64,000 nucleotides of DNA from Owenia fusiformis (taxonomy: Eukaryota > Annelida > Polychaeta > Sabellida > Oweniidae). Positions 1 through 64,000 of this stretch are shown here, piece by piece (the first letter of the stretch is position 1; every line of letters starts with the position of its first letter). A program made the position numbers and the translations under genes. The stretch is taken from NCBI GenBank assembly GCA_903813345.2, contig CAIIXF020000012.1, forward strand, positions 12,816,932-12,880,931, in the 5' to 3' direction. The notes below the pieces were generated by a model, which was given only the letters and a program-made list of their open reading frames with translations, did not search any database and was not told where the DNA came from.

Positions 1-400
1 GTAAAAAATACTTGTCCAACACGATATTTCATTTTTTGTTGTTTTACGAAATCGGGACTAAGATACCCGACCAAAAAGTCCAATTTTCAAGTAAAATTTT
101 CAAAGTTGATAAACAGTTTTTAAACGCATTTCTGAAATCAATGTAATTTAAAATGTAAATTTCAATTAGGAAATCACTATGTATTTGACTGGATTTTGTA
201 TATTTAATTCGTAAATCAAGAGTATTTCTACTTTTATGTTGTCTATTGCAGACAATATAAATAATATAAAACTATTTGAATTATCCCCCCGACAATCGTA
301 AAAGAGGACAAAGATTTCTTTTTTGATTCATTGAGAAATTAAAAACCCATTTGATAAAACCAAATGTAGTAACGTATATTTTAGTTTATTATGTAACATA
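1..400. other. AT-rich sequence, nothing recognised
   Basis: No open frame of useful length, no splice-flanked exon and no repeat that I can pair with another part of the window. Confidence 0.6.
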
Positions 401-1006
401 TACAGTGTGTCAAATATTCTGTCCTCCCTCTACAGCCAAAAACCAAGATATATGGTACCAAGTGTTTTATATCATTGGAAAGATCGTCCAAAGTTACGTT
501 GATTGACATATATCTGATGCCTGCTAATCAATGTCACAAATTCTTACATTTTATCAATTGAGGCCTAGGAACACTGCAACATTGACGTATATGGCAGGAT
601 TTTAAGAATCAGGCAACACAAAAATTCAAAAGAGTTCAAGATGACAACATTTGTATATATAGCAGTGAATTTAACCAATTTCTAAATCGGTTTAGAAGTG
701 TGAAAATAAAGGGGCAAGGATAGTGGTACAAACTTTTTGTAGCAAGTGAAACGGGAAAAAAACAATTTTGACATATTTATGAGGTAATATTCTTTTTATT
801 TGATGCTATAAAAGCTGCTACAGGAGGGCACACGTACTAACTATCAAGGACATCATGAAAATATAGGTAAATTTCATCCAAAATACTTGAGAGTTGGTAA
901 GCTAACGTAACTTTTGATAATCTTTCCGATGGTAGATCACACAAGGTACCATATATTAAGGTTCTAGCTGTAGCAGGGGAAGGGACTTATTTGTTTGCAC
1001 CCTGTT
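401..1006. mobile_element. TIR element (MITE-like), about 606 bp
   Basis: The first and last roughly 105 bp are imperfect inverted repeats. The left end reads TACAGTGTGTCAAAT; the reverse complement of the right end reads AACAGGGTGCAAAC. Both arms then share blocks such as ATATATGGTACC, GGAAAGAT and AAGTTACGTT in the same order. The interior has no transposase frame, so this is a non-autonomous element. The TACAGNGTG-type end resembles many invertebrate Tc1/mariner-like elements (family knowledge), but I see no clear TA duplication, so the superfamily is inferred. Confidence 0.75.
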
Positions 1007-1574
1007 TTAAGTAAAAAAAATAGTTTGAAATTCACATGTTGTGAAATATTCAATGCGGGTTGCTGAGAGTGACGCAGATATAAACAGTATTACTGATATT
1101 GTCAACGTTTGTTTGACACCTATGAAAGGTTGTTTTTCATGTAAAGTCGTAAAGTAAATTAAAAAAATGAGAATGGAATGTGACATCGTGTTTAAACCAC
1201 AAACTGTCTAGTTGAACAATTTGGAGCAAAGTAAATAAGAAGAGGAAGTAAAATTCGTTTTCCAGTATGCATTATAGATTGGATAAAATAAACGGTTGTG
1301 GAAATTGTGAATACCTTAAATAGCGTCGATTTAGTCGGCAACATAATACAACCTTTCTTCATTGAAAGTAAGTATATTTTTGAATTCTTCCAAACCAAAC
1401 ATTTAAAGTGTGTACGAATCTAGGTAATATAATAAATTGCTGATAGTAAAACGGTCCTTTTATCCAAAATACAAGAATTTGGATAAAGCTAAGAATATGA
1501 ACAAACACTATAGGGGTCTATTTGAAAAAGATATAGATTTCAGGATGGTATTCATGGTGTGGGCATGTGGTCGT
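1007..1574. other. AT-rich sequence, nothing recognised
   Basis: Short open frames only, none with flanking splice signals or similarity to a family I know. Confidence 0.5.
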
Positions 1575-2160
1575 TTAAATTTGGAAAGACAATGAGCATG
1601 ACATTTTACAAGAAAACATCAATAATTTCGCACAATTTACTGTTTAGCTCAAAAGCTGCTTCATTTTGGACAACATAAACCACATATTACATCTAACAGC
1701 ATTGCATTAACCAAGAACCAACTCAAATTAACTTGTTAAACGGTTACCAAGGTGACAACTTGACTCATCAGATAAAAATTGATACTTTCACAACCTGAAA
1801 AACTTGTTCTTTTAGTGATTATTTATCTTTATGTGATTTTGTAAAAAATATTTTGCAATATGTGACATCTATCAAAATTGGAAAGAAACGGAGTACGACA
1901 TTTTACAAGAAAACATCAATACTTTTTTGTAGTATTTTTGTTGGTCCAAGGGGTCGAAGTTATTTAATTGATACATTAGTTAAAGTTAGGCAAAGTGTGT
2001 CCATTTAAGCCAATCTGAACACGCTATTACATATAACTGCATTGCATTAACCAATAATCAAATCAAGGTCACTTGTCAAACGATTGCCAAGGTGACGACT
2101 TGACTCAACAGATAAAAATTGATACTTTCCCACCTTGACTCTTGCAAACGGTTTCATCGA
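1575..2160. repeat. Old imperfect tandem duplication, about 300-340 bp per copy
   Basis: Two segments repeat in the same order. GACATTTTACAAGAAAACAT occurs near 1598 and again near 1897. A longer block starting GCATTGCATTAACCAA, with CCAAGGTGAC and GATAAAAATTGATACTTTC, occurs near 1700-1790 and again near 2038-2130. The offset grows from about 298 to about 338 bp, so the copies have gained and lost sequence. No coding potential is evident. Confidence 0.7.
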
Positions 2161-2464
2161 AAAAATTATTTGATTTTGTAGAAAATATTGTGTATTGTAT
2201 TGTGTGTATTGTGAGTCTCCGTTTTGTTTTATTTTCAAAAATATAAATATAAATATATTTGTTAAGATTAAAAATCGCTTGTGTTTATGAATGGTATTCT
2301 TTTGATAACCCATTTCCGAACATTTTGATAATTTAATGCAATTGACTTGCTTCAAAGACCTCTCAGCTATGAGGACGCGATGTTGAACCTGTCCATCTAA
2401 TAAAATGCAGTGCTTCAAATATAGAGATTACAATAGTGTACCTAGCATATATCTCTGGCTGACT
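2161..2464. other. Unassigned segment upstream of the 190-bp satellite
   Basis: A (TGTAT)-rich stretch near 2190-2210 and AT-rich sequence. A minus-strand open frame of about 120 codons crosses this interval and the duplication to its left, but it has no recognisable family and I do not call it. Confidence 0.4.
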
Positions 2465-5400
2465 CCAGCTAACAATTTTACGTTGTGATAACGTCGTCAG
2501 AATATATGTCTCAAGTTGTAGCAACGTTAAATATGGAACGTTGTAGGTACAGGAAGGTGTGGACTCGCACAGATGTTTAAAGAACGTTACATTTGACTTA
2601 AATATCACGTGTCAGGAACGTAGTAGCGACCTTAACAATTACGTCGCCAAAATAACGAAACTGTAACGTACTTACATTACGTCATAAATACGTGGCCAAT
2701 CTAAATTTCTGGTAACGTTGATATGGAACGTTGTAGGTACAGGAAGGTGTGGACTCGCACAGATGTTTAAAGAACGTTACATTTGACTTAAATATCACGT
2801 GTCAGGAACGTAGTAGCGACCTTAACAATAACGTCGCCAAAATAACGAAACTGTAACGTACTTACATTACGTCATATATACGTGGCCAATCTAAATTTCT
2901 GGTAACGTTGATATGGAACGTTGTAGGTACAGGAAGGTGTGGACTCGCATAGATGTTTAAAGAACGTTACATTTGACTTAAATATCACGTGTCAGGAACG
3001 TAGTAGCGACCTTAACAATTACGTCACCAAAATAACGAAAATGTAACGTCCTTACATTACGTCATAAATACGTGGCCAATCTAAATTTCTGGTAACGTTG
3101 ATATGGAACGTTGTAGGTACAGGAAGGTGTGGACTCGCACAGATGTTTAAAGAACGTTACATTTGACTTAAATATCACGTGTCAAGAACGTAGTAGCGAC
3201 CTTAACAATAACGTCGCCAAAATAACGAAACTGTAACGTACTTACATTACGTCATATATACGTGGCCAATCTAAATTTCTGGTAACGTTGATATGGAACG
3301 TTGTAGGTACAGGAAGGTGTGGACTCGCATAGATGTTTAAAGAACGTTACATTTGACTTAAGTATCACGTGTCAGGAACGTAGTAGCGACCTTAACAATT
3401 ACGTCACCAAAATAACGAAAATGTAACGTCCTTACATTACGTCATAAATACGTGGCCAATCTAAATTTCTGGTAACGTTGATATGGAACGTTGTAGGTAC
3501 AGGAAGGTGTGGACTCGCACAGATGTTTAAAGAACGTTACATTTGACTTAAATATCACGTGTCAGGAACGTTGTAGCGACCTTAACAATAACGTCGCCAA
3601 AATAACGAAACTGTAACGTACTTACATTACGTCATATATACGTGGCCAATCTAAATTTCTGGTAACGTTGATATGGAACGTTGTAGGTACAGGAAGGTGT
3701 GGACTCGCATAGATGTTTAAAGAACGTTACATTTGACTTAAATATCACGTGTCAGGAACGTAGTAGCGACCTTAACAATTACGTCACCAAAATAACGAAA
3801 ATGTAACGTACTTACATTACGTCATAAATACGTGGCCAATCTAAATTTCTGGTAACGTTGATATGGAACGTTGTAGGTACAGGAAGGTGTGGACTCGCAT
3901 AGATGTTTAAAGAACGTTACATTTGACTTAAGTATCACGTGTCAGGAACGTAGTAGCGACCTTAACAATTACGTCACCAAAATAACGAAAATGTAACGTC
4001 CTTACATTACGTCATAAATACGTGGCCAATCTAAATTTCTGGTAACGTTGATATGGAACGTTGTAGGTACAGGAAGGTGTGGACTCGCACAGATGTTTAA
4101 AGAACGTTACATTTGACTTAAATATCACGTGTCAGGAACGTAGTAGCGACCTTAACAATAACGTCGCCAAAATAACGAAACTGTAACGTACTTACATTAC
4201 GTCATATATACGTGGCCAATCTAAATTTCTGGTAACGTTGATATGGAACGTTGTAGGTACAGGAAGGTGTGGACTCGCATAGATGTTTAAAGAACGTTAC
4301 ATTTGACTTAAATATCACGTGTCAGGAACGTAGTAGCGACCTTAACAATTACGTCACCAAAATAACGAAAATGTAACGTACTTACATTACGTCATAAATA
4401 CGTGGCCAATCTAAATTTCTGGTAACGTTGATATGGAACGTTGTAGGTACAGGAAGGTGTGGACTCGCATAGATGTTTAAAGAACGTTACATTTGACTTA
4501 AATATCACGTGTCAGGAACGTAGTAGCGACCTTAACAATTACGTCACCAAAATAACGAAAATGTAACGTACTTACATTACGTCATATATACGTGGCCAAT
4601 CTAAATTTCTGGTAACGTTGATATGGAACGTTGTAGGTACAGGTGGTTGTGGACTCGCACAGATGTTTAAAGAACGTTACATTTGACTTAAATATCACGT
4701 GCCAGGAACGTGGAACCAACCTAAACGATGACTTCGCCAAAATAACGAAAATGTAACGTACTTACATTACGTCATAAATACGTGGCCAATCTAAATTTCT
4801 GATACGTTAATTATGGAACGTTGTAGGTACAGGAAGTTGTGGACTCGCACAGATGTTCAAAGAACGTTACATTTGACTTAAATATCACGTGCCAGGAACG
4901 TAGAACCAACCTAAACGATAACTTCGCAAAAATAACGAGACTGTAATGTGCTTATGCAACGTCACATATACGTGGCCAGTTTTAAGTTCTGGTACGTTAA
5001 TTATGGAATGTTGTAGGTACAGGAAGGTGTGGACTCGCACAGATGTTAAAAGAACGTTACATTTGACTTAAATATCACGTGCCAGGAATGTAGAACCAAC
5101 CTTAACAATGACTTCGCAAAAATAGTGAGACTGTAATGTGCTTATGCAACGTAACATATACCTGGCCAGTTTAAAGTTCTGGTAACGTTTGTCTTGGACC
5201 GATGTAGGCACAGGAAGGTCTGGACTCGCACAGATGTTTATACAACGTTACACTTTACTTAAATATCATGTGCTAGGAATGTAGTAGCAACCTTAACAAT
5301 GACTGCAAAAATAAAATAACAGACTGTAACTGCTAATGCAACGTCACATATACGTGGCCAAGTTAAAGTTCTGGTAACATTAACTATAGAACGTTGTAGG

Positions 5401-5600
5401 CAAAGGAAAGTGTGGACACGCATAAATGAGTATACAAGTTACGTTCGACTTAGATATCACGAGCCAGGAATGTAGTATCAACCTTAACAACGACTTTGCC
5501 AAAATAAAGAGAATGTAACGTGCTTGTCACATACATGGCAAATTCATAACTTCTGGTTACATCAAGTTAGGACAACACATGCTAGGAATGTTCTAGTAAC
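2465..5600. repeat. 190-bp satellite array, ACGT-rich, about 16 units
   Basis: GGTAACGTTG recurs at 2711, 2901, 3091, 3281, 3471, 3661, 3851, 4041, 4231, 4421 and 4611, an exact 190-bp period. Divergent units follow to about 5600 and the trace fades to about 5700. Central units differ by only a few bases. Two main variants can be told apart by CGCACAGATG with ACGTCGCC versus CGCATAGATG with ACGTCACC. Each unit has about nine ACGT tetramers, including one CACGTG. The left edge is sharp and starts with CCAGCTAACAATTTTACG at 2465; the right edge decays gradually. No frame is kept open. Confidence 0.95.
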
Positions 5601-5963
5601 CTTAATTATGCCATCAACAAGATATAGTTATAGTAATGACTAACGTCCAGTTAAATGAATCATTACATGAACATAATTTAAAGTTCCTGTACAGGAAGAT
5701 GTAGACACCGATGTTCAGTAAAATTATATATAACACACTAAGCCTAACATTTTGACATGTGAAGGTAAAACAACTAACTTATGCTTTGACTTATTAGCAA
5801 ATGTATATTGTTTTTCCAATAATTAATGAGTTAATACACAAGAACTTTTTTGAGCATCCAAATAGAGAATATTGACACACAGAATTGAACTTAAATATAA
5901 TTACAGTCTCGTATGTCATCTATCAAAAATCTATCCTATCGTTAATAAGTTTTATTAAGTATT
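5601..5963. other. Decayed edge of the satellite, then AT-rich sequence
   Basis: Scattered words of the 190-bp unit (for example GTACAGGAAG near 5690) are still visible to about 5715. After that I see nothing. Confidence 0.5.
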
Positions 5964-6344
5964 TTATTAACCCCTAAACGGTTAAGGGGGTGGGGAGATT
6001 TGCCGTTCTGGCTTGTCTTAAAATTGAATTAGGCATATTTTAACTAATAAATCGTGACTATATTGTACAGGGTGACCGGAAAAAAAGGAGACCATTGAAG
6101 TAATCAATTTCTCCTAAACTAGACAAGTGCCATCAATGAAATTTTGCATACACTGGAACAGTTATATGGAAATTTGTTACTGAAGGTTTCAATACAAGCA
6201 TTCAACTGGTTCAGGAGCTATGATCATTTACATAACATGCTCCAAATAGGCACAATTGAGACCAACGCAGAGTTGGATTCATATGGCAAACTACCCTTAC
6301 ATGTTCTGCCCTCTATGGCATTATTATGGCATTACATATAGCAG

Positions 6345-6445
6345 TGATTGCCTTCTTTAGGTCAACAATAGTCTGAGGATTGTTTTGGTATGGATTGTCT
6401 TTCAAATATCCATACAAAAAGAAATCAGCAGGATTCAAGTCTAGG
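6345..6445 (-). pseudogene. Mariner transposase C-terminal fragment (left arm)
   Basis: The minus strand reads NPADFFLYGYLKDNPYQNN followed by a TIVDLKKAI-like stretch. It matches the end of the catalytic domain of IS630/mariner transposases, where the last acidic residue lies in a PxDFFLWGxLK context. It mirrors the plus-strand fragment in the other arm and lacks the N-terminal DNA-binding and first catalytic segments. Confidence 0.65.
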
Positions 6446-6699
6446 CTGTAATGGCAATGAAGGGTTATCTGACATGTGGTTCATCATCCTGTTGCCAAAG
6501 TGCTGATTTACCCAATCTTAAGAGTCACTTTAGGTATTGGGCATAGTGCCATGTTACTAAAACCACTATATGGCACAATTAAATCCCATATGGAAACCAA
6601 GGGCTGCCCAAAACCTCCTTAGGATGATACTGTAACTGAGTGGGACCACTGAGTCAGAAGCCATAGGTCAGATAAGCTTCGTCTCCATACAACTCAAAT

Positions 6700-6900
6700 T
6701 TGAATCCACCTGATTTCTTTTTGTGGGGCAATTTGAAAGACAATGTGTACCAAAACAATCCTGAGACAATTGCTGACCTAAAGGTGGCAATAAATGCTAA
6801 ATGTAATGGCATAACAAGGTCGGAATATGTAAGGGTATTTGCCAAATGTATCCAGCTCTGCGTTGGTCTCAATTGCGCCTATTTGGAGCATGTTATGTAA
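6700..6900 (+). pseudogene. Mariner transposase C-terminal fragment (right arm)
   Basis: A 66-codon open frame starts with NPPDFFLWGNLKDNVYQNN and continues through PETIADLKVAI to a stop at 6898-6900. The PxDFFLWGxLKxxVY block is the hallmark of the third catalytic segment of IS630/mariner-family DDE/D transposases. The HTH region and the first two catalytic residues are absent. The fragment is a relic inside the fold-back element and is not expected to be functional. Confidence 0.75.
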
Positions 6901-7405
6901 ATGATCATAGCTCCTGAACCAGTTGACTGCTTGTATTGACACTTTCAGGAACAAATTTCCATAGAACTGTCCTGATGTATGCAAAATTTCATCGATGTCA
7001 CTAGTCTATTTTAGGAGATATTGCCTATTTCAATGGTCTCCTTTTTTTCCGGTCACCCTGTATTTACTGAGGGATATACACTGTATCAAAAATCGAGCAT
7101 TTAATAACTGATTTATCCTATACTTAGTAGATTATGAGAATTAAATATGCATTGAAATTTCCCATTTTTCCCCAAATTTTTTTTCACATTTTTAAAAAAA
7201 AGATTTTCACATTTTTTTCAAATTTCTTTTTCAAATTTTATTTTTCAAAGTATGAGTTAGGCTATATGAGTTTGATAATCTCAGAAACTTAAAAAACCAC
7301 TTTAAAACACCAAGAAAATGTGTATCTTAAGTATATTTTTGAATTTTGGAACTTTATAAGGTATATGACGTACCAAGAACATCAGTAGGTATGAAATACA
7401 TCTGT

Positions 7406-7540
7406 TATGTACGGTCGGTTTTGGATACAGGGTTTATCCCTCGGGAAATATGTGTATATCCCTTGGTCCCTGGGGTCCCTCGGGATATACACATATTTCC
7501 CTTGGGATAAAACCTGTATCCAAAACCTCCCAGTACATAA
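7406..7540. repeat. Near-perfect 135-bp hairpin palindrome
   Basis: Two arms of about 67 bp meet with almost no loop. The left arm contains GGTTTTGGATACAGG and GGGAAATATGTGTATATCCC; the right arm contains the same words inverted, and the outer ends are TTATGTAC and GTACATAA. It would extrude as a cruciform or fold as a long RNA hairpin. It looks like a palindromic MITE; I see no clear target duplication. Confidence 0.85.
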
Positions 7541-8040
7541 CCCTTATATATCTCCCGCTCAACTCAGATATCAATTATATTCCCGCATGTTATTTACCTA
7601 TAACACTACTAAGTATGGGATTAACCTTTGATGATATTTCGATATTTCATTTCCGAGATTGTGCCCAGATCTCGGCAGAGCTATTCACCCCCTTTACTAT
7701 GAATGTAATTATCTATAGCCTAACTGTTTAGGGGTTATATTGTTATTTTTCTGAACGGGAATGAATACATATTCTAATTTGAGCTCGAACAAATGCTCTA
7801 TTAGTTAACATGGTATTGATTTTCAAAAAGCAATAATGACCATTTTAAGTTGGGAATAAATCTAGAAAAATTGCATGTTTCAGATATGAAGCCATTATAT
7901 CTATGCAATCTTAAAAGTACTGTCCCGTTACTTGTTATAGAGATAAAAATTTAATTCAAACTGGCTTGCTTCTCGGAACAGATATTGTTTATGCTAAGTG
8001 TTCATTTTTCCTTGAAAGCATGAGCTCTCATTGGTCCTCA
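7541..8040. other. AT-rich sequence, nothing recognised
   Basis: Plus-strand open frames of up to about 90 codons overlap the hairpin to the left and have no family signature. No splice-flanked exon found. Confidence 0.5.
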
Positions 8041-8143
8041 TCACTTTCCAAATGTTTTTTCAAATGACTTGTACAGCTCAGTCGTTGTTTCCCTGGTTGC
8101 ATGTTTAACACATTGCCATTTCTGCTTGTTTTTGGACATTTTC
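8041..8143 (-). CDS. Possible terminal exon, minus strand, function unknown
   Basis: On the minus strand a strong acceptor (a T-rich run ending TTTTTTCCAG) is followed by an open stretch reading KMSKNKQKWQCVKHATRETT and ending EKTFGK before a TGA at 8041-8043. The tail is lysine-rich and has no domain I recognise. Frame and acceptor are the only evidence. It cannot be joined to the candidate exon at 8565-8788 in an open frame, because that exon ends with a stop in the phase this one needs. It may belong to another transcript or be chance. Confidence 0.25.
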
Positions 8144-8564
8144 CTGGAAAAAATCAATCTATTGAAAAGTATGAAATGTAACCTGTATACCCATACCCAC
8201 TCTGTATATTTTGCAGTGTCATTTTCCACCAAAATTGAGCTAGCGATCTATTCTTTACAATCTCAGATACAATATGTCTCAAAGGTCTACAATGTGTTGT
8301 AAATCAGTAAGTTATTGAGGATTAAAAGTGCGAAAATCTGGAAAATTTTTTAATTCTTCCAAATATAAATATGGAAGCCATATATATAAATTAAAATACA
8401 TAATTGTAAAATTCTTTGGTAAAATACTCTAGTATTCCTGAAGTAAAGTCTGCACTTTATATTTTTAGAATAGAATGACAAGGATCTTGCTAGATTTGAT
8501 TCTGCTGTAAACTTAATATATATAGAATACTTCTATAATGAATAATAGATTAACCTGGACTTAC

Positions 8565-8788
8565 CGAAGTCACTTTCCTCGCAACTCCCCAAGCTCAGAG
8601 GACTCTAGACTGCCTAACTTCCAAACCGTCAAATGTTCCATTCTGCTTGTACTGCTAGTTTGTCTGAAATATTTTAGAGACTTGTAGTATAAACATTTTA
8701 TTAGTTGGTTATCTGAAAATGCACCTGAGGGTGTAATCTTTCTTCCACCAGATCTGATCTTTGTCTCAGGAGACTTTTTGGGACTACT
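8565..8788 (-). CDS. Possible exon, minus strand, function unknown
   Basis: On the minus strand the acceptor ATTGTTTTACCCCAG is followed by about 73 open codons starting SSPKKSPETKIRSGGRKITP. They include SDNQLIKCLYYKSLKYF and end GELRGK, then TGA. Five bases after the stop lies a good donor, CG|GTAAGT. A stop just before a donor is unusual: either this is the last coding exon with a spliced 3' UTR, or the frame is wrong. I recognise no family. Confidence 0.3.
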
Positions 8789-9074
8789 CTGGGGTAAAAC
8801 AATCCCTATGCTCATCTGTTTATAGATCCCTAGTAGCTTTTTGTACTATCCTTTTGTATTTCTACAGTAGAATCATATAGCCAAAACATTCCTTCGTTGA
8901 CTCTCATAATCTTCATCCAATGATCTAACTAGAGATCTATTTATTAAAATATTCTATTGGATAATAATTTGAAATGTTGGAACGGTAGGAAAGTATATAC
9001 CTGAGAATGACTCTTTAACTTTCTGAGATAAAATATGGCAGGTCAACTTCGGGTCAGTGTGACACCTCTAGAAA

Positions 9075-9735
9075 TAATATAGGCCTACCTGATTAGCATA
9101 ACACCACTCATCTCAACACAGCCAAACTCATCTCAGGGTTATCATGGGTGAAGGCTACAACAATCCTGAAAACAGAATAGGTAGATGGGAAAATAGAGGA
9201 CAATAGTAGTACTTTAAAAGACTGTTACTTTATTTTATACTTTTATTTCAAATTGTATTGATTAAGATAAGACCTTTAAATTGTGAATATAATGAGTAAA
9301 TCTACTGAGATGTTTTAACATTGTGTCAATCAGGATTAAGTTCAAACCTTTTAAAAGAACTTAATTATATAGCAGTCATACTTTTAAAATTTGCACAGGG
9401 CGCCAAATTAAATAGCACCAAATTAAAGCAATTTACAGTATCTCATTTGCTGTGAAACTGTGAAAGTTAAATAATAACTGCATTAAATACAAATGAATAC
9501 TTTCTGAAGCAAGGAGCCACAAATGATGCAAGTTAATTAATACAAACGATGAAATAATATACCTGATTAGTATGAAACACCATCATCTAAACACAACCAA
9601 CAAGGTCTCAGGGTTATCATGGATGAAAGCTACAAAAATCTGGTTCATCTCCTACTTCTGAAAACAGAGTAGAGAACTATTGTACACTAAGATGGAAAAA
9701 CAGATGACAATAGTAGTTTTTTTAAAGGCTGATAA
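9075..9735 (-). repeat. Duplicated exon-like segment, two copies about 475 bp apart
   Basis: Minus-strand blocks 9089-9165 and 9563-9657 are similar, and both have splice-like borders: CTGAAAACAG-type or CTGTTTTCAG acceptors, and CAG|GTAGGC or CAG|GTATAT donors. One frame reads VAFTHDNPE or VAFIHDNPE followed by a similar hydrophobic stretch, then a TGA kept in both copies. Every frame of at least one copy has a stop, so they may be non-coding or UTR exons. The longer copy has an 18-nt insertion at its 5' side. The similarity extends beyond the exon-like core. Confidence 0.45.
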
Positions 9736-9824
9736 AAGTTAACTTAACTTAAAAGAAATTAACTTTCATTGAATTCGATCAATAAAAACAAAGCTTAATT
9801 TCAGATTTGCTGAAGATGAAATAC

Positions 9825-10215
9825 ACTTTTCAGTCTCTATCAATTGTTAAAAGGCGTGTGCTTATAACAAACACCATTTCGATTAAAAAATATAAATATC
9901 AATAATCAGGCCCGTAGCCAGGATTTGCCAAGGGGGGTTCATTTTTCCAAAATTTCCAGGGGGGGTTCACATTTGACAATTTTGGCCCAAATATGGACAA
10001 AATCACTTGAGAAGTGCTCAAAATGGTGAAAACTGCATGATTTTGAAAGAATTTTTGGCCAGGGGGGGGGAGTTCGCCCGAACCCTGCGAACCCCACCCC
10101 TGGCTACGGGCCTGATAATCATACAGTTTCAAGGAAGGTTGAAGTTCACCTTTCAGTCTCCGTAAATTGGTAAAGGGTGTATGCTTAATATGCTTGATAA
10201 CAGACACATTTCCAC
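9825..10215. repeat. Direct repeats split by a MITE
   Basis: TTTCAGTCTCTATCAATTG with AAAGGCGTGTGCTTA (9825-9875) recurs as TTTCAGTCTCCGTAAATTG with AAAGGGTGTATGCTTA near 10150-10190. The 208-bp MITE lies between the two copies. This is an old local duplication; it carries no gene that I can see. Confidence 0.55.
9907..10114. mobile_element. Short TIR MITE, 208 bp
   Basis: Starts CAGGCCCGTAGCCAGG and ends CCTGGCTACGGGCCTG, a nearly exact inverted terminal repeat. The flanks share AATAATC/GATAATC, a 6-7 bp target-site duplication. The interior contains long G runs (GGGGGG near 9935, 9960 and 10060). No coding capacity. Sequences with GGCCCGTAGCCAGG ends are common short repeats in marine invertebrates as far as I know; the parent superfamily (hAT-like from the CAG start) is inference. 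Confidence 0.85.
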
Positions 10216-10330
10216 ATCAAAAACTGTCAAAGGCGAACCTAAATCATAATGGATAATGTTTGATTTTAAATTAAATTCACAAAATTTTGCCAGGCATATG
10301 TTATATACATATTAATACTAGCCTAAATAA

Positions 10331-11188
10331 ATTTCACCCTATGCAGACAGAGCCTGTGGGAAATATTGGGTGCGGCGCAAATGAGCGGAGGATGCGGAGC
10401 TAACGGTCATTTTTGAATTTAAAATTGGGATATTTCTGAAACTAAGCCATTTTGGGACTTCAAATATACCAAGATATGTGTATTTGACACCAAATATCAA
10501 TAAAATTGTGAAAATAGTAGTGCAATTCATTTTATAGCGACGCAGTATGCCTTAAACATTTCCCAGACCTATATATTTTGAGACTATACTTTTAATACTG
10601 CGTCCCCAGCATTCATAAAAATGGTGTTCAAGATACACTACCCATGCAAATTATTTTTGCATCTTGGAAGCCAGGCAGTATCTGTGTGATTTTATAAAAA
10701 TTCGGAAATGTTCTTCAGATATGAGCCCCCTCTTAATATTGGGTGCGGAGGTACGTTTATGGAGCTCCTCCGCACCCAATATTTAGAGGGGGCTCATATC
10801 TGAAAAACATTTCCGAATTTTTATAAAAGCACACAGATACTGCCTGGCTTCCAAGATGCTAAAATAATTTGTATAGATAGTGTACCTTGAACACCATTTT
10901 TTATGAATGCTGGGGACTCAGTATTAAAAGGATAATTTCAAAATATATAGGTCTGGGAAAGGTTTAAGGCACACTGCGTCGCTACAGAATGAATTGCGCT
11001 ACTATTTTCACAATTGTATTGATATTTGGTGTCAAATACACATATCTTGGTATATTTGAAGTCCCAAAACGGCTTAGTTTCAGAAATATCCCAAATTTAA
11101 ATTCAAAAATGACCGTTAGCTTCGCACCCTCCGCTCATTTGCTCCGCACCCAATATTTCCCACAGGCTCTGTCTGCATAGGGTGAATT
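10331..11188. repeat. 858-bp palindrome with a short centre
   Basis: The left arm begins ATTTCACCCTATGCAGACAG and the right arm ends GTCTGCATAGGGTGAATTT. The arms match in reverse along their full length of roughly 420 bp, with scattered substitutions and small indels. The centre near 10745-10765 repeats GGGTGCGGAGG / CCTCCGCACCC. An open frame of about 63 codons occurs in each arm on opposite strands simply because the arms are copies. This looks like a fold-back transposon; no transposase is encoded. Confidence 0.9.
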
Positions 11189-11289
11189 TTGGAACATAAA
11201 TAAATGACATGTGAATTTGCTGAAGTGACGATTTCCCATGTTAAATATAAGAAAATTTTAGAGAGACCATACATCATGCAATTTATCGC

Positions 11290-11460
11290 ATTCTACCCCC
11301 ACTTTAACAAAAACCCGTATGGCCCAGTTATCTACGCCTGACGTTGTTGGTCTACGACATTTCAGAATCAGGGAGTGGATAACAGGGCCAGACGAGTTTG
11401 GTTACCCCCACTTATGTTTTTTACAAATTTAAGTGGGGGTCGTAGAGTAGATGAGATTAC
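11290..11460. repeat. Two overlapping inverted repeats around CCCCCACTT
   Basis: AAACCCGTATGGCCCAGTTATC (11308-11329 region) is matched in inverse by GGATAACAGGGCCAGACGAG near 11374-11395. A second hairpin joins TACCCCCACTTA near 11405 with TAAGTGGGGGTCGTA near 11430. Probably the remnant of a fold-back element. Confidence 0.5.
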
Positions 11461-11473
11461 AGTAAAATTTTGA

Positions 11474-11832
11474 ATGTTTGGAACTTGTCTGAATCTAAAA
11501 AATAAGCAATTAAAGGACCACATTGAAACAGAACATGTAAAAATAGAAACATTTATACATGTTCTTACTTTTGTTTATTTTAGTTTGTTTTGTAGTTTAG
11601 CTATCATATCTGTGACCTCATATTTCAATGCTTCTCTGCCATGTTATTTTCAAAAAAATTAAAGAACTCCCTAAATATAGTATGCTATCTATTCACTGGT
11701 GATCCGCTCGATTACACTGGTTACCGAAACGGTTCGTTTTGGTAACAAAATGTCGGAACGTCGAAGGTACGATTTTTCTTTTTTCCTTATTTCACGCATT
11801 GTAGGCAGAATCCCCACAACATTTTTTCTCAC
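11474..11832. other. Unassigned sequence
   Basis: A 62-codon plus-strand frame at 11474-11662 has a hydrophobic stretch, but no splice signals, homology or neighbours support it. A short GGTTACCGAAACGGTT palindrome-like word lies near 11719. Confidence 0.4.
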
Positions 11833-12098
11833 AAAGATGTATCAGCATCATATGTTTTAGAAAATGAACATGTTTGCAAAAAATAGGCATAGCTCAGAAG
11901 ACAACAGAATCATCGATTTAATTCCTCACTTAAGTTACACAAACGGTTCGGGTTAAAAGTGCAGATCTTAACTGTTTTTCGAAAAACCGTTTATGTAACT
12001 TAAGTGAGGAATTAAATCGACGATTCTATTGTCTTCTGCACTATTTGTTCGCAAACATGTACATTTTCTAAAGCATATGAAACTGATACATGTTTGTG
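11833..12098. repeat. Inverted repeat, about 110-bp arms
   Basis: The left arm (GATGTATCAG .. CAAACGGTT) and the right arm (AACCGTTT .. CTGATACATG) match in reverse. They share the blocks CTTAAGTGAGGAATTAAATC and AACATGTTTGC/GCAAACATGT. The loop is about 25-35 bp. Non-coding fold-back element. Confidence 0.8.
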
Positions 12099-13159
12099 TA
12101 TTTCTGTATTTCTGCCATCATGATTATCTATCAGGCTAAAGATGGCAATCACTGACTCCCCGTGCAATGTCTATTCTTTGAAAGAGGTAGATCTAACAGA
12201 GATCACCATCAAGATTAAAATAACTGCATAAAACCATTTGCCATAAACACTTCACCATCCAATCAACACCTCTGCCAGATCCCAGGGACCGGATCTGACT
12301 TGAAAGTCGCTGATGGTTAAGGCGACGCTATATTAAATAAAAAGTACAAAAAATGACTGCCATATTTTTTTGATAAAGACACATGTTTTTAAAATCTGTT
12401 TACCTTGTATATGAATTGTGTATCTTGATTAATGAAACATGTCAAAGTTAACATCACACATAAACGCATTTTTCCAAACTATGAATTGGAGGTGCATGGA
12501 TCCCCAAAGCTAGCATGAAGAGTGCGAAGTGAGGCTAATTTTTGAAAGTTTCAAGGAGTAGCCTTGCAACAGTCACACATTTGCAAGAGTCTAAAATTTC
12601 CACAAATCATCTTACCTTTCCCAGGAACAACGAAGGAGCATGAAAATGTGCACTTCTTGCATTGTTAGAGTATAATAAAGCTCAAACCATTGTAAATTCT
12701 AAATATTTCATGTCCACATTTTGTTTGCCGGAACTACTTCTAGACTTCCTGATTAATCCTCATGCAAGTTTTGTGACTACACCAAGTGGCATGGATTATC
12801 ACTTGTATGTTTTATCTATTACAGTGTAATTATCATGATAGATACATGATAGAGGCTTTATGAATGATAAACAATGGAAACATGAATGAAGATAACTCTG
12901 GACTAAAAAATAGTTCCAGGAAACAAAATGGTGGACATGAAATATTTAGAATTCACAATGGTTTGAGCTTTATTATACTCTAACAATGCAAGAAGTACAC
13001 ATTTTCGTGCTCCTTCGTTGTTCCTTGGTAAGGTAAGACTATATCTAGAAATTTTGAATTCTTGCAAATGTGTGTCTGTTGCAAGGCTACTCCTTGAAAC
13101 TTTCAAAAAATAGCCTCACTTCGCACTCTTCATGCTAGCTTTTGGGAGCCATACACCTC

Positions 13160-14773
13160 TAGTATGTATCCAACAGACCGAATATAATATTCGGTCTGTT
13201 ATGATTGATATATTTCCTGTGGAAATCGCGGTGATATTTTTTGCACATTAATTTCTCGTTTATTATAAGAATGTTCACCTTGAAAATTGGTGAATATGTA
13301 GAAGAGATGTTCATCTTAAACTAGAAGCAAAAATATTTGTATAAGGCGGGTACAAGTTGATATAAAATAATGAAATGTTCAGACTCACCGAAACTTCAGG
13401 ATGTGTTCATAAGTAGATCGCGAAATCAATGTCAAGGACGTTTGAGTTCACGAGATCCAAACGAGATATGCAAATTTTGAACTTTGACAACACATGACCA
13501 CTTGATTACCTCGGCCTTCTTCATGAATATTTCCGCTCTATTTACTATAAATGAAGAAAATTAATCGGGATAATGATAATAAATGACTAGATCTAAAAAA
13601 TTCCCGCACAAATGGAATTTAGCAATACGCTTCCGTAATGTTGCTCTGTCCGCTCCACGTGTATTTGTTTACAAATAGACTGACGTCACTGGCTAAATCT
13701 CGTTTATCGTGAGAATTGGCATTGCCAAAATGGCTTGACCTAATCAATGGCTTCGCTACAAGAAGCGTCTGTACATTTTATGAATATCTTCAGTAAGAGG
13801 ACAATATGCAAAATAATATTGTAAGTTCTTTATAAGGTAATCATTTTATCATTAAACAAACTTATTTGTAACATTTATACAACACCACATTTTACAATAG
13901 GTGACTTACTATTTTTTTCAAGGCCTGTCTGCGTCGCTAACATGCTAAATATAAGAGTTAGCTGACGTTTGGGAGTCTGACTTACCTTCTAAAGGTTAGA
14001 ACCCGAATCTTAATGAAACCATATCACCTTTGTTCCGTCAACCATGGAGCATTTGCCACAACATCCAAGAGGTAAATCATGGATCGAGAAAATGAATGAT
14101 TTCCTTGTAAGTTCCGGAAGTTTCAATACGAAAAATTACCGAACATATGTGAAAACCGAATATTTGTTCGTTGTTTTCACGATTTACAGGTTCGTTTGTT
14201 CTTCAATGTTTTGGTCTAAATTATAAAGCATCACCAACAGGTCTTTCTCTATTAATCGACTAATACAGCAGACGGCTCATATTTCTACGTAGCATTTCAT
14301 TCAGACCAATAGTGGGAGTGTAGATCACGCAGTTTCGTTCGTTGCGTACTTCACTTGAAATTGGTAATTTTTAATATTGACTACTTCACTTAGCTTGGCG
14401 GATGTAGAACATTGCTAATATTCTTTTAATTTTCACACCAGACATGCTTGGTTGACACGTCAACAAAGTAAAGTTCAAGGGTCAATGCGTTATTTCGTGA
14501 TAACTACAACGCCTTCCCGGAAGTCAACATTGATGAAAAATGAAAAAGTCGGAAAAGCATTTACGCTAATTTCTATCAAATGCTATGTTTATGCATCATC
14601 ATCGACGCAACAAAGGTGATATAGTTTCATTAAGATTCGGGTTCTAACCTTTAGAAGGTAAGTCAGACTCCCAAACGTCAGCTAACTCTTATATTTAGCA
14701 TGTTAGCGACGCAGACAGGCCTTGAAAAAAATAGTACAGTCTGAATATTTATTCAGACGAAGGATACAGTCTA
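13160..14773. mobile_element. 1.6-kb TIR element with about 10-bp target duplication
   Basis: The left end reads TAGTATGTATCC followed by a palindrome around CGAATATAATATTCG. The inverted right end reads TAGACTGTATCC followed by a similar palindrome around TGAATAAATATTCA, so both ends carry a TIR plus a subterminal hairpin. The flanks are CATACACCTC (13150-13159) and CATTCACCTC (14774-14783), a 10-bp duplication with one mismatch. A 9-10 bp duplication is typical of Mutator-like elements (family knowledge); assignment to that superfamily is inference. No transposase: internal frames are short. Confidence 0.8.
13908..14742. repeat. Inner inverted repeat of the 1.6-kb element
   Basis: Arms of about 125-140 bp (13908-14033 and 14603-14742) share AAGGCCTGTCTGCGTCGCTA and CTTACCTTCTAAAGGTTAG in reverse orientation. 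The unique spacer 14034-14602 includes a 60-codon frame from 14044 for which I see no support. The element therefore has inverted repeats both at its tips and internally. Confidence 0.8.
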
Positions 14774-14955
14774 CATTCACCTCCAATTCATAGTTATGAA
14801 AAATGCGTTTAAATGTGAGGTTTTCTTTTATGTGTCTCTTTAGTCAGGAAATGCATTCACATACAAGGAAAACAGTATACAAAATCTTCTGACTTTATCA
14901 AAAAAATATGGCTCCCATGTTTTTGTACTTTTGATTAACTTAAATGTCACCTTAA

Positions 14956-15426
14956 CTGACCCCTGGACACCTTGTAATTGACCTAACGAAAATTATGAAC
15001 CGGGAATTATGATTGAAAATCGTGATGAAATTGAAAATCAATAACATCGATTCAAATATCAGAATATTCAAAAGTTCATTTCAAAAATTATGAAAATTGA
15101 AACGATCCCAACTTTCACATGAGATTATTTGTGTTCTCGCTGCAAGTACCGGCCATGGAATGCTTTCATTTTAACCTTTGGTGATTGTGTAACATGCATG
15201 CATCATTCTTACCTTCGAAAGCTGGCAGTACGGCTCCCAAGTTGCTTTTAAGCAGCAATATCTTGAACTTGGAACTGTCCTCCATGTTGATTTCGACGCG
15301 GGAATTCCTCTATTTCTATTGGTTGATAGAACAGAATACGATAAAAAGCCGAACGAGAAATACATCCAATTTGCGAACGATGTACTTTCCGTTTGTAACG
15401 CTCGCCCTTGTTGAAAGGGACTAAAA
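14956..15426. other. Unassigned sequence
   Basis: Overlapping short frames occur on both strands (15171-15424). None has a domain signature, and no splice signals persuade me. Confidence 0.4.
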
Positions 15427-15593
15427 CCGGTGTAAAAGGGTAGGACGTCCTATCAGTTTATGGTCCTACTCTCTATTGATTTAAATGGTGACGGACCTCT
15501 TTCCCTTATTATCTTATACACAATCAGGGCCAGTAAGGGCCGTTAAGAAGGGGGACCATAATCCCTGGGGGACCATAATTTCTTTCACACCGG
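15427..15593. mobile_element. Short TIR MITE, copy A (about 167 bp)
   Basis: Starts CCGGTGTAAAAGGGTAGG and ends with the inverse TTTCACACCGG. The same sequence, about 85% alike by eye, recurs in the same orientation at 15679-15849. Both copies contain CAGGGCCAGTAAGGGCC and GGACCATAAT. GGGACTAAA lies on both sides of this copy and may be a target duplication. No coding capacity. Confidence 0.7.
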
Positions 15594-15678
15594 GACTAAA
15601 GTTTTTGTCCCGAGGTCTGACAAATCGCCGGAAGAGTGGAGTTTTAGTCAATTTACCGATAATTCGCAAACTTTAGTC

Positions 15679-15849
15679 CCGGTGTAAAAGGGTAGGAGGT
15701 CCTATCAAATTATGGTCCTACTTTCCATTGATTTATATGGTGACCTAAATACAACTCTCCCTTATTATCGTATCCACAATCAGGGCCAGTAAGGGCCTTT
15801 AAGAAAGGGGACCATAATCCCCAGGGGACCATAATTTCTTTTACACCGG
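15679..15849. mobile_element. Short TIR MITE, copy B (about 171 bp)
   Basis: Same family and orientation as the copy at 15427. Ends are CCGGTGTAAAAGGGTAGG and TTCTTTTACACCGG. The sequence between the two copies carries GGGACTAAAGTTT and its inverse, so the pair plus spacer may be one larger compound repeat. Confidence 0.7.
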
Positions 15850-15853
15850 CAAG

Positions 15854-15985
15854 CTCCAGAGGAAGTCGACATGGACATCTATGAAGTTCAGAGGAAGAAA
15901 ATATGGAATTTTATAACTCTGAGAGGAATAATACATGGAAACTTCCAATTTTGAGAGGAAATTGACATGGAAAAAATGCTCAAAA
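15854..15985. repeat. Imperfect 32-34 bp tandem repeat, four copies
   Basis: AGAGGAA followed after 7-10 bases by CATGGA or TATGGA recurs four times with a spacing of 32-34 bp. Open frames cross it on both strands, but the variable spacing breaks any shared frame. Confidence 0.5.
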
Positions 15986-16204
15986 AGGGGGTCTTTGGCG
16001 CGGCACATAGGTATTAAGAGGTATATTGGAGTGAACCCCCCGGGACAGAACGTCAGACTTTTGTCAGCAATAACCCATGGCAAAATTACAACGTCGGAGA
16101 AACGTTTTCTTTACATCATATTTCAACTCTCACTCTCAATTACCACGTTAATTAAGTTCATCTGTGTGAGCCAACATATGCCTGTGCCTCCACCGATCAG
16201 TATT

Positions 16205-17832
16205 TAAAGTTACCACAACTCGAGGCATACATGCATATTCGTTATATATTTAACATTTACTTCACGTCACAAATTAAACGAATTTGTTGAGACCACAACG
16301 TCTTTGTCACGTTCTTTTTCACATACATGTATATGTATTTTTCACGTTTAAAACCCGTTTCGTCAACGTCAAAATTAACTGTTTCGACAACGTTGCAAAT
16401 AAACCAATTTCGTGAGGACATAGCGTCTTTTTGTAACGTTTCCTGCACTTACAAATATTTTTTTACATTTCAATTGAAAACACGTTTCGACAACGTTGTA
16501 ATTAACCGTTTGCACTACGTTGAAAATGAACCATTTTGGTCAGAAAATGACGTCTTTGTAACGTGTTTTACAATTACAAATATTTTTCACATTCAAACCA
16601 TGTTTTGACAACGTTACAATTAGCCATTTTCACTACGTTGCAAATGAACCAATTTGGTGGGAAAACAAGGACTTTGTAACGTTTCCTAGACTTACAATTA
16701 TCTTTCACATTTAAAACACGTTACGACAACGTCAAATTTTACTGTTTATATTACGTAGCAAATGAAACAATTTGGTGAGAAGTGCAACGTCTTTGTAACG
16801 TTTTCTACACTTACAAATATCTTTCACATTTAAAACACGTACGTTACGACAACGTCAAATTTTACCGTTTACATTACGTAGCAAATGTACCAAATTTGGT
16901 GAGAACGCAACGTCTTTGTAACGTTTTTTACACTTACAAATATCTTTCACATTTAGAACACGTTACGACGACATCAAATTTTACCGTTTAAATTACGTAG
17001 CAAATGAAACAATTTGGTGAGAAGTGCAACGTCTTTGTAACGTTTTCTACACTTACAAATATCTTTCACATTTAAAACACGTTACGACAACGTCAAATTT
17101 TACCGTTTACATTACGTAGCAAATGTACCAAATTTGGTGAGAACACAACGTCTTTGTAACGTTTTTTACACTTACAAATATCTTTCACATTTAGAACACG
17201 TTACGACAACATCAAATTTTACCGTTTATATTACGTAGCAAATGAAACAATTTGGTGAGAAGTGCAACGTCTTTGTAACGTTTTCTACACTTACAAATAT
17301 CTTTCACATTCAAAACACGTTACGACAACGTCAAATTTTACCCTTTACATTACGTAGCAAATGTACCAAATTTGGTGAGAACACAACGTCTTTGTAACGT
17401 TTTCTACACTTACAAATATCTTTCACATTTAAAACACGTTACGACAACGTCAAATTTTACCGTTTATATTACGTAGCAAATGAAACAATTTGGTGAGAAC
17501 TGCAACGTCTTTGTAATGTTTCCTGCACTTACAAATATTTTACACATTTAAAAAACGTTACGACAACGTTAAATTTTGCAGTTTATATAACGTTGCAAAT
17601 GAACCAAACTGGTAAAAATTCAACGTCATTGTTACGTTTTTCACACCAGCACAAATTTCGAACTTTACTAACACATTACTACAACGTCATTTTTTAACCA
17701 TCCACCGACGTTTTGCTGAATGTCACAATTTTACGTTGCTTTGACGTTTATATAACGGAAATATACAACGTCTCCAGTGAACTTATATACCACATATGAG
17801 TGACGTTACATGGACGTCACTGTTTGCTGGGT
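16205..17832. repeat. 119-bp satellite array, ACGT-rich
   Basis: CAACGTCTTTGTAACG recurs at 16785, 16908, 17027, 17146, 17265, 17384 and 17503, mostly 119 bp apart. Two variants alternate: one with AATGAAACAATTTGGTGAGAAGTG, the other with AATGTACCAAATTTGG and GAACACAACG, so the higher-order unit is about 238 bp. Units decay on both sides. There are about five ACGT per unit. The right end stops with GACGTCACTGTTTGCTGGG at 17832. Short frames that cross units are not conserved as protein. Confidence 0.9.
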
Positions 17833-18379
17833 TTATAATGTGTCAATCTGTAAATTACTATTTAAAACATGAACATTACACCGACGACACACGCACTCTT
17901 CAAACTAGTTACCGAAACCATGTCCAACCTTTTCCCAAGAACGATGTTAGTCTAATAAATATAGAAATCGTCTAGGACTTACGATCAATATTCTAATGGG
18001 TTTTGATGATGTTGACCCATAAGTATACCTACACCTGCAGCATTCCCCTTTTCTTACAGCCCGTTCATGTTTGGCAAGCTTGAGGAGAAAACAAAAATTA
18101 GACACTTAAATGTATAAGGTAGGTCGTCGTGTTCCAATAGCTCATAATTCAGGCTTTTTTATAATGTCGTGTCTTTACTGTAGTCTTGAACTGCCATCAG
18201 GCCTAGGGTATATTTAAATAAATGTAGATAAGTAGTTTAAAACAGTGTATTTTTATTGAACCTGGCTGGTACACAAATGCTACTTTGTATTTTAAAGCTG
18301 ATATATAAAAACAGATATATAAATAGAGTCAGGACACTGTGAAGACAAAATACAAAGCATCGTCGGTAAATAAAATATA
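17833..18379. other. Unassigned AT-rich sequence
   Basis: No paired repeat, exon or RNA gene recognised. Confidence 0.5.
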
Positions 18380-18765
18380 GTTTATGACAAAAGAACTCCA
18401 CAGCACAAGTATATATAGCAATCAATTATAAGATAAAATTATATATATTTCTGTTTAACTACAAACATGCATAAATAGTGAACAGCTACACGTAACATGA
18501 TATATGTACAAAATACAATATATCTAACAAAGTTGTGTACGATGACTGCATCAGGAAATAGTTTATTGGAAGACAAGTTGGTTTCGGATGCATCCATCTT
18601 GTTAGGTATATTGTATATTGTGCATATTATATTATGTTACGTGGAGCTGTTCCCTATTTATGCATGTTTGTAGTTAAACAGAACTATAATTGTATCTTAT
18701 AATTGATTGCTATATATACTTGTGCTGTGGAGTTTTTTTGTCATAAATTGAGGTTGAATTTAATT
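18380..18765. repeat. Inverted repeat, arms about 150 bp
   Basis: Left 18380-18530 and right 18603-18765 match in reverse (TTGTCATAAA, ACTTGTGCTGTGGAGTT, TTATGCATGTTTGTAG). The loop of about 72 bp is unique. It is another fold-back element, directly upstream of the EGF gene. Confidence 0.8.
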
Positions 18766-19042
18766 AAACCTTGTTTATGTGAAGAAAGAATTCCATGCTC
18801 TATACTCATTAATCATTCAAGAAGGTGGGTGGCTAGCGATACCATATGTGTTTCAGTTTCTTGTAGGCTCTCAAACAAGTTCAAGGAGTCGCTAACGCAG
18901 TCAAAAGGTTTTCATTGTATCAATCAAGATTGTTTAATGATAGTATGAATGTGAGGACCGTGGAGATAAAAACATTGCTTAGTACGTTCCCTATTTTTTT
19001 TAAAAGTGCGACTGAATTTTAGCTGGTACTTTTTTAGAAAGG
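18766..19042 (+). other. Region upstream of the EGF gene start
   Basis: Would hold the promoter and 5' UTR of the gene starting at 19043. I see no convincing TATA box or initiator. An ATTTTTTTTAAAAGTG stretch near 18992 is the only AT-rich core candidate. Confidence 0.3.
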
Positions 19043-19142
19043 ATGATCTGCCCGGGTAAACGATCTGCACTGAGTTGTACACCTCTCCTGACTACACAAG
19101 TCATCATACTGATAGCTATTACAACACAGATCGCTACAGCAC
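19043..19142 (+). CDS. EGF gene exon 1: signal peptide
   Basis: Starts at ATG 19043 with no earlier in-frame ATG nearby. The first 33 codons give a polar n-region (MICPGKRSALSC) and a hydrophobic core (VIILIAITTQIATA) ending in small residues suited to signal-peptidase cleavage. The exon ends C|GTAAGT at 19142, an excellent donor, in phase 1. Signal peptide plus phase-1 donor is the usual first exon of modular secreted or membrane proteins. The C joins AC of the next exon to give His. Confidence 0.75.
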
Positions 19143-22100
19143 GTAAGTTGGTGGTTGGGCTCGAAATTGTTCCCTTGTGCACTCCAAAATTAAGTAGAGC
19201 GAAGAAAAATAGTACAATAACGTCATTTCTAAGGGCAATATAGTGAAATATTGGACCGAGGGCCGAAGGCCAAAGGTCCAATATTGCGCCATATTGCTCG
19301 CAGAAATGACGTTATTAGTATTATTACCACCGTTAACGACCACGACTGAAACAGCAAGAAAATCTTATGCAATGAACGATATCTAATTTCCCGGGGAAAA
19401 TTGCCGGTCCAGAATATATTCTAGACCGGTCCATATGGACCACCACTATGACGTCACACATTTCTCAGGTCGATATAGTAAAATGAGCGCCTTCTAAACT
19501 AGCACTAAAACCCCTAGAACTGGCCCGGCAAGGTGGTAATAATGAGCAATATTGCAAATTAATGTTATTAATGTAAACTGTAAAAGTGATTTTTATCTTT
19601 CGAGAATAAAAGTCCTAGTAACTAGGCTAGCTGAATAGAAGCATCTGATCTAACAAGCTGGCAAGAAGTCCAAAAATAACTCTTGACAAAAAATCTAAAT
19701 TTGATAAGATGTTGCGCTCTTATATTATTCTTTGTCATGTCTATCTTCTAAAATATGACCAAGGCATGTACTTCATTTGACAAAACTAATGGCTTTTAAG
19801 AAAATGTATACATTGATGTTTATAAAGGACCACGGAAGGTAGTGCAAAATATTTCAGACAGTGATATGTTGGATTTTGGCTATTCCCGAGGATTTGAACA
19901 TGTTTATATGTTAGGCCAATGCATTACTCTACCCGCTATGGCTCAGTGGCACAGTCAAGGTTACCAATATCGCTTGGTCCCGGTTTCGATTTCCGGTTCA
20001 GACAAGTTTGTTTCTGCGTTATGTAATTCTGGGTGTTTGACTGAGTGGTTCACGACTCGTATAAAAGGCTGTGGTGTGTACCTGTATGTCCGTGTACCTG
20101 TGCACACAAAAGAACACAGGGCTCCCCCAAGGAGGGGTTTCTGGTACGAAAAATACGGAATATACCAAATATGGCGGTAACCAAGATAAAATAATAATAA
20201 TTACTCCCAGGACAAGCACTGGTGAAGATGATAAAATGATTTGGACTTTGAGACAGGGAATGTGCAAAGACCCCACCAACATGTTTCCTGAAATGTTGTC
20301 CTGATTTCAGCCCTTTTAAACCCTGTTATTTCAATGGTGGATACATCAGTATGTTGTGTTTTGAAACACGGTCAACCTCTTTAAAGGAACATTCCTGGCC
20401 AGACCATTTCTCTCCTAATATGGTAGCTATAACCATATATATACTTTCCATATTTAGCAAAACAGGGGAAAATGTTTTAATATAGTCAATATTGATCACT
20501 TGAAAATGTAGTGCTGAATTCCAGTAGGCTGCCATCTTTTAGTATTTCACCCAGGAAGTGATGTCATCGACTCTCAACTTTGCATATAACATTATAAGGA
20601 GCTATTAAGAATTACAAAAACCAGCTGTGCATTCTTTTTCAATTTTGTCTATGATTTAATCCTTCTATAAGTCTCTTCTATTATTCTAATCTGACAAACT
20701 CTGAAAATATTTTTGCACATAAAGTAAGAACCACTTGTCTAGAAGTGATTTTGTGCTACTTCCATATACTGTTATATGCAAGGTCATGGAAGTTGAGAGT
20801 CGATGACAACACTTCCTGAGTAATCTTAAAAGATGGCAGCTTACTGGAAATGAGCACTACATTTTTAAATTATTAATATTGACTATATTAAACATTTCCT
20901 GGTGTTTTGCTAAATATGGAAAGTATATATATGATTATAGCTATCACATCAGGATAGAAAAGGTTTGGCCAGGAATGTTCCTTTAAAGGAAAATATGATT
21001 CCTGCAGGGGTTTTAAAATCTCAATTATTGGTGACCAAAATTAAGCTGAAAACAATGGATCGCATGAGTTTTCCCTATGGAAAGATAGCATGGGAAATAT
21101 TGTTTTCCACTTTATCCTAAATGAATCCATTTTCATTTCAATAGATTAACTTTGTTTCAAAACGCAAACAAATATTTATGCATCAAACATTCAAAAACAG
21201 GGTGTATATTTCCGAAAATCAGGACATTTCAGAAAAATGTGGTTGTAGCGTCTCAAAGTCTAAATTATTTTATCACCTCTCCGAGTGCTTATCCTGGAGT
21301 TAATGCATTAGCCTAACACATGTACCTGTTCATCTCCTCAGAAAATACCCAAAATCCAGCTTATGACTGTCTAAAATCCGTTGCGATACCTTCTGTAGTC
21401 CTTTAAAAGTGTCACATATTGATAACACATTTTGAATATTTTGAAGATAATATATTTGAGTTTTTATTCATTAGTAGGTTAGAAATTAGTTGTGATTTTC
21501 CATCCATGCTCTGCGAAGTATACCCTATACCCAGGGTGTACAAAAACGTACATCCTTTTACTTGATTTGCCATATATGTTTTAGAATGTATATATTCCAA
21601 ATGTATTTATACCATTCAGTTTAAATAAAAATTGAAAATATTGGGGTGAGAAAAACTTGCAACAACAAAAACAAACAAGCGATTATTCAAAATTAAGTAT
21701 TTGTAATAAATGATTTTACTCTCAAGCACTGGGATAAGTAAGGGTAAACAATGATTGTAATTAAGTTTTAGAGATACAGCGTTCCTGTTCAAGATGCACG
21801 GGCCCAAACAAAAGATGCTTTAAACTGGATGGAACTCGGCCTGTGTTATGTTACTGTGATTATGGATATTATGGACCCGATTGCAAGTGGACAAGTAAGT
21901 CTGTCCTTTAAAAGCAAAATTAAAATCCGATTCTTAGTAATGAAAAATAGAATTATACAGGGTGTCCAATAAATAATGTGAAAGATACGAAACTTTCTTA
22001 ATTTTGCACCAATCTCAATGGAATTTGAGCAGGATGTAAAACAAAGCGCTGCGGATTGTTGGTTGGCTAATCAATTGGTTGGTCGGTTGGTTAGTTGGTA

Positions 22101-25100
22101 AAAAAGGTGTAAACTGTGGTAAATATGATCATGTGAACGATGGCTACAAAGAATATAGCAATGTAAATCATAATTGAATGGTCTTAAAGGACATAATTCT
22201 AAACCCCTTTTCTGATACCTAAGTTTTCTTGTAGATTTTTGCCAATTTCGAAATCCATGTTGGAATGGCGGAAAATGTAGACACAAATACTATATACTAT
22301 CAGTACTATACAACAATAACACATGGGAAAGTCCCCATGATACCATGATACCACTGACAACCTGGAAAACAGTTCGATTAATATTTAGGTCCCCTTGGTA
22401 TGGAAAATACTTCACCAACCACTGTGTTCTCTGTTTGGATGTTTGGCTCAGTATGCTGCACAACCTCTGAAAACAAGACCATGTATTAATTATCGCACGT
22501 AGATGATTGGTATAATTTCGATATGTGATGAATTAAAAAAATAATGTGTCAAGCTTGTTGATGATAATAGTTCAATAAGGGATCGTTTTTAGGGTTGTGC
22601 AGCAGACTGAGTCGAATATCCAAACAGCGTTCCCTGGACCTTCATGGCAGATTTTTTTTGGCCGTTGCCAACAAACATCAATCATTGATAAAGTGAACTG
22701 TATTAAATTATGCTCCTATGGATTCGGTTGGTATGCTCAACAGATACAATGTTTGTTTTTGTCTTACTTTTAAATTTCATATGAGCATTTTGCTTGCATT
22801 TCTGTTTTTGTTCTTTGTTCATAATGGAAGCATAATTTCATATGGTTTTAATTGCCTTTTTTAATGAAAATGGATAATCCCTTAAATGTATTGCCTTTTT
22901 GCCAACTGTTCCCATGTTGATTTTCTCAAGACACAAATCAGCTTGATTTTATGAATCTTTAATTGTTGACCCTCTTTATTTTGAACGGAGAATCGCAACT
23001 AAAGACTAAAATGGAAATGCACAATCAGATATGCAGGACATTGCTCAAAAGTGCAAAGGAGTGGTATCGATATGGTGAACTTTTTGAATACGCGTTCCTC
23101 TTAGACCAGTTACCAAAACATTCTGAAAATTGTACACATCGTCAATTCAATGATCATCTTTTGGATGGTAGCATTATTTGAATTATGTATATATATATTT
23201 TTACTCTATATTATTGTTTTAGAAAACACATCATACACTTTTTTCGTTCTTGGTATCATATGTTCGGAATGAAATGAAACATCGATATATCCGAAGCTCA
23301 ATATGACATAAACACAACGTGATTAGGTTTCTCAATATTGTAATTGTACAAAGCAAGGTTTGGTTGATTTTAGAAAGTATTTTATTATTTAATGAAATGA
23401 AAGGTTTATCTTAATTTTTATCTATTTTTTTTGGGGGGGGGGGTTGTTTTAGATTTTTGCATACTTTTCGCTAAATCAATCAAAATTTCCTTTGTAAAAC
23501 TAAATATTGAGAGGTCTATGAAAATGTTGTATATGCTATTTTGTTCCAACAAGGTTCGGAAAGACATGTTATTTCATTCTCAAGAATTGGTAGAAAGGAA
23601 CAAAATTGCACTAAAAAAACAAAAAATGTTAACAAAAACAGTTATATTAAATATATATAAATAATTTTTGCATGAAAAAGTAGCCGATCAGTCAACATTA
23701 CATAAAGGACCGTGTCTTTTTACAGAATGTTTTCAATAATTGGTTTAAGAGAAAAAACATTGTTCAATTCAGTTGACCATATCGATACCTATTCTTTTTA
23801 ACATTGACCCGTTTAACTCAACTGTGAGACAGGCCTCACGTCAACATGAGAAGTCTTCCAAAAAATAACTGGGAGTTTCAAATTTTGAATCATTGAGCAG
23901 TACTAAATTTTGTGTAATTGCCATGTCAGAAACATGACTTAATTCCAACATTGAAAAACTTTATAAACCTGATGGATACAACTCTGTCTTTAATTCTAGG
24001 AATGGTTCAAGAGTGGGGGCATTTGCCTCAATATTGACAAACAATATTCACTTAAAGTTAGGACTGATCTTGAGTTAACACTAATAATGTGAATCCTTAA
24101 CAATCGAAATTGAGCAGGTATCTGGTAAAAATATCCTTGTTACTGGTATATATATAAACCACCCAATGCTAAAAAATTTAAATGACCCTAATGCTTCATT
24201 AGGATATTTGTGTGGCGATGCAATATTTAACCTTTTAAACTTCTAACATCAGTAACCAATCAGAATCTTCCAGGCTCTAGGGTTTCTGTTTTCACAAACT
24301 ACCTAGTCTCATTCACAGATATTTCAACTTACAGCCTAGAGCCTAGATATCGATACATTTATGAAATAGATTTTTAACTGATTTTCATAGTCATTATATA
24401 TATATATTTATAGATTTATATTATAGTAAAAATCTTTTGTAGTAGTTTTTTAAATTCATAAAAAGGAGCATTGACTCAAACACAGATCATCAAGCCTTAC
24501 AATTGGATATTACGAGTACTTAGGAAATCAGTTTTATCAGCAAACTTGGTAAGTGTACATTACAACACCTAACCTATTTGTACTCTGCTGGGATTAGTAT
24601 GGCAGCGGTAAAGACTCTCATATTCGGACAATCATTCATATATTGGCTGAGGAACTTCACTGAAAAAAAGCTCACCTAACTTTCAATTAAACGCATCAGA
24701 ATTTGAAATCGAGTGTCAAGGTATACGGGGAGGGGTTCTTCTAACATCATCATCTCAAAACAAGAAAAAACACCTCCTTCCACATTTGTATAAAAAATAT
24801 CGACACTTGCACCAGAGCTGATTTATCTCCAGATGGGAGAGAATGATATTGACATCCCTGATTCAGACCCGGAGAGGATTGCCAATGCCATTATATCAGT
24901 TGGCAACTATCTGCTGCAACATGAATTTGTAAAATGTGTCAGCATTGGGCTATTTAATATAGATTTTAATTCACTGCAAGAGAAAATTGTAGCAGAAGAT
25001 AAAATTTCATATATGTTAGGTGACTTTAATATTGATATTTTAAAATCAAATCAACATGAACAAACAAATGTATTTGTATGTAACTTGCATTCAAATAACG

Positions 25101-28100
25101 TTATACCTTTGATATATAGACCTACTAGAATTGCTCAAACTACTGCCACACTTATAGATTACACTTTTACAAATGCAAATAACATAGCTCAAACAGGTGT
25201 ATTACTTTATGATATCTCTGACCATTTCCCAATATTTGCAATTAATGATAGAACAAAATATTGTGTTAAAAAAGAAACATTCAATATCGCGTTATTAATG
25301 ATGAAACACTTAGTAGACTTAAAAATGAGATAACTTGATCAACTGGGATAATTATGATGAATCTCCTTGTATTTAGCTGCTTAAAATTCATTTTTAGATA
25401 TTTTATCCAAAACATATAACACATGTCTTCCTATAAAAAACAAAATAATTAAAACCTTTAATGATAACAATAAACCATGGATAACATTAGGGATGATAAT
25501 TTCAGCCAAATATAGAATCAAACTTTACATCAAATATAAAAAATCCAGCTTTGCAAAATAGAAGGTTTACACTAGGTAAAAAATAAATTAAATCATGTTA
25601 TTAGAAATACAGAAAATATATTTTATAAAAATAAATTTGAAGAGAGCAAAGATAATATAAAGACATCTTTGAGTATTATTAATAGCATATTGAAAAGAAA
25701 ACGAATCAATTCAAATAGAAGAGATAGCAGACCATTTTAATCACTTCTTTAGCAAAAAAAACTTGCTGGTCGGATTAAGACTAACATTGACCCAATGATT
25801 AACATGAGAAAAATGAACCAACTCTCTGTTCATTACCCCATTTAAAATAGATGATGTCACAACAGGAATAAATTACTAATTTAAAAAGATTCTGCAGCTT
25901 CAATTGACGGTATAAAACCAATAGTTATAAAATCACCTTATGAATTTTTAGCAGCTCCACTTGCACAAATTTTCAATTTATCAATTTCTACAGGTAAATT
26001 TCCAGATGGACTTAAAATCGCTAGAGTTATTGCAGTATTTAAAAAGGGACTTAAAGATAAATTCACTAACTACAGACAAATTTCTATTTTTAGTGTTTTT
26101 GCGAAAATGTTAGAAAAACGTTCACTCTATTTACAGCAATATGGCTTCCGATAAAAACATTCCACATATATGGCTCTTTTAAATTTTATTGAAAACATAA
26201 ACACAGGTTTAGACAAATCCGAAACAAGCATTGGAATATGTATTGATTTAACAAAAGCCTCTGATACCTTGGATCATAACATCCTGTTGAATAAACTTAA
26301 ATTTTATGGAATTTTGAGAACCCCACTTTCTTGGTTTAAAAGTTATCTTAAAAATAGGGAAATTATAACAGAATACACAATACATAATTTTGAAATTGAC
26401 CCAAGTACTATGACTGATATTAAAAATCAATCATCTGCTTCTAATATTGAATATGGAATTTCATAAGGCTCTGTTTTGGGCCCACTCTTATTCATTATTT
26501 TCATAATATTTTATTCACTTATGATAACATTGATAGTTTAGAAAATGATATAAATGAGGTATTGAAGAAGGTTCATGATTGGATGATATCTAATAGATTA
26601 ACACTCATGTAGAAAAAATAAAATTTATGATTCTTTACATAAAAAGAATCAACAAAATTGACAACTTTGAAGTAAAATTAAAAAATCAATGAATAGAGAG
26701 GGTAAGTAATATTAATTTTTTAGGAGTAATCATTGACTCCAAGTTAACATTGGCTGCTCATATAAATGCACTTTGTACCAACATTTTAAATTTAATTCGA
26801 TTAATACGACGGGTGATCAATAAGCAATGGACGCTTTTTATACAGATGTGTTTTATAGACAAATCCCCTTGATTTCCCGTGATACATAATTCAATTATCT
26901 ATCAGCTCTGAAGATTTGAAAACAAAACATGTACTATATTTTGATATATCTTCATTTCCATGAAGGATGTATAGGTACCCCTGGACTGACATAACGTCAC
27001 ACATTCTGAAGCTATTTTAGCTTGTTTAACATGCAATGTAGTTGAATGCAGGCTGAACAAAACTAACCATGATGGTCTGAATTACACCATTTTAATATGC
27101 GATACTTTATTTAGAATATTCTATCATCACTATGTGGTATTCATGCCACATTCATCCTCCAGGGCCCTCTGCATAGGCTCCATCAAGTGCTACATGTACA
27201 CACTTCCTCATCCTCTTAACCGAAGATTGTGAGACAAGGCCTAATCAATTCTCTGACATGGTAGCAAGAAGATGCAGTTGCACAGGTTGTTTAATTTCAT
27301 CGATATCATTAAATCTGCATCCTTTCTCTATATAAATAAGTAGTAATACGAATATAGAAATAAATAAGTCGCATGTGGGCAAATCTAGACAAAATGGTGC
27401 ATTAGCCAAGGGCTCAGTTTTGAGGTCCAGGGATATTGTATTCTGAATATTTTGAGATCTGTGACTAGGTGCATTGTGCATATGGAGTAGGGTGTTCCAT
27501 CCCTCACTAACTCTTCTTTCACAATGTTTTCTCATTAGATTGACTTGGAACCCCGACTAAACAACACTGACATCACAATATTTATCGTTTATGTGTTACC
27601 AGTCAGCAAAATATTTCAAACAACAAAACACTTGTTGCATGTAAAAAAGTTCAAATCTAACTGAAATATGCCAAACTGGCTAAAAAGTAAATATGTGACG
27701 TAAATGTCGGTCCTGGGGTACCTGCACCTCCTTCACAGACATAAGGATATATCAACATGCATTACATATTTTGTCTTCAAATCTTTAGAATTGATAGATA
27801 ATTTAATGATGTATCACTGGTGAGAAAATCAAAGGGATTGGTCTATAAAGTATCTTTATATAAGTATCTGTGTAAAAATGCGTCCATTACTTATTGATCA
27901 TCCCTCGTATATAAAACTAGACACAAATCAACATCGAATGCCTTGTTGACTACCTATTATTCTTTAGTATATTCATATACATGTTATGGAGACATTTTAT
28001 GGGGCAATGCAACAAAAAATCACTTAAAGAACTATTTATTTTGCAAAATAAATTTCTAGAATAATGACAAATTCTGAAAGAACTGCTCATGCAAGTCCCA

Positions 28101-31100
28101 TCTTCAAAAAGTTCAAAATATTTTTGACATAGATAAATGTCAAACGCCCACTTTTGTGCAGAAACACTCAACTATACCTTGCATTTGGTGCTAATGAGCA
28201 ACCCACTTGGCTTATCAGTAATGATTATCTTATTTGTTTTTATTTGTCTGTCCTTATTAATGGTTTATCGGATGACTGTAAGATGTTAATAAAGTACTTT
28301 CAAAAATATATTAAACAATTCAATTAGACAAACAGAGTATCTTATGCATTTCTAGGGGCTAGGTATAGTAGAGTAGAAAACTGTAACAGAATCTGCAGAC
28401 TATTCATTTCGTAACTTTAAACCTTTTTTCAAGAGAGAACAGATATATACATCCATGATACCAGATACAAATATAATTTTAGAACTGAAACTGGTGGAAA
28501 TCAATTGTTATTAGAGGAGCAACACTTTATTACTCACTTGCTATAGACTTTAAAAAGGCAAAGTATGTTAAGAAATTCGAAAAACTTATAAAGAATGATC
28601 TTATCAGTAAATACCAATGATATCCTATGCTTCCATTTCCTCTTTCATTCTGATTAATTTAGCTTTTGATCTATGACTAAAACATTACTATTAAAAATTA
28701 TGACCTATGGAATATATACGCCCCTTGGGGTGTCTTTTTCATGTTATTGATGAAATATTGTATGATGTAATTTTGAATGAATGAATTGAATTGAATAATT
28801 GAATTGAAATTGAACTCCCATAGAATTTTTCAAAATGTTACCCCCCACCATTTGCAAATCATCTTTACTGGCCTGATAATGTATTATAATTTAAGGTATA
28901 TCTGGTTGCGATATGATGTAATAATGATTTTCTTGAACACTGGGTTGATTAGGGTTTACAATGTTTCAGCGCCCCGGCCTTCCTGTTCGATTGGTTCCCC
29001 ATGTAAGGCCCCTTTTCGAAAATGCGTTCAACATAGTAAACATTACCACACTTGTGTTATGGATGATAGGACTCTTGGTGCCATAGAGAGGTTAGAGAAT
29101 TTTAGAGGTGGGTCTGTCTTTTATATCCAAAAATGATATCCGACTAAACTAAAGTAGCGACATATGTCAAGAGAGAGGTTTAGAGAAAGAGATGCAACGA
29201 ACAAAACCTAACAATCGTTTTAAACTTTACACAGGCCTATTTTATGATTTAGGTTCCTCGAAGCCACTAGGGTTCTTCTGTTTTTGAAGAGTATTGATAG
29301 ATTTTTGATAAAGAATTACTTTGAATTGCTATCACTACAATGCAAAATCGATCGCATTACGACCAACCACCGTGAAACAAAAATGCCATTCCACATTGCT
29401 TTTAATTACTATCTTTACAAACGGTACTCTAATTTTGCACCCATCTGTTCCAAATCGCTCAATCTCACATTTATTTCATTAACCTAAAATGTAATTCGAA
29501 TCTGATTCATATAATAGAGCATTTAAAAGTTCATGACATCCTTCGCATTCGAATCCATATAATGTTATCGCGTTCAAAATATTCTCAAAGTGGAGAACAG
29601 TTTGCTTGTCATTATCTGGCCTTATCTGGCCAATACAAAGACAACACAAACTGTAATATAGATCTTTTTCAATATGGCTTTTTCTCCGTGTCCAGTACAC
29701 ACGTTCACCATATTTACATGCTTAATAATGCAATGTATCTTCGAATAAAACACTGGTCAAGTAGATTAGAGTCTCTTGAGGCAATTTTGTTACTGTTTCT
29801 CAAATGTTGTATTCTCGATTTCAATCATAAATTACGTCAATAGAGCGCCAAACAGACGTCATAGAAACTCAGTACAAGTACAAGAATGATCTTGATTGGA
29901 CATCATGGTGCAGAGAACTCGTAATTTTACTGAGTGGGTCCACAACCAAATAAAAATATTATAGGCCCTGTTAAGAACTCCTGACCACTGAACAGATTCG
30001 AATAGACCCCTAGTAGTCCATGATATGAAAACTCTAGGACGTCTAATAAAGGAGCTGGTAGCACACTATAGCGCAGCGATATTTCACCTAACATTGTCAT
30101 ACCTAGATATGTTCCCGAATAATTTTTATTATAACCGTTTAATATACTTCCGGCTTTTAGGCTGAATTATGCCTGCCATTAACAGAGGTCAAAAAATCAT
30201 CAAAATATAAAAATCTCCATTTTCACAATTTGGAGTACACAACGGAACAAAACATAATACAAAATGATTTTAGATATATGATTCAGTTTCCTAAGCTATA
30301 CGTTTGAGGGTTTTCTTATCAACGTTTTGTATTGTTTCTCAAGTATTAATATAATAAATGCTACAAATGAATCGGTTTTATATTAAAATGACAAATGCTT
30401 AAATTATACTAGTTTTTCACAAAATGGGTCTCAATACGTTTTGAGATATGGCCTTTTATTCCGTGGTAGACATTATAAATAAAGGAGGGCCTATTGCTCT
30501 TCCTTGACTAATTGGGACTACAGCTAAAATTCCATTTCTCTTAGATATAGCTCGGCTGCTTATAAAACAACCATCAAGACTTGGTCGAATTCATGAATAA
30601 TTGAGAAAAATCGTATGACTCTAATTGGTTATTAGACATGCCCTTGGAATATATGAACATTCCAATACCTGTAACATTTAATTCTGTAACATTTAATTAG
30701 TTATAAATCTTACCTATTTGTTATTGTATTATGTTTTATAAAACATGAACAATAAATTGTTGTTTGACCCCTTGCGATTATATGGAAGAATTCTGGTAAT
30801 AAAAGGTTTTAAATGGTAAGAAAGCTAATATGTTCCCAATCAGAAATTACTAAATAGTCCACATAATTTTATTGAATCTGCTTGGCTCATCTTTAAAATT
30901 ACACACACCGACATCTACAGTAAAATTATAGTATAGTTTTGCATTATGATAATCTATTTTTTGTTCGTATGCTTAGAATAACAGTATGTGTCTTATAAAA
31001 TGTATAAAAGAATGGTATATTAAAAGAATCAAGACATATGCGCCTCCATAAATATTGCTTCAAATGTTGCTGCGCTATAGTGTGCTGCGGATCTTTCATA

Positions 31101-34100
31101 TTCGGAAGTCATACCATGGACTATAGTATCTGTTAGCAGTTCTTATTTAGATACCGTTGAAGGTTCGTTTTTTGCAGATGTCTGCATAATGCGAGATCCC
31201 TATCGCAATGGCGGGACGTGTGATTTAATCGAAAGTTCCACGTCATATAATTGTACTTGCACTGGTGAATACCATGGCACAACATGTAACGACAAAGGTA
31301 AATTAATCATTATAATGCAATCGAGACACAACTTTGTTATCGTACCTTAATATGTTATAGGCCCTGTTAAGAACTCCTGACAGATTTGAAAAGACCCCTA
31401 GTATCTGTTAGCAGTTCTTATTTAGATACCGTTGAAGGTTCATTTTTTGCAGATGTCTGCATAATGCGAAATCCCTGTGGCATTGGCGGGACATGTGAAT
31501 TAATCGAAAGTTCCACGTCATATAATTGTACTTGCACTAGTGAATACGGTGGCACAACATATAACGACAAAGGTAAATTAATCATTAACTTTATTCTTAA
31601 TTAAGCTTAAATTAATCCTCAGGTTTCGGGGCGCTCCGAAGTATACCTGATTGGGAATGGAGTTTGCCCTACTAGGATGGGACTTGGGTCTTGGCTTCTA
31701 TGTTGTAGTTCTCATTCCTCCGCAGTCACATTCAACGTGAGTATGACTCTGCTGTGGTACCAATATCCTTAACTGCTCTCCTAAGATGACTAGATTGTAT
31801 TCCTAGGTCCTTCAATATGTGACGTAGGGAGGCAAGTCACATGTTACACGGTAAAAAGTTCTAGAGCTGATTTTCTTTTCGGCGGCCATCTTGCATTCTG
31901 GCGGCCATTTTGAAAGTTTTTAGATAAATCTTGTCATCACGTTTCCAGGAAAACCACTTAACAGATTTACTTTAAATTTTACACATGTTACATAGTAAGA
32001 AGTTAGAGCTGATTAACTTTTCGGCGGCCATCTTGCATTCTGGTGGCCATTTTGGAAGTTTTTAGAAAAATCTTGTCATTGCGATTCCATGAAAACAACT
32101 TACGGAATTTCTTCAAAGGATTGGTCTCAATATTGAGAACTAAATTCAACAATGTTTTTCTCTCAAACCAATCATTGAAAACATTCTGTAAAAGAACACC
32201 GTATTTTATGTAATGTTTACTGATTGACAACAATTTAATGCAAAAATTATTTAGAAATATTTGATACAACTGTTTTTGCTATTTTTAGTGTAATTGTTTT
32301 TGCTACTTTCTACCAATTCTTGAGAATAAAATAAAATGTCTTTCCGAACCTTGTTGGAACAAAATAGCATATGTAACATGTTTTAGACCTCTTAATATCA
32401 TAGTTATACAAAGGAATTGTGGTTGATTTTAAAAAAGTATTCCAAAAATTAAAACAAAATCCCCCAAAATAGATAAAATCAAGATAAACCTTTTATTCCA
32501 TTAACAAAATACTTTTTTAAAATCAACCAAAATTTCCTTTGTACCATTACAATTTTGAGAGACCTAAACATGTGTTTATGTCGTTTTGTTCCAATGAGGT
32601 TCGGAAAGATGTTTCATTTCACTCTGGGAACATGATACCAAGAACAAAACAAGTGTTTGATGTGTTTTCTAAAACAATGAGATGAACGTATATATTATAT
32701 TTTTTTTTTCAAATAATATTGGTACCATTCAAAAGATGACCATTAAATTGACGATGTGTTAAATTTTTTAAATTTTTATGACTGGTTTAAGATAAATGTG
32801 TGTTCAAAAAGTTCTCCATATCGATACCACTCTTTTAAACACATGTTACATGGTAAGAAGCTCTAGAGCTGATCAACTTTTCAGCGGCCATCTTGCTTTC
32901 TTGGTCAACAAACCCACACTGCTTTATCTTAGGAGCGGTTTTGTTCACCCTGTCCTTTATTTGCTTATTTATTAATCTAAGCTTGTTTAGAACAATTTAA
33001 ATGTGCAGATTGTGCAAAATCCCATAAACAGCTTCAGATTTTATGCAAAGAGACTACAACGCAGAATGCAATATGCCATTGGCAGGTATATAGCTGGCTT
33101 GAACAAAAACCTACATGAAAACATCATCTTCTTCGAAAAGAATTTTACTTTGCATCGATATCAAAACTGAGCATAATATTCAAAAAGCACGAGAATAATG
33201 ATTATTGTTGACACCAACGTGAAAGGTCCATGTGCAGTATGGCAAGTGATTTAGACGGGCATATTTTTAACCATGAGTACTTTCTGGGCATACATACAGT
33301 GGTTTTTATTAAAACAATATGTTTTCTTTCAAGTGAAGTCCCCATGATGATAATAATATCAAAGGAACAATTCGAAAAATTATAAATAGGGACTCCTCGT
33401 CAACAATTTTTTCAAAATGTTGAACTTATTTGCTCAAAAGAAGATCTTCTTTTCTGATTTTTATTGCATGAAAACATTATTCAACAAGGGGTCTAAAACA
33501 TTCTCAAAAGTAGAAGGGTATTGAAAGTCAAGTTTTGAAGATATTAGTTTTCGATGACCAAAAACATGCTGAAAACAATGGATAGCATGAATTTTCCCTA
33601 TGGGATATTACATGGGAAATTTGGTTTTTAACTTTTTCGCATTTCAATATTCATCCTCTTTTCAGAAGTTATTAATAAAGTGTAGAAGAAACTGTTGATA
33701 CATTTAAATTAAAAAAAACTAGATACTCTTTTTAGAAAATAAGCCTTACATTTTTTAAATGTGACAAGGTGGGGTCCTAATCCATAAATTTTCAGAGAGT
33801 TGGATTGATATTTTACTATCACGGTGCTTCAGTGTAAGGAAACATATTGTTTTGGTAAAAACCACTGTTTTTATACCAAGAAAATTCTCATGGTGAAATA
33901 TATGACTGTCTAAAATCACTTTCTATCCTGCACATTGACCTTTCACATTTTGCGTTCTAAACAAATAAACTCTGAAGCTGAACGGGCATTGCTCAAACGT
34001 ATGCGTGAACTACCTTTATTGATTCATTTACTCTCCGTTCACGTTTACGTTATGAAAAACATTGCAAGCTTAGCCTCATTATGATTAGTAAACTGCACTG

Positions 34101-35841
34101 AGAGTAAGACTTTTCTGATAGTAAACTGTTTAAATGGTAGATCCCCAAACGCCCCAAACACAAATATTATTTTGAGCCATTTGCTTACTTGTTCTAGGTC
34201 ATTATGTATTTAATATCACAATTGTTAATGAGAACATTAAACGTTTCTGAAGACAATGTAAGTACCCATTCATAAAAAAATTGTATTTCAGAGCACAAGG
34301 AAATGAAGACGCTATCGATAGGTGCCATTACAGGAATTGCAGTGGGGTCCATCATTTTCGTTGGAATTGCTGCAATATTCATCGTGTACATATCATTTAC
34401 TAGGTACATTAATTAAAAAAATAAGTATAAAACACATCTGTCATTAAAAAACTAAAATATTAAACTAAAAAACTATAAAACTAAGATATTTTAAATCGGG
34501 AAAGATCGGATTTTTTTTAAACATCGGGAGAAAATCTGGATTTTTATTATTATAAAAAAAATCTTGATATCATAAAAGGAAATCGTGAGAAAATTCGAAC
34601 TAAACACTTCGTTTAAAAAAAGTTAGACAATTCAATTTTCTATATAAAAATATTTTAAAAATATTTTTGCTGAATCTTTTACTGAATAGATATCCTGATT
34701 TCTGATTTGCCCCGAACCCACCATTCCCATTGGTTTACATGTGAATGTCGATTTTCAAAAAATCATCAAATTTATCATCAACCTATTTCGACCCATTGTA
34801 ATTGAGGAAAAAATTTGGAGGTAATGGAAATAAAGTCAAATAACGTTTCAATTAAAAGTGTAAGTATTTTCATGGCAGGTTAAGTAAATAAAAAAATAAA
34901 AAATAAAGAGGCTTTAACATGTAGTTCAATGGGGGAGCTCAGGTTGCCAAACTTATGAAGGGGAGTGTAAGTCTATAGCTGTAACTATTCTAAATTACTT
35001 TAAATGTCAACAGCCATCCAAGTAAAACATTAACATCACACCCATAGAATGGTATACACGAAGCAAGGAGCACATACATCTCATTATTATCGAAACAGTT
35101 GGACGTGTTTTTCCGACGGCCATTTTTTTCTTTTACCGGAGCGTTTCCTTGTTTGAATTCAGTAATGAAACGCTTCTATGTGAATGAAGGAGTGTATAAG
35201 TGACCATGTGCTTCCGAAGGTTTGACAGTTATTTCAAAGTCATATATTATCTAAAGCTAGCGACTGCATACTATTGTCACAATATCTCATATCAAATTGC
35301 CAAGCAATCTATCAAGAGAACGGAACTATGTTTTTTTAATTACAGCAGTTGCAGAAAAAGTTCTTCTCCATCTCATACAGAGGATAGTTCGACAGGACCT
35401 CAGATTTCTACTAGGGTGACAAATGTAAATAATCATGTCCCAGATATTAATATATCACGAAGTCGGACCCCAGAAAGGATTAGACCAAACAGATCTAGAG
35501 CCACCGATAGAGCTGACATACGAGGCATGTTGCGTGGCTTTGACACAGAAAGCAACCAATCACACGAAAACAGATTAAACCACTCAAGGACACGACTATC
35601 AATTTCGGGGACACTTAATCCAATATACTTAGAAAATGAAGGTGATAAAACAGTTTCAGTTCAATATGACCCAAACGATCCCCCTCCCGACTATACAGAA
35701 GCTTTGGATGATAGATATAGACTCTCTAGACCTGAGATCACAGAAGAACCACCGCCTTCATATGAAACAGTTCAACTCAATGCGTTAAGATTACAGAACG
35801 ATTTGTACTCTCAAGCGTCAAATAATGCTCATAGAAATTGA
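19043..35841 (+). CDS. EGF-domain type I membrane protein with PPxY tail (gene model)
   Basis: Model exons: 19043-19142, 19858 to about 20090, 21772-21894, perhaps 22235 to about 22378, 28970-29107, 31178-31297, 31453-31572, 34292-34403, 35346-35841. Predicted order: signal peptide, unidentified Cys-containing region, EGF-like modules, one transmembrane helix, a tail of about 165 residues ending in HRN. The junctions agree in phase: phase 1 between extracellular exons, phase 2 between helix and tail. Uniform phase-1 EGF exons are typical of shuffled extracellular modules (established knowledge). The tail PPDY and PPSY motifs are the kind bound by WW domains, for example of Nedd4-type ubiquitin ligases, which suggests regulated endocytosis or turnover (inference). 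I do not recognise an orthologue. About 13 kb of intron is transposon debris. Exon 2's donor and exon 4's 3' end are unresolved. Confidence 0.7.
19205..19550. repeat. Cluster of inverted repeats in intron 1
   Basis: AATAACGTCATTTCT with GGGCAATAT (19217-19243) pairs with the inverse at 19290-19317, around the palindromic GGTCCAATATT/AATATTGGACC. Further right, ATTATTACCACC near 19319 pairs with GGTGGTAATAAT near 19531. A small palindrome GGTCCAGAATATATTCTAGACC sits near 19406-19427. Probably one or two nested MITEs. Confidence 0.6.
19858..20090 (+). CDS. EGF gene exon 2: N-terminal extracellular region, domain unidentified
   Basis: The acceptor AAAATATTTCAG is followed by an open frame that joins exon 1 exactly in phase 1. 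It reads SDMLDFGYSRGFEHVYMLGQ, then CITLPAMAQWHSQGYQYRL, later LCNSGCLTEWF and GCGVYLYVRVP. The last part weakly recalls the end of a D8C domain (uromodulin/OIT3 type), which ends in a pattern near C-G-x-[FY]-Y-V-Y-x-L-P. That is only an eye match and too few cysteines are present. The frame stays open to a stop at 20178-20180. Phase-1 donors could be C|GTATAA near 20059, G|GTGTGT near 20074 or C|GTGTAC near 20090; the end given is a guess. Confidence 0.5.
20380..20986. mobile_element. Fold-back MITE, about 607 bp
   Basis: Left end TTTAAAGGAACATTCCTGGCC, right end the inverse (GGCCAGGAATGTTCCTTTAA). About 215 bp of each arm match in reverse, including GGAAAGTATATATATG and AGAGTCGATGA. The centre, about 20600-20765, is unique. 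No coding capacity. It lies in intron 2 of the EGF gene. Confidence 0.85.
21040..21400. repeat. Dispersed repeat, intron copy 1
   Basis: GACCAAAATTAAGCTGAAAACAATGGATCGCATG and what follows resemble 33550-33930 (GCTGAAAACAATGGATAGCATG, TTTTCCCTATGG, TATGACTGTCTAAAATC) in the same order. Divergence is high with many indels. Family unknown. Confidence 0.55.
21772..21894 (+). CDS. EGF gene exon 3: complete EGF-like module
   Basis: The acceptor is TTAAGTTTTAG and the donor GGACAA|GTAAGT. The 123-nt exon is symmetric, phase 1-1. It reads RSCSRCTGPNKRC, FKLDGTRPVLC, then YCDYGYYGPDC: six cysteines with the C-x-C and G[YF]xGxxC ending of an EGF fold. The gap between cysteines 1 and 2 is only two residues, shorter than usual. 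No calcium-binding consensus is visible. This is the best-preserved EGF module in the gene. Confidence 0.85.
22235..22378 (+). CDS. EGF gene exon 4 candidate: start of an EGF module, 3' end unclear
   Basis: A very good acceptor (TTTTCTTGTAG) is followed in phase 1 by FCQFRNPCWNGGKCRHKYY, the first half of a typical EGF module (C-x5-C-x4-C with NGG before the third cysteine). After that no C-x-C or closing cysteine appears in the open frame, which runs to a stop at 22468-22470 and enters a fold-back element at about 22388. No phase-1 donor stands out. Either the second half was lost when the element inserted or the exon is dead. The gene stays in frame if it is skipped. Confidence 0.5.
22388..22680. 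repeat. Fold-back element next to the exon 4 candidate
   Basis: CTGTTTGGATGTTTGGCTCAG with ATGCTGCACAACC (22427-22466) is matched in reverse by GGTTGTGCAGCAGACTGAGT with ATCCAAACAGCG near 22593-22630. The arms are about 60-75 bp and the spacer about 130 bp. Confidence 0.65.
23030..23650 (+). repeat. Dispersed fold-back repeat, copy 1 (forward)
   Basis: Runs from about GAGTGGTATCGATATGG to CAAGAATTGGTAGAAAGG. The whole stretch is matched in reverse orientation at about 32290-32845. Within the copy, AAACCT..TCAATATTG-like and TTCCAACAAGGTTCGGAAAG blocks also pair with each other, clearest in the other copy, so it is itself a fold-back element. An 11-base G run lies near 23433-23443. Open frames on it (to about 77 codons) are not shared with the other copy. 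Confidence 0.75.
23795..24165 (+). pseudogene. LINE endonuclease, N-terminal part
   Basis: One frame reads KFCVIAMSET, then a stop where Trp of the usual ETWL motif stands (TGG to TGA). It continues LNSNIEKLYKPDGYNSVF, GSRVGAFASILTNNI, and after a frame change QVSGKNILVTGIYIN. This is the start of an APE-type endonuclease. Multiple lesions. Confidence 0.75.
24581..24965 (+). pseudogene. SGNH-hydrolase-like fragment inserted in the LINE
   Basis: Block I-like TLIFGQSFIYWL (usual GxSx), block II-like QGIRGGVLL and block III-like LQMGENDI (GxND) appear in the right order and spacing, followed by ERIANAIISVGNYL. The DxxH block V is absent because the sequence returns to LINE endonuclease at about 24968. 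Stops and frameshifts lie between blocks I and III. SGNH (esterase) domains occur in ORF1 of some CR1-like LINEs and in other mobile genes (family knowledge), so this may come from a related element. Confidence 0.6.
24968..25333 (+). pseudogene. LINE endonuclease, C-terminal part
   Basis: Open frame reading FNSLQEKIVAEDKISYMLGD, FNIDILKSNQ, IYRPTRIAQT, TLIDYTFTN and ISDHFPIFAIN. GDFN and SDH are catalytic motifs of APE-type endonucleases. The upstream 45 codons of the same open frame belong to the SGNH-like insert, so the 166-codon frame from 24833 is a chance fusion. Confidence 0.85.
25890..26805 (+). pseudogene. LINE reverse transcriptase, catalytic box deleted
   Basis: Frames contain PYEFLAAPLAQIFNLSISTG, KFPDGLKIARVIAVFKKG, then GICIDLTKASDTLDHNILLN, LKFYGILRTPLSWFKSYLKN and GSVLGPLLFIIF, which are RT fingers and palm motifs. 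The YxDD box expected soon after GPLLFIIF is missing; the sequence jumps to ENDINEVLKKVHDWMISNRL, and NFLGVIIDSKLTLAAHI follows. Several stops. Catalytically dead. Confidence 0.85.
26807..27907 (-). mobile_element. Mariner element with long TIRs, inserted in the LINE
   Basis: TA flanks at 26805-26806 and 27908-27909. Ends are CGACGGGTGATCAATAAG and the inverse of CGAGGGATGATCAATAAG. The inverted repeat continues about 190 bp inward on both sides (ATAGAC-AATCCC, TTATCTATCA, GATATATC, ACGTCACA), much longer than the usual mariner TIR. A transposase fragment lies on the minus strand. Removing the element restores LINE coding order, so it inserted after the LINE. Confidence 0.85.
27245..27535 (-). 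pseudogene. Mariner transposase fragment
   Basis: The minus strand reads GWNTLLHMHNAPSHRSQNIQ, which carries the second catalytic segment (usually LLHxDNAPxH, here H replaces D). It then reads APFCLDLPTCDLFISIF, the third segment (usually YSPDLAPxDFFLF), and GCRFNDIDEIKQPV. The catalytic Asp of block 2 is changed and the N-terminus is missing, so it is inactive. Confidence 0.8.
27910..28816 (+). pseudogene. LINE C-terminal region and 3' tail
   Basis: Frames read YYSLVYSYMLWRHFMG, LKELFILQNKFLE and KELLMQVPSSK, resembling the conserved region downstream of RT in CR1/L2-like elements (YYxLxxPYLxYGxxxWG, LxxLxxLQNKxxR). Then come AT-rich 3' UTR sequence and a (GAATT)n-type tail at 28765-28816. 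Broken by stops. Confidence 0.7.
28970..29107 (+). CDS. EGF gene exon 5: EGF-like module lacking its last cysteines
   Basis: The acceptor is TTTACAATGTTTCAG and the donor TTTAGAG|GTGGGT. The 138-nt exon is symmetric phase 1-1 and fully open. It reads PRPSCSIGSPCKAPFRKC, VQHSKHYHTC, then VMDDRTLGAIERLENFRG. Four cysteines have EGF-like spacing, but the C-x-C partner and the closing cysteine are absent. So this is a degenerate EGF module or a half module whose partner exon I have not found. It lies only 150 bp after the LINE tail. Confidence 0.65.
29108..29957 (+). other. Intron sequence, nothing recognised
   Basis: Open frames of up to 93 codons occur on both strands (29562-29843 and 29479-29700), but they overlap each other and have neither splice signals in the right phase nor a recognisable domain. 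Confidence 0.4.
30014..31123. mobile_element. 1.1-kb TIR element with 3-bp duplication and a preserved empty site
   Basis: Ends are TAGTCCATGATATG and the inverse of TAGTCCATGGTATG. The inverted similarity reaches about 80 bp inward (AGCACACTATAGCGCAGC in both). TAG flanks both sides (30011-30013 and 31124-31126). In the neighbouring tandem copy the corresponding site reads CCCCTAGTATCTG without the element, i.e. one TAG, which supports these borders. The interior is AT-rich with no transposase. Superfamily unknown; 3-bp TNA-type duplications occur in PIF/Harbinger elements (inference). Confidence 0.85.
31178..31297 (+). CDS. EGF gene exon 6a: EGF module, second cysteine replaced by Tyr
   Basis: The acceptor is GGTTCGTTTTTTGCAG and the donor GACAAAG|GTAAAT. 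The exon is 120 nt, phase 1-1. It reads VCIMRDPYRNGGTC, DLIESSTSYNC, then TCTGEYHGTTC and NDK. The EGF pattern is complete except that Tyr stands where cysteine 2 is expected (DPY against NPC in the sister exon). The 40-codon symmetric exon can be skipped or used together with exon 6b without a frame change. Confidence 0.85.
31453..31572 (+). CDS. EGF gene exon 6b: EGF module, sixth cysteine replaced by Tyr
   Basis: Tandem duplicate of exon 6a with the same 120-nt length, phase and splice sites (GGTTCATTTTTTGCAG acceptor, GACAAAG|GTAAAT donor). It reads VCIMRNPCGIGGTC, ELIESSTSYNC, then TCTSEYGGTTY and NDK. Here cysteine 2 is present but the closing cysteine is Tyr. Its terminal G plus AG of the next exon gives Glu before HKEMK. 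Confidence 0.85.
31573..31837 (+). other. Intron sequence, nothing recognised
   Basis: Slightly GC-richer than its surroundings (31620-31800), but no exon or RNA gene could be recognised. Confidence 0.4.
31838..32900. repeat. About 146-bp tandem repeat, three copies, split by a fold-back repeat
   Basis: CACATGTTACA followed by GTAAAAAGTT or GTAAGAAG, AGAGCTGAT and CGGCGGCCATCTTGCATTC occurs at 31838 and 31984, with a partial third copy at 32841 (AGCGGCCATCTTGC). The third is separated from the second by the fold-back repeat at 32290-32845, which therefore probably inserted into the array. Confidence 0.75.
32290..32845 (-). repeat. Dispersed fold-back repeat, copy 2 (inverted)
   Basis: Reverse-orientation match of 23030-23650: the reverse complement gives GAGTGGTATCGATATGG, ACACATCGTCAATTTAATGG, TTTTAGAAAACACATCA and CCAACAAGGTTCGGAAAG in the same order. 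Within this copy, TCCGAACCTCATTGG and CCAACAAGGTTCGGA face each other about 250 bp apart, so each copy is itself a hairpin. Confidence 0.75.
32901..33549 (+). other. Intron sequence, nothing recognised
   Basis: AT-rich, with no exon or pairing repeat seen. Confidence 0.4.
33550..33930. repeat. Dispersed repeat, intron copy 2
   Basis: Divergent copy of 21040-21400 in the same orientation (AAAACAATGGATAGCATG, TTTTCCCTATGG, TATGACTGTCTAAAATC). Confidence 0.55.
34292..34403 (+). CDS. EGF gene exon 7: transmembrane helix
   Basis: The acceptor is AATTGTATTTCAG and the donor TACTAG|GTACAT. 112 nt, entering in phase 1 and leaving in phase 2. It reads HKEMKTLSIGAITGIAVG, then SIIFVGIAAIFIVYISFT. About 23 hydrophobic residues follow a charged HKEMK juxtamembrane stretch. 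GAITGIAVG is a GxxxGxxxG pattern, with another small residue four further on (SIIFVG), of the sort that lets single helices pack (family knowledge; dimerisation is inference). The split AG|C codon gives Ser at the tail junction. Confidence 0.9.
34404..35345 (+). other. Last intron, with a decayed Tc1/mariner-like fragment
   Basis: 34690-34810 resembles part of the TIR element at 36406-37023 (GGTTTACATG, TTTTCAAAA, CATCAA and CGACCCATTGTAAT against GACCCATTGTAAT). The rest is AT-rich. The stretch from 35200 is open upstream of the acceptor, but the phase of exon 7 shows that the exon starts at 35346. Confidence 0.55.
35346..35841 (+). CDS. EGF gene last exon: cytoplasmic tail with NPxY and PPxY motifs
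   Basis: The acceptor TTTTTTTAATTACAG fits phase 2 from exon 7. About 164 codons to TGA at 35839-35841. The tail starts SCRKSSSPSHTEDSS, is rich in Ser, Arg and Asn, and includes RSRTPERIRPNRSRA. Then comes GTLNPIYLENEGD (NPIY, an NPxY-type PTB or endocytic motif), YDPNDPPPDYTEAL (PPDY) and EEPPPSYETVQL (PPSY). Two PPxY motifs about 30 residues apart are a classic arrangement for tandem WW-domain proteins. No kinase or other folded domain. Many Ser/Thr-Pro and Tyr sites suggest phosphorylation (inference). 3' UTR end not identified. Confidence 0.85.
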
Positions 35842-36403
35842 ATACTGTATATTATCAGCGACTCGAACTTAATGACGTGTCAGGAACACACATTGTGAAC
35901 TATGTAAATGAAACAAAAGAAGTTCCCAACATTACATATCATGATGAATGTAGATCACCGCTTTAAACAATGTTTATAACAATACTAGCAATGCCATAAG
36001 TACAACAGTATATACAGGATGGTCCAAAAGGTGAACCATTGCAACGAGCTATGCTTCAGTTATTACTCACATTAAAGGGCTGATATTCCCCAATATTTGA
36101 GAGGAAGGTCTAAAGTTTTTTTAGGTATTAAGTCTTGCGCAGGTGAAGTTCTATGAACTTATCTTTCATATTTGTTGATTTCATTGTTATCGACATAGCT
36201 GGTAAGTCCTATTATCATGCCGCTAATATTTTCAAATGATCTTATTGAATTACATACAGTTTAAGATATGAAATTTCAATACGTAATTCTGAAGAAAAAC
36301 TCTATCAATGTAAATTACATTATTTTTTTATTTCCTTGGATGTACCCCAATCGGCAAGATGACAACATGTGAACAATGATGCCGCAAACGAAACCATATA
36401 ATA
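35842..36403 (+). other. 3' flank of the EGF gene
   Basis: Presumed 3' UTR and spacer. No AATAAA close to the stop; the next clear one is far away near 37195. ACAGGATGGTCCAAAAGG near 36014 looks like a mariner-type end, but no partner was found. Confidence 0.35.
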
Positions 36404-36405
36404 TA

Positions 36406-37023
36406 CTCCTCAAAAAAGTTAAGGACCAGTGGTTTTCCTCATAGGTTTACATGTTAACCCCCATATTTGTTTGAACATTGGAATATCTAATTATAGTAAA
36501 ACATTGTTAAAAATACTTTCAGAGAAGAAATTCGAATGGTTTAACATTTTACATGCTAAATGTCTCGCTTATATTGTTCAAGTTAGCGATACAGAGCTTT
36601 AAAAATATTTTGACCACCTCACTGACCATCTGTGAAATTTCAATAAGAGGATCATTAAAAGAATTATTGAATTTGAAACCATTAACTTACTATGTAAAAC
36701 CTGGAAAATTAAATCATATTTTTGTCCAGTGGAAAACTTGGCAAATGTAATTGTCTCTTAAAATTCTAATTTTGAAAGGAATCGGATGGATGGATCGTTC
36801 CTCATATGACTTATGACAAACCAACCATTTCCTATTTGTTTACATGGGGTCTGCATTTTTTCAAAATTCCATGAAATTCATCAATTTTGACATCAAATTT
36901 TGACCCATTGTAATGGAGATATAACATTGAATTCTGCAGACTTTACAGAGAATAGAATCAAAATGCAGATTTATTTACTTTACCGAAAATGAAAACCACT
37001 GGTCCTTAACTTTTTTTGAGGAG
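36406..37023. mobile_element. Tc1/mariner-type MITE, 618 bp
   Basis: Terminal inverted repeats of about 34 bp: CTCCTCAAAAAAGTTAAGGA and the inverse at the right end, differing by one T. TA on both sides (36404-36405 and 37024-37025). The 65-codon frame inside (36553-36750) has no transposase signature. A decayed partial relative lies in the last intron of the EGF gene. Confidence 0.85.
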
Positions 37024-37439
37024 TATAAAATGTTTTTCCTATACAATCAATATTATTTCCATATTTGTATTTCAAGTATCAGTTTCTACATTTTCGATAT
37101 AAGAAATATCGAAAAAGGCCTATAAAATATATTCCTTTAATATATTTCGTCCATATACTGTAATGAAATTCTAGATGCGGACAAGCACAGGTTAATAAAT
37201 AAAAATTGTCATTGGATATATAACATAATACTTCATTTATGAATACCACTAGTTTATTCCTATACTGACACCTAACACGTTAATCAATATCATGGAACTG
37301 TCATTGGATATACGTATATCCTACATTGTCATCCATGTGTGCATATATTGTTATGATGTTATCAAAACCAATCGAAATTGATGTTATCAAAACCAATTGC
37401 TAAGACAATTATCACGCCAGGTGATCGTGAAAATGTAAC

Positions 37440-38040
37440 GGAGGGGAGCAGTCAATTTCTGCAAGAAAATTCAACAAAGGAAGCTTTGTTTTTTTGCAAT
37501 AAAAACTTTACTATTGAATTGCTGAATAGATAGGCGCATGGTATGGTAAAATATATTGGGTCTTCTGAGATTGTTTTTGAACCAATACGCTCTGACTTTA
37601 TAAAACAAGTTTCCATACGTTGTATAGAAAATAATCGAAAATAATTAAGATGGGAAAATATTTAAGAGGGGCGGAGGGGACGGGGGGAGCAATATGTATA
37701 TAAAGTGAAACGACTTAACATAAATTCTTCTATTTGAAAAATGAACACAGTAACTGAGTAAGAAACTGGATATTACACCTCTGAAGAATGAAAAATGGGG
37801 AAATTTCCCCCCCCTCCAACTTATCTTATATCTTAGAAGCCCATCAGTTCAAAAAAATCCTAGAAGACCTAGCATATGTCCCCGTGTCGTGCGCCTATTC
37901 ATTAAGAAATTCAATTGTAAACTTTTTCTTGAAAAAATAAATCTTCCGGATTTTTTTTAATTTTCCATCAGAAGCTGACTGCCCCCCCCCCCCTCCTACC
38001 ATTTTACGATCACCAAGGTGCGATTATGTTGATTCTCATG
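37440..38040. other. Non-repeat segment within the decayed satellite
   Basis: Holds G-rich (GGGGCGGAGGGGACGGGGGG near 37670) and C-rich (12 C near 37981) stretches but no satellite words or gene. Possibly an old insertion whose ends I cannot define. Confidence 0.35.
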
Positions 38041-39740
38041 AATTGAGTCATTAATATTAGTAATATCATGAACACAATCATTGGATATATAACATTACAT
38101 ATCTTATTCATTAGATCATATATTGTTACCAAAACCGATTACATTACATATTTCATTCATTACACCATATCCTCAACACGTGTAATGGTTAATTTATAAC
38201 AAATATCATGGAAAATATCATTGGATATATACCATACGGATTTCATCCATATACTGTTATATTACAGCTCGTATATCCAGGTGTTAGTTTCAAACACAAT
38301 TCTGCTAAACCATGAAAATAAGTTTGGACGTCTAGCACATATTCTTTAGAACATATATACACTGTACTGTCATCAAAACAATTCGTTAATTCTTAAACTG
38401 ACAGTAACACGTCGATTAATATCATGAAATTGTCATTGGATATCTACCATACATATTTCATTTATTAGATCATATAATGTTATCAAATGAATCCAAATAT
38501 TCATGTGTTAGTTCCTAACACAATCATGTTGTGAATTAATTAATAGCATGAACACTGTCATTAGATATATAACATATGTGATCTATTAGATCGTACACTG
38601 TTATCAAAACCAATAGTAAACTCTTAAACTGACAGAACGTTAATCAATATCATGAAAACTGTCATCGGATATATACCAGGTCGTTCAATAAGTCCATGGT
38701 AAGATGCTCTCATTTCAAAGGTTTTAATATTTTTTCAGATCATTAAAAAATATCTGGTTATTGATTCCTAAAATATCAGTATCTCTAATTTGATTGGTCA
38801 AAATAATGGCTCATATGGTATCATGAATTTTGGGTAGGTGGGGCACTTTACGTCACACAATTTACCATTCCGGAAATCCAGTAATTGTTGCAATGATGTC
38901 ACATGGATGTCCCATGGGAATGTCCGAGCTTGACCCTTCATGTCTCATTAAAATATTTTACTCTAAAACACACTTGATGTCCCATCATGTCCATTGGTGT
39001 ACGGCTAACTTTATTCCCCTGGTATATTCTACGAGGGTCGTATGAAAAGTTTTGAACCTAACTATGAAGGAATAATGCAAAATCAATGCAACTTGGCATG
39101 CATTTATTTCAGTTCTTCTGATGGCTTACTACCTAGTTTATTTTCAAATGCTGTCTGTTTTTCTGCTGAGATAGAACTTTGAAAGTTGACAATTGTGAAA
39201 ATTCCTGTAAATGGACAACGTTGAATACCGTGTCATCATCAATAACTGTTTTTGAAAGGGTTAACACCATCACAGATTCATACTGATATGGTTGGAACAT
39301 TAGGTGCTAATGCATCATATTTTGCTACAGTGAAACGGTGGGCAGCTATATTCAAAAGGGGTAAAGAGAGCATTGAAGATAACCCAAGGTCTGGAAGGCT
39401 GTCACCATGGAAAACACTGACCATGTGCACCAAATGGTGATGAATGATAGACAATTGACTGTTCGTTACATAGCTGAGACTGTTGGCATCTTTCAGGAGA
39501 GAGTCCACCATATTATGACTAACAAACTTGGAATGACAAAGATTTCAGCCGGGTGGGTTCTATGCCTCTGACTCCTGATCAGAATTTCACTCGGCTGGAC
39601 ATGTCTAGGGAGAATTAACATATTTTAAAGCAGATCAAAATGATTTCACGGAGAGATTTTTGAGCGATGTAGAAATGTTTGGTCTACCACTCTTAGCCTG
39701 AGACAAAGAAAACAATCAAAACAGTGGAAACACACTTTCT

Positions 39741-40621
39741 AGAGGTCGCAACGGTACTGAAAACCAGTACCGGTAACCGACACGCTAATAACCGTACCGT
39801 TACCGAAATACCGGTAAAAATATGTAAAATAAAATGCCAATGCGCTGCCACCCCCACTTTGTTCCTAACTCTCTCCGTAGCTTCTCAAGTATATATGCAT
39901 ACATGGTGCAAGACCGATTTGAACCCATACTGATGAACTTCACGAAATAGTATGTAACTATCTTACGAATTTTTTTTTTATAAGAATCTTACGAATCAAG
40001 ATGTATTTTTAGTTTTAAATTAAATGTATTACACATTTCAAACCATTTCTCAACTGTATCAATAGCGAGCGACGTGCAGTAGGTCTTATACATGGGGGTG
40101 GGGTAGGTAAAATAGATTTAATTGACTGTCTTGACTTCTGGAAAGTAAACGGAGGAAAATATCCTGATGTGGCGAGTTTGGCTGAAACATATCATGCTAT
40201 TCCTGCGTCATCCGTGTCAAGTGAACGCCAGATCAGTGCAACTGGCAACACCATCACTTCCAAATGGGCACGACTTCAACCCTGAGAGGTTGTCAATGCC
40301 TTGTTGTTCGTAAATGACTATTTTAAACATAATTCAGTTTCTGGATCTGACGTTGACACTACAACTACACCCGAACTGCCAAACATGGACGTCACACATA
40401 AACTGCCAAACATGGAAATCCGAACTGCCAAACATGGACATCTAAATGTCTATGTAGATGTACGCATCGTGAAAGTGGAAATTAAACGAAATAATTAAAA
40501 AAACGATGTGTCTTTTATTTCCCCGGGGATTATCGTCGGTTAACCGGTTAATAATTTCAATACCGGTAAATGCTCAATTCCGTACCGAAACCGTATAACC
40601 GGAATTACCGTCAGCCTCTAA
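39741..40621 (+). mobile_element. hAT element, 881 bp, inserted in the mariner transposase
   Basis: CACTTTCT (8 bp) is duplicated at 39733-39740 and 40622-40629, the duplication length typical of hAT elements. Ends are AGAGGTCGCAACGGT and the inverse of TAGAGGCTGACGGT. Subterminal regions are packed with ACCGGT/TACCGG words, as in many hAT elements. Internally deleted: only the end of the transposase remains. Confidence 0.9.
40110..40330 (+). pseudogene. hAT transposase C-terminal dimerisation region
   Basis: Reads DLIDCLDFWKVNGGKYPDVA, SLAETYHAIPASSVSSERQI, SATGNTITSKWARLQP, a stop, then EVVNALLFVNDYF. This is the hAT C-terminal dimerisation signature (W..N...YP.LA..A...L.IPA.S..SER.FS..G). 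The rest of the transposase is missing. Confidence 0.85.
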
Positions 40622-41608
40622 CACTTTCTCTCCACCTCGTTAAAGGTTTATTACAAGGTGGTGTGAGTCTGCTGGGAATGAGATGGCCTCAGTTTTCTGG
40701 GACGCAAAGGGTGTTGTGTTTGTGGATTATTTAGAAAAGGGGCAAGCCATCGATGGGAAAAATGCCCGAGAAAACTAAGAAAAATATGTCTTGCCCCATC
40801 AGGACAATGCTCCATCCCAAAAGTAAGTGATTGCCATGGCAACAGTGCGTAACTGTGTCTTCAAACTCGTTCCCTACATGTACCCACTGTGCTCTCCTGA
40901 TGTAGTTCCGTTGGACTTTCATCTATTCCTAAACATGAAGAATCATTTAGCTGGTAGGCATTTTGACAGGGACGATGACGTCATATCTACTTTTACTGAC
41001 TTTTTGATGACCAAGAAAAAACTGCAGTCAAAATGACCCCTCCAACAAGTTTCCGTTAAGGCTTCAGAACACAGTATCAGCAATGTGTTGAACACCAGTG
41101 ACTGCATCAAACACAAGACATGGCACTTTCAAGACCTCGTGGAACAATGCATGCGACAATGAGAAGTAATATCAAGTATACTTTAAAAGCAGAAAAGAGG
41201 AAATGCAGGTGATTTACTTTACTTTACTTTACTTTATGATGTAAAAAGTGCCCCGCCTACCCAAAAGTGAAGTTACCATAGTAACCATTATTTTAGACCA
41301 ATTAAATCGGAGATAATGATATTCTACAAATCAATAACAAGATATATTCTTCGGGTGTTATGGGAAAATTTCCCGAAAAAAAACTTGGAAATGAGAGCAT
41401 TTTTCCGTGAACTTATTGAACGACTTTATATAATACATATTTCATTCATTTTAATCCTCAAACTGACAGAAACATGCTAATGAATATCATGAAAATGTCA
41501 TTGGATATCTACCATATTATATATTTCATTCATAAGATCTTACGCTGTCATCAAAAACCATTGTTTGTCAATATGCTCATCGCTGCTACAGCAACGGTAA
41601 TAAATATA

Positions 41609-43027
41609 ACTAGATTTTGGAAATTGAACGAAGTTCAATTTCAGACTCCAGATCTAGACTTTTTTTAGCCGAGTCATCCAGAATAAGCCGTGTCATCCAG
41701 AATAAGCTATGGCATCTAGAAAGAGATGGATAAATAAAATAGGAAGGTAGGATAGAATAGGAAAGAAGGATAGGATAGAATAAGAAAGAAGGATAGGATA
41801 GAATAGAATAGGAAGAAAGGATAGGATAGGATAGGATAGGAAGGATAGGAAGGAAAAGATATGAAGGAAGGATAGATAGGAAGGATAGGGTAGGATGAGA
41901 TAGGAGGATGGATGAATTTTTCAATATTTTCTTCTCTACTCTTGACTTTCTATCAGGATACCATCAGATCGATTTTTCTCGAAATTTCAAAACGCTATCA
42001 CTTCCGAACCGGAAGTCGGATCGCAATTTAGTTTGCAGATTCGGATTCCTGACAAAATTCTACACCTAATTCATAACTCATACGTTAAATTTGGCGAATT
42101 CTTATTTTGACCTACTTTTCGGACACGCCATAACTTCCGAACCGGAAATCGGATCGAAATTTGGTTTGCAGATTCGGATTCCTGACAAAATTCTACACTT
42201 AATTCATAACTCATATATTCAATTTGGAGAACTTTTTATTTTGACCTACTTTTCGGACACCATATCTCAAAAGTGGGTCAAAATACTTTCTGACGGCAAA
42301 AGGCTAACACTATAAGCATATTCTTGGCTACATGTATACACAATTTCGAAGAATATAATTAAAGTGTAGTGTCAGAATCGAAAAAATAAGGAAAACCTAT
42401 GAATTTGACCTAGATTTTGACCTAGGCATTTCGGTGTCCAAATTGTGAAGCTAGATGGCTTTTGAGGTCCCCTTCTTTTAAAGGCTTTGATTATATGAAG
42501 CTGAACTCAGTCTATATTCCGTATTTTTCACTTCAAAAAAATATTTTTTCCCATTGACTTAACATGGGCACCAAATTTAGCGATTTTTGAGTTTTCAAAA
42601 CGCCATAACTTCCGAACTGGAAGTCAGATCCAGATTTCGTTTTCAGATTCGGAATCCTGAGAAAATTTCCTATAAGAGTAATATCCTGGACATTTGATTC
42701 GGAGAACTTTTTTTTGGACCTCGTTTTCGGACACTGATATCTCGAAATCGGTTTGAGATATCAAAAAACTAAATCGACCCTAGGTTTCCTACTTTTTTAT
42801 AAGGAACACAATGAAAAAAACCCGGATCAAAAATATTGAAAGACGACCGAGAAAATCGAAAAAAGTGACAAAGTATTGGATTTGACCTAGTTCTTGACCT
42901 TTGACCTAGATAAAAATTTGACCCAATTTCCGAGGAACTAGATTCTGGACCTAAATTGACCAAATGACTGACTTTACTGAAAACCTTATGGTAATTGAGA
43001 AAACTGGTTTAGAATAATAAGAATAAG
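41609..43027 (+). repeat. Macrosatellite unit 1 (1419 bp, short form)
   Basis: First unit, directly abutting the decayed satellite at a normal unit start. Two 133-bp subrepeats, one linker, final subrepeat, tail with DR1 at 42895-42907. No hairpin cassette. Confidence 0.9.
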
Positions 43028-44436
43028 AACTAGATTTTGGAAATTGAACGAAGTTCAATTTCAGACTCCAGATCTAGACTTTTTTTTAGCCGGGTCATCC
43101 AGAATAAGCCGAGTCATCCAGAATAAGCTGAGTCATCTAGAAAGAGATGGATAAATAAAATAGGAAGGTAGGATAGGATAGAATAGGAAAGAACGATAGG
43201 ATAGAATAAGAAAGAAGGATAGGATAGAATAAAATAGGAAGAAAGGATAGGATAGGATAGGATAGGAAGGAAAAGATATGAAGGAAGGATAGATAGGAAG
43301 GATAGGGTAGGATGAGATAGGAAGGATGGATGAATTTTTCAATATTTTATTCTCTACTCTTGACTTTCTATCAGGATACCATCAGATCGATTTTTCTCGA
43401 AATTTCAAAACGCTATCACTTCCGAACCGGAAGTCGGATCGAAATTTGGTTTTCAGATTCGGATTCCTGACAAAATTCTACCCCTAATTCATAACTCATA
43501 CGTTAAATTTGGAGATTTTTTATTTTGACCTACTTTTCGGACACGCCATAACTTCCGAACCGGAAGTCGGATTGAAATTTGGTTTGCAGATTCGGATTCC
43601 TGACAGAATTCTACCCTTAATTCATAACTCATATATTCAATTTGGAGAACTTTATATTTTGACCTACTTTTCGGACACCATATCTCAAAAGTGGGTCAAA
43701 ATACTTTCTGACGGCAAAAGGCTAACACTATTAGCATATTCTTGGCTACATGTATACACAATTTCGAAGAATATAATTAAAGTGTAGTGTCAGAATCGAA
43801 AAAATAAGGAAAACCTATGAATTTGACCTAGATTTTGACCTAGGCATTTCGATGTCCAAATTGTGAAGCTAGATGGCTTTTGAGGTCCCCTTCTTTTAAA
43901 GGCTTTGATTATATGAAGCTGAACTCAGTCTATATTCCGTATTTTTCACTTCAAAAAAATATTTTTTCCCATTGACTTAACATGGGCACCAAATTTAGCG
44001 ATTTTTGAGTTTTCAAAACGCCATAACTTCCGAACTGGAAGTCAGATCCAAATTTCGTTTTCAGATTCGGAATCCTGAGAAAATTTTCTATAAGATTAAT
44101 ATGCTGGACATTTGAATCGGAGAACTTTGTTTTGGACCTCGTTTTCGGACACTGATATCTCGAAATCGGTTTGAGATATCAAAAAACTAAATCGACCCTA
44201 GGTTTCCTACTTTTTTATAAGGAACACAATGAAAAAAACCTGGATCAAAAATATTGAAGGACGACCGAGAAAATCGAAAAAAGTGACAAAGTACTGGATT
44301 TGACCTAGTTCTTGACCTTTGACCTAGATAAAAATTTGACCCAATTTCCGAGGAACTAGATTCTGGACCTAAATTGACCAAATGACTGACTTTACTGAAA
44401 ACCTTATGGTTATTGAGAAAACTGGTTTAGAATAAT
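43028..44436 (+). repeat. Macrosatellite unit 2 (1409 bp, short form)
   Basis: Nearly the same as unit 1 throughout. DR1 at 44313-44325. No hairpin cassette. Confidence 0.9.
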
Positions 44437-46440
44437 AACTAGATTTTGGAAATTGAACGAGTTCAATTTCAGACTCCAGATCTAGACTTTTTTTAGCCGA
44501 GTCATCCAGAATAAGCCAAGTCATCCAAAATAAGCTAAGTCATCCAGAAAAAGATGAATGGATGGATGGATGAAAAAGGAAGGAAGGATAGGATAGAATA
44601 GGAAGGAACTATAGGATAGAATAGGAAAGAATGATATAATAGAATAGGAAGAAGGGATAGAATAGGAAGGATAGGAAGGAGAGGATACGAAGCAAGGGTA
44701 GATAGGAAGGATAGGATAGGATCAGAAAGGAAGGATGGATGCATTTTTCAATATTTTCTTCTCTACTCTTGACTTTCTATCAGGATACCATCAGATCGAT
44801 TTTTCTTGAAATTTCAAAACGTCATAACTTCCGAACCGGAGGTCGGATCGAAATTTGATTTGCAGATTCGGATTCCTGACAAAATTCTACCCCTAATTCA
44901 TAACTCATACGTTAAATTTGGCGAATTTTTATTTTGACCTACTTTTCGGACACGCCATAACTTCGGAACCGGAAGTCGAATTGAAATTTGGTTTGCAGAT
45001 TCGGATTTCTGAGAAGATTCTATTCTTAATTCATAACTCAAACGTTGAATTTGGAGAACTTTTTATTTTGACCTACTTTTCGGACACCATATCTCAAAAT
45101 TTGGTCAAAATACTTTCTGACGGCAAAAGGCTAACACTATTAGCGTACTCTTGGCTACATGTATACAAAATTTCGAAGAATATAATTAATCTGTAGTGTC
45201 AGAATCGCAAAAATAAGGAAAAACTTTGAATTTGACCTAGATTTTGATCTAGGCATTTTGGTGTCCAAATTTTTATGAAAAGAATGTCTTGAGGTCCTTT
45301 TCTTTTAAGGGCTTCCATTATGTTTAGCTGTGCTTAGTCTATATTTCGTATTTTACACTTCAAATAAATCTTTTTTCCCATTGACATAACATGGGGCACC
45401 AAATTTAGCGATTTTTGAGCTTTCAAAATGTCATAACTTCCGAACCAGAAGTCGGATTGAAATTTGGTTTGCAGATTCGGATTCCTGAGAAAATTCTATA
45501 CTTAATTCATAACTCAAACGTCAAATTTGGAGAATTTTTTATTTTGACCTACTTTTCGGACACCATATCTCAAAAGTGGGGCAAAATACTTTCTGACGGC
45601 AAAAGGCTAACACTATTAGCACACTCTTGGCTACATGTATACACAATTTTGAAGAATATAATTAATCTGTAGTGTCAGAATCGCAAAAATAAGAAAAAAC
45701 TTTGAATTTGACCTAGATTCTGACCTAGGCATTTTGATGTCCAAATTTTAAAGCTACATGGCTTTTGAGGTCCCATTCTTTTAAAAGCTTTCATTATATT
45801 TAGCTGAACTCAGTCTATATTTTGTATTTTTCACTTCAAAAAAATCTTTTTTCCCATTGACTTAACATGGGCACCAAATTTAGCAATTTTTGAGCATTCA
45901 AAACGCCATAACTTCCGAACGGGAAGTCAGATCGAAATTTGGTTTTCAGATTCGGAATCCTGAGAAAATTTTCTATAAGACTAATATCCTGGCCATTTAA
46001 TTCGTAGAACTTTTTTTTGGACCTCGTTTTCGGACACTGATATCTCGAAATCGGTTTGAGATATCAAAAAACTAAATCGAACCTAGGATTTCTACTTTTT
46101 TATAAGGAACACAATGAAAAAAACCCGGATCGAAAATATTGAAGGACGACCGAGAAAATCGAAAAAAGTGACAAAGTACTGGATTTGACCTAGTTCTTGA
46201 CCTTTGACCTAGATAAAAATTTGACCCAATTTCCGAGGAACTAGATACTGAACCTAAATTGACCAAATGATTGACTTTACTGAAAACCTAATGGTTATTG
46301 AGAAAACTGGTATAGAATAATAATAAGAAGAAGAAGAATAAGAAAACTGACGAAAACAATAGACTCCAGATTTCATCTGGAGTCTAATAATAAGAAAACT
46401 GACGAAAACAATAGACTCCAGATTTCATCTGGAGTCTAAT
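44437..46440 (+). repeat. Macrosatellite unit 3 (2004 bp, long form)
   Basis: Subrepeat-linker pair duplicated (linkers near 45088 and 45573). DR1 at 46198-46210. Two hairpin cassettes, 46360-46386 and 46412-46438. The head has a GAACGAGTTC variant with one A missing. Confidence 0.9.
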
Positions 46441-48406
46441 AACTAGATTTTGGAAATTGAACGAGTTCAATTTCAGACTCCAGATCTAGACTTTTTTTAG
46501 CCGAGTCATCCAGAATAAGCCAAGTCATCCAAAATGAACTAAGTCATCAAGAAAAAGAAGGATGGATGGATGGATGGATGGATGAAAAAGGAAGGAAGGA
46601 TAGGATAGAATAGGAATGAACGATAGGATAGAATAGGAAAGAAGGATAGAATAGAATAGGAAGAAGGGATAGAATAGGAAGGAGAGGAAACGAAGCAAGG
46701 GTAGATAGGAAGGATAGGATAGGATCAGAAAGGAAGGATGGATGCATTTTTCAATATTTTCTTCTCTACTCTTGACTTTCTATTAGGATACCATCAGATC
46801 GATTTTTCTTGAAATTTCAAAACGCCATAACTTCCGAACCGGAAGTCGGATCGAAATTTGATTTGTAGATTCAGATTCCTGACAAAAATTTCCCCCTAAT
46901 TCATAACTCATACGTTAAATTTGGCGAATTTTTATTTTGACCTACTTTTCGGACACGCCATAACTTCGGAACCGGAAGTCTGATTGAAATTTGGTTTGCA
47001 GATTCGGATTTCTGAGAAAATTCTACTCTTAATTCATAACTCAAACGTTAAATTTGGAGATCTTTTTATTTTGACCTACATTTCAGACACCATATCTCAA
47101 AAGTGGGTCAAAATACTTTCTGACGGCAAAAGGCTAACGCTATTAGCACACTCTTGGCTACATGTATACACAATTTCGAGGAATATAATTAAAGTGTAGT
47201 GTCAGAATCGCAAAAATAAGGATAAACTATGAATTTGACCTAGATTTTGACCTAGGGATTTTTGTGTCCAAATTTTGAAGTAAGGTAGCCTTCGAGGTTC
47301 CCTTCTTTCATAGGCTTCCATTATTTTAAGCTGTACTTAGTCTATATCTCGTATTTTACACTTCAAAAAATTTTTTGTTCCCATTGACATAACATGGGGC
47401 ACTAAATTTAGCGATTTTTGAGCTTTCAAAATGTAATGACTTCCGAACCGGAAGTCGGATCGAAATTTGGTTTGCAGATTCGGATTCCTGAGAAAATTCT
47501 ATACTTAATTCATAACTCAAATGTTAAATTTGGAGAACTTTATATTTTGACCTACTTTTCGGACACCATATCTCAAAAGTGGGGCAAAAAACTTTCTGAC
47601 GGCAAAAGGCTAACACTATAAGCACACTCTTGGCTACATGCATACAAAATTTCGAGGAATATAATTAAAGTGTAGTGTCAGAATCGCAAAAATAAGGATA
47701 AACTATGAATTTGACCTAGATTTTGACCTAGGGATTTTTGTGTCCAAATTTTGAAGTTAGGTAGCCTTTGAGGTTCCCTTCTTTCATAGGCTTTCATTAT
47801 ACTTAGCTGAACTCAGTCTATATTTCGTATTTTTCACTTCAAAAAAATCTTTTTCCCCATTGACTTAACATGGGCACCAAATTTAGCGATTTTTGAGCTT
47901 TCAAAACGCCATAACTTCCGAACCGGAAGTCTGATTCGAATTTGGTTTTCAGATTCGGAATCCTGAGAAAATTTTCTATAAGACCAATATCCTGGACATT
48001 TGATTTGAAGAACTTTTTTTTGGACCTCGTTTTCGGACACTGATATCTCGAAATCGGTTTGAGATATCAAAAAACTAAATCGACCCTAGGTTTTCTACTT
48101 TTTTATAAGGAACACAATGAAAAAAACCCGGATCGAAAATATTGAAGGATGACCGAGAAAATCGAAAAAAGTGACAAAGTACTGGATTTGACCTAGTTCT
48201 TGACCTTTGACCTAGATAAAAATTTGACCCAATTTCCGAGGAACTAGATTCTGGACCTAAATTGACCAAATGACTGACTTTACTGAAAACCTTATGGTTA
48301 TTGAGAAAACTGGTTTAGAATAAGAATAAGAATAAGAATAAGAAGAAGAATAAGAAAACTGACGAAAACAATAGACTCCAGATTTCATCTGGAGTCTAAT
48401 AAGAAT
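46441..48406 (+). repeat. Macrosatellite unit 4 (1966 bp, long form)
   Basis: Linkers near 47092 and 47570. DR1 at 48201-48213. One hairpin cassette, 48372-48398. (GGAT)n run in the head tract. Confidence 0.9.
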
Positions 48407-49882
48407 AACTAGATTTTGGAAATTGAACGAAGTTCAATTTCAGACTCCAGATCTAGACTTTTTTTAGCCGAGTCATCCAGAATAAGCCGAGTCATCCAGA
48501 ATAAGCTGAGTCATCCAGAAAAAGATGGATAAATAAAATAGGAAGGTAGGATAGGATAGAATAGGAAAGAACGATAGGATAGAATAAGAAAGAAGGATAG
48601 GATAGAATAGAATAGAATAGAAAGGATAGGATAGGATAGGAAGGAAATGATACGAAGGAAGGATAGATAGGAAGGATAGGATGAGATAGGAAGGATGGAT
48701 GAATTTTTCAATATTTTCTTCTCTACTCTTGACTTTCTATCAGGATACCATCAGATCGATTTTTCTCGAAATTTCAAAACGCCATAACTTCCGAACCGGA
48801 AGTCGAATCGAAATTTGGTTTGCAGATTCGGATTCCTGACAAAATTTTACCCCTAATTCATAACTCATACGTTAAATTTGGAGATTTTTTATTTTGACCT
48901 ACTTTTTGGACACGCCATAACTTCCGAACCGGAAGTCGGATCGAAATTTGGTTTGCAGATTCGGATTCCTGACAAAGTTTCTTTCCTTAATTCATAACTC
49001 ATATATTAAATTTGGAGAACTTTTTATTTTGACCTACTTTTCGGACACCATATCTCAAAAGTGGGTCAAAATACTTTCTGACGGCAAAAGGCTAACACTA
49101 TTTGCATATTCTTGGCCACATGTATACATAATTTCGAAGAATATAATTAAAGTGTAGTGTCAGAATCGAAAAAATAAGGAAAACCTATGAATTTGACCTA
49201 GATTTTGACCTAGGCATTTTGGTGTCCAAATGTTCAAGCTAGATGGCTTTTGAGGTCCCCTTCCTTTAAAGGCTTTGATTATATGAAACTGAACTCAGTC
49301 TATATCCCGTATTTTTCACTTCAAAAAAATCTTTTTTCCCATTGACTTAACATGGGCACCAAATTTAGCGATTTTTGAGCTTTCAAAACGCCATAACTTC
49401 TGAACCGGAAGTCCGATCTAAATTTGGTTTTCAGATTCGGAATCCTGAGAAAATTTTCTATATGACTAATATCCTGGACATTTGATTCGGAGAACTTTTT
49501 TTTGGACCTTGTTTTCGGACACTAATATCTCGAAATCGGTTTGAGATATCAAAAAACTAAATCGACCCTAGGTTTTCTACTTTTTTATAAGGAACACAAT
49601 GAAAAAAACTCGGATCGAAAATATTGAAGGACGACCGAGAAAATCGAAAAAAGTGACAAAGTACTGGATTTGACCTAGTTCTTGACCTTTGACCTAGCTA
49701 AAAATTTGACCCAATTTCCGAGGAACTAGATTCTGGACCTAAATTGACCAAATGACTGGCTTTACTGAAAACCTTACGGTTATTGAGAAAACTTGCTTAG
49801 AATAATAATAATAAGAAGAAGAAAAAGAATAATAAGAAAACTAACGAAAACAATAGACTCCAGATTTCATCTGGAGTCTAAT
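48407..49882 (+). repeat. Macrosatellite unit 5 (1476 bp, short form)
   Basis: One linker near 49050. DR1 at 49683-49695. One hairpin cassette, 49854-49880. Confidence 0.9.
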
Positions 49883-51294
49883 AACTAGACTTTGGAAATT
49901 GAACGAAGTTCAATTTCAGACTCCAGATCTAGACTTTTTTAAGCCCAGTCATCTAAAATAAGCCGAGTCATCCAGAATAAGCTGAGTCATCCAGAATAAG
50001 ATGGATGGATAAAATAAGAAGGTAGGATAGGATAGAATGGGAAGGAAAGATAGGATAGAATAAGAAAGAAGGATAGGATAGAACAGAATAGGAAGAAAGG
50101 ATATGATAGGAGGATAGGAAGGAAAGGATACGAAGGAAGGATAGATAGGAAGGATAGGATAGGATCAGATAGGAAGGATGGATGAATTTTTCAATATTCT
50201 CTTCTCTACTCTTGACTTTCTATCAGGATACCATCAGATCGATTTTCCGAAATTTCAAAACGCCATAACTTCCGAACCGGAAGTCGGATTTAAATCTGAT
50301 TTAAAGATTCGGATTCCTGACAAAATTCTACCCCTAATTCATAACTCATACGTTAAATTTGACGAATTTTTATTTTGACCTACTTTTTGGACACGCCATA
50401 ACTTCTGAACCGGAAGTCGGATCGAAATTTGGTTTACAGATTCGGATTTCTGAGAAAATTCTACCCTTAATTCATAACTCAAACGTTAAATTTGGAGAAC
50501 TTTTTATTTTGACCTACTTTTCGGACACCATATCTCAAAAGTGGGTCAAAATACTTTCTGACGGCAAAAGGCTTACGCTATTAGCACACTCTTGGCTACA
50601 TGTATACACAATTTTGAAGAATATAATTAAAGTGTAGTGTCAGAATCGCAAAAATAAGAAAAAACTTTGAATTTGACCTAGATTTTGACCTAGGCATTTT
50701 GGTGTCCAAATTTTAAAGCTATGTGGCTTTTGAGGTCCACTTCTTTGAAAGGCTTTGATTATATGAAGCTGAACTCAGTCTATATTTCGTATTTTTCACT
50801 TCAAAAAAATCTTTTTCCCATTGACTTAACATGGGCACCAAATTTAGCGATTTTTGAGCTTTCAAAACGCCATAACTTCCGAACCGGAAGTCTGATTTGA
50901 ATTTGGTTTTCAGATTCGGAATCCTGAGAAAATTTCCTATAAGACTGATATCCTGGACATTTGATTCGGAGAACTTTTTTTTGGACCTCGTTTTCGGACA
51001 CTGATATCTCGAAATCGGTTTGAGATATCAAAAAACTAAATCGACCCTAGCTTTCCTACTTTTTTATAAGGAACACAATGAAAAAAACCTGGATCAAAAA
51101 TTTTGAAGGACGACCGAGAAAATCGAAAAAAGTGACAAAGTACTGGATTTGACCTAGTTCTTGACCTTTGACCTAGATAAAAATTTGACCCAATTTCCCA
51201 CCAACTAGATACTGAACCTAAATAAACTGTATTATGATCTTTACTGGATACCTTATAGTTATTGAAAAAACTCTTAAAGAAAAATAATAATAAT
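49883..51294 (+). repeat. Macrosatellite unit 6 (1412 bp, short form)
   Basis: The head reads CTAGACTTTGG. DR1 at 51162-51174. The tail end variant (CCCACCAACTAGATAC, CTGTATTATG) is shared with units 7 and 9. No hairpin cassette. Confidence 0.9.
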
Positions 51295-52836
51295 AACTAG
51301 ACTTGGGAAATTGAACGAAGTTCAATTTCAGACTCCAGATCCAGACTTTTTTAAGCCCAGTCATCTAAAATAAGCCGAATCATCCAGAATAAGCTGAGTC
51401 ATCCAGTATAAGATGGATGGATAAAACAGGAAGGTAGGATAGGATAGAATGGGAAGGAACGATAGGATAGAATAAGAAAAAAGGATAGGATAGAACAGAA
51501 TAGGAAGAAAGGATATGATAGGAGAGGATAGGAAGGATAGGAAGGAAAGGATACGAAGGAAAGATAGGATAGGATAGGATCATATAGGAAGGATGGATGA
51601 ATTTTTCAATATTTTCTTCTCTACTCTTGACTTTCTATCAGGATACCATCAGATCGATTTTCCGAAATTTCAAAACGCCATAACTTCCGAACCGGAAGTC
51701 GGATCTAAATTTGATTTAAAGATTCGGATTCCTGACAAAATTCTACCCCTAATTCATAACTCATACATTAAATTTGGCGAATTTTTATTTTGACCTACTT
51801 TTTGGACACGCCATAACTTCGGAACCGGATGTCGGATTGAAATTTGGTTTGCAGATTCGGATTTCTGAGAAAATTCTATTCTTAATTCATAACTCAAACG
51901 TTAAATTTGGAGAACTTTTTATTTTGACCTACTTTTCGGACACCATATCTCAAAAGTGGGTCAAAATACTTTCCGACGGCAAAAGGCTAACGCTATTAGC
52001 ACACTCTTGGCTACATGTATACACAATTTCGAAGAATATAATTAAAGTGTAGTGTCAGAATCGCAAAAATAAGAAAAAACTTTGAATTTGACCTAGATTT
52101 TGACCTAGGCATTTTGGTGTCCAAATTTTAAAGCTAGATGGCTTTTGAGGTCCCATTCTTTTAAAAGCTTTCATTATATTTAGCTGAACTTAGTCTATAT
52201 TTCGTATTTTTCACTTCAAAAAATCTTTTTTCCCATTGACTTAACATGGGCTCAAAATTTAGCGATTTTTGAGTTTTCAAAACGCCATAACTTCAGAACC
52301 GGAAGTCTGATCTAAATTTCGTTTTCAGATTCGGAATCCTGAGAAAATTTCCAATAAGACTAATATCCTGGACATTTGATTCGGAGAACTTCTTTTGGAC
52401 CTCGTTTTCGGACACTGATATCTCGAAATCGGTTTGAGATATCAAAAAACTAAATCGACCCTAGGTTTCCTACTTTTTTATAAGGAACACAATGAAAAAA
52501 ACCCGGATCGAAAATATTGAAGGACAACCGAGAAAATCGAAAAAAGTGACAAAGTACTGGATTTGACCTAGTTCTTGACCTTTGACCTAGATAAAAATTT
52601 GACCCAATTTCCCACCAACTAGATACTGAACCTAAATAAACTGTATTATGGTCCTTACTGGATACCTAATAGTTATTGAAAAAACTCCCAAAGAATAATA
52701 ATAATAATAATAATAATAAAAAGAATACTGGCAAAAACAATAGACTCCAGATTTTCAATCTGGAGTCTAATAATAAGAAGAAGAAGAAGAATACTGGCAA
52801 AAACAATAGACTCCAGATTGACATCTGGAGTCTAAT
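51295..52836 (+). repeat. Macrosatellite unit 7 (1542 bp, short form)
   Basis: DR1 at 52576-52588. The tail end variant matches unit 6. Two hairpin cassettes of two different loop types, 52741-52769 and 52807-52834, separated by (AAG)n. Confidence 0.9.
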
Positions 52837-54724
52837 AACTAGATTTTGGAAATTGAACGAGTTCAATTTCAGACTCCAGATCTAGACTTTTTTTAGCCGA
52901 GTCATTCAGAATAAGCCAAGTCATCCAAAATAAGCTAAGTCATCCAGCAAAAGATGGATGGGATGGATGGATGAAAAAGGAAGGAAGGATAGGATAGAAT
53001 AGGAAGGAACGATAGGATAGAATAGGAAAGAAGGATAGAATAGAATAGGAAGAAGGGATAGAATAGGGAATAGGAAGGAGAGGATACGAAGCAATGGTAG
53101 ATAGGAAGGACAGGATAGGATCAGAAAGGAAGGATGGATGCATTTTTCAATATTTTCTTCTCTACTCTTGACTTTCTATCAGGATACCATCAGATCGATT
53201 TTTCTTGAAATTTCAAAACACCATGACATCCGAACCGGAAGTCGGATCGAGATTTGATTTGCAGATTCGGATTCCTGACAAAATTCTACCCCTAATTCAT
53301 AACTCATACGTTAAATTTGGCGAATTTTTATTTTGACCTACTTTTCGGACACGCCATAACTTCGGAACCGGAAGTCAAATCGAAATTTGGTTTGCAGATT
53401 CGGATTTCTGAGAAGATTCTATTCTTAATTCATAACTCAAACATTAAATTTGAAGAGTTTTTTATTTTGACCTTCTTTTCGGACACCGCATCTCAAAAGT
53501 GGGTCAAAATACTTTCTGACGGCAAAAGGCTAACGCTATAAGCACAGTCTTGGCTACATGTATACACAATTTCGAGGAATATAATTAAAGTGTAGTGTCA
53601 GAATCGCAAAAATAAGGATAAACTATGAATTTGACCTAGATTTTGACCTAGGGATTTTGGTGTCCAAATTTTGAAGTTAGGTAGCCTTCGAGGTTCCCTT
53701 CTTTCATAGGCTTTCATTATTTTAAGCTGTACTTAGTCTATATCTCGTATTTTACACTTCAAAAAAATCTTTTTTCCCATTGACATAACATGGGGCACCA
53801 AATTTAGCGATTTTTGAGCTTTCAAAATGTCATAACTTCCGAACTGGAAGTCGGATTGAAATTTGGTTTTCAGATTCGGATTCCTGAGAAAATCCTACAC
53901 TTAGTTCATAACTCACACGTTAAATTTGGAGATTTTTTTATTTTGACCTACTTTTCGGACACCATATCTCAAAAGTGGGGCAAAATACTTTCTGACGGCA
54001 AAAGGCTAACACTATTAGCGCACTCTTGGCTACATGTATACAAAATTTCGAAGAATATAATTAATCTGTAGTGTCAGAATAGCAAAAATAAGGAAAAACT
54101 TTGAATTTGACCTAGATTTTGACCTAGGCATTTTGGTGTCCAAATTTTGAAGCTAAATGGCTTTTGAGGTCCCATTCTTTTAAAAGCTTTCATTATATTT
54201 AGCTGAACTCAGTCTATATTTCGTATTTTTCACTTCAAAAAAATCTTTTTTCCCATTGACTTACATGGGCACCAAATTTAGCGATTTTTGAGCTTTCAAA
54301 ACGCCATAACTTCCGAACCGGAAGTCCGATCCAAATTTGGTTTTCAGATTCGGAATCCTGAGGAAATATCCTATAAGACTGATATCCTAGACATTTGATT
54401 CAGAGAACTTTTTTTTGGACCTCGTTTTCGGACACTGATATCTCGAAATCGGTTTGAGATATCAAAAAACTAAATCGACCCTAGATTTCCTACTTTTTTA
54501 TGAGGAACACAATGAAAAAAACCGAATCGAAAGTATTGAAGGACGACCGAGAAAATCGAAAAAAGTGACAAAGTACTGGATTTGACCTAGTTCTTGATCT
54601 TTGACCTAGATAAAAATTTGACCCAATTTCCAGAGAACTAGATTCTGAACCTAAATTGACTGTATGATTGTCTTAACTGAAGATCTTACGGTTATTGAGG
54701 AAACTTGCTTAGAATAATAATAAT
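52837..54724 (+). repeat. Macrosatellite unit 8 (1888 bp, long form)
   Basis: Subrepeat-linker pair duplicated. The DR1 site near 54595-54607 carries one substitution (TGATCT in the first half). No hairpin cassette. Confidence 0.9.
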
Positions 54725-56668
54725 AACTAGACTTTGGAAATTGAACGAAGTTCAATTTCAGACTCCAGATCTAGACTTTTTTAGGCCGAGTCATCCAGAA
54801 TAAGCCGAGTCATCCAAAATAAGCTGAGTCATCCAGAAAAAGATGGATGGATGGATGGATGAAAAAGGAAGGAAGGATAGGCTAGAATAGGAAAGAACGA
54901 TAGGATAGAATAGGAAAGAATGATAGAATAGAATATGAAGAAGGAATAGAATAGGAAGGATAGGAAGGAGAGGATATGAAGGAAAGGTAGATAAGAAGGA
55001 TACGATAGGATCACAAAGGAAGGATGGATGCATTTTTCAATATTTTCTTCTCTACTCTTGACTTTCTATCAGGATACCATCAGATCGATTTTTCTCGAAA
55101 TTTCAAAACGCCATAACTTTCGAATCGGAAGTCGGATCGAAATTTGGTTTGCAGACTCGGATTCCTGAGAAAATTCTACCCTTAATTCATAACTCATATG
55201 CTAAATTTGGAGAATTTTTTATTTTGACCTACTTTTCGGACACCATATCTCAAAAGTGGGTAGAAATACTTTCTGACGGCAAAAGGCTAACACTATTAGC
55301 ACACTTTTTCCTACCTGTATACAAAATTTTGAAGCAAATCATTTAAACATAGTGTCAGAATCGCAAAAATAAGGAAAAACTATGAATTTGACCTAGATTT
55401 TGACCTGGGGATTTTGGTGTCCAAATTTTGAAGTTAGGTAGCCTTCGAGGTCCCTTTCTTTCATAGGCTTTCATTATTTTAAGCTGTACTTAGTCTATAT
55501 CTCGAATTTTACACTTCAAAAAAATCTTTTTTCCCATTGACATAACATGGGGCACAAAATTTAGCGATTTTTGAGCTTTCAAAATGTCATAACTTCCGAA
55601 CAGGAAGTCGGATCGAAATTTGATTTGCAGATTCGGATTTCTGAGAAAATTCTATACTTAATTCATAACTCAAACGTTAAATTTGGAGAATTTTTTATTT
55701 TGACCTACTTTTCGGACACCATATTTCAAAAGTGGGGCAAAATACTTTCTGACGGCAAAAGGCTAACACTATTAGCACACTCTTGGCTACATGTATACAA
55801 AATTTTGAAGAATATAATTAATCTGTAGTGTCAGAATCGCAAAAATAAGGAAAAACTTTGAATTTGACCTAGATTTTGACCTAGGCATTTTGGTGTCCAA
55901 ATTTTTATGAAAAGAAGGTTTTGAGGTCCCTTTCTTTTATGGGCTTCCATTATGTTTAGCTGTGCTTAGTCTGTATCTCGTATTTTACACTTCAAAAAAA
56001 TAATTTTTCCCATTGAATTAACATGGGGTACCAAATTTAGCGATTTTTGAATTTTCAAAACGCCATAACTTCTGAACCGGAAGTCAAATCGAAATTTGGT
56101 TTTCAGATTCGGAATCCTGAGAAAATCTCCTATAAGACTGATATCCTGGACATTGGATTCGGAGAACTTTTTTTTGGGCCTCGTTTTCGGACACTGATAT
56201 CTCGTATTCGGTTCGAGATATCAAAAATCTAAATCGTGTTTCTTCATACTACTTTTTTATGAGGAACACAATGAAAAAAACCCGGATCGAAAATATTGAA
56301 GGACGATTGAGAAAATCGAAAAAAGTGACAAAGTACTGGATTTGACCTAGTTCTTGACCTTTGACCTAGATAAAAATTTGACCCAATTTCCCACCAACTA
56401 GATACTGAACCTAAATAAACTGTATTATGGTCTTTACTGGATACCTTATAGTTATTGAAAAAACTCTTAAAGAAAAATAATAAGAAGAAGAAGAATACTG
56501 GCAAAAACAATAGACTCCAGATTGACATCTGGAGTCTAATAATAAGCAGAAAAAGAATAATAAGAAAACTGACGAAAACAATAGACTCCAGATTTCATCT
56601 GGAGTCTAATAAGAATAAGAAAACTGACGAAAACAATAGACTCCAGATTTCATCTGGAGTCTAATAAT
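54725..56668 (+). repeat. Macrosatellite unit 9 (1944 bp, long form)
   Basis: Only one subrepeat before the first linker, then the usual pair. DR1 at 56355-56367. Three hairpin cassettes, 56511-56538, 56582-56608 and 56637-56663, the most in the window. Confidence 0.9.
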
Positions 56669-58453
56669 AACTAGATTTTGGAAATTGAACGAAGTTCAAT
56701 TTCAGACTCCAGATCTAGACTTTTTTTAGCCGAGTCATCCAGAATAAGCCGAGTCATCCAGAATAAGCTGAGTCATCTAGAAAGAGATGGATAAAAAAAA
56801 AAGGAAGGTAGGATAGGATAGAATAGGAAAGAACGATAGGATAGAATAAGAAAGAAGGATAGGATAGAATAGAATAGGAAGAAAGGATAGGATAGGATAG
56901 GAAGGATAGGAAGGAAAAGATATGAAGAAAGGATAGATAGGAAGGATAGGATAGGATGAGATAGGAAGGATGGATGAATTTTTCAATATTTTCTTCTCTA
57001 CTCTTGACTTTCTATCAGGATACCATCAGATCGATTTTTCTCGAAATTTCAAAACGCTTTAACTTGGTTTGCAGATTCGGATTCCTGACAAAATTCTACC
57101 CCTAATTCATAACACATACGTTAAATTTGGAGATTTTTTATTTTGACCTAGTTTTCGGACACGCCATAACTTCCGAACCGGAAGTCGGATCGAAATTTGG
57201 TTTGCAGATCCGGATTCCTGACCGAATTCTACACCTAATTCATAACTCAAACTTTAAATTTGGAGATTTTTTATTTTGACCTACTTTTCGGACACGCAAT
57301 AACTTCCGAACCGGGAGTTGGATCGAAATTTGGTTTGCAGTTCCGGATTCCTGACAAAATTCTACCCCTAATTCATAACTCATACGTTAAATTTGGAGAT
57401 TTTTTATTTTGACCTACTTTTCTGACATGCCATAACTTCCGAACCGGAAGTCGGATCGAAATTTGATTTGCAGATTCGGATTCCTGACAAAATTCTACCC
57501 CTAATTCATAACTCATACGTTAAATTTGGCGAATTTTTATTTTGACCTACTTTTCGGACACGCCATAACTTCGGAACCGGAAGTCGAATTGAAATTTGGT
57601 TTGCAGATTCGGATTTCTGAGAAGATTCTTTTCTTAATTCATAACTCAAACGTTAAATTTGGAGAACTTTTTATTTTGACCTACTTTTCGGACACCATAT
57701 CTCAAAAGTGGGTCAAAATACTTTCTGACGGCAAAAGGCTAACACTATAAGCGTACTCTTGGCTACATGTATACAAAATTTCGAAGAATATAATTAATCT
57801 GTAGTGTCAGAATCGCAAAAATAAGGAAAAACTTTGAATTTGACCTAGATTTTGACCTAGGCATTTTGGTGTCCAAATTTTGAAGCTAGATGGCTTTTGA
57901 GGTCCCATTCTTTTAAAAGCTTTCATTATATTTAGCTAAACTCAGTCTATATTTCATATTTTTTACTTCAAAAAAATCTTTTTTCCCATTGACTTAACAT
58001 GGGCACCAAATTTAGCGATTTTTGAGCTTTCAAAACGCCATAACTTCTGAACCGGAAGTCCGATCTAAATTTGGTTTTCAGATTCGGAATCCTGAGAAAA
58101 TTTCCTATATGACTAATATCCTGGACATTTGATTCGGAGAACTTTTTTTTGGACCTTGTTTTCGGACACTGATATCTCGAAATCGGTTTGAGATATCAAA
58201 AAACTAAATCGACCCTAGGTTTTCTACTTTTTTATAAGGAACACAATGAAAAAAACCCGGATCGAAAATATTGAAGGACGACCGAGAAAATCGAAAAAAG
58301 TGACAAAGTACTGGATTTGACCTAGTTCTTGACCTTTGACCTAGCTAAAAATTTGACCCAATTTCCGAGGAACTAGATTCTGGACCTAAATTGACCAAAT
58401 GACTGACTTTATTGAAAACCTTATGGTTATTGAGAAAACTGGTTTAGAATAAT
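56669..58453 (+). repeat. Macrosatellite unit 10 (1785 bp, subrepeat-expanded)
   Basis: About five 133-bp subrepeats before a single linker; the first is truncated (AACTTGGTTTGCAG near 57060). DR1 at 58330-58342. No hairpin cassette. Confidence 0.9.
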
Positions 58454-60480
58454 AACTAGATTTTGGAAATTGAACGAGTTCAATTTCAGACTCCAGATCT
58501 AGACTTTTTTTAGCCGAGTCATCCAGAATAAGCCAAGTCATCCAAAATAAGCTAAGTTATCCAGAAAAAGATGGATGGATGGATGGATGGATGGATGAAA
58601 AGGGAAGGAAGGATACGATAGAATAGGAAGGAACGATAGGATAGAATAGGAAAGAAGGATAGAATAGAATAGGAAGGATAGGAAGGAGAGGATACAAAGC
58701 AAGGGTAGCTAAATAGGAAGGGAAGGATAGGATCAGAAAGGAAGGATGGATGCATTTTTCAATATTTTCTTCTCTACTCTTGACTTTCTATCAGGATACC
58801 ATCAGATCGATTTTTCTTGAAATTTCAAAACGCCATAACTTCCGAACCGGAAGTCGGATCGAAATTTGATTTGCAGATTCGGATTCCTGACAAAATTCTA
58901 CTCCTAATTCATAACTCATACGTTAAATTTGGCGAATTTTTATTTTGACCTACTTTTCGGACACGCCATAACTTCGGAACCGGAAGTCGAATCGAAATTT
59001 TGTTAGCAGATTTGGTTTTCTGGGAAAATTCTATTCTTAATTCATAACTCAAACGTTAAATTTGGAGAAATTTTTATTTTGACCTACTTTTCGGACACCA
59101 TATCTCAAAAGTGGGTCAAAATACTTTCTGACGGCAAAAGGCTTACGCTATTAGCACACTCTTGGCTACATGTATACACAATTTCGAGGAATATAATTAA
59201 AGTGTAGTGTCAGAATCGCAAAAATAAGGATAAACTATGAATTTGACCTAGATTTTGACCTAGGGATTTTGGAGTCCAAATTTTGAAATTAGGTAGCCTT
59301 CGAGGTTCCCTTCTTTCATAGGCTTTCATTATTTTAAGCTGTAATTAGTCTATATCTTGTATTTTACACTTCAAAAAAATCTTTTTTCCCATTGACATAA
59401 CATGGGGGACCAAATTTAGCGATTTTTGAGCTTTCAAAATGTCATAACTTCCGAACCAGAAGTCGGATTGAAATTTGGTTTGCAGATTCGGATTCCCGAT
59501 AAAATTCTATACTTAATTCATAACTCAAACGTCAAATTTGGAGAATCTTTTATTTTGACCTACTTTTCGGACACCATATCTCAAAAGTGGGGCAAAATAC
59601 TTTCTGACGGCAAAAGGCTAACACTATTAGCACACTCTTGGCTACATGTATACAAAATTTCGAAGAATATAATTAATCTGTAGTGTCAGAATCGCAAAAA
59701 TAAGGAAAAACTTTGAATTTGACCTAGATTCTGACCTAGGCATTTTGATGTCCAAATTTTAAAGCTAGATGGCTTTTGAGATCCCATTCTTTTAAAAGCT
59801 TCCATTATATTTAGCTGAACTCAGTCTATATTTCGTATTTTTCACTTCAATAAAATCTTTTTTCCCATTGACTTAACATGGGCTCCAAATTTAGCGATTT
59901 TTGAGCTTTCAAAACGCCATAACTTCAGAACCGGAAGTCTGATCCAAATTTTGTTTTCAGATTTGGAATCCTGAGAAGATTTCCTATAAGACTAATATCC
60001 TGGACATTTGATTCGGAGAACTTTTGTTTGGACCTTGTTTTCGGACACTGATATCTCGAAATCGGTTTGAGATATCAAAAAACTAAATCGACCCTAGCTT
60101 TCCTACTTTTTTATAAGGAACACAATGAAAAAAACCCGGATCAAAAATATTGAAGGACGACCGAGAAAATCGAAAAAAGTGACAAAGTACTGGATTTGAC
60201 CTAGTTCTCGACCTTTGACCTAGATAAAAATTTGACCCAATTTCCGAGGAACTAGATTCTGGACCTAAATTGACCAAATGACTGACTTTACTGAAAACCT
60301 TACGGTTATTGAGAAAACTTGCTCGGAATAATAATAATAATAAGAATAAGAAGAAAAAGAATAATAAGAAAACTGACGAAAACAATAGACTCCAGATTTC
60401 ATCTGGAGTCTAATAATAAGAAGAAGAATAAGAAAACTGACGAGAACAATAGACTCCAGATTTTCAATCTGGAGTCTAAT
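58454..60480 (+). repeat. Macrosatellite unit 11 (2027 bp, long form)
   Basis: Linker duplicated. The DR1 site near 60209-60221 carries one substitution (CGACCT in the first half). Two hairpin cassettes with different loops, 60386-60412 and 60450-60478. Confidence 0.9.
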
Positions 60481-62800
60481 AACTAGATTTTGGAAATTGA
60501 ACGAAGTTCAATTTCAGACTCCAGATCTAGACTTTTTTTAGCCGAGTCATCCAGAATAAGCCGAGTCATCCAGAATAAGCTGAGTCATCTAGAAAGAGAT
60601 GGATAAATAAAAAGGGAAGGTAGGATAGGATAGAATAGGAAAGAACGATAGGATAGAATAAGAAAGAAGGATAGGATAGGATAGAATAGAATAGGAAGAA
60701 AGGATAGGATAGGATAGGAAGGATAGGAAGGAAAAGATATGAAGAAAGGATAGATAGGAAGGATAGGATAGGATGAGATAGGAAGGATGGATGAATTTTT
60801 CAATATTTTCTTCTCTACTCTTGACTTTCTATCAGGATACCATCAGATCGATTTTTCTCAAAATTTCAAAACGCTATAACTTGGTTTGCAGATTCGGATT
60901 CCTGACAAAATTCTACCCCTAATTCATAACACATACGTTAAATTTGGAGATTTTTTATTTTGACCTACTTTTCGGACACGCCATAACTTCCGAACCGGAA
61001 GTAGGATCGTAATTTGGTTTGCAGATCCGGATTCTTGACCGAATTCTACCCCTAATTCATAACTCATACGTTAAATTTGGAGATTTTTTATTTTGACCTA
61101 CTTTTCGGACACGCCATAACTTCTGAACCGGAAGTCGGATCGAAATTTGGTTTGCAGATCCGGATTCCTGACCGAATTCTACCCCTAATTCATAACTCAT
61201 ACGTTAAATTTGGAGATTTTTTATTTTGACCTACTTTTCGGACACGCCATAAGTTCCGAACCGGAAGTTGGATCGAAATTTGGTTTGCAGTTCCGGATTC
61301 CTGACAAAATTCTACCCCTAATTCATAACTCATACGTTAAATTTGGAGATTTTTTATTTTGACCTACTTTTCGGACACGCCATAACTTCTGAACCGGAAG
61401 TCGGATCGAAATTTGGTTTGCAGATCCGGATTCCTGACCGAATTCTACCCCTAATTCATAACTCATACGTTAAATTTGGAGATTTTTTATTTTGACCTAC
61501 TTTTCGGACACGCCATAAGTTCCGAACCGGAAGTTGGATCGAAATTTGGTTTGCAGTTCCGGATTCCTGACAAAATTCTACCCCTAATTCATAACTCATA
61601 CGTTAAATTGGGAGATTTTTTATTTTGACCTACTTTTCTGACATGCCATAACTTCCGAACCGGAAATCGGATCGAAATTTAGTTTGCAGATCCGGATTCC
61701 TGAGAAAATTCTATACCTAATTCATAACTCATACGTTAAATTTGGAGATTTTTTATTTTGATCTACTTTTCGGACATGCCATTACTTCCGAACCGGAAGT
61801 CGGATCGAAATTTGATTTGCAGATTCCTGACAAAATTCTACCCCTAATTCATAACTCATACGTTAAATTTGGCGAATTTTTATTTTGACCTACTTTTTGG
61901 ACACACCATAACTTCGGAACCGGTAGTCGGATCGAAATTTAGTTTGCAGATTCGGATTCCTGAGAAAATTCTACACTTAATTAATAACTCAAACGTCAAA
62001 ATTGGAGAACTTTTTATTTTGACCTACTTTTCAGACACCATATCTCAAAAGTGGATCAAAATACTTTCTGACGGCAAAAGGCTAACACTATTAGCACACT
62101 CTTGGCTACATGTATACACAATTTCGAAGAATATTATTAAAGTGTAGTGTCAGAATCTCAAAAATAAGGAAAACCTTTGAATTTGACCTAGATTTTGACC
62201 TAGGCATGTTGGTGTCCAAATTTTGAAGCTAGGTGGCTTTTTAGGTCCCCTTCTTTTAAAAGCTTTCATTAAATTAAGCTGAACTCCGTCTATATTTCGT
62301 TTTCTTCACTTCAAAAAAATCTTTTTTCCCATTGACTTAACATGGGCACCAAATTTAGCGATTTTTGAGCTTTTAAAACGATATAACTTCCGAACCGGAA
62401 GTCGGATCGAAATTTTGTTTGCAGATTCAGATTCCTGACAAAATTCTACTTCTAATTCATAACTCATAACCTGAATTTGGAGAACTTTTGTTTTGACCTA
62501 CTTTCTGGACGCCATATTTCAAAATCGGTAAGAGTAATTAAAAAAAAACAGTGACACTTATGAAAGGGCTTTTTCTAAGCTACATGATGAAAAAAAGACG
62601 AAGACGTTTTGATAAATAACGACGAAGATAATTGATAGAATGTTGAAAATGTAAGATTTGACCTAGTTCTTGACCTTTGACCTAGATAAAAATTTGACCC
62701 AATTTCCGAGGAACTAGATACTGAACCTAAATTATCCAAATGATTGACTTTACTGAAGACCCTATGGTTATTGAGAAAACGTGCTTAGAATAATAATAAT
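60481..62800 (+). repeat. Macrosatellite unit 12 (2320 bp, most subrepeats)
   Basis: Nine 133-bp subrepeats, starting near 60872 (truncated as in unit 10), 60979, 61112, 61245, 61378, 61511, 61644, 61777 and 61904. 61112-61377 and 61378-61643 are practically identical, a recent 266-bp duplication. The tail is a different type with AGCTACATGATGAAAAAAAG, but DR1 is still present at 62671-62683. Confidence 0.9.
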
Positions 62801-64000
62801 AACTAGACTGGGGAAATTGAACGAGTTCAATTTCAGACTCCAGATTCAGACCTTTTTAGCCGAGTCATCCAAAATAAGCCGAGTCATCCAAAATAAGCTG
62901 AGTCATCCAGAAAAAGATGGATGGATAAAATAGGAAGGTAGGATAGGATAGAAAAGGAAGGGACGATAGGATAGAATAAGAAAGAAGGATAGGATAGAAT
63001 AGGAAGAAAGGATATGATAGGATAGGATAGGAAGTAAAAGATACGAAGGAAGGATAGATAGGAAGGATAGGATAGGATAGGATCAGATAGGAAGGATGGA
63101 TGAATTTTTCAATATTTTCTTCCATACTCTTGACTTTCTATCAGGATTTCAAAACGCCAAAACTTCGGAACCGGCAGTCAGATGGAAATTTGGTTTGCAG
63201 ATGCGGATTCCTGACAAAATTCTACCCTTAATTCATAACTCATACGTTAAATTTGGAGATTTTTTATTTTGACCTACTTTTTGGACACGCCATCACTTCC
63301 GAACCGGAAGTCAGATCGAAATTTGGTTTGCAGATTCAGGTTCCTGACAAAATTCTACTCCTAATTCATAACTCATACGTTAAATTTGGGGATTTTTTTT
63401 ATTTTGACCTACTTTTCGGGCACCATATCTCAAAAGTGGGTCAAAATACTTTCTGACGGCAAAAAGCTAACACTATAAGCACACTCTTGGCTACATGTAT
63501 ACACAATTTCGAATAATATAATTGAAGTGTAGTGTCAGAATCGCAAAAATAAGGAAAACCTTTGAATTTGACCTAGATTTTGACCTAGACATTTTGCTGT
63601 CCAAATTTTGAAACTAACTGGCTTTTGAGGTCCCCTTCTTTTGAAGGCTTTCATTAAATTAAGCTGAACTCAGTCTATATTCGTATTTCTCACTTCAAAA
63701 AAATCTTTTTTCCCATTGACTTAACATGGGCACCAAATTTAGCGATTTTTGAGCTTTTAAAACGCCATAACTTCCGAACCGGAAGTCGGATCGAAATTTG
63801 GTTTGCAGATTCGGATTCCTTGGGAAATTCTTCCCTTAGTCCATAACTCATATGTTAAATTTGGAGAAACCTCTAATTTTGACCTACTTCCTGGACGCCA
63901 TATTTCAAAATAAGTAAAAGTAATCAAAAAATGGATGGCACATCATGAAAGGGCTGTGTCTAAGCTACATGATGAAAAAAAGACAAAGCCGTTTCGATAA
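62801..64000 (+). repeat. Macrosatellite unit 13 (cut by the window end)
   Basis: Head CTAGACTGGGG. The spacer is shortened (TATCAGGATTTCAAAACG), so the CCATCAGATCGATT segment is missing. Two subrepeats and one linker. The tail type matches unit 12 (CTACATGATGAAAAAAAGAC) and is cut before the DR1 position. Confidence 0.85.

Follow-up and report, generated by a model that had tools for sequence, protein, structure and literature searches.

The right-hand part of the window (the whole 64,000-nucleotide stretch of Owenia fusiformis DNA analysed here) is occupied by a tandem array that begins at position 41609 and continues past the window end at 64000, as TRF, exact motif searching and nhmmer agree. 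Within it we located 13 unit starts (41609, 43029, 44438, 46442, 48408, 49884, 51296, 52838, 54726, 56670, 58455, 60482 and 62802), all in one orientation and at spacings of 1409–2320 bp (mean unit 1.77 kb), the thirteenth unit being cut by the window end. The array has the kilobase units, single orientation, head-to-tail arrangement and several copies by which a macrosatellite or complex satellite is recognized, and it is a complex satellite (macrosatellite), a new family of a known kind, without sign of coding. Read on the plus strand, a unit opens with a terminal hairpin region (H) and 19-bp repeats. A GGATA-type microsatellite (about 200 bp) and a block called F (81 bp) follow, and after these come between one and nine copies of a 133-bp repeat (M), a linker (L, about 340 bp), a further M, a tail (T), an end block (E) and zero to three hairpin cassettes. 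In the following list the strand given is that of the proposed element discussed below, whose 3' end would lie at the low-coordinate side of each unit.

41609..64000, minus strand: whole array, 12 complete units and a 13th that is cut
41609..43028, minus strand: unit 1, 1420 bp, modules H S P F M M L M T1 E; the one array edge in view is at its H, and the adjoining DNA is without array homology
43029..44437, minus strand: unit 2, 1409 bp, modules as in unit 1; 98.5% identical to unit 1 over H, F, linker, last 133-mer and E
44438..46441, minus strand: unit 3, 2004 bp, two linker-133 pairs, two hairpin cassettes
46442..48407, minus strand: unit 4, 1966 bp, two linker-133 pairs, one cassette
48408..49883, minus strand: unit 5, 1476 bp, one linker, one cassette
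49884..51295, minus strand: unit 6, 1412 bp, one linker, no cassette; same E type as units 7 and 9
51296..52837, minus strand: unit 7, 1542 bp, one linker, two cassettes; same E type as units 6 and 9
52838..54725, minus strand: unit 8, 1888 bp, two linkers, no cassette
54726..56669, minus strand: unit 9, 1944 bp, one 133-mer before the first linker, two linkers, three cassettes; mosaic
56670..58454, minus strand: unit 10, 1785 bp, first 133-mer truncated, 133-mers locally expanded, no cassette
58455..60481, minus strand: unit 11, 2027 bp, two linkers, two cassettes
60482..62801, minus strand: unit 12, 2320 bp, nine 133-mers before the linker (the first truncated), 266-bp dimer expansion, tail T2
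62802..64000, minus strand: unit 13, cut by the window end, F shortened, tail T2

None of the 12 complete units departs from the module order H, 19-mers, purine-rich part, F, 133-mers, linker, 133-mer, tail, E and optional cassettes, nor does the portion of unit 13 inside the window; a second linker-133 pair occurs in 5 of the 13. Across the 12 complete units, length was described by a linear fit to the counts of 133-mers, linkers and cassettes (R2 0.9995; 134 bp per 133-mer, 344 bp per linker and 63 bp per cassette; largest residual 13.7 bp). The sequence-only reading of this DNA had called it a modular macrosatellite with a nested hierarchy, with at least 13 units of 1409–2320 bp in one orientation and in the same module order, and as a description this is right. 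It had also attributed length variation to whole-module changes only, which holds to the extent of the fit but leaves out several other differences: units 10 and 12 have a truncated first 133-mer, unit 13 has a shortened F, the microsatellite alignment is gapped, and the tail has been replaced in units 12 and 13 by type T2, which in unit 12 is 62–66% identical to the tails of units 1–11.

When we compared the array with positions 1–41608 by BLAST at E 0.1, the single match was of 21 bp (E 0.065), and no dispersed unit copy was found within the 64-kb window. The DNA to the left of the array contains a mariner-like element remnant (HTH_48, E 2e-4, below the curated cut-off) with a hAT C-terminal domain inside it (PF05699, E 2e-13). 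Weak matches to reverse transcriptase (E 0.005) and endonuclease (E 0.002) occur there too, neither reaching its cut-off; a search at a stricter threshold gave no transposon-remnant match. Another left-flank fragment looked mariner-like by eye and gave no match. Transposon remnants of these kinds occur in animals and point to an animal-like eukaryotic genome.

The internal repeats proved to be layered somewhat differently from what had been proposed, namely three levels of which the shortest was 20 bp. The short repeat is 19 bp (two to three copies by TRF), and the hierarchy is indeed nested but includes a further level, a repeat of about 476 bp made up of 133 + 343 bp, which is illustrated by two features of unit 2.

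43543..44014, plus strand: example of the 476-bp level, a 133-mer plus a linker of about 340 bp
44150..44437, plus strand: tail T1 plus end module E, a diverged linker homologue; E has sequence related to the H arms

We read the linker and the tail as diverged copies within this level. In particular, local alignment of the linker with tail plus E gave z scores of 5.2 (T1) and 7.0 (T2), each exceeding all 1000 of the letter shuffles on which the homology rests; nhmmer with a T2 seed matched the linker in units 1 and 2 only, at E of about 0.009. On this reading the unit would go back to an older tandem of [M + X] (about 476 bp), one X having turned into the linker and another into the tail. The same homology favors an account in which the array is a plain nested satellite with no transposon ancestry: the 133-bp repeat would have acquired a linker (476 bp), the pair would have been duplicated and would have diverged, the hairpins would have formed by inverted duplication in replication, and the composite would have been amplified by unequal exchange or circle reinsertion. 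We regard this account as a serious contender, at somewhat under even odds.

The stretches previously called purine tracts are purine-rich (81–84% purine in the 12 units measured, the script having missed unit 6), but they are an interrupted microsatellite in which the longest unbroken purine run across the 13 units is 17. An H-DNA or triplex structure was rejected on the grounds of these interruptions.

To compare the 133-mers we aligned 51 of the 53 copies, leaving out two truncated ones (57061 and 60878). Copies that occupy the same position in different units were 0.927 identical for the first position, 0.933 for the position between linkers and only 0.907 for the position before a linker, and last-position copies were about 86% alike across units, a figure that includes the two T2 units. 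Within its own unit, the first copy was 0.891 identical to the before-linker copy, 0.877 to the between-linker copy and 0.744 to the last copy. The 133-mers are therefore more alike by position across units than within their own unit, which argues that whole units were multiplied; the composite unit was probably formed first and multiplied afterwards. Superimposed on this pattern is a local 133-mer expansion common to units 10 and 12. A 266-bp dimer has been duplicated again within unit 12 (copies 12c and 12e are identical, and 12d and 12f are 98.5% identical), which is what ordinary local expansion in a plain satellite would produce.

The nearest relative of a unit differs from module to module, such that subfamilies are interleaved along the array. 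Unit 9, for example, is nearest to unit 3 in the microsatellite, to unit 8 in the last linker and to unit 6 in E, and the nearest relatives of unit 10 are, module by module, units 12, 8, 5 and 2 in turn. Among units 1–12, identity over five shared modules ranges from 85 to 98.5%, the closest pair being units 1 and 2 (98.5%), and units 6 and 7 are mutually nearest (95.6%). Because of these two pairings some local unit duplication is likely, and the resemblance of both pairs to local duplications is in keeping with a plain satellite. However, similarity between neighbors did not significantly exceed that between other units (permutation p 0.12–0.17 for four module sets, units 1–11), a result that counts against a plain satellite, although block duplication could hide such an excess; local unequal exchange as the sole cause is unsupported by the same comparison. 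These differences also bear on whether a few real units were multiplied in assembly. Copied units would give near-identical kilobases, whereas the units differ throughout and the longest exact repeat, which lies inside unit 12, is only 302 bp; we give an assembly artefact a very low probability.

A mobile-element ancestry is suggested by the sequence with which every unit ends on the minus strand.

41609..41660, minus strand: unit terminus H, unit 1 example, hairpin GAAATTGAAC-TTC-GTTCAATTTC, then 6 nt, CTAG and T
46360..46438, plus strand: two hairpin cassettes, unit 3 example, each AGACTCCAGAT-loop-ATCTGGAGTCT

In 13 of 13 units the minus-strand end consists of a 10-bp stem, 6 nt, CTAG and then T. 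The stem is unchanged in all 13, with a loop of 3 nt in eight units and 2 nt in five, and the 6-nt spacer before CTAG occurs in four variants of equal length. The terminal CTAG is likewise kept throughout, while units 7 and 13 have, by the alignment, lost its palindromic partner. Folding of the 52-nt H strand gave a z score of -4.46 against 200 shuffles, and in the alignment of units 1–11 about 96% of 50-column windows are more diverse than the first 50 columns. A search rule for hairpin-CTAG|T, framed after the motif had been seen, retrieved two further sites in the 64 kb (both strands) and 0, 0, 0, 1, 0 and 0 sites in six block-shuffled windows. Hairpins had been noted before; the H stem is invariant, and the 11 cassettes found by nhmmer all have a perfect stem (loop types TTC in seven, TTTCA in two and TGAC in two). 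The minus-strand hairpin-CTAG signature at unit ends, the linker-tail homology and the mosaic structure go beyond what had been reported from the sequence.

The terminus has the form of a Helitron 3' end, that is, a palindrome of 16–20 nt about 11 nt before the end followed by CTRR: in 13 of 13 units there are 20 paired nucleotides, the stem ends 10 nt from the end, and the end reads CTAG. Moreover, the only visible edge of the array (41609) coincides with a hairpin-CTAG terminus, and T follows CTAG in every unit, the edge included. By our own arithmetic, the chance of an edge at the terminus is about 1% for a mean unit of 1.77 kb. The position of the edge is fixed to within about 10 nt, since the flank and the junctions are both AT-rich and 8 of the 10 flank letters nearest the edge are the same as in 4 of the 12 other junctions (null mean 3.3). 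A plain satellite by itself predicts neither an edge at hairpin-CTAG nor a length-constant hairpin-6 nt-CTAG|T in 13 of 13 units. On the strength of these features we tentatively propose that the array originated from a rolling-circle (Helitron-type) element, a reading to which we assign a probability of roughly 45%. Counting against it, the window contains neither a dispersed copy nor a Rep-helicase-sized ORF (the longest stop-to-stop ORF is 213 aa), although the lack of such an ORF is expected for a non-autonomous Helitron copy, and no 5' TC end preceded by A was identified in the units. Beyond CTAG lies a variable (TTA)n-type spacer or a cassette, with no one precise head-to-tail joint, and a dispersed repeat left of the edge (38386–38487, which resembles 41451–41555) stops before the junction and so provided no empty site.

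Other observations on the hairpins speak for a plain satellite. E holds a CTAGAT-bearing relative of the H hairpin arms: for the left arm the highest score among 767 flank windows was 12.0, which E exceeded in seven units (14.5 in six, 12.5 in the seventh) and fell short of in 5 of 12, and for the right arm the flank-window maximum was 11.5, six units scoring 13.0 and 6 of 12 falling below. When one E was shuffled, its plus-strand score was reached by 1 of 2000 shuffles and its reverse score by 50 of 2000. Because E is related to the H arms, the H hairpin may be an inverted duplication of internal sequence and not a transposon end. Each cassette is, similarly, an inverted duplication of an 11-mer that is present in H too.

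Were the array to be read on the plus strand instead, it could be a tandemised Helentron-type HINE, with a left hairpin (subTIR plus inverted repeat), a microsatellite, central tandem repeats and a 3' palindrome. The order of hairpin, microsatellite, 133-bp repeats and palindrome does fit the layout of Cg_HINE as given in the available text of its description (PMC7492417). However, of the features of Helentrons and HINEs, the microsatellite and tandem repeats are present, the 3' palindrome is present at 6 of 12 unit ends and absent at the other 6, and paired subTIRs were not found: three left-end 12-mers, compared with the final 250 nt of 12 units, did not outscore shuffles, which were at least as good as the median unit in fractions of 0.36, 0.85 and 0.77. 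There is also no T run at the visible plus-strand boundary. We therefore consider a HINE origin improbable.

The longest stop-to-stop ORF inside the array is 117 aa. The coding test covered the one recurrent ORF, of 99 aa across 133-mer and linker, and spoke against it: variable columns are spread 27/31/31 over codon positions, stops or frame breaks occur in the shared part in units 1, 4, 5, 10 and 13, and the upstream frame differs in units 3, 4, 8, 9 and 11. One 99-aa array ORF had no Pfam match. In the 64-kb window no Rfam family reached its gathering score, which excludes matches to an rRNA gene (as in an rDNA spacer) and to a hammerhead retrozyme or other ribozyme array at that threshold; a lenient search of unit 3 returned eight sub-threshold matches, none to a ribozyme family, and the miRNA-like ones fall on hairpin cassettes, far below threshold. 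Exact array patterns had 0 matches in viral and prokaryotic contigs (collections that are not animal genomes), a phage search with one unit gave a single 38-base match (E 0.05), and five short array sequence strings were not found in a literature search. The earlier comparison with human macrosatellites and rDNA spacers thus gains little, given the short ORFs, the non-coding behavior of the ORF tested and the lack of an Rfam match.

A selected regulatory or chromatin array, with units carrying candidate binding sites, would be another explanation. The motif AGGTCAAAGGTCA, which we take to be a DR1 nuclear-receptor-type site, occurs in 12 of 12 complete units (10 exact, 2 with one mismatch), against 0.12 expected in the window, and lies within the third least variable of 28 forty-column windows; ACCGGAAGT, presumably an ETS-type site, occurs 36 times, always inside 133-mers. 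Such multiplicity nevertheless follows from tandem copying, so that each motif represents one event and not many, and we judge selection for such sites very unlikely. The CpG observed/expected ratio (0.93 in the array, 0.80 in the DNA on its left) gives no sign of methylation-driven CpG loss. The observed features call for no cellular function, the roles previously suggested (heterochromatin seed, boundary or regulated array) are without support from these sequence data, and the array as it stands has little to say on function.

If the rolling-circle reading is correct, the unit on the minus strand would resemble a non-autonomous element with a variable 5' side, a Helitron-type 3' end (hairpin, 6 nt, CTAG, T) and an interior of satellite-like 133/476-bp repeats plus a microsatellite. 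Head-to-tail copies could have arisen when rolling-circle replication passed the hairpin terminator, or when a circle was copied more than once. Unequal exchange and gene conversion between units would later have mixed the subfamilies and changed the numbers of 133-mers, linkers and cassettes. The stronger claim, that rolling-circle replication produced the array as a concatemer whose units all keep a functional-looking Helitron 3' terminator, calls for the terminator to have been bypassed many times in succession and appears unlikely to us. Should it be true, the array would directly connect a mobile element, by way of circle amplification, with a macrosatellite of higher-order structure, and its polarity would be opposite to that of 3'-truncated plant Helitron arrays as the accessible portions of those reports describe them. 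More generally, a Helitron-derived array would be a readable case of a mobile element with inner tandem repeats becoming a higher-order satellite, and it predicts single copies elsewhere that have a hairpin-CTAG end, together with empty AT sites. If it is not Helitron-derived, the array still records clearly how a satellite was built up in layers, from 133 bp through 476 bp to about 1.8 kb, and how its subfamilies were shuffled.

Complex or higher-order-repeat satellites, like human macrosatellites, have kilobase units and position-specific submonomers and are amplified as whole units. The array is like them in all three respects; unlike them, it has no coding pattern that we could find, carries levels nested below the unit and varies in module number between adjacent units. 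Tandem arrays of truncated Helitrons in plant genomes were reportedly described by Xiong et al. in 2016. According to the available parts of two reports, such plant arrays are head-to-tail, comprise several to several hundred units and in many cases have multiple 5' ends and a single 3' end (PMC12628747, PMC8268682). The array shares their head-to-tail units, but many of them, as so described, repeat the 5' end, whereas here it is the putative 3' end that is kept in all 13 units, a difference that speaks against a transposon end. Satellite-like arrays carried by or made from Helitrons or Helentrons are in fact known from bivalves, Drosophila and plants, as far as the consulted portions of the sources go (PMC7492417, PMC4067079, PMC12628747, PMC12910113, PMC8268682), and the contrast drawn earlier with ordinary satellites as much shorter and simpler was therefore overstated. 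For the Helitron-2 repeats of Drosophila virilis, transcription or piRNA production is reported (PMC12910113). The Cg_HINE Helentrons of Crassostrea gigas, as presented in the part of PMC7492417 available to us, likewise have a hairpin end, a microsatellite, variable central satellite-like repeats and a palindrome; in the array, by contrast, no paired subTIR was found, the whole unit is in tandem and the central region is two-layered (133 and 476 bp). For canonical Helitrons, the available text of PMC4778049 gives a Helraiser 3' end of CTAG with a 19-bp palindrome 11 nt upstream, places bat Helitron insertions between A and T (as that of PMC4067079 does for canonical Helitrons), and describes both terminator read-through and circles with head-to-tail end junctions (PMC4778049). 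To judge from these excerpts, the array resembles canonical Helitrons of the Helraiser/Helibat type in its 3' hairpin, short spacer and CTAG end followed by T. It differs from canonical Helitrons in that no TC 5' end, Rep-helicase or dispersed copies were identified in the window, and in that the array repeats its terminus in every unit.

In the macrosatellite array, the minus strand carries a DR1-type (nuclear-receptor-type) sequence, AGGTCAAAGGTCA, at 44313-44325 and at the equivalent place in the other complete units; over the 12 complete units the sequence is exact in 10 and differs by one mismatch in 2. To the left of the array, the window contains the following features.

2523-5525, ACGT-rich 190-bp tandem array (15.8 copies, 93%)
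10329-11190, long self-complementary stretch (862 bp at 93%)
12489-13159, long self-complementary stretch (671 bp at 82%)
16249-17646, ACGT-rich 119/238-bp tandem array (119-mer in ~10 copies)
37100-38700 and 41420-41590, degenerate dispersed repeat of TCATTGGATATA type
38670-41432, mariner-like remnant flanked by inverted repeats (~180-190 bp, 76%)

The TCATTGGATATA-type dispersed repeat stops just left of the array edge, and the mariner-like remnant holds a hAT-like insert that, as judged by eye, lies near 39750-40600. Farther left, the sequence at 34292-35842 likely represents the 3' end of a host gene, with, as read by eye, an exon of transmembrane type and a last exon that has PPPDY and PPPSY motifs; a Pfam search with the ORF of this last exon returned no match.

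For the ACGT-rich arrays, the flanks of the 190-bp array were inspected only by eye, and the sequence of the 119/238-bp array was likewise inspected by eye. When both strands were searched for a hairpin followed by CTAG and then T, a pattern framed on the hairpin that ends each macrosatellite unit, the sole hairpin in the window besides those of the array with a stem of at least 10 bp and a G/C count of at least 3 was that at 13172-13200, which lies where the 12489-13159 palindrome ends. This palindrome and the self-complementary stretch at 10329-11190 look like foldback elements.
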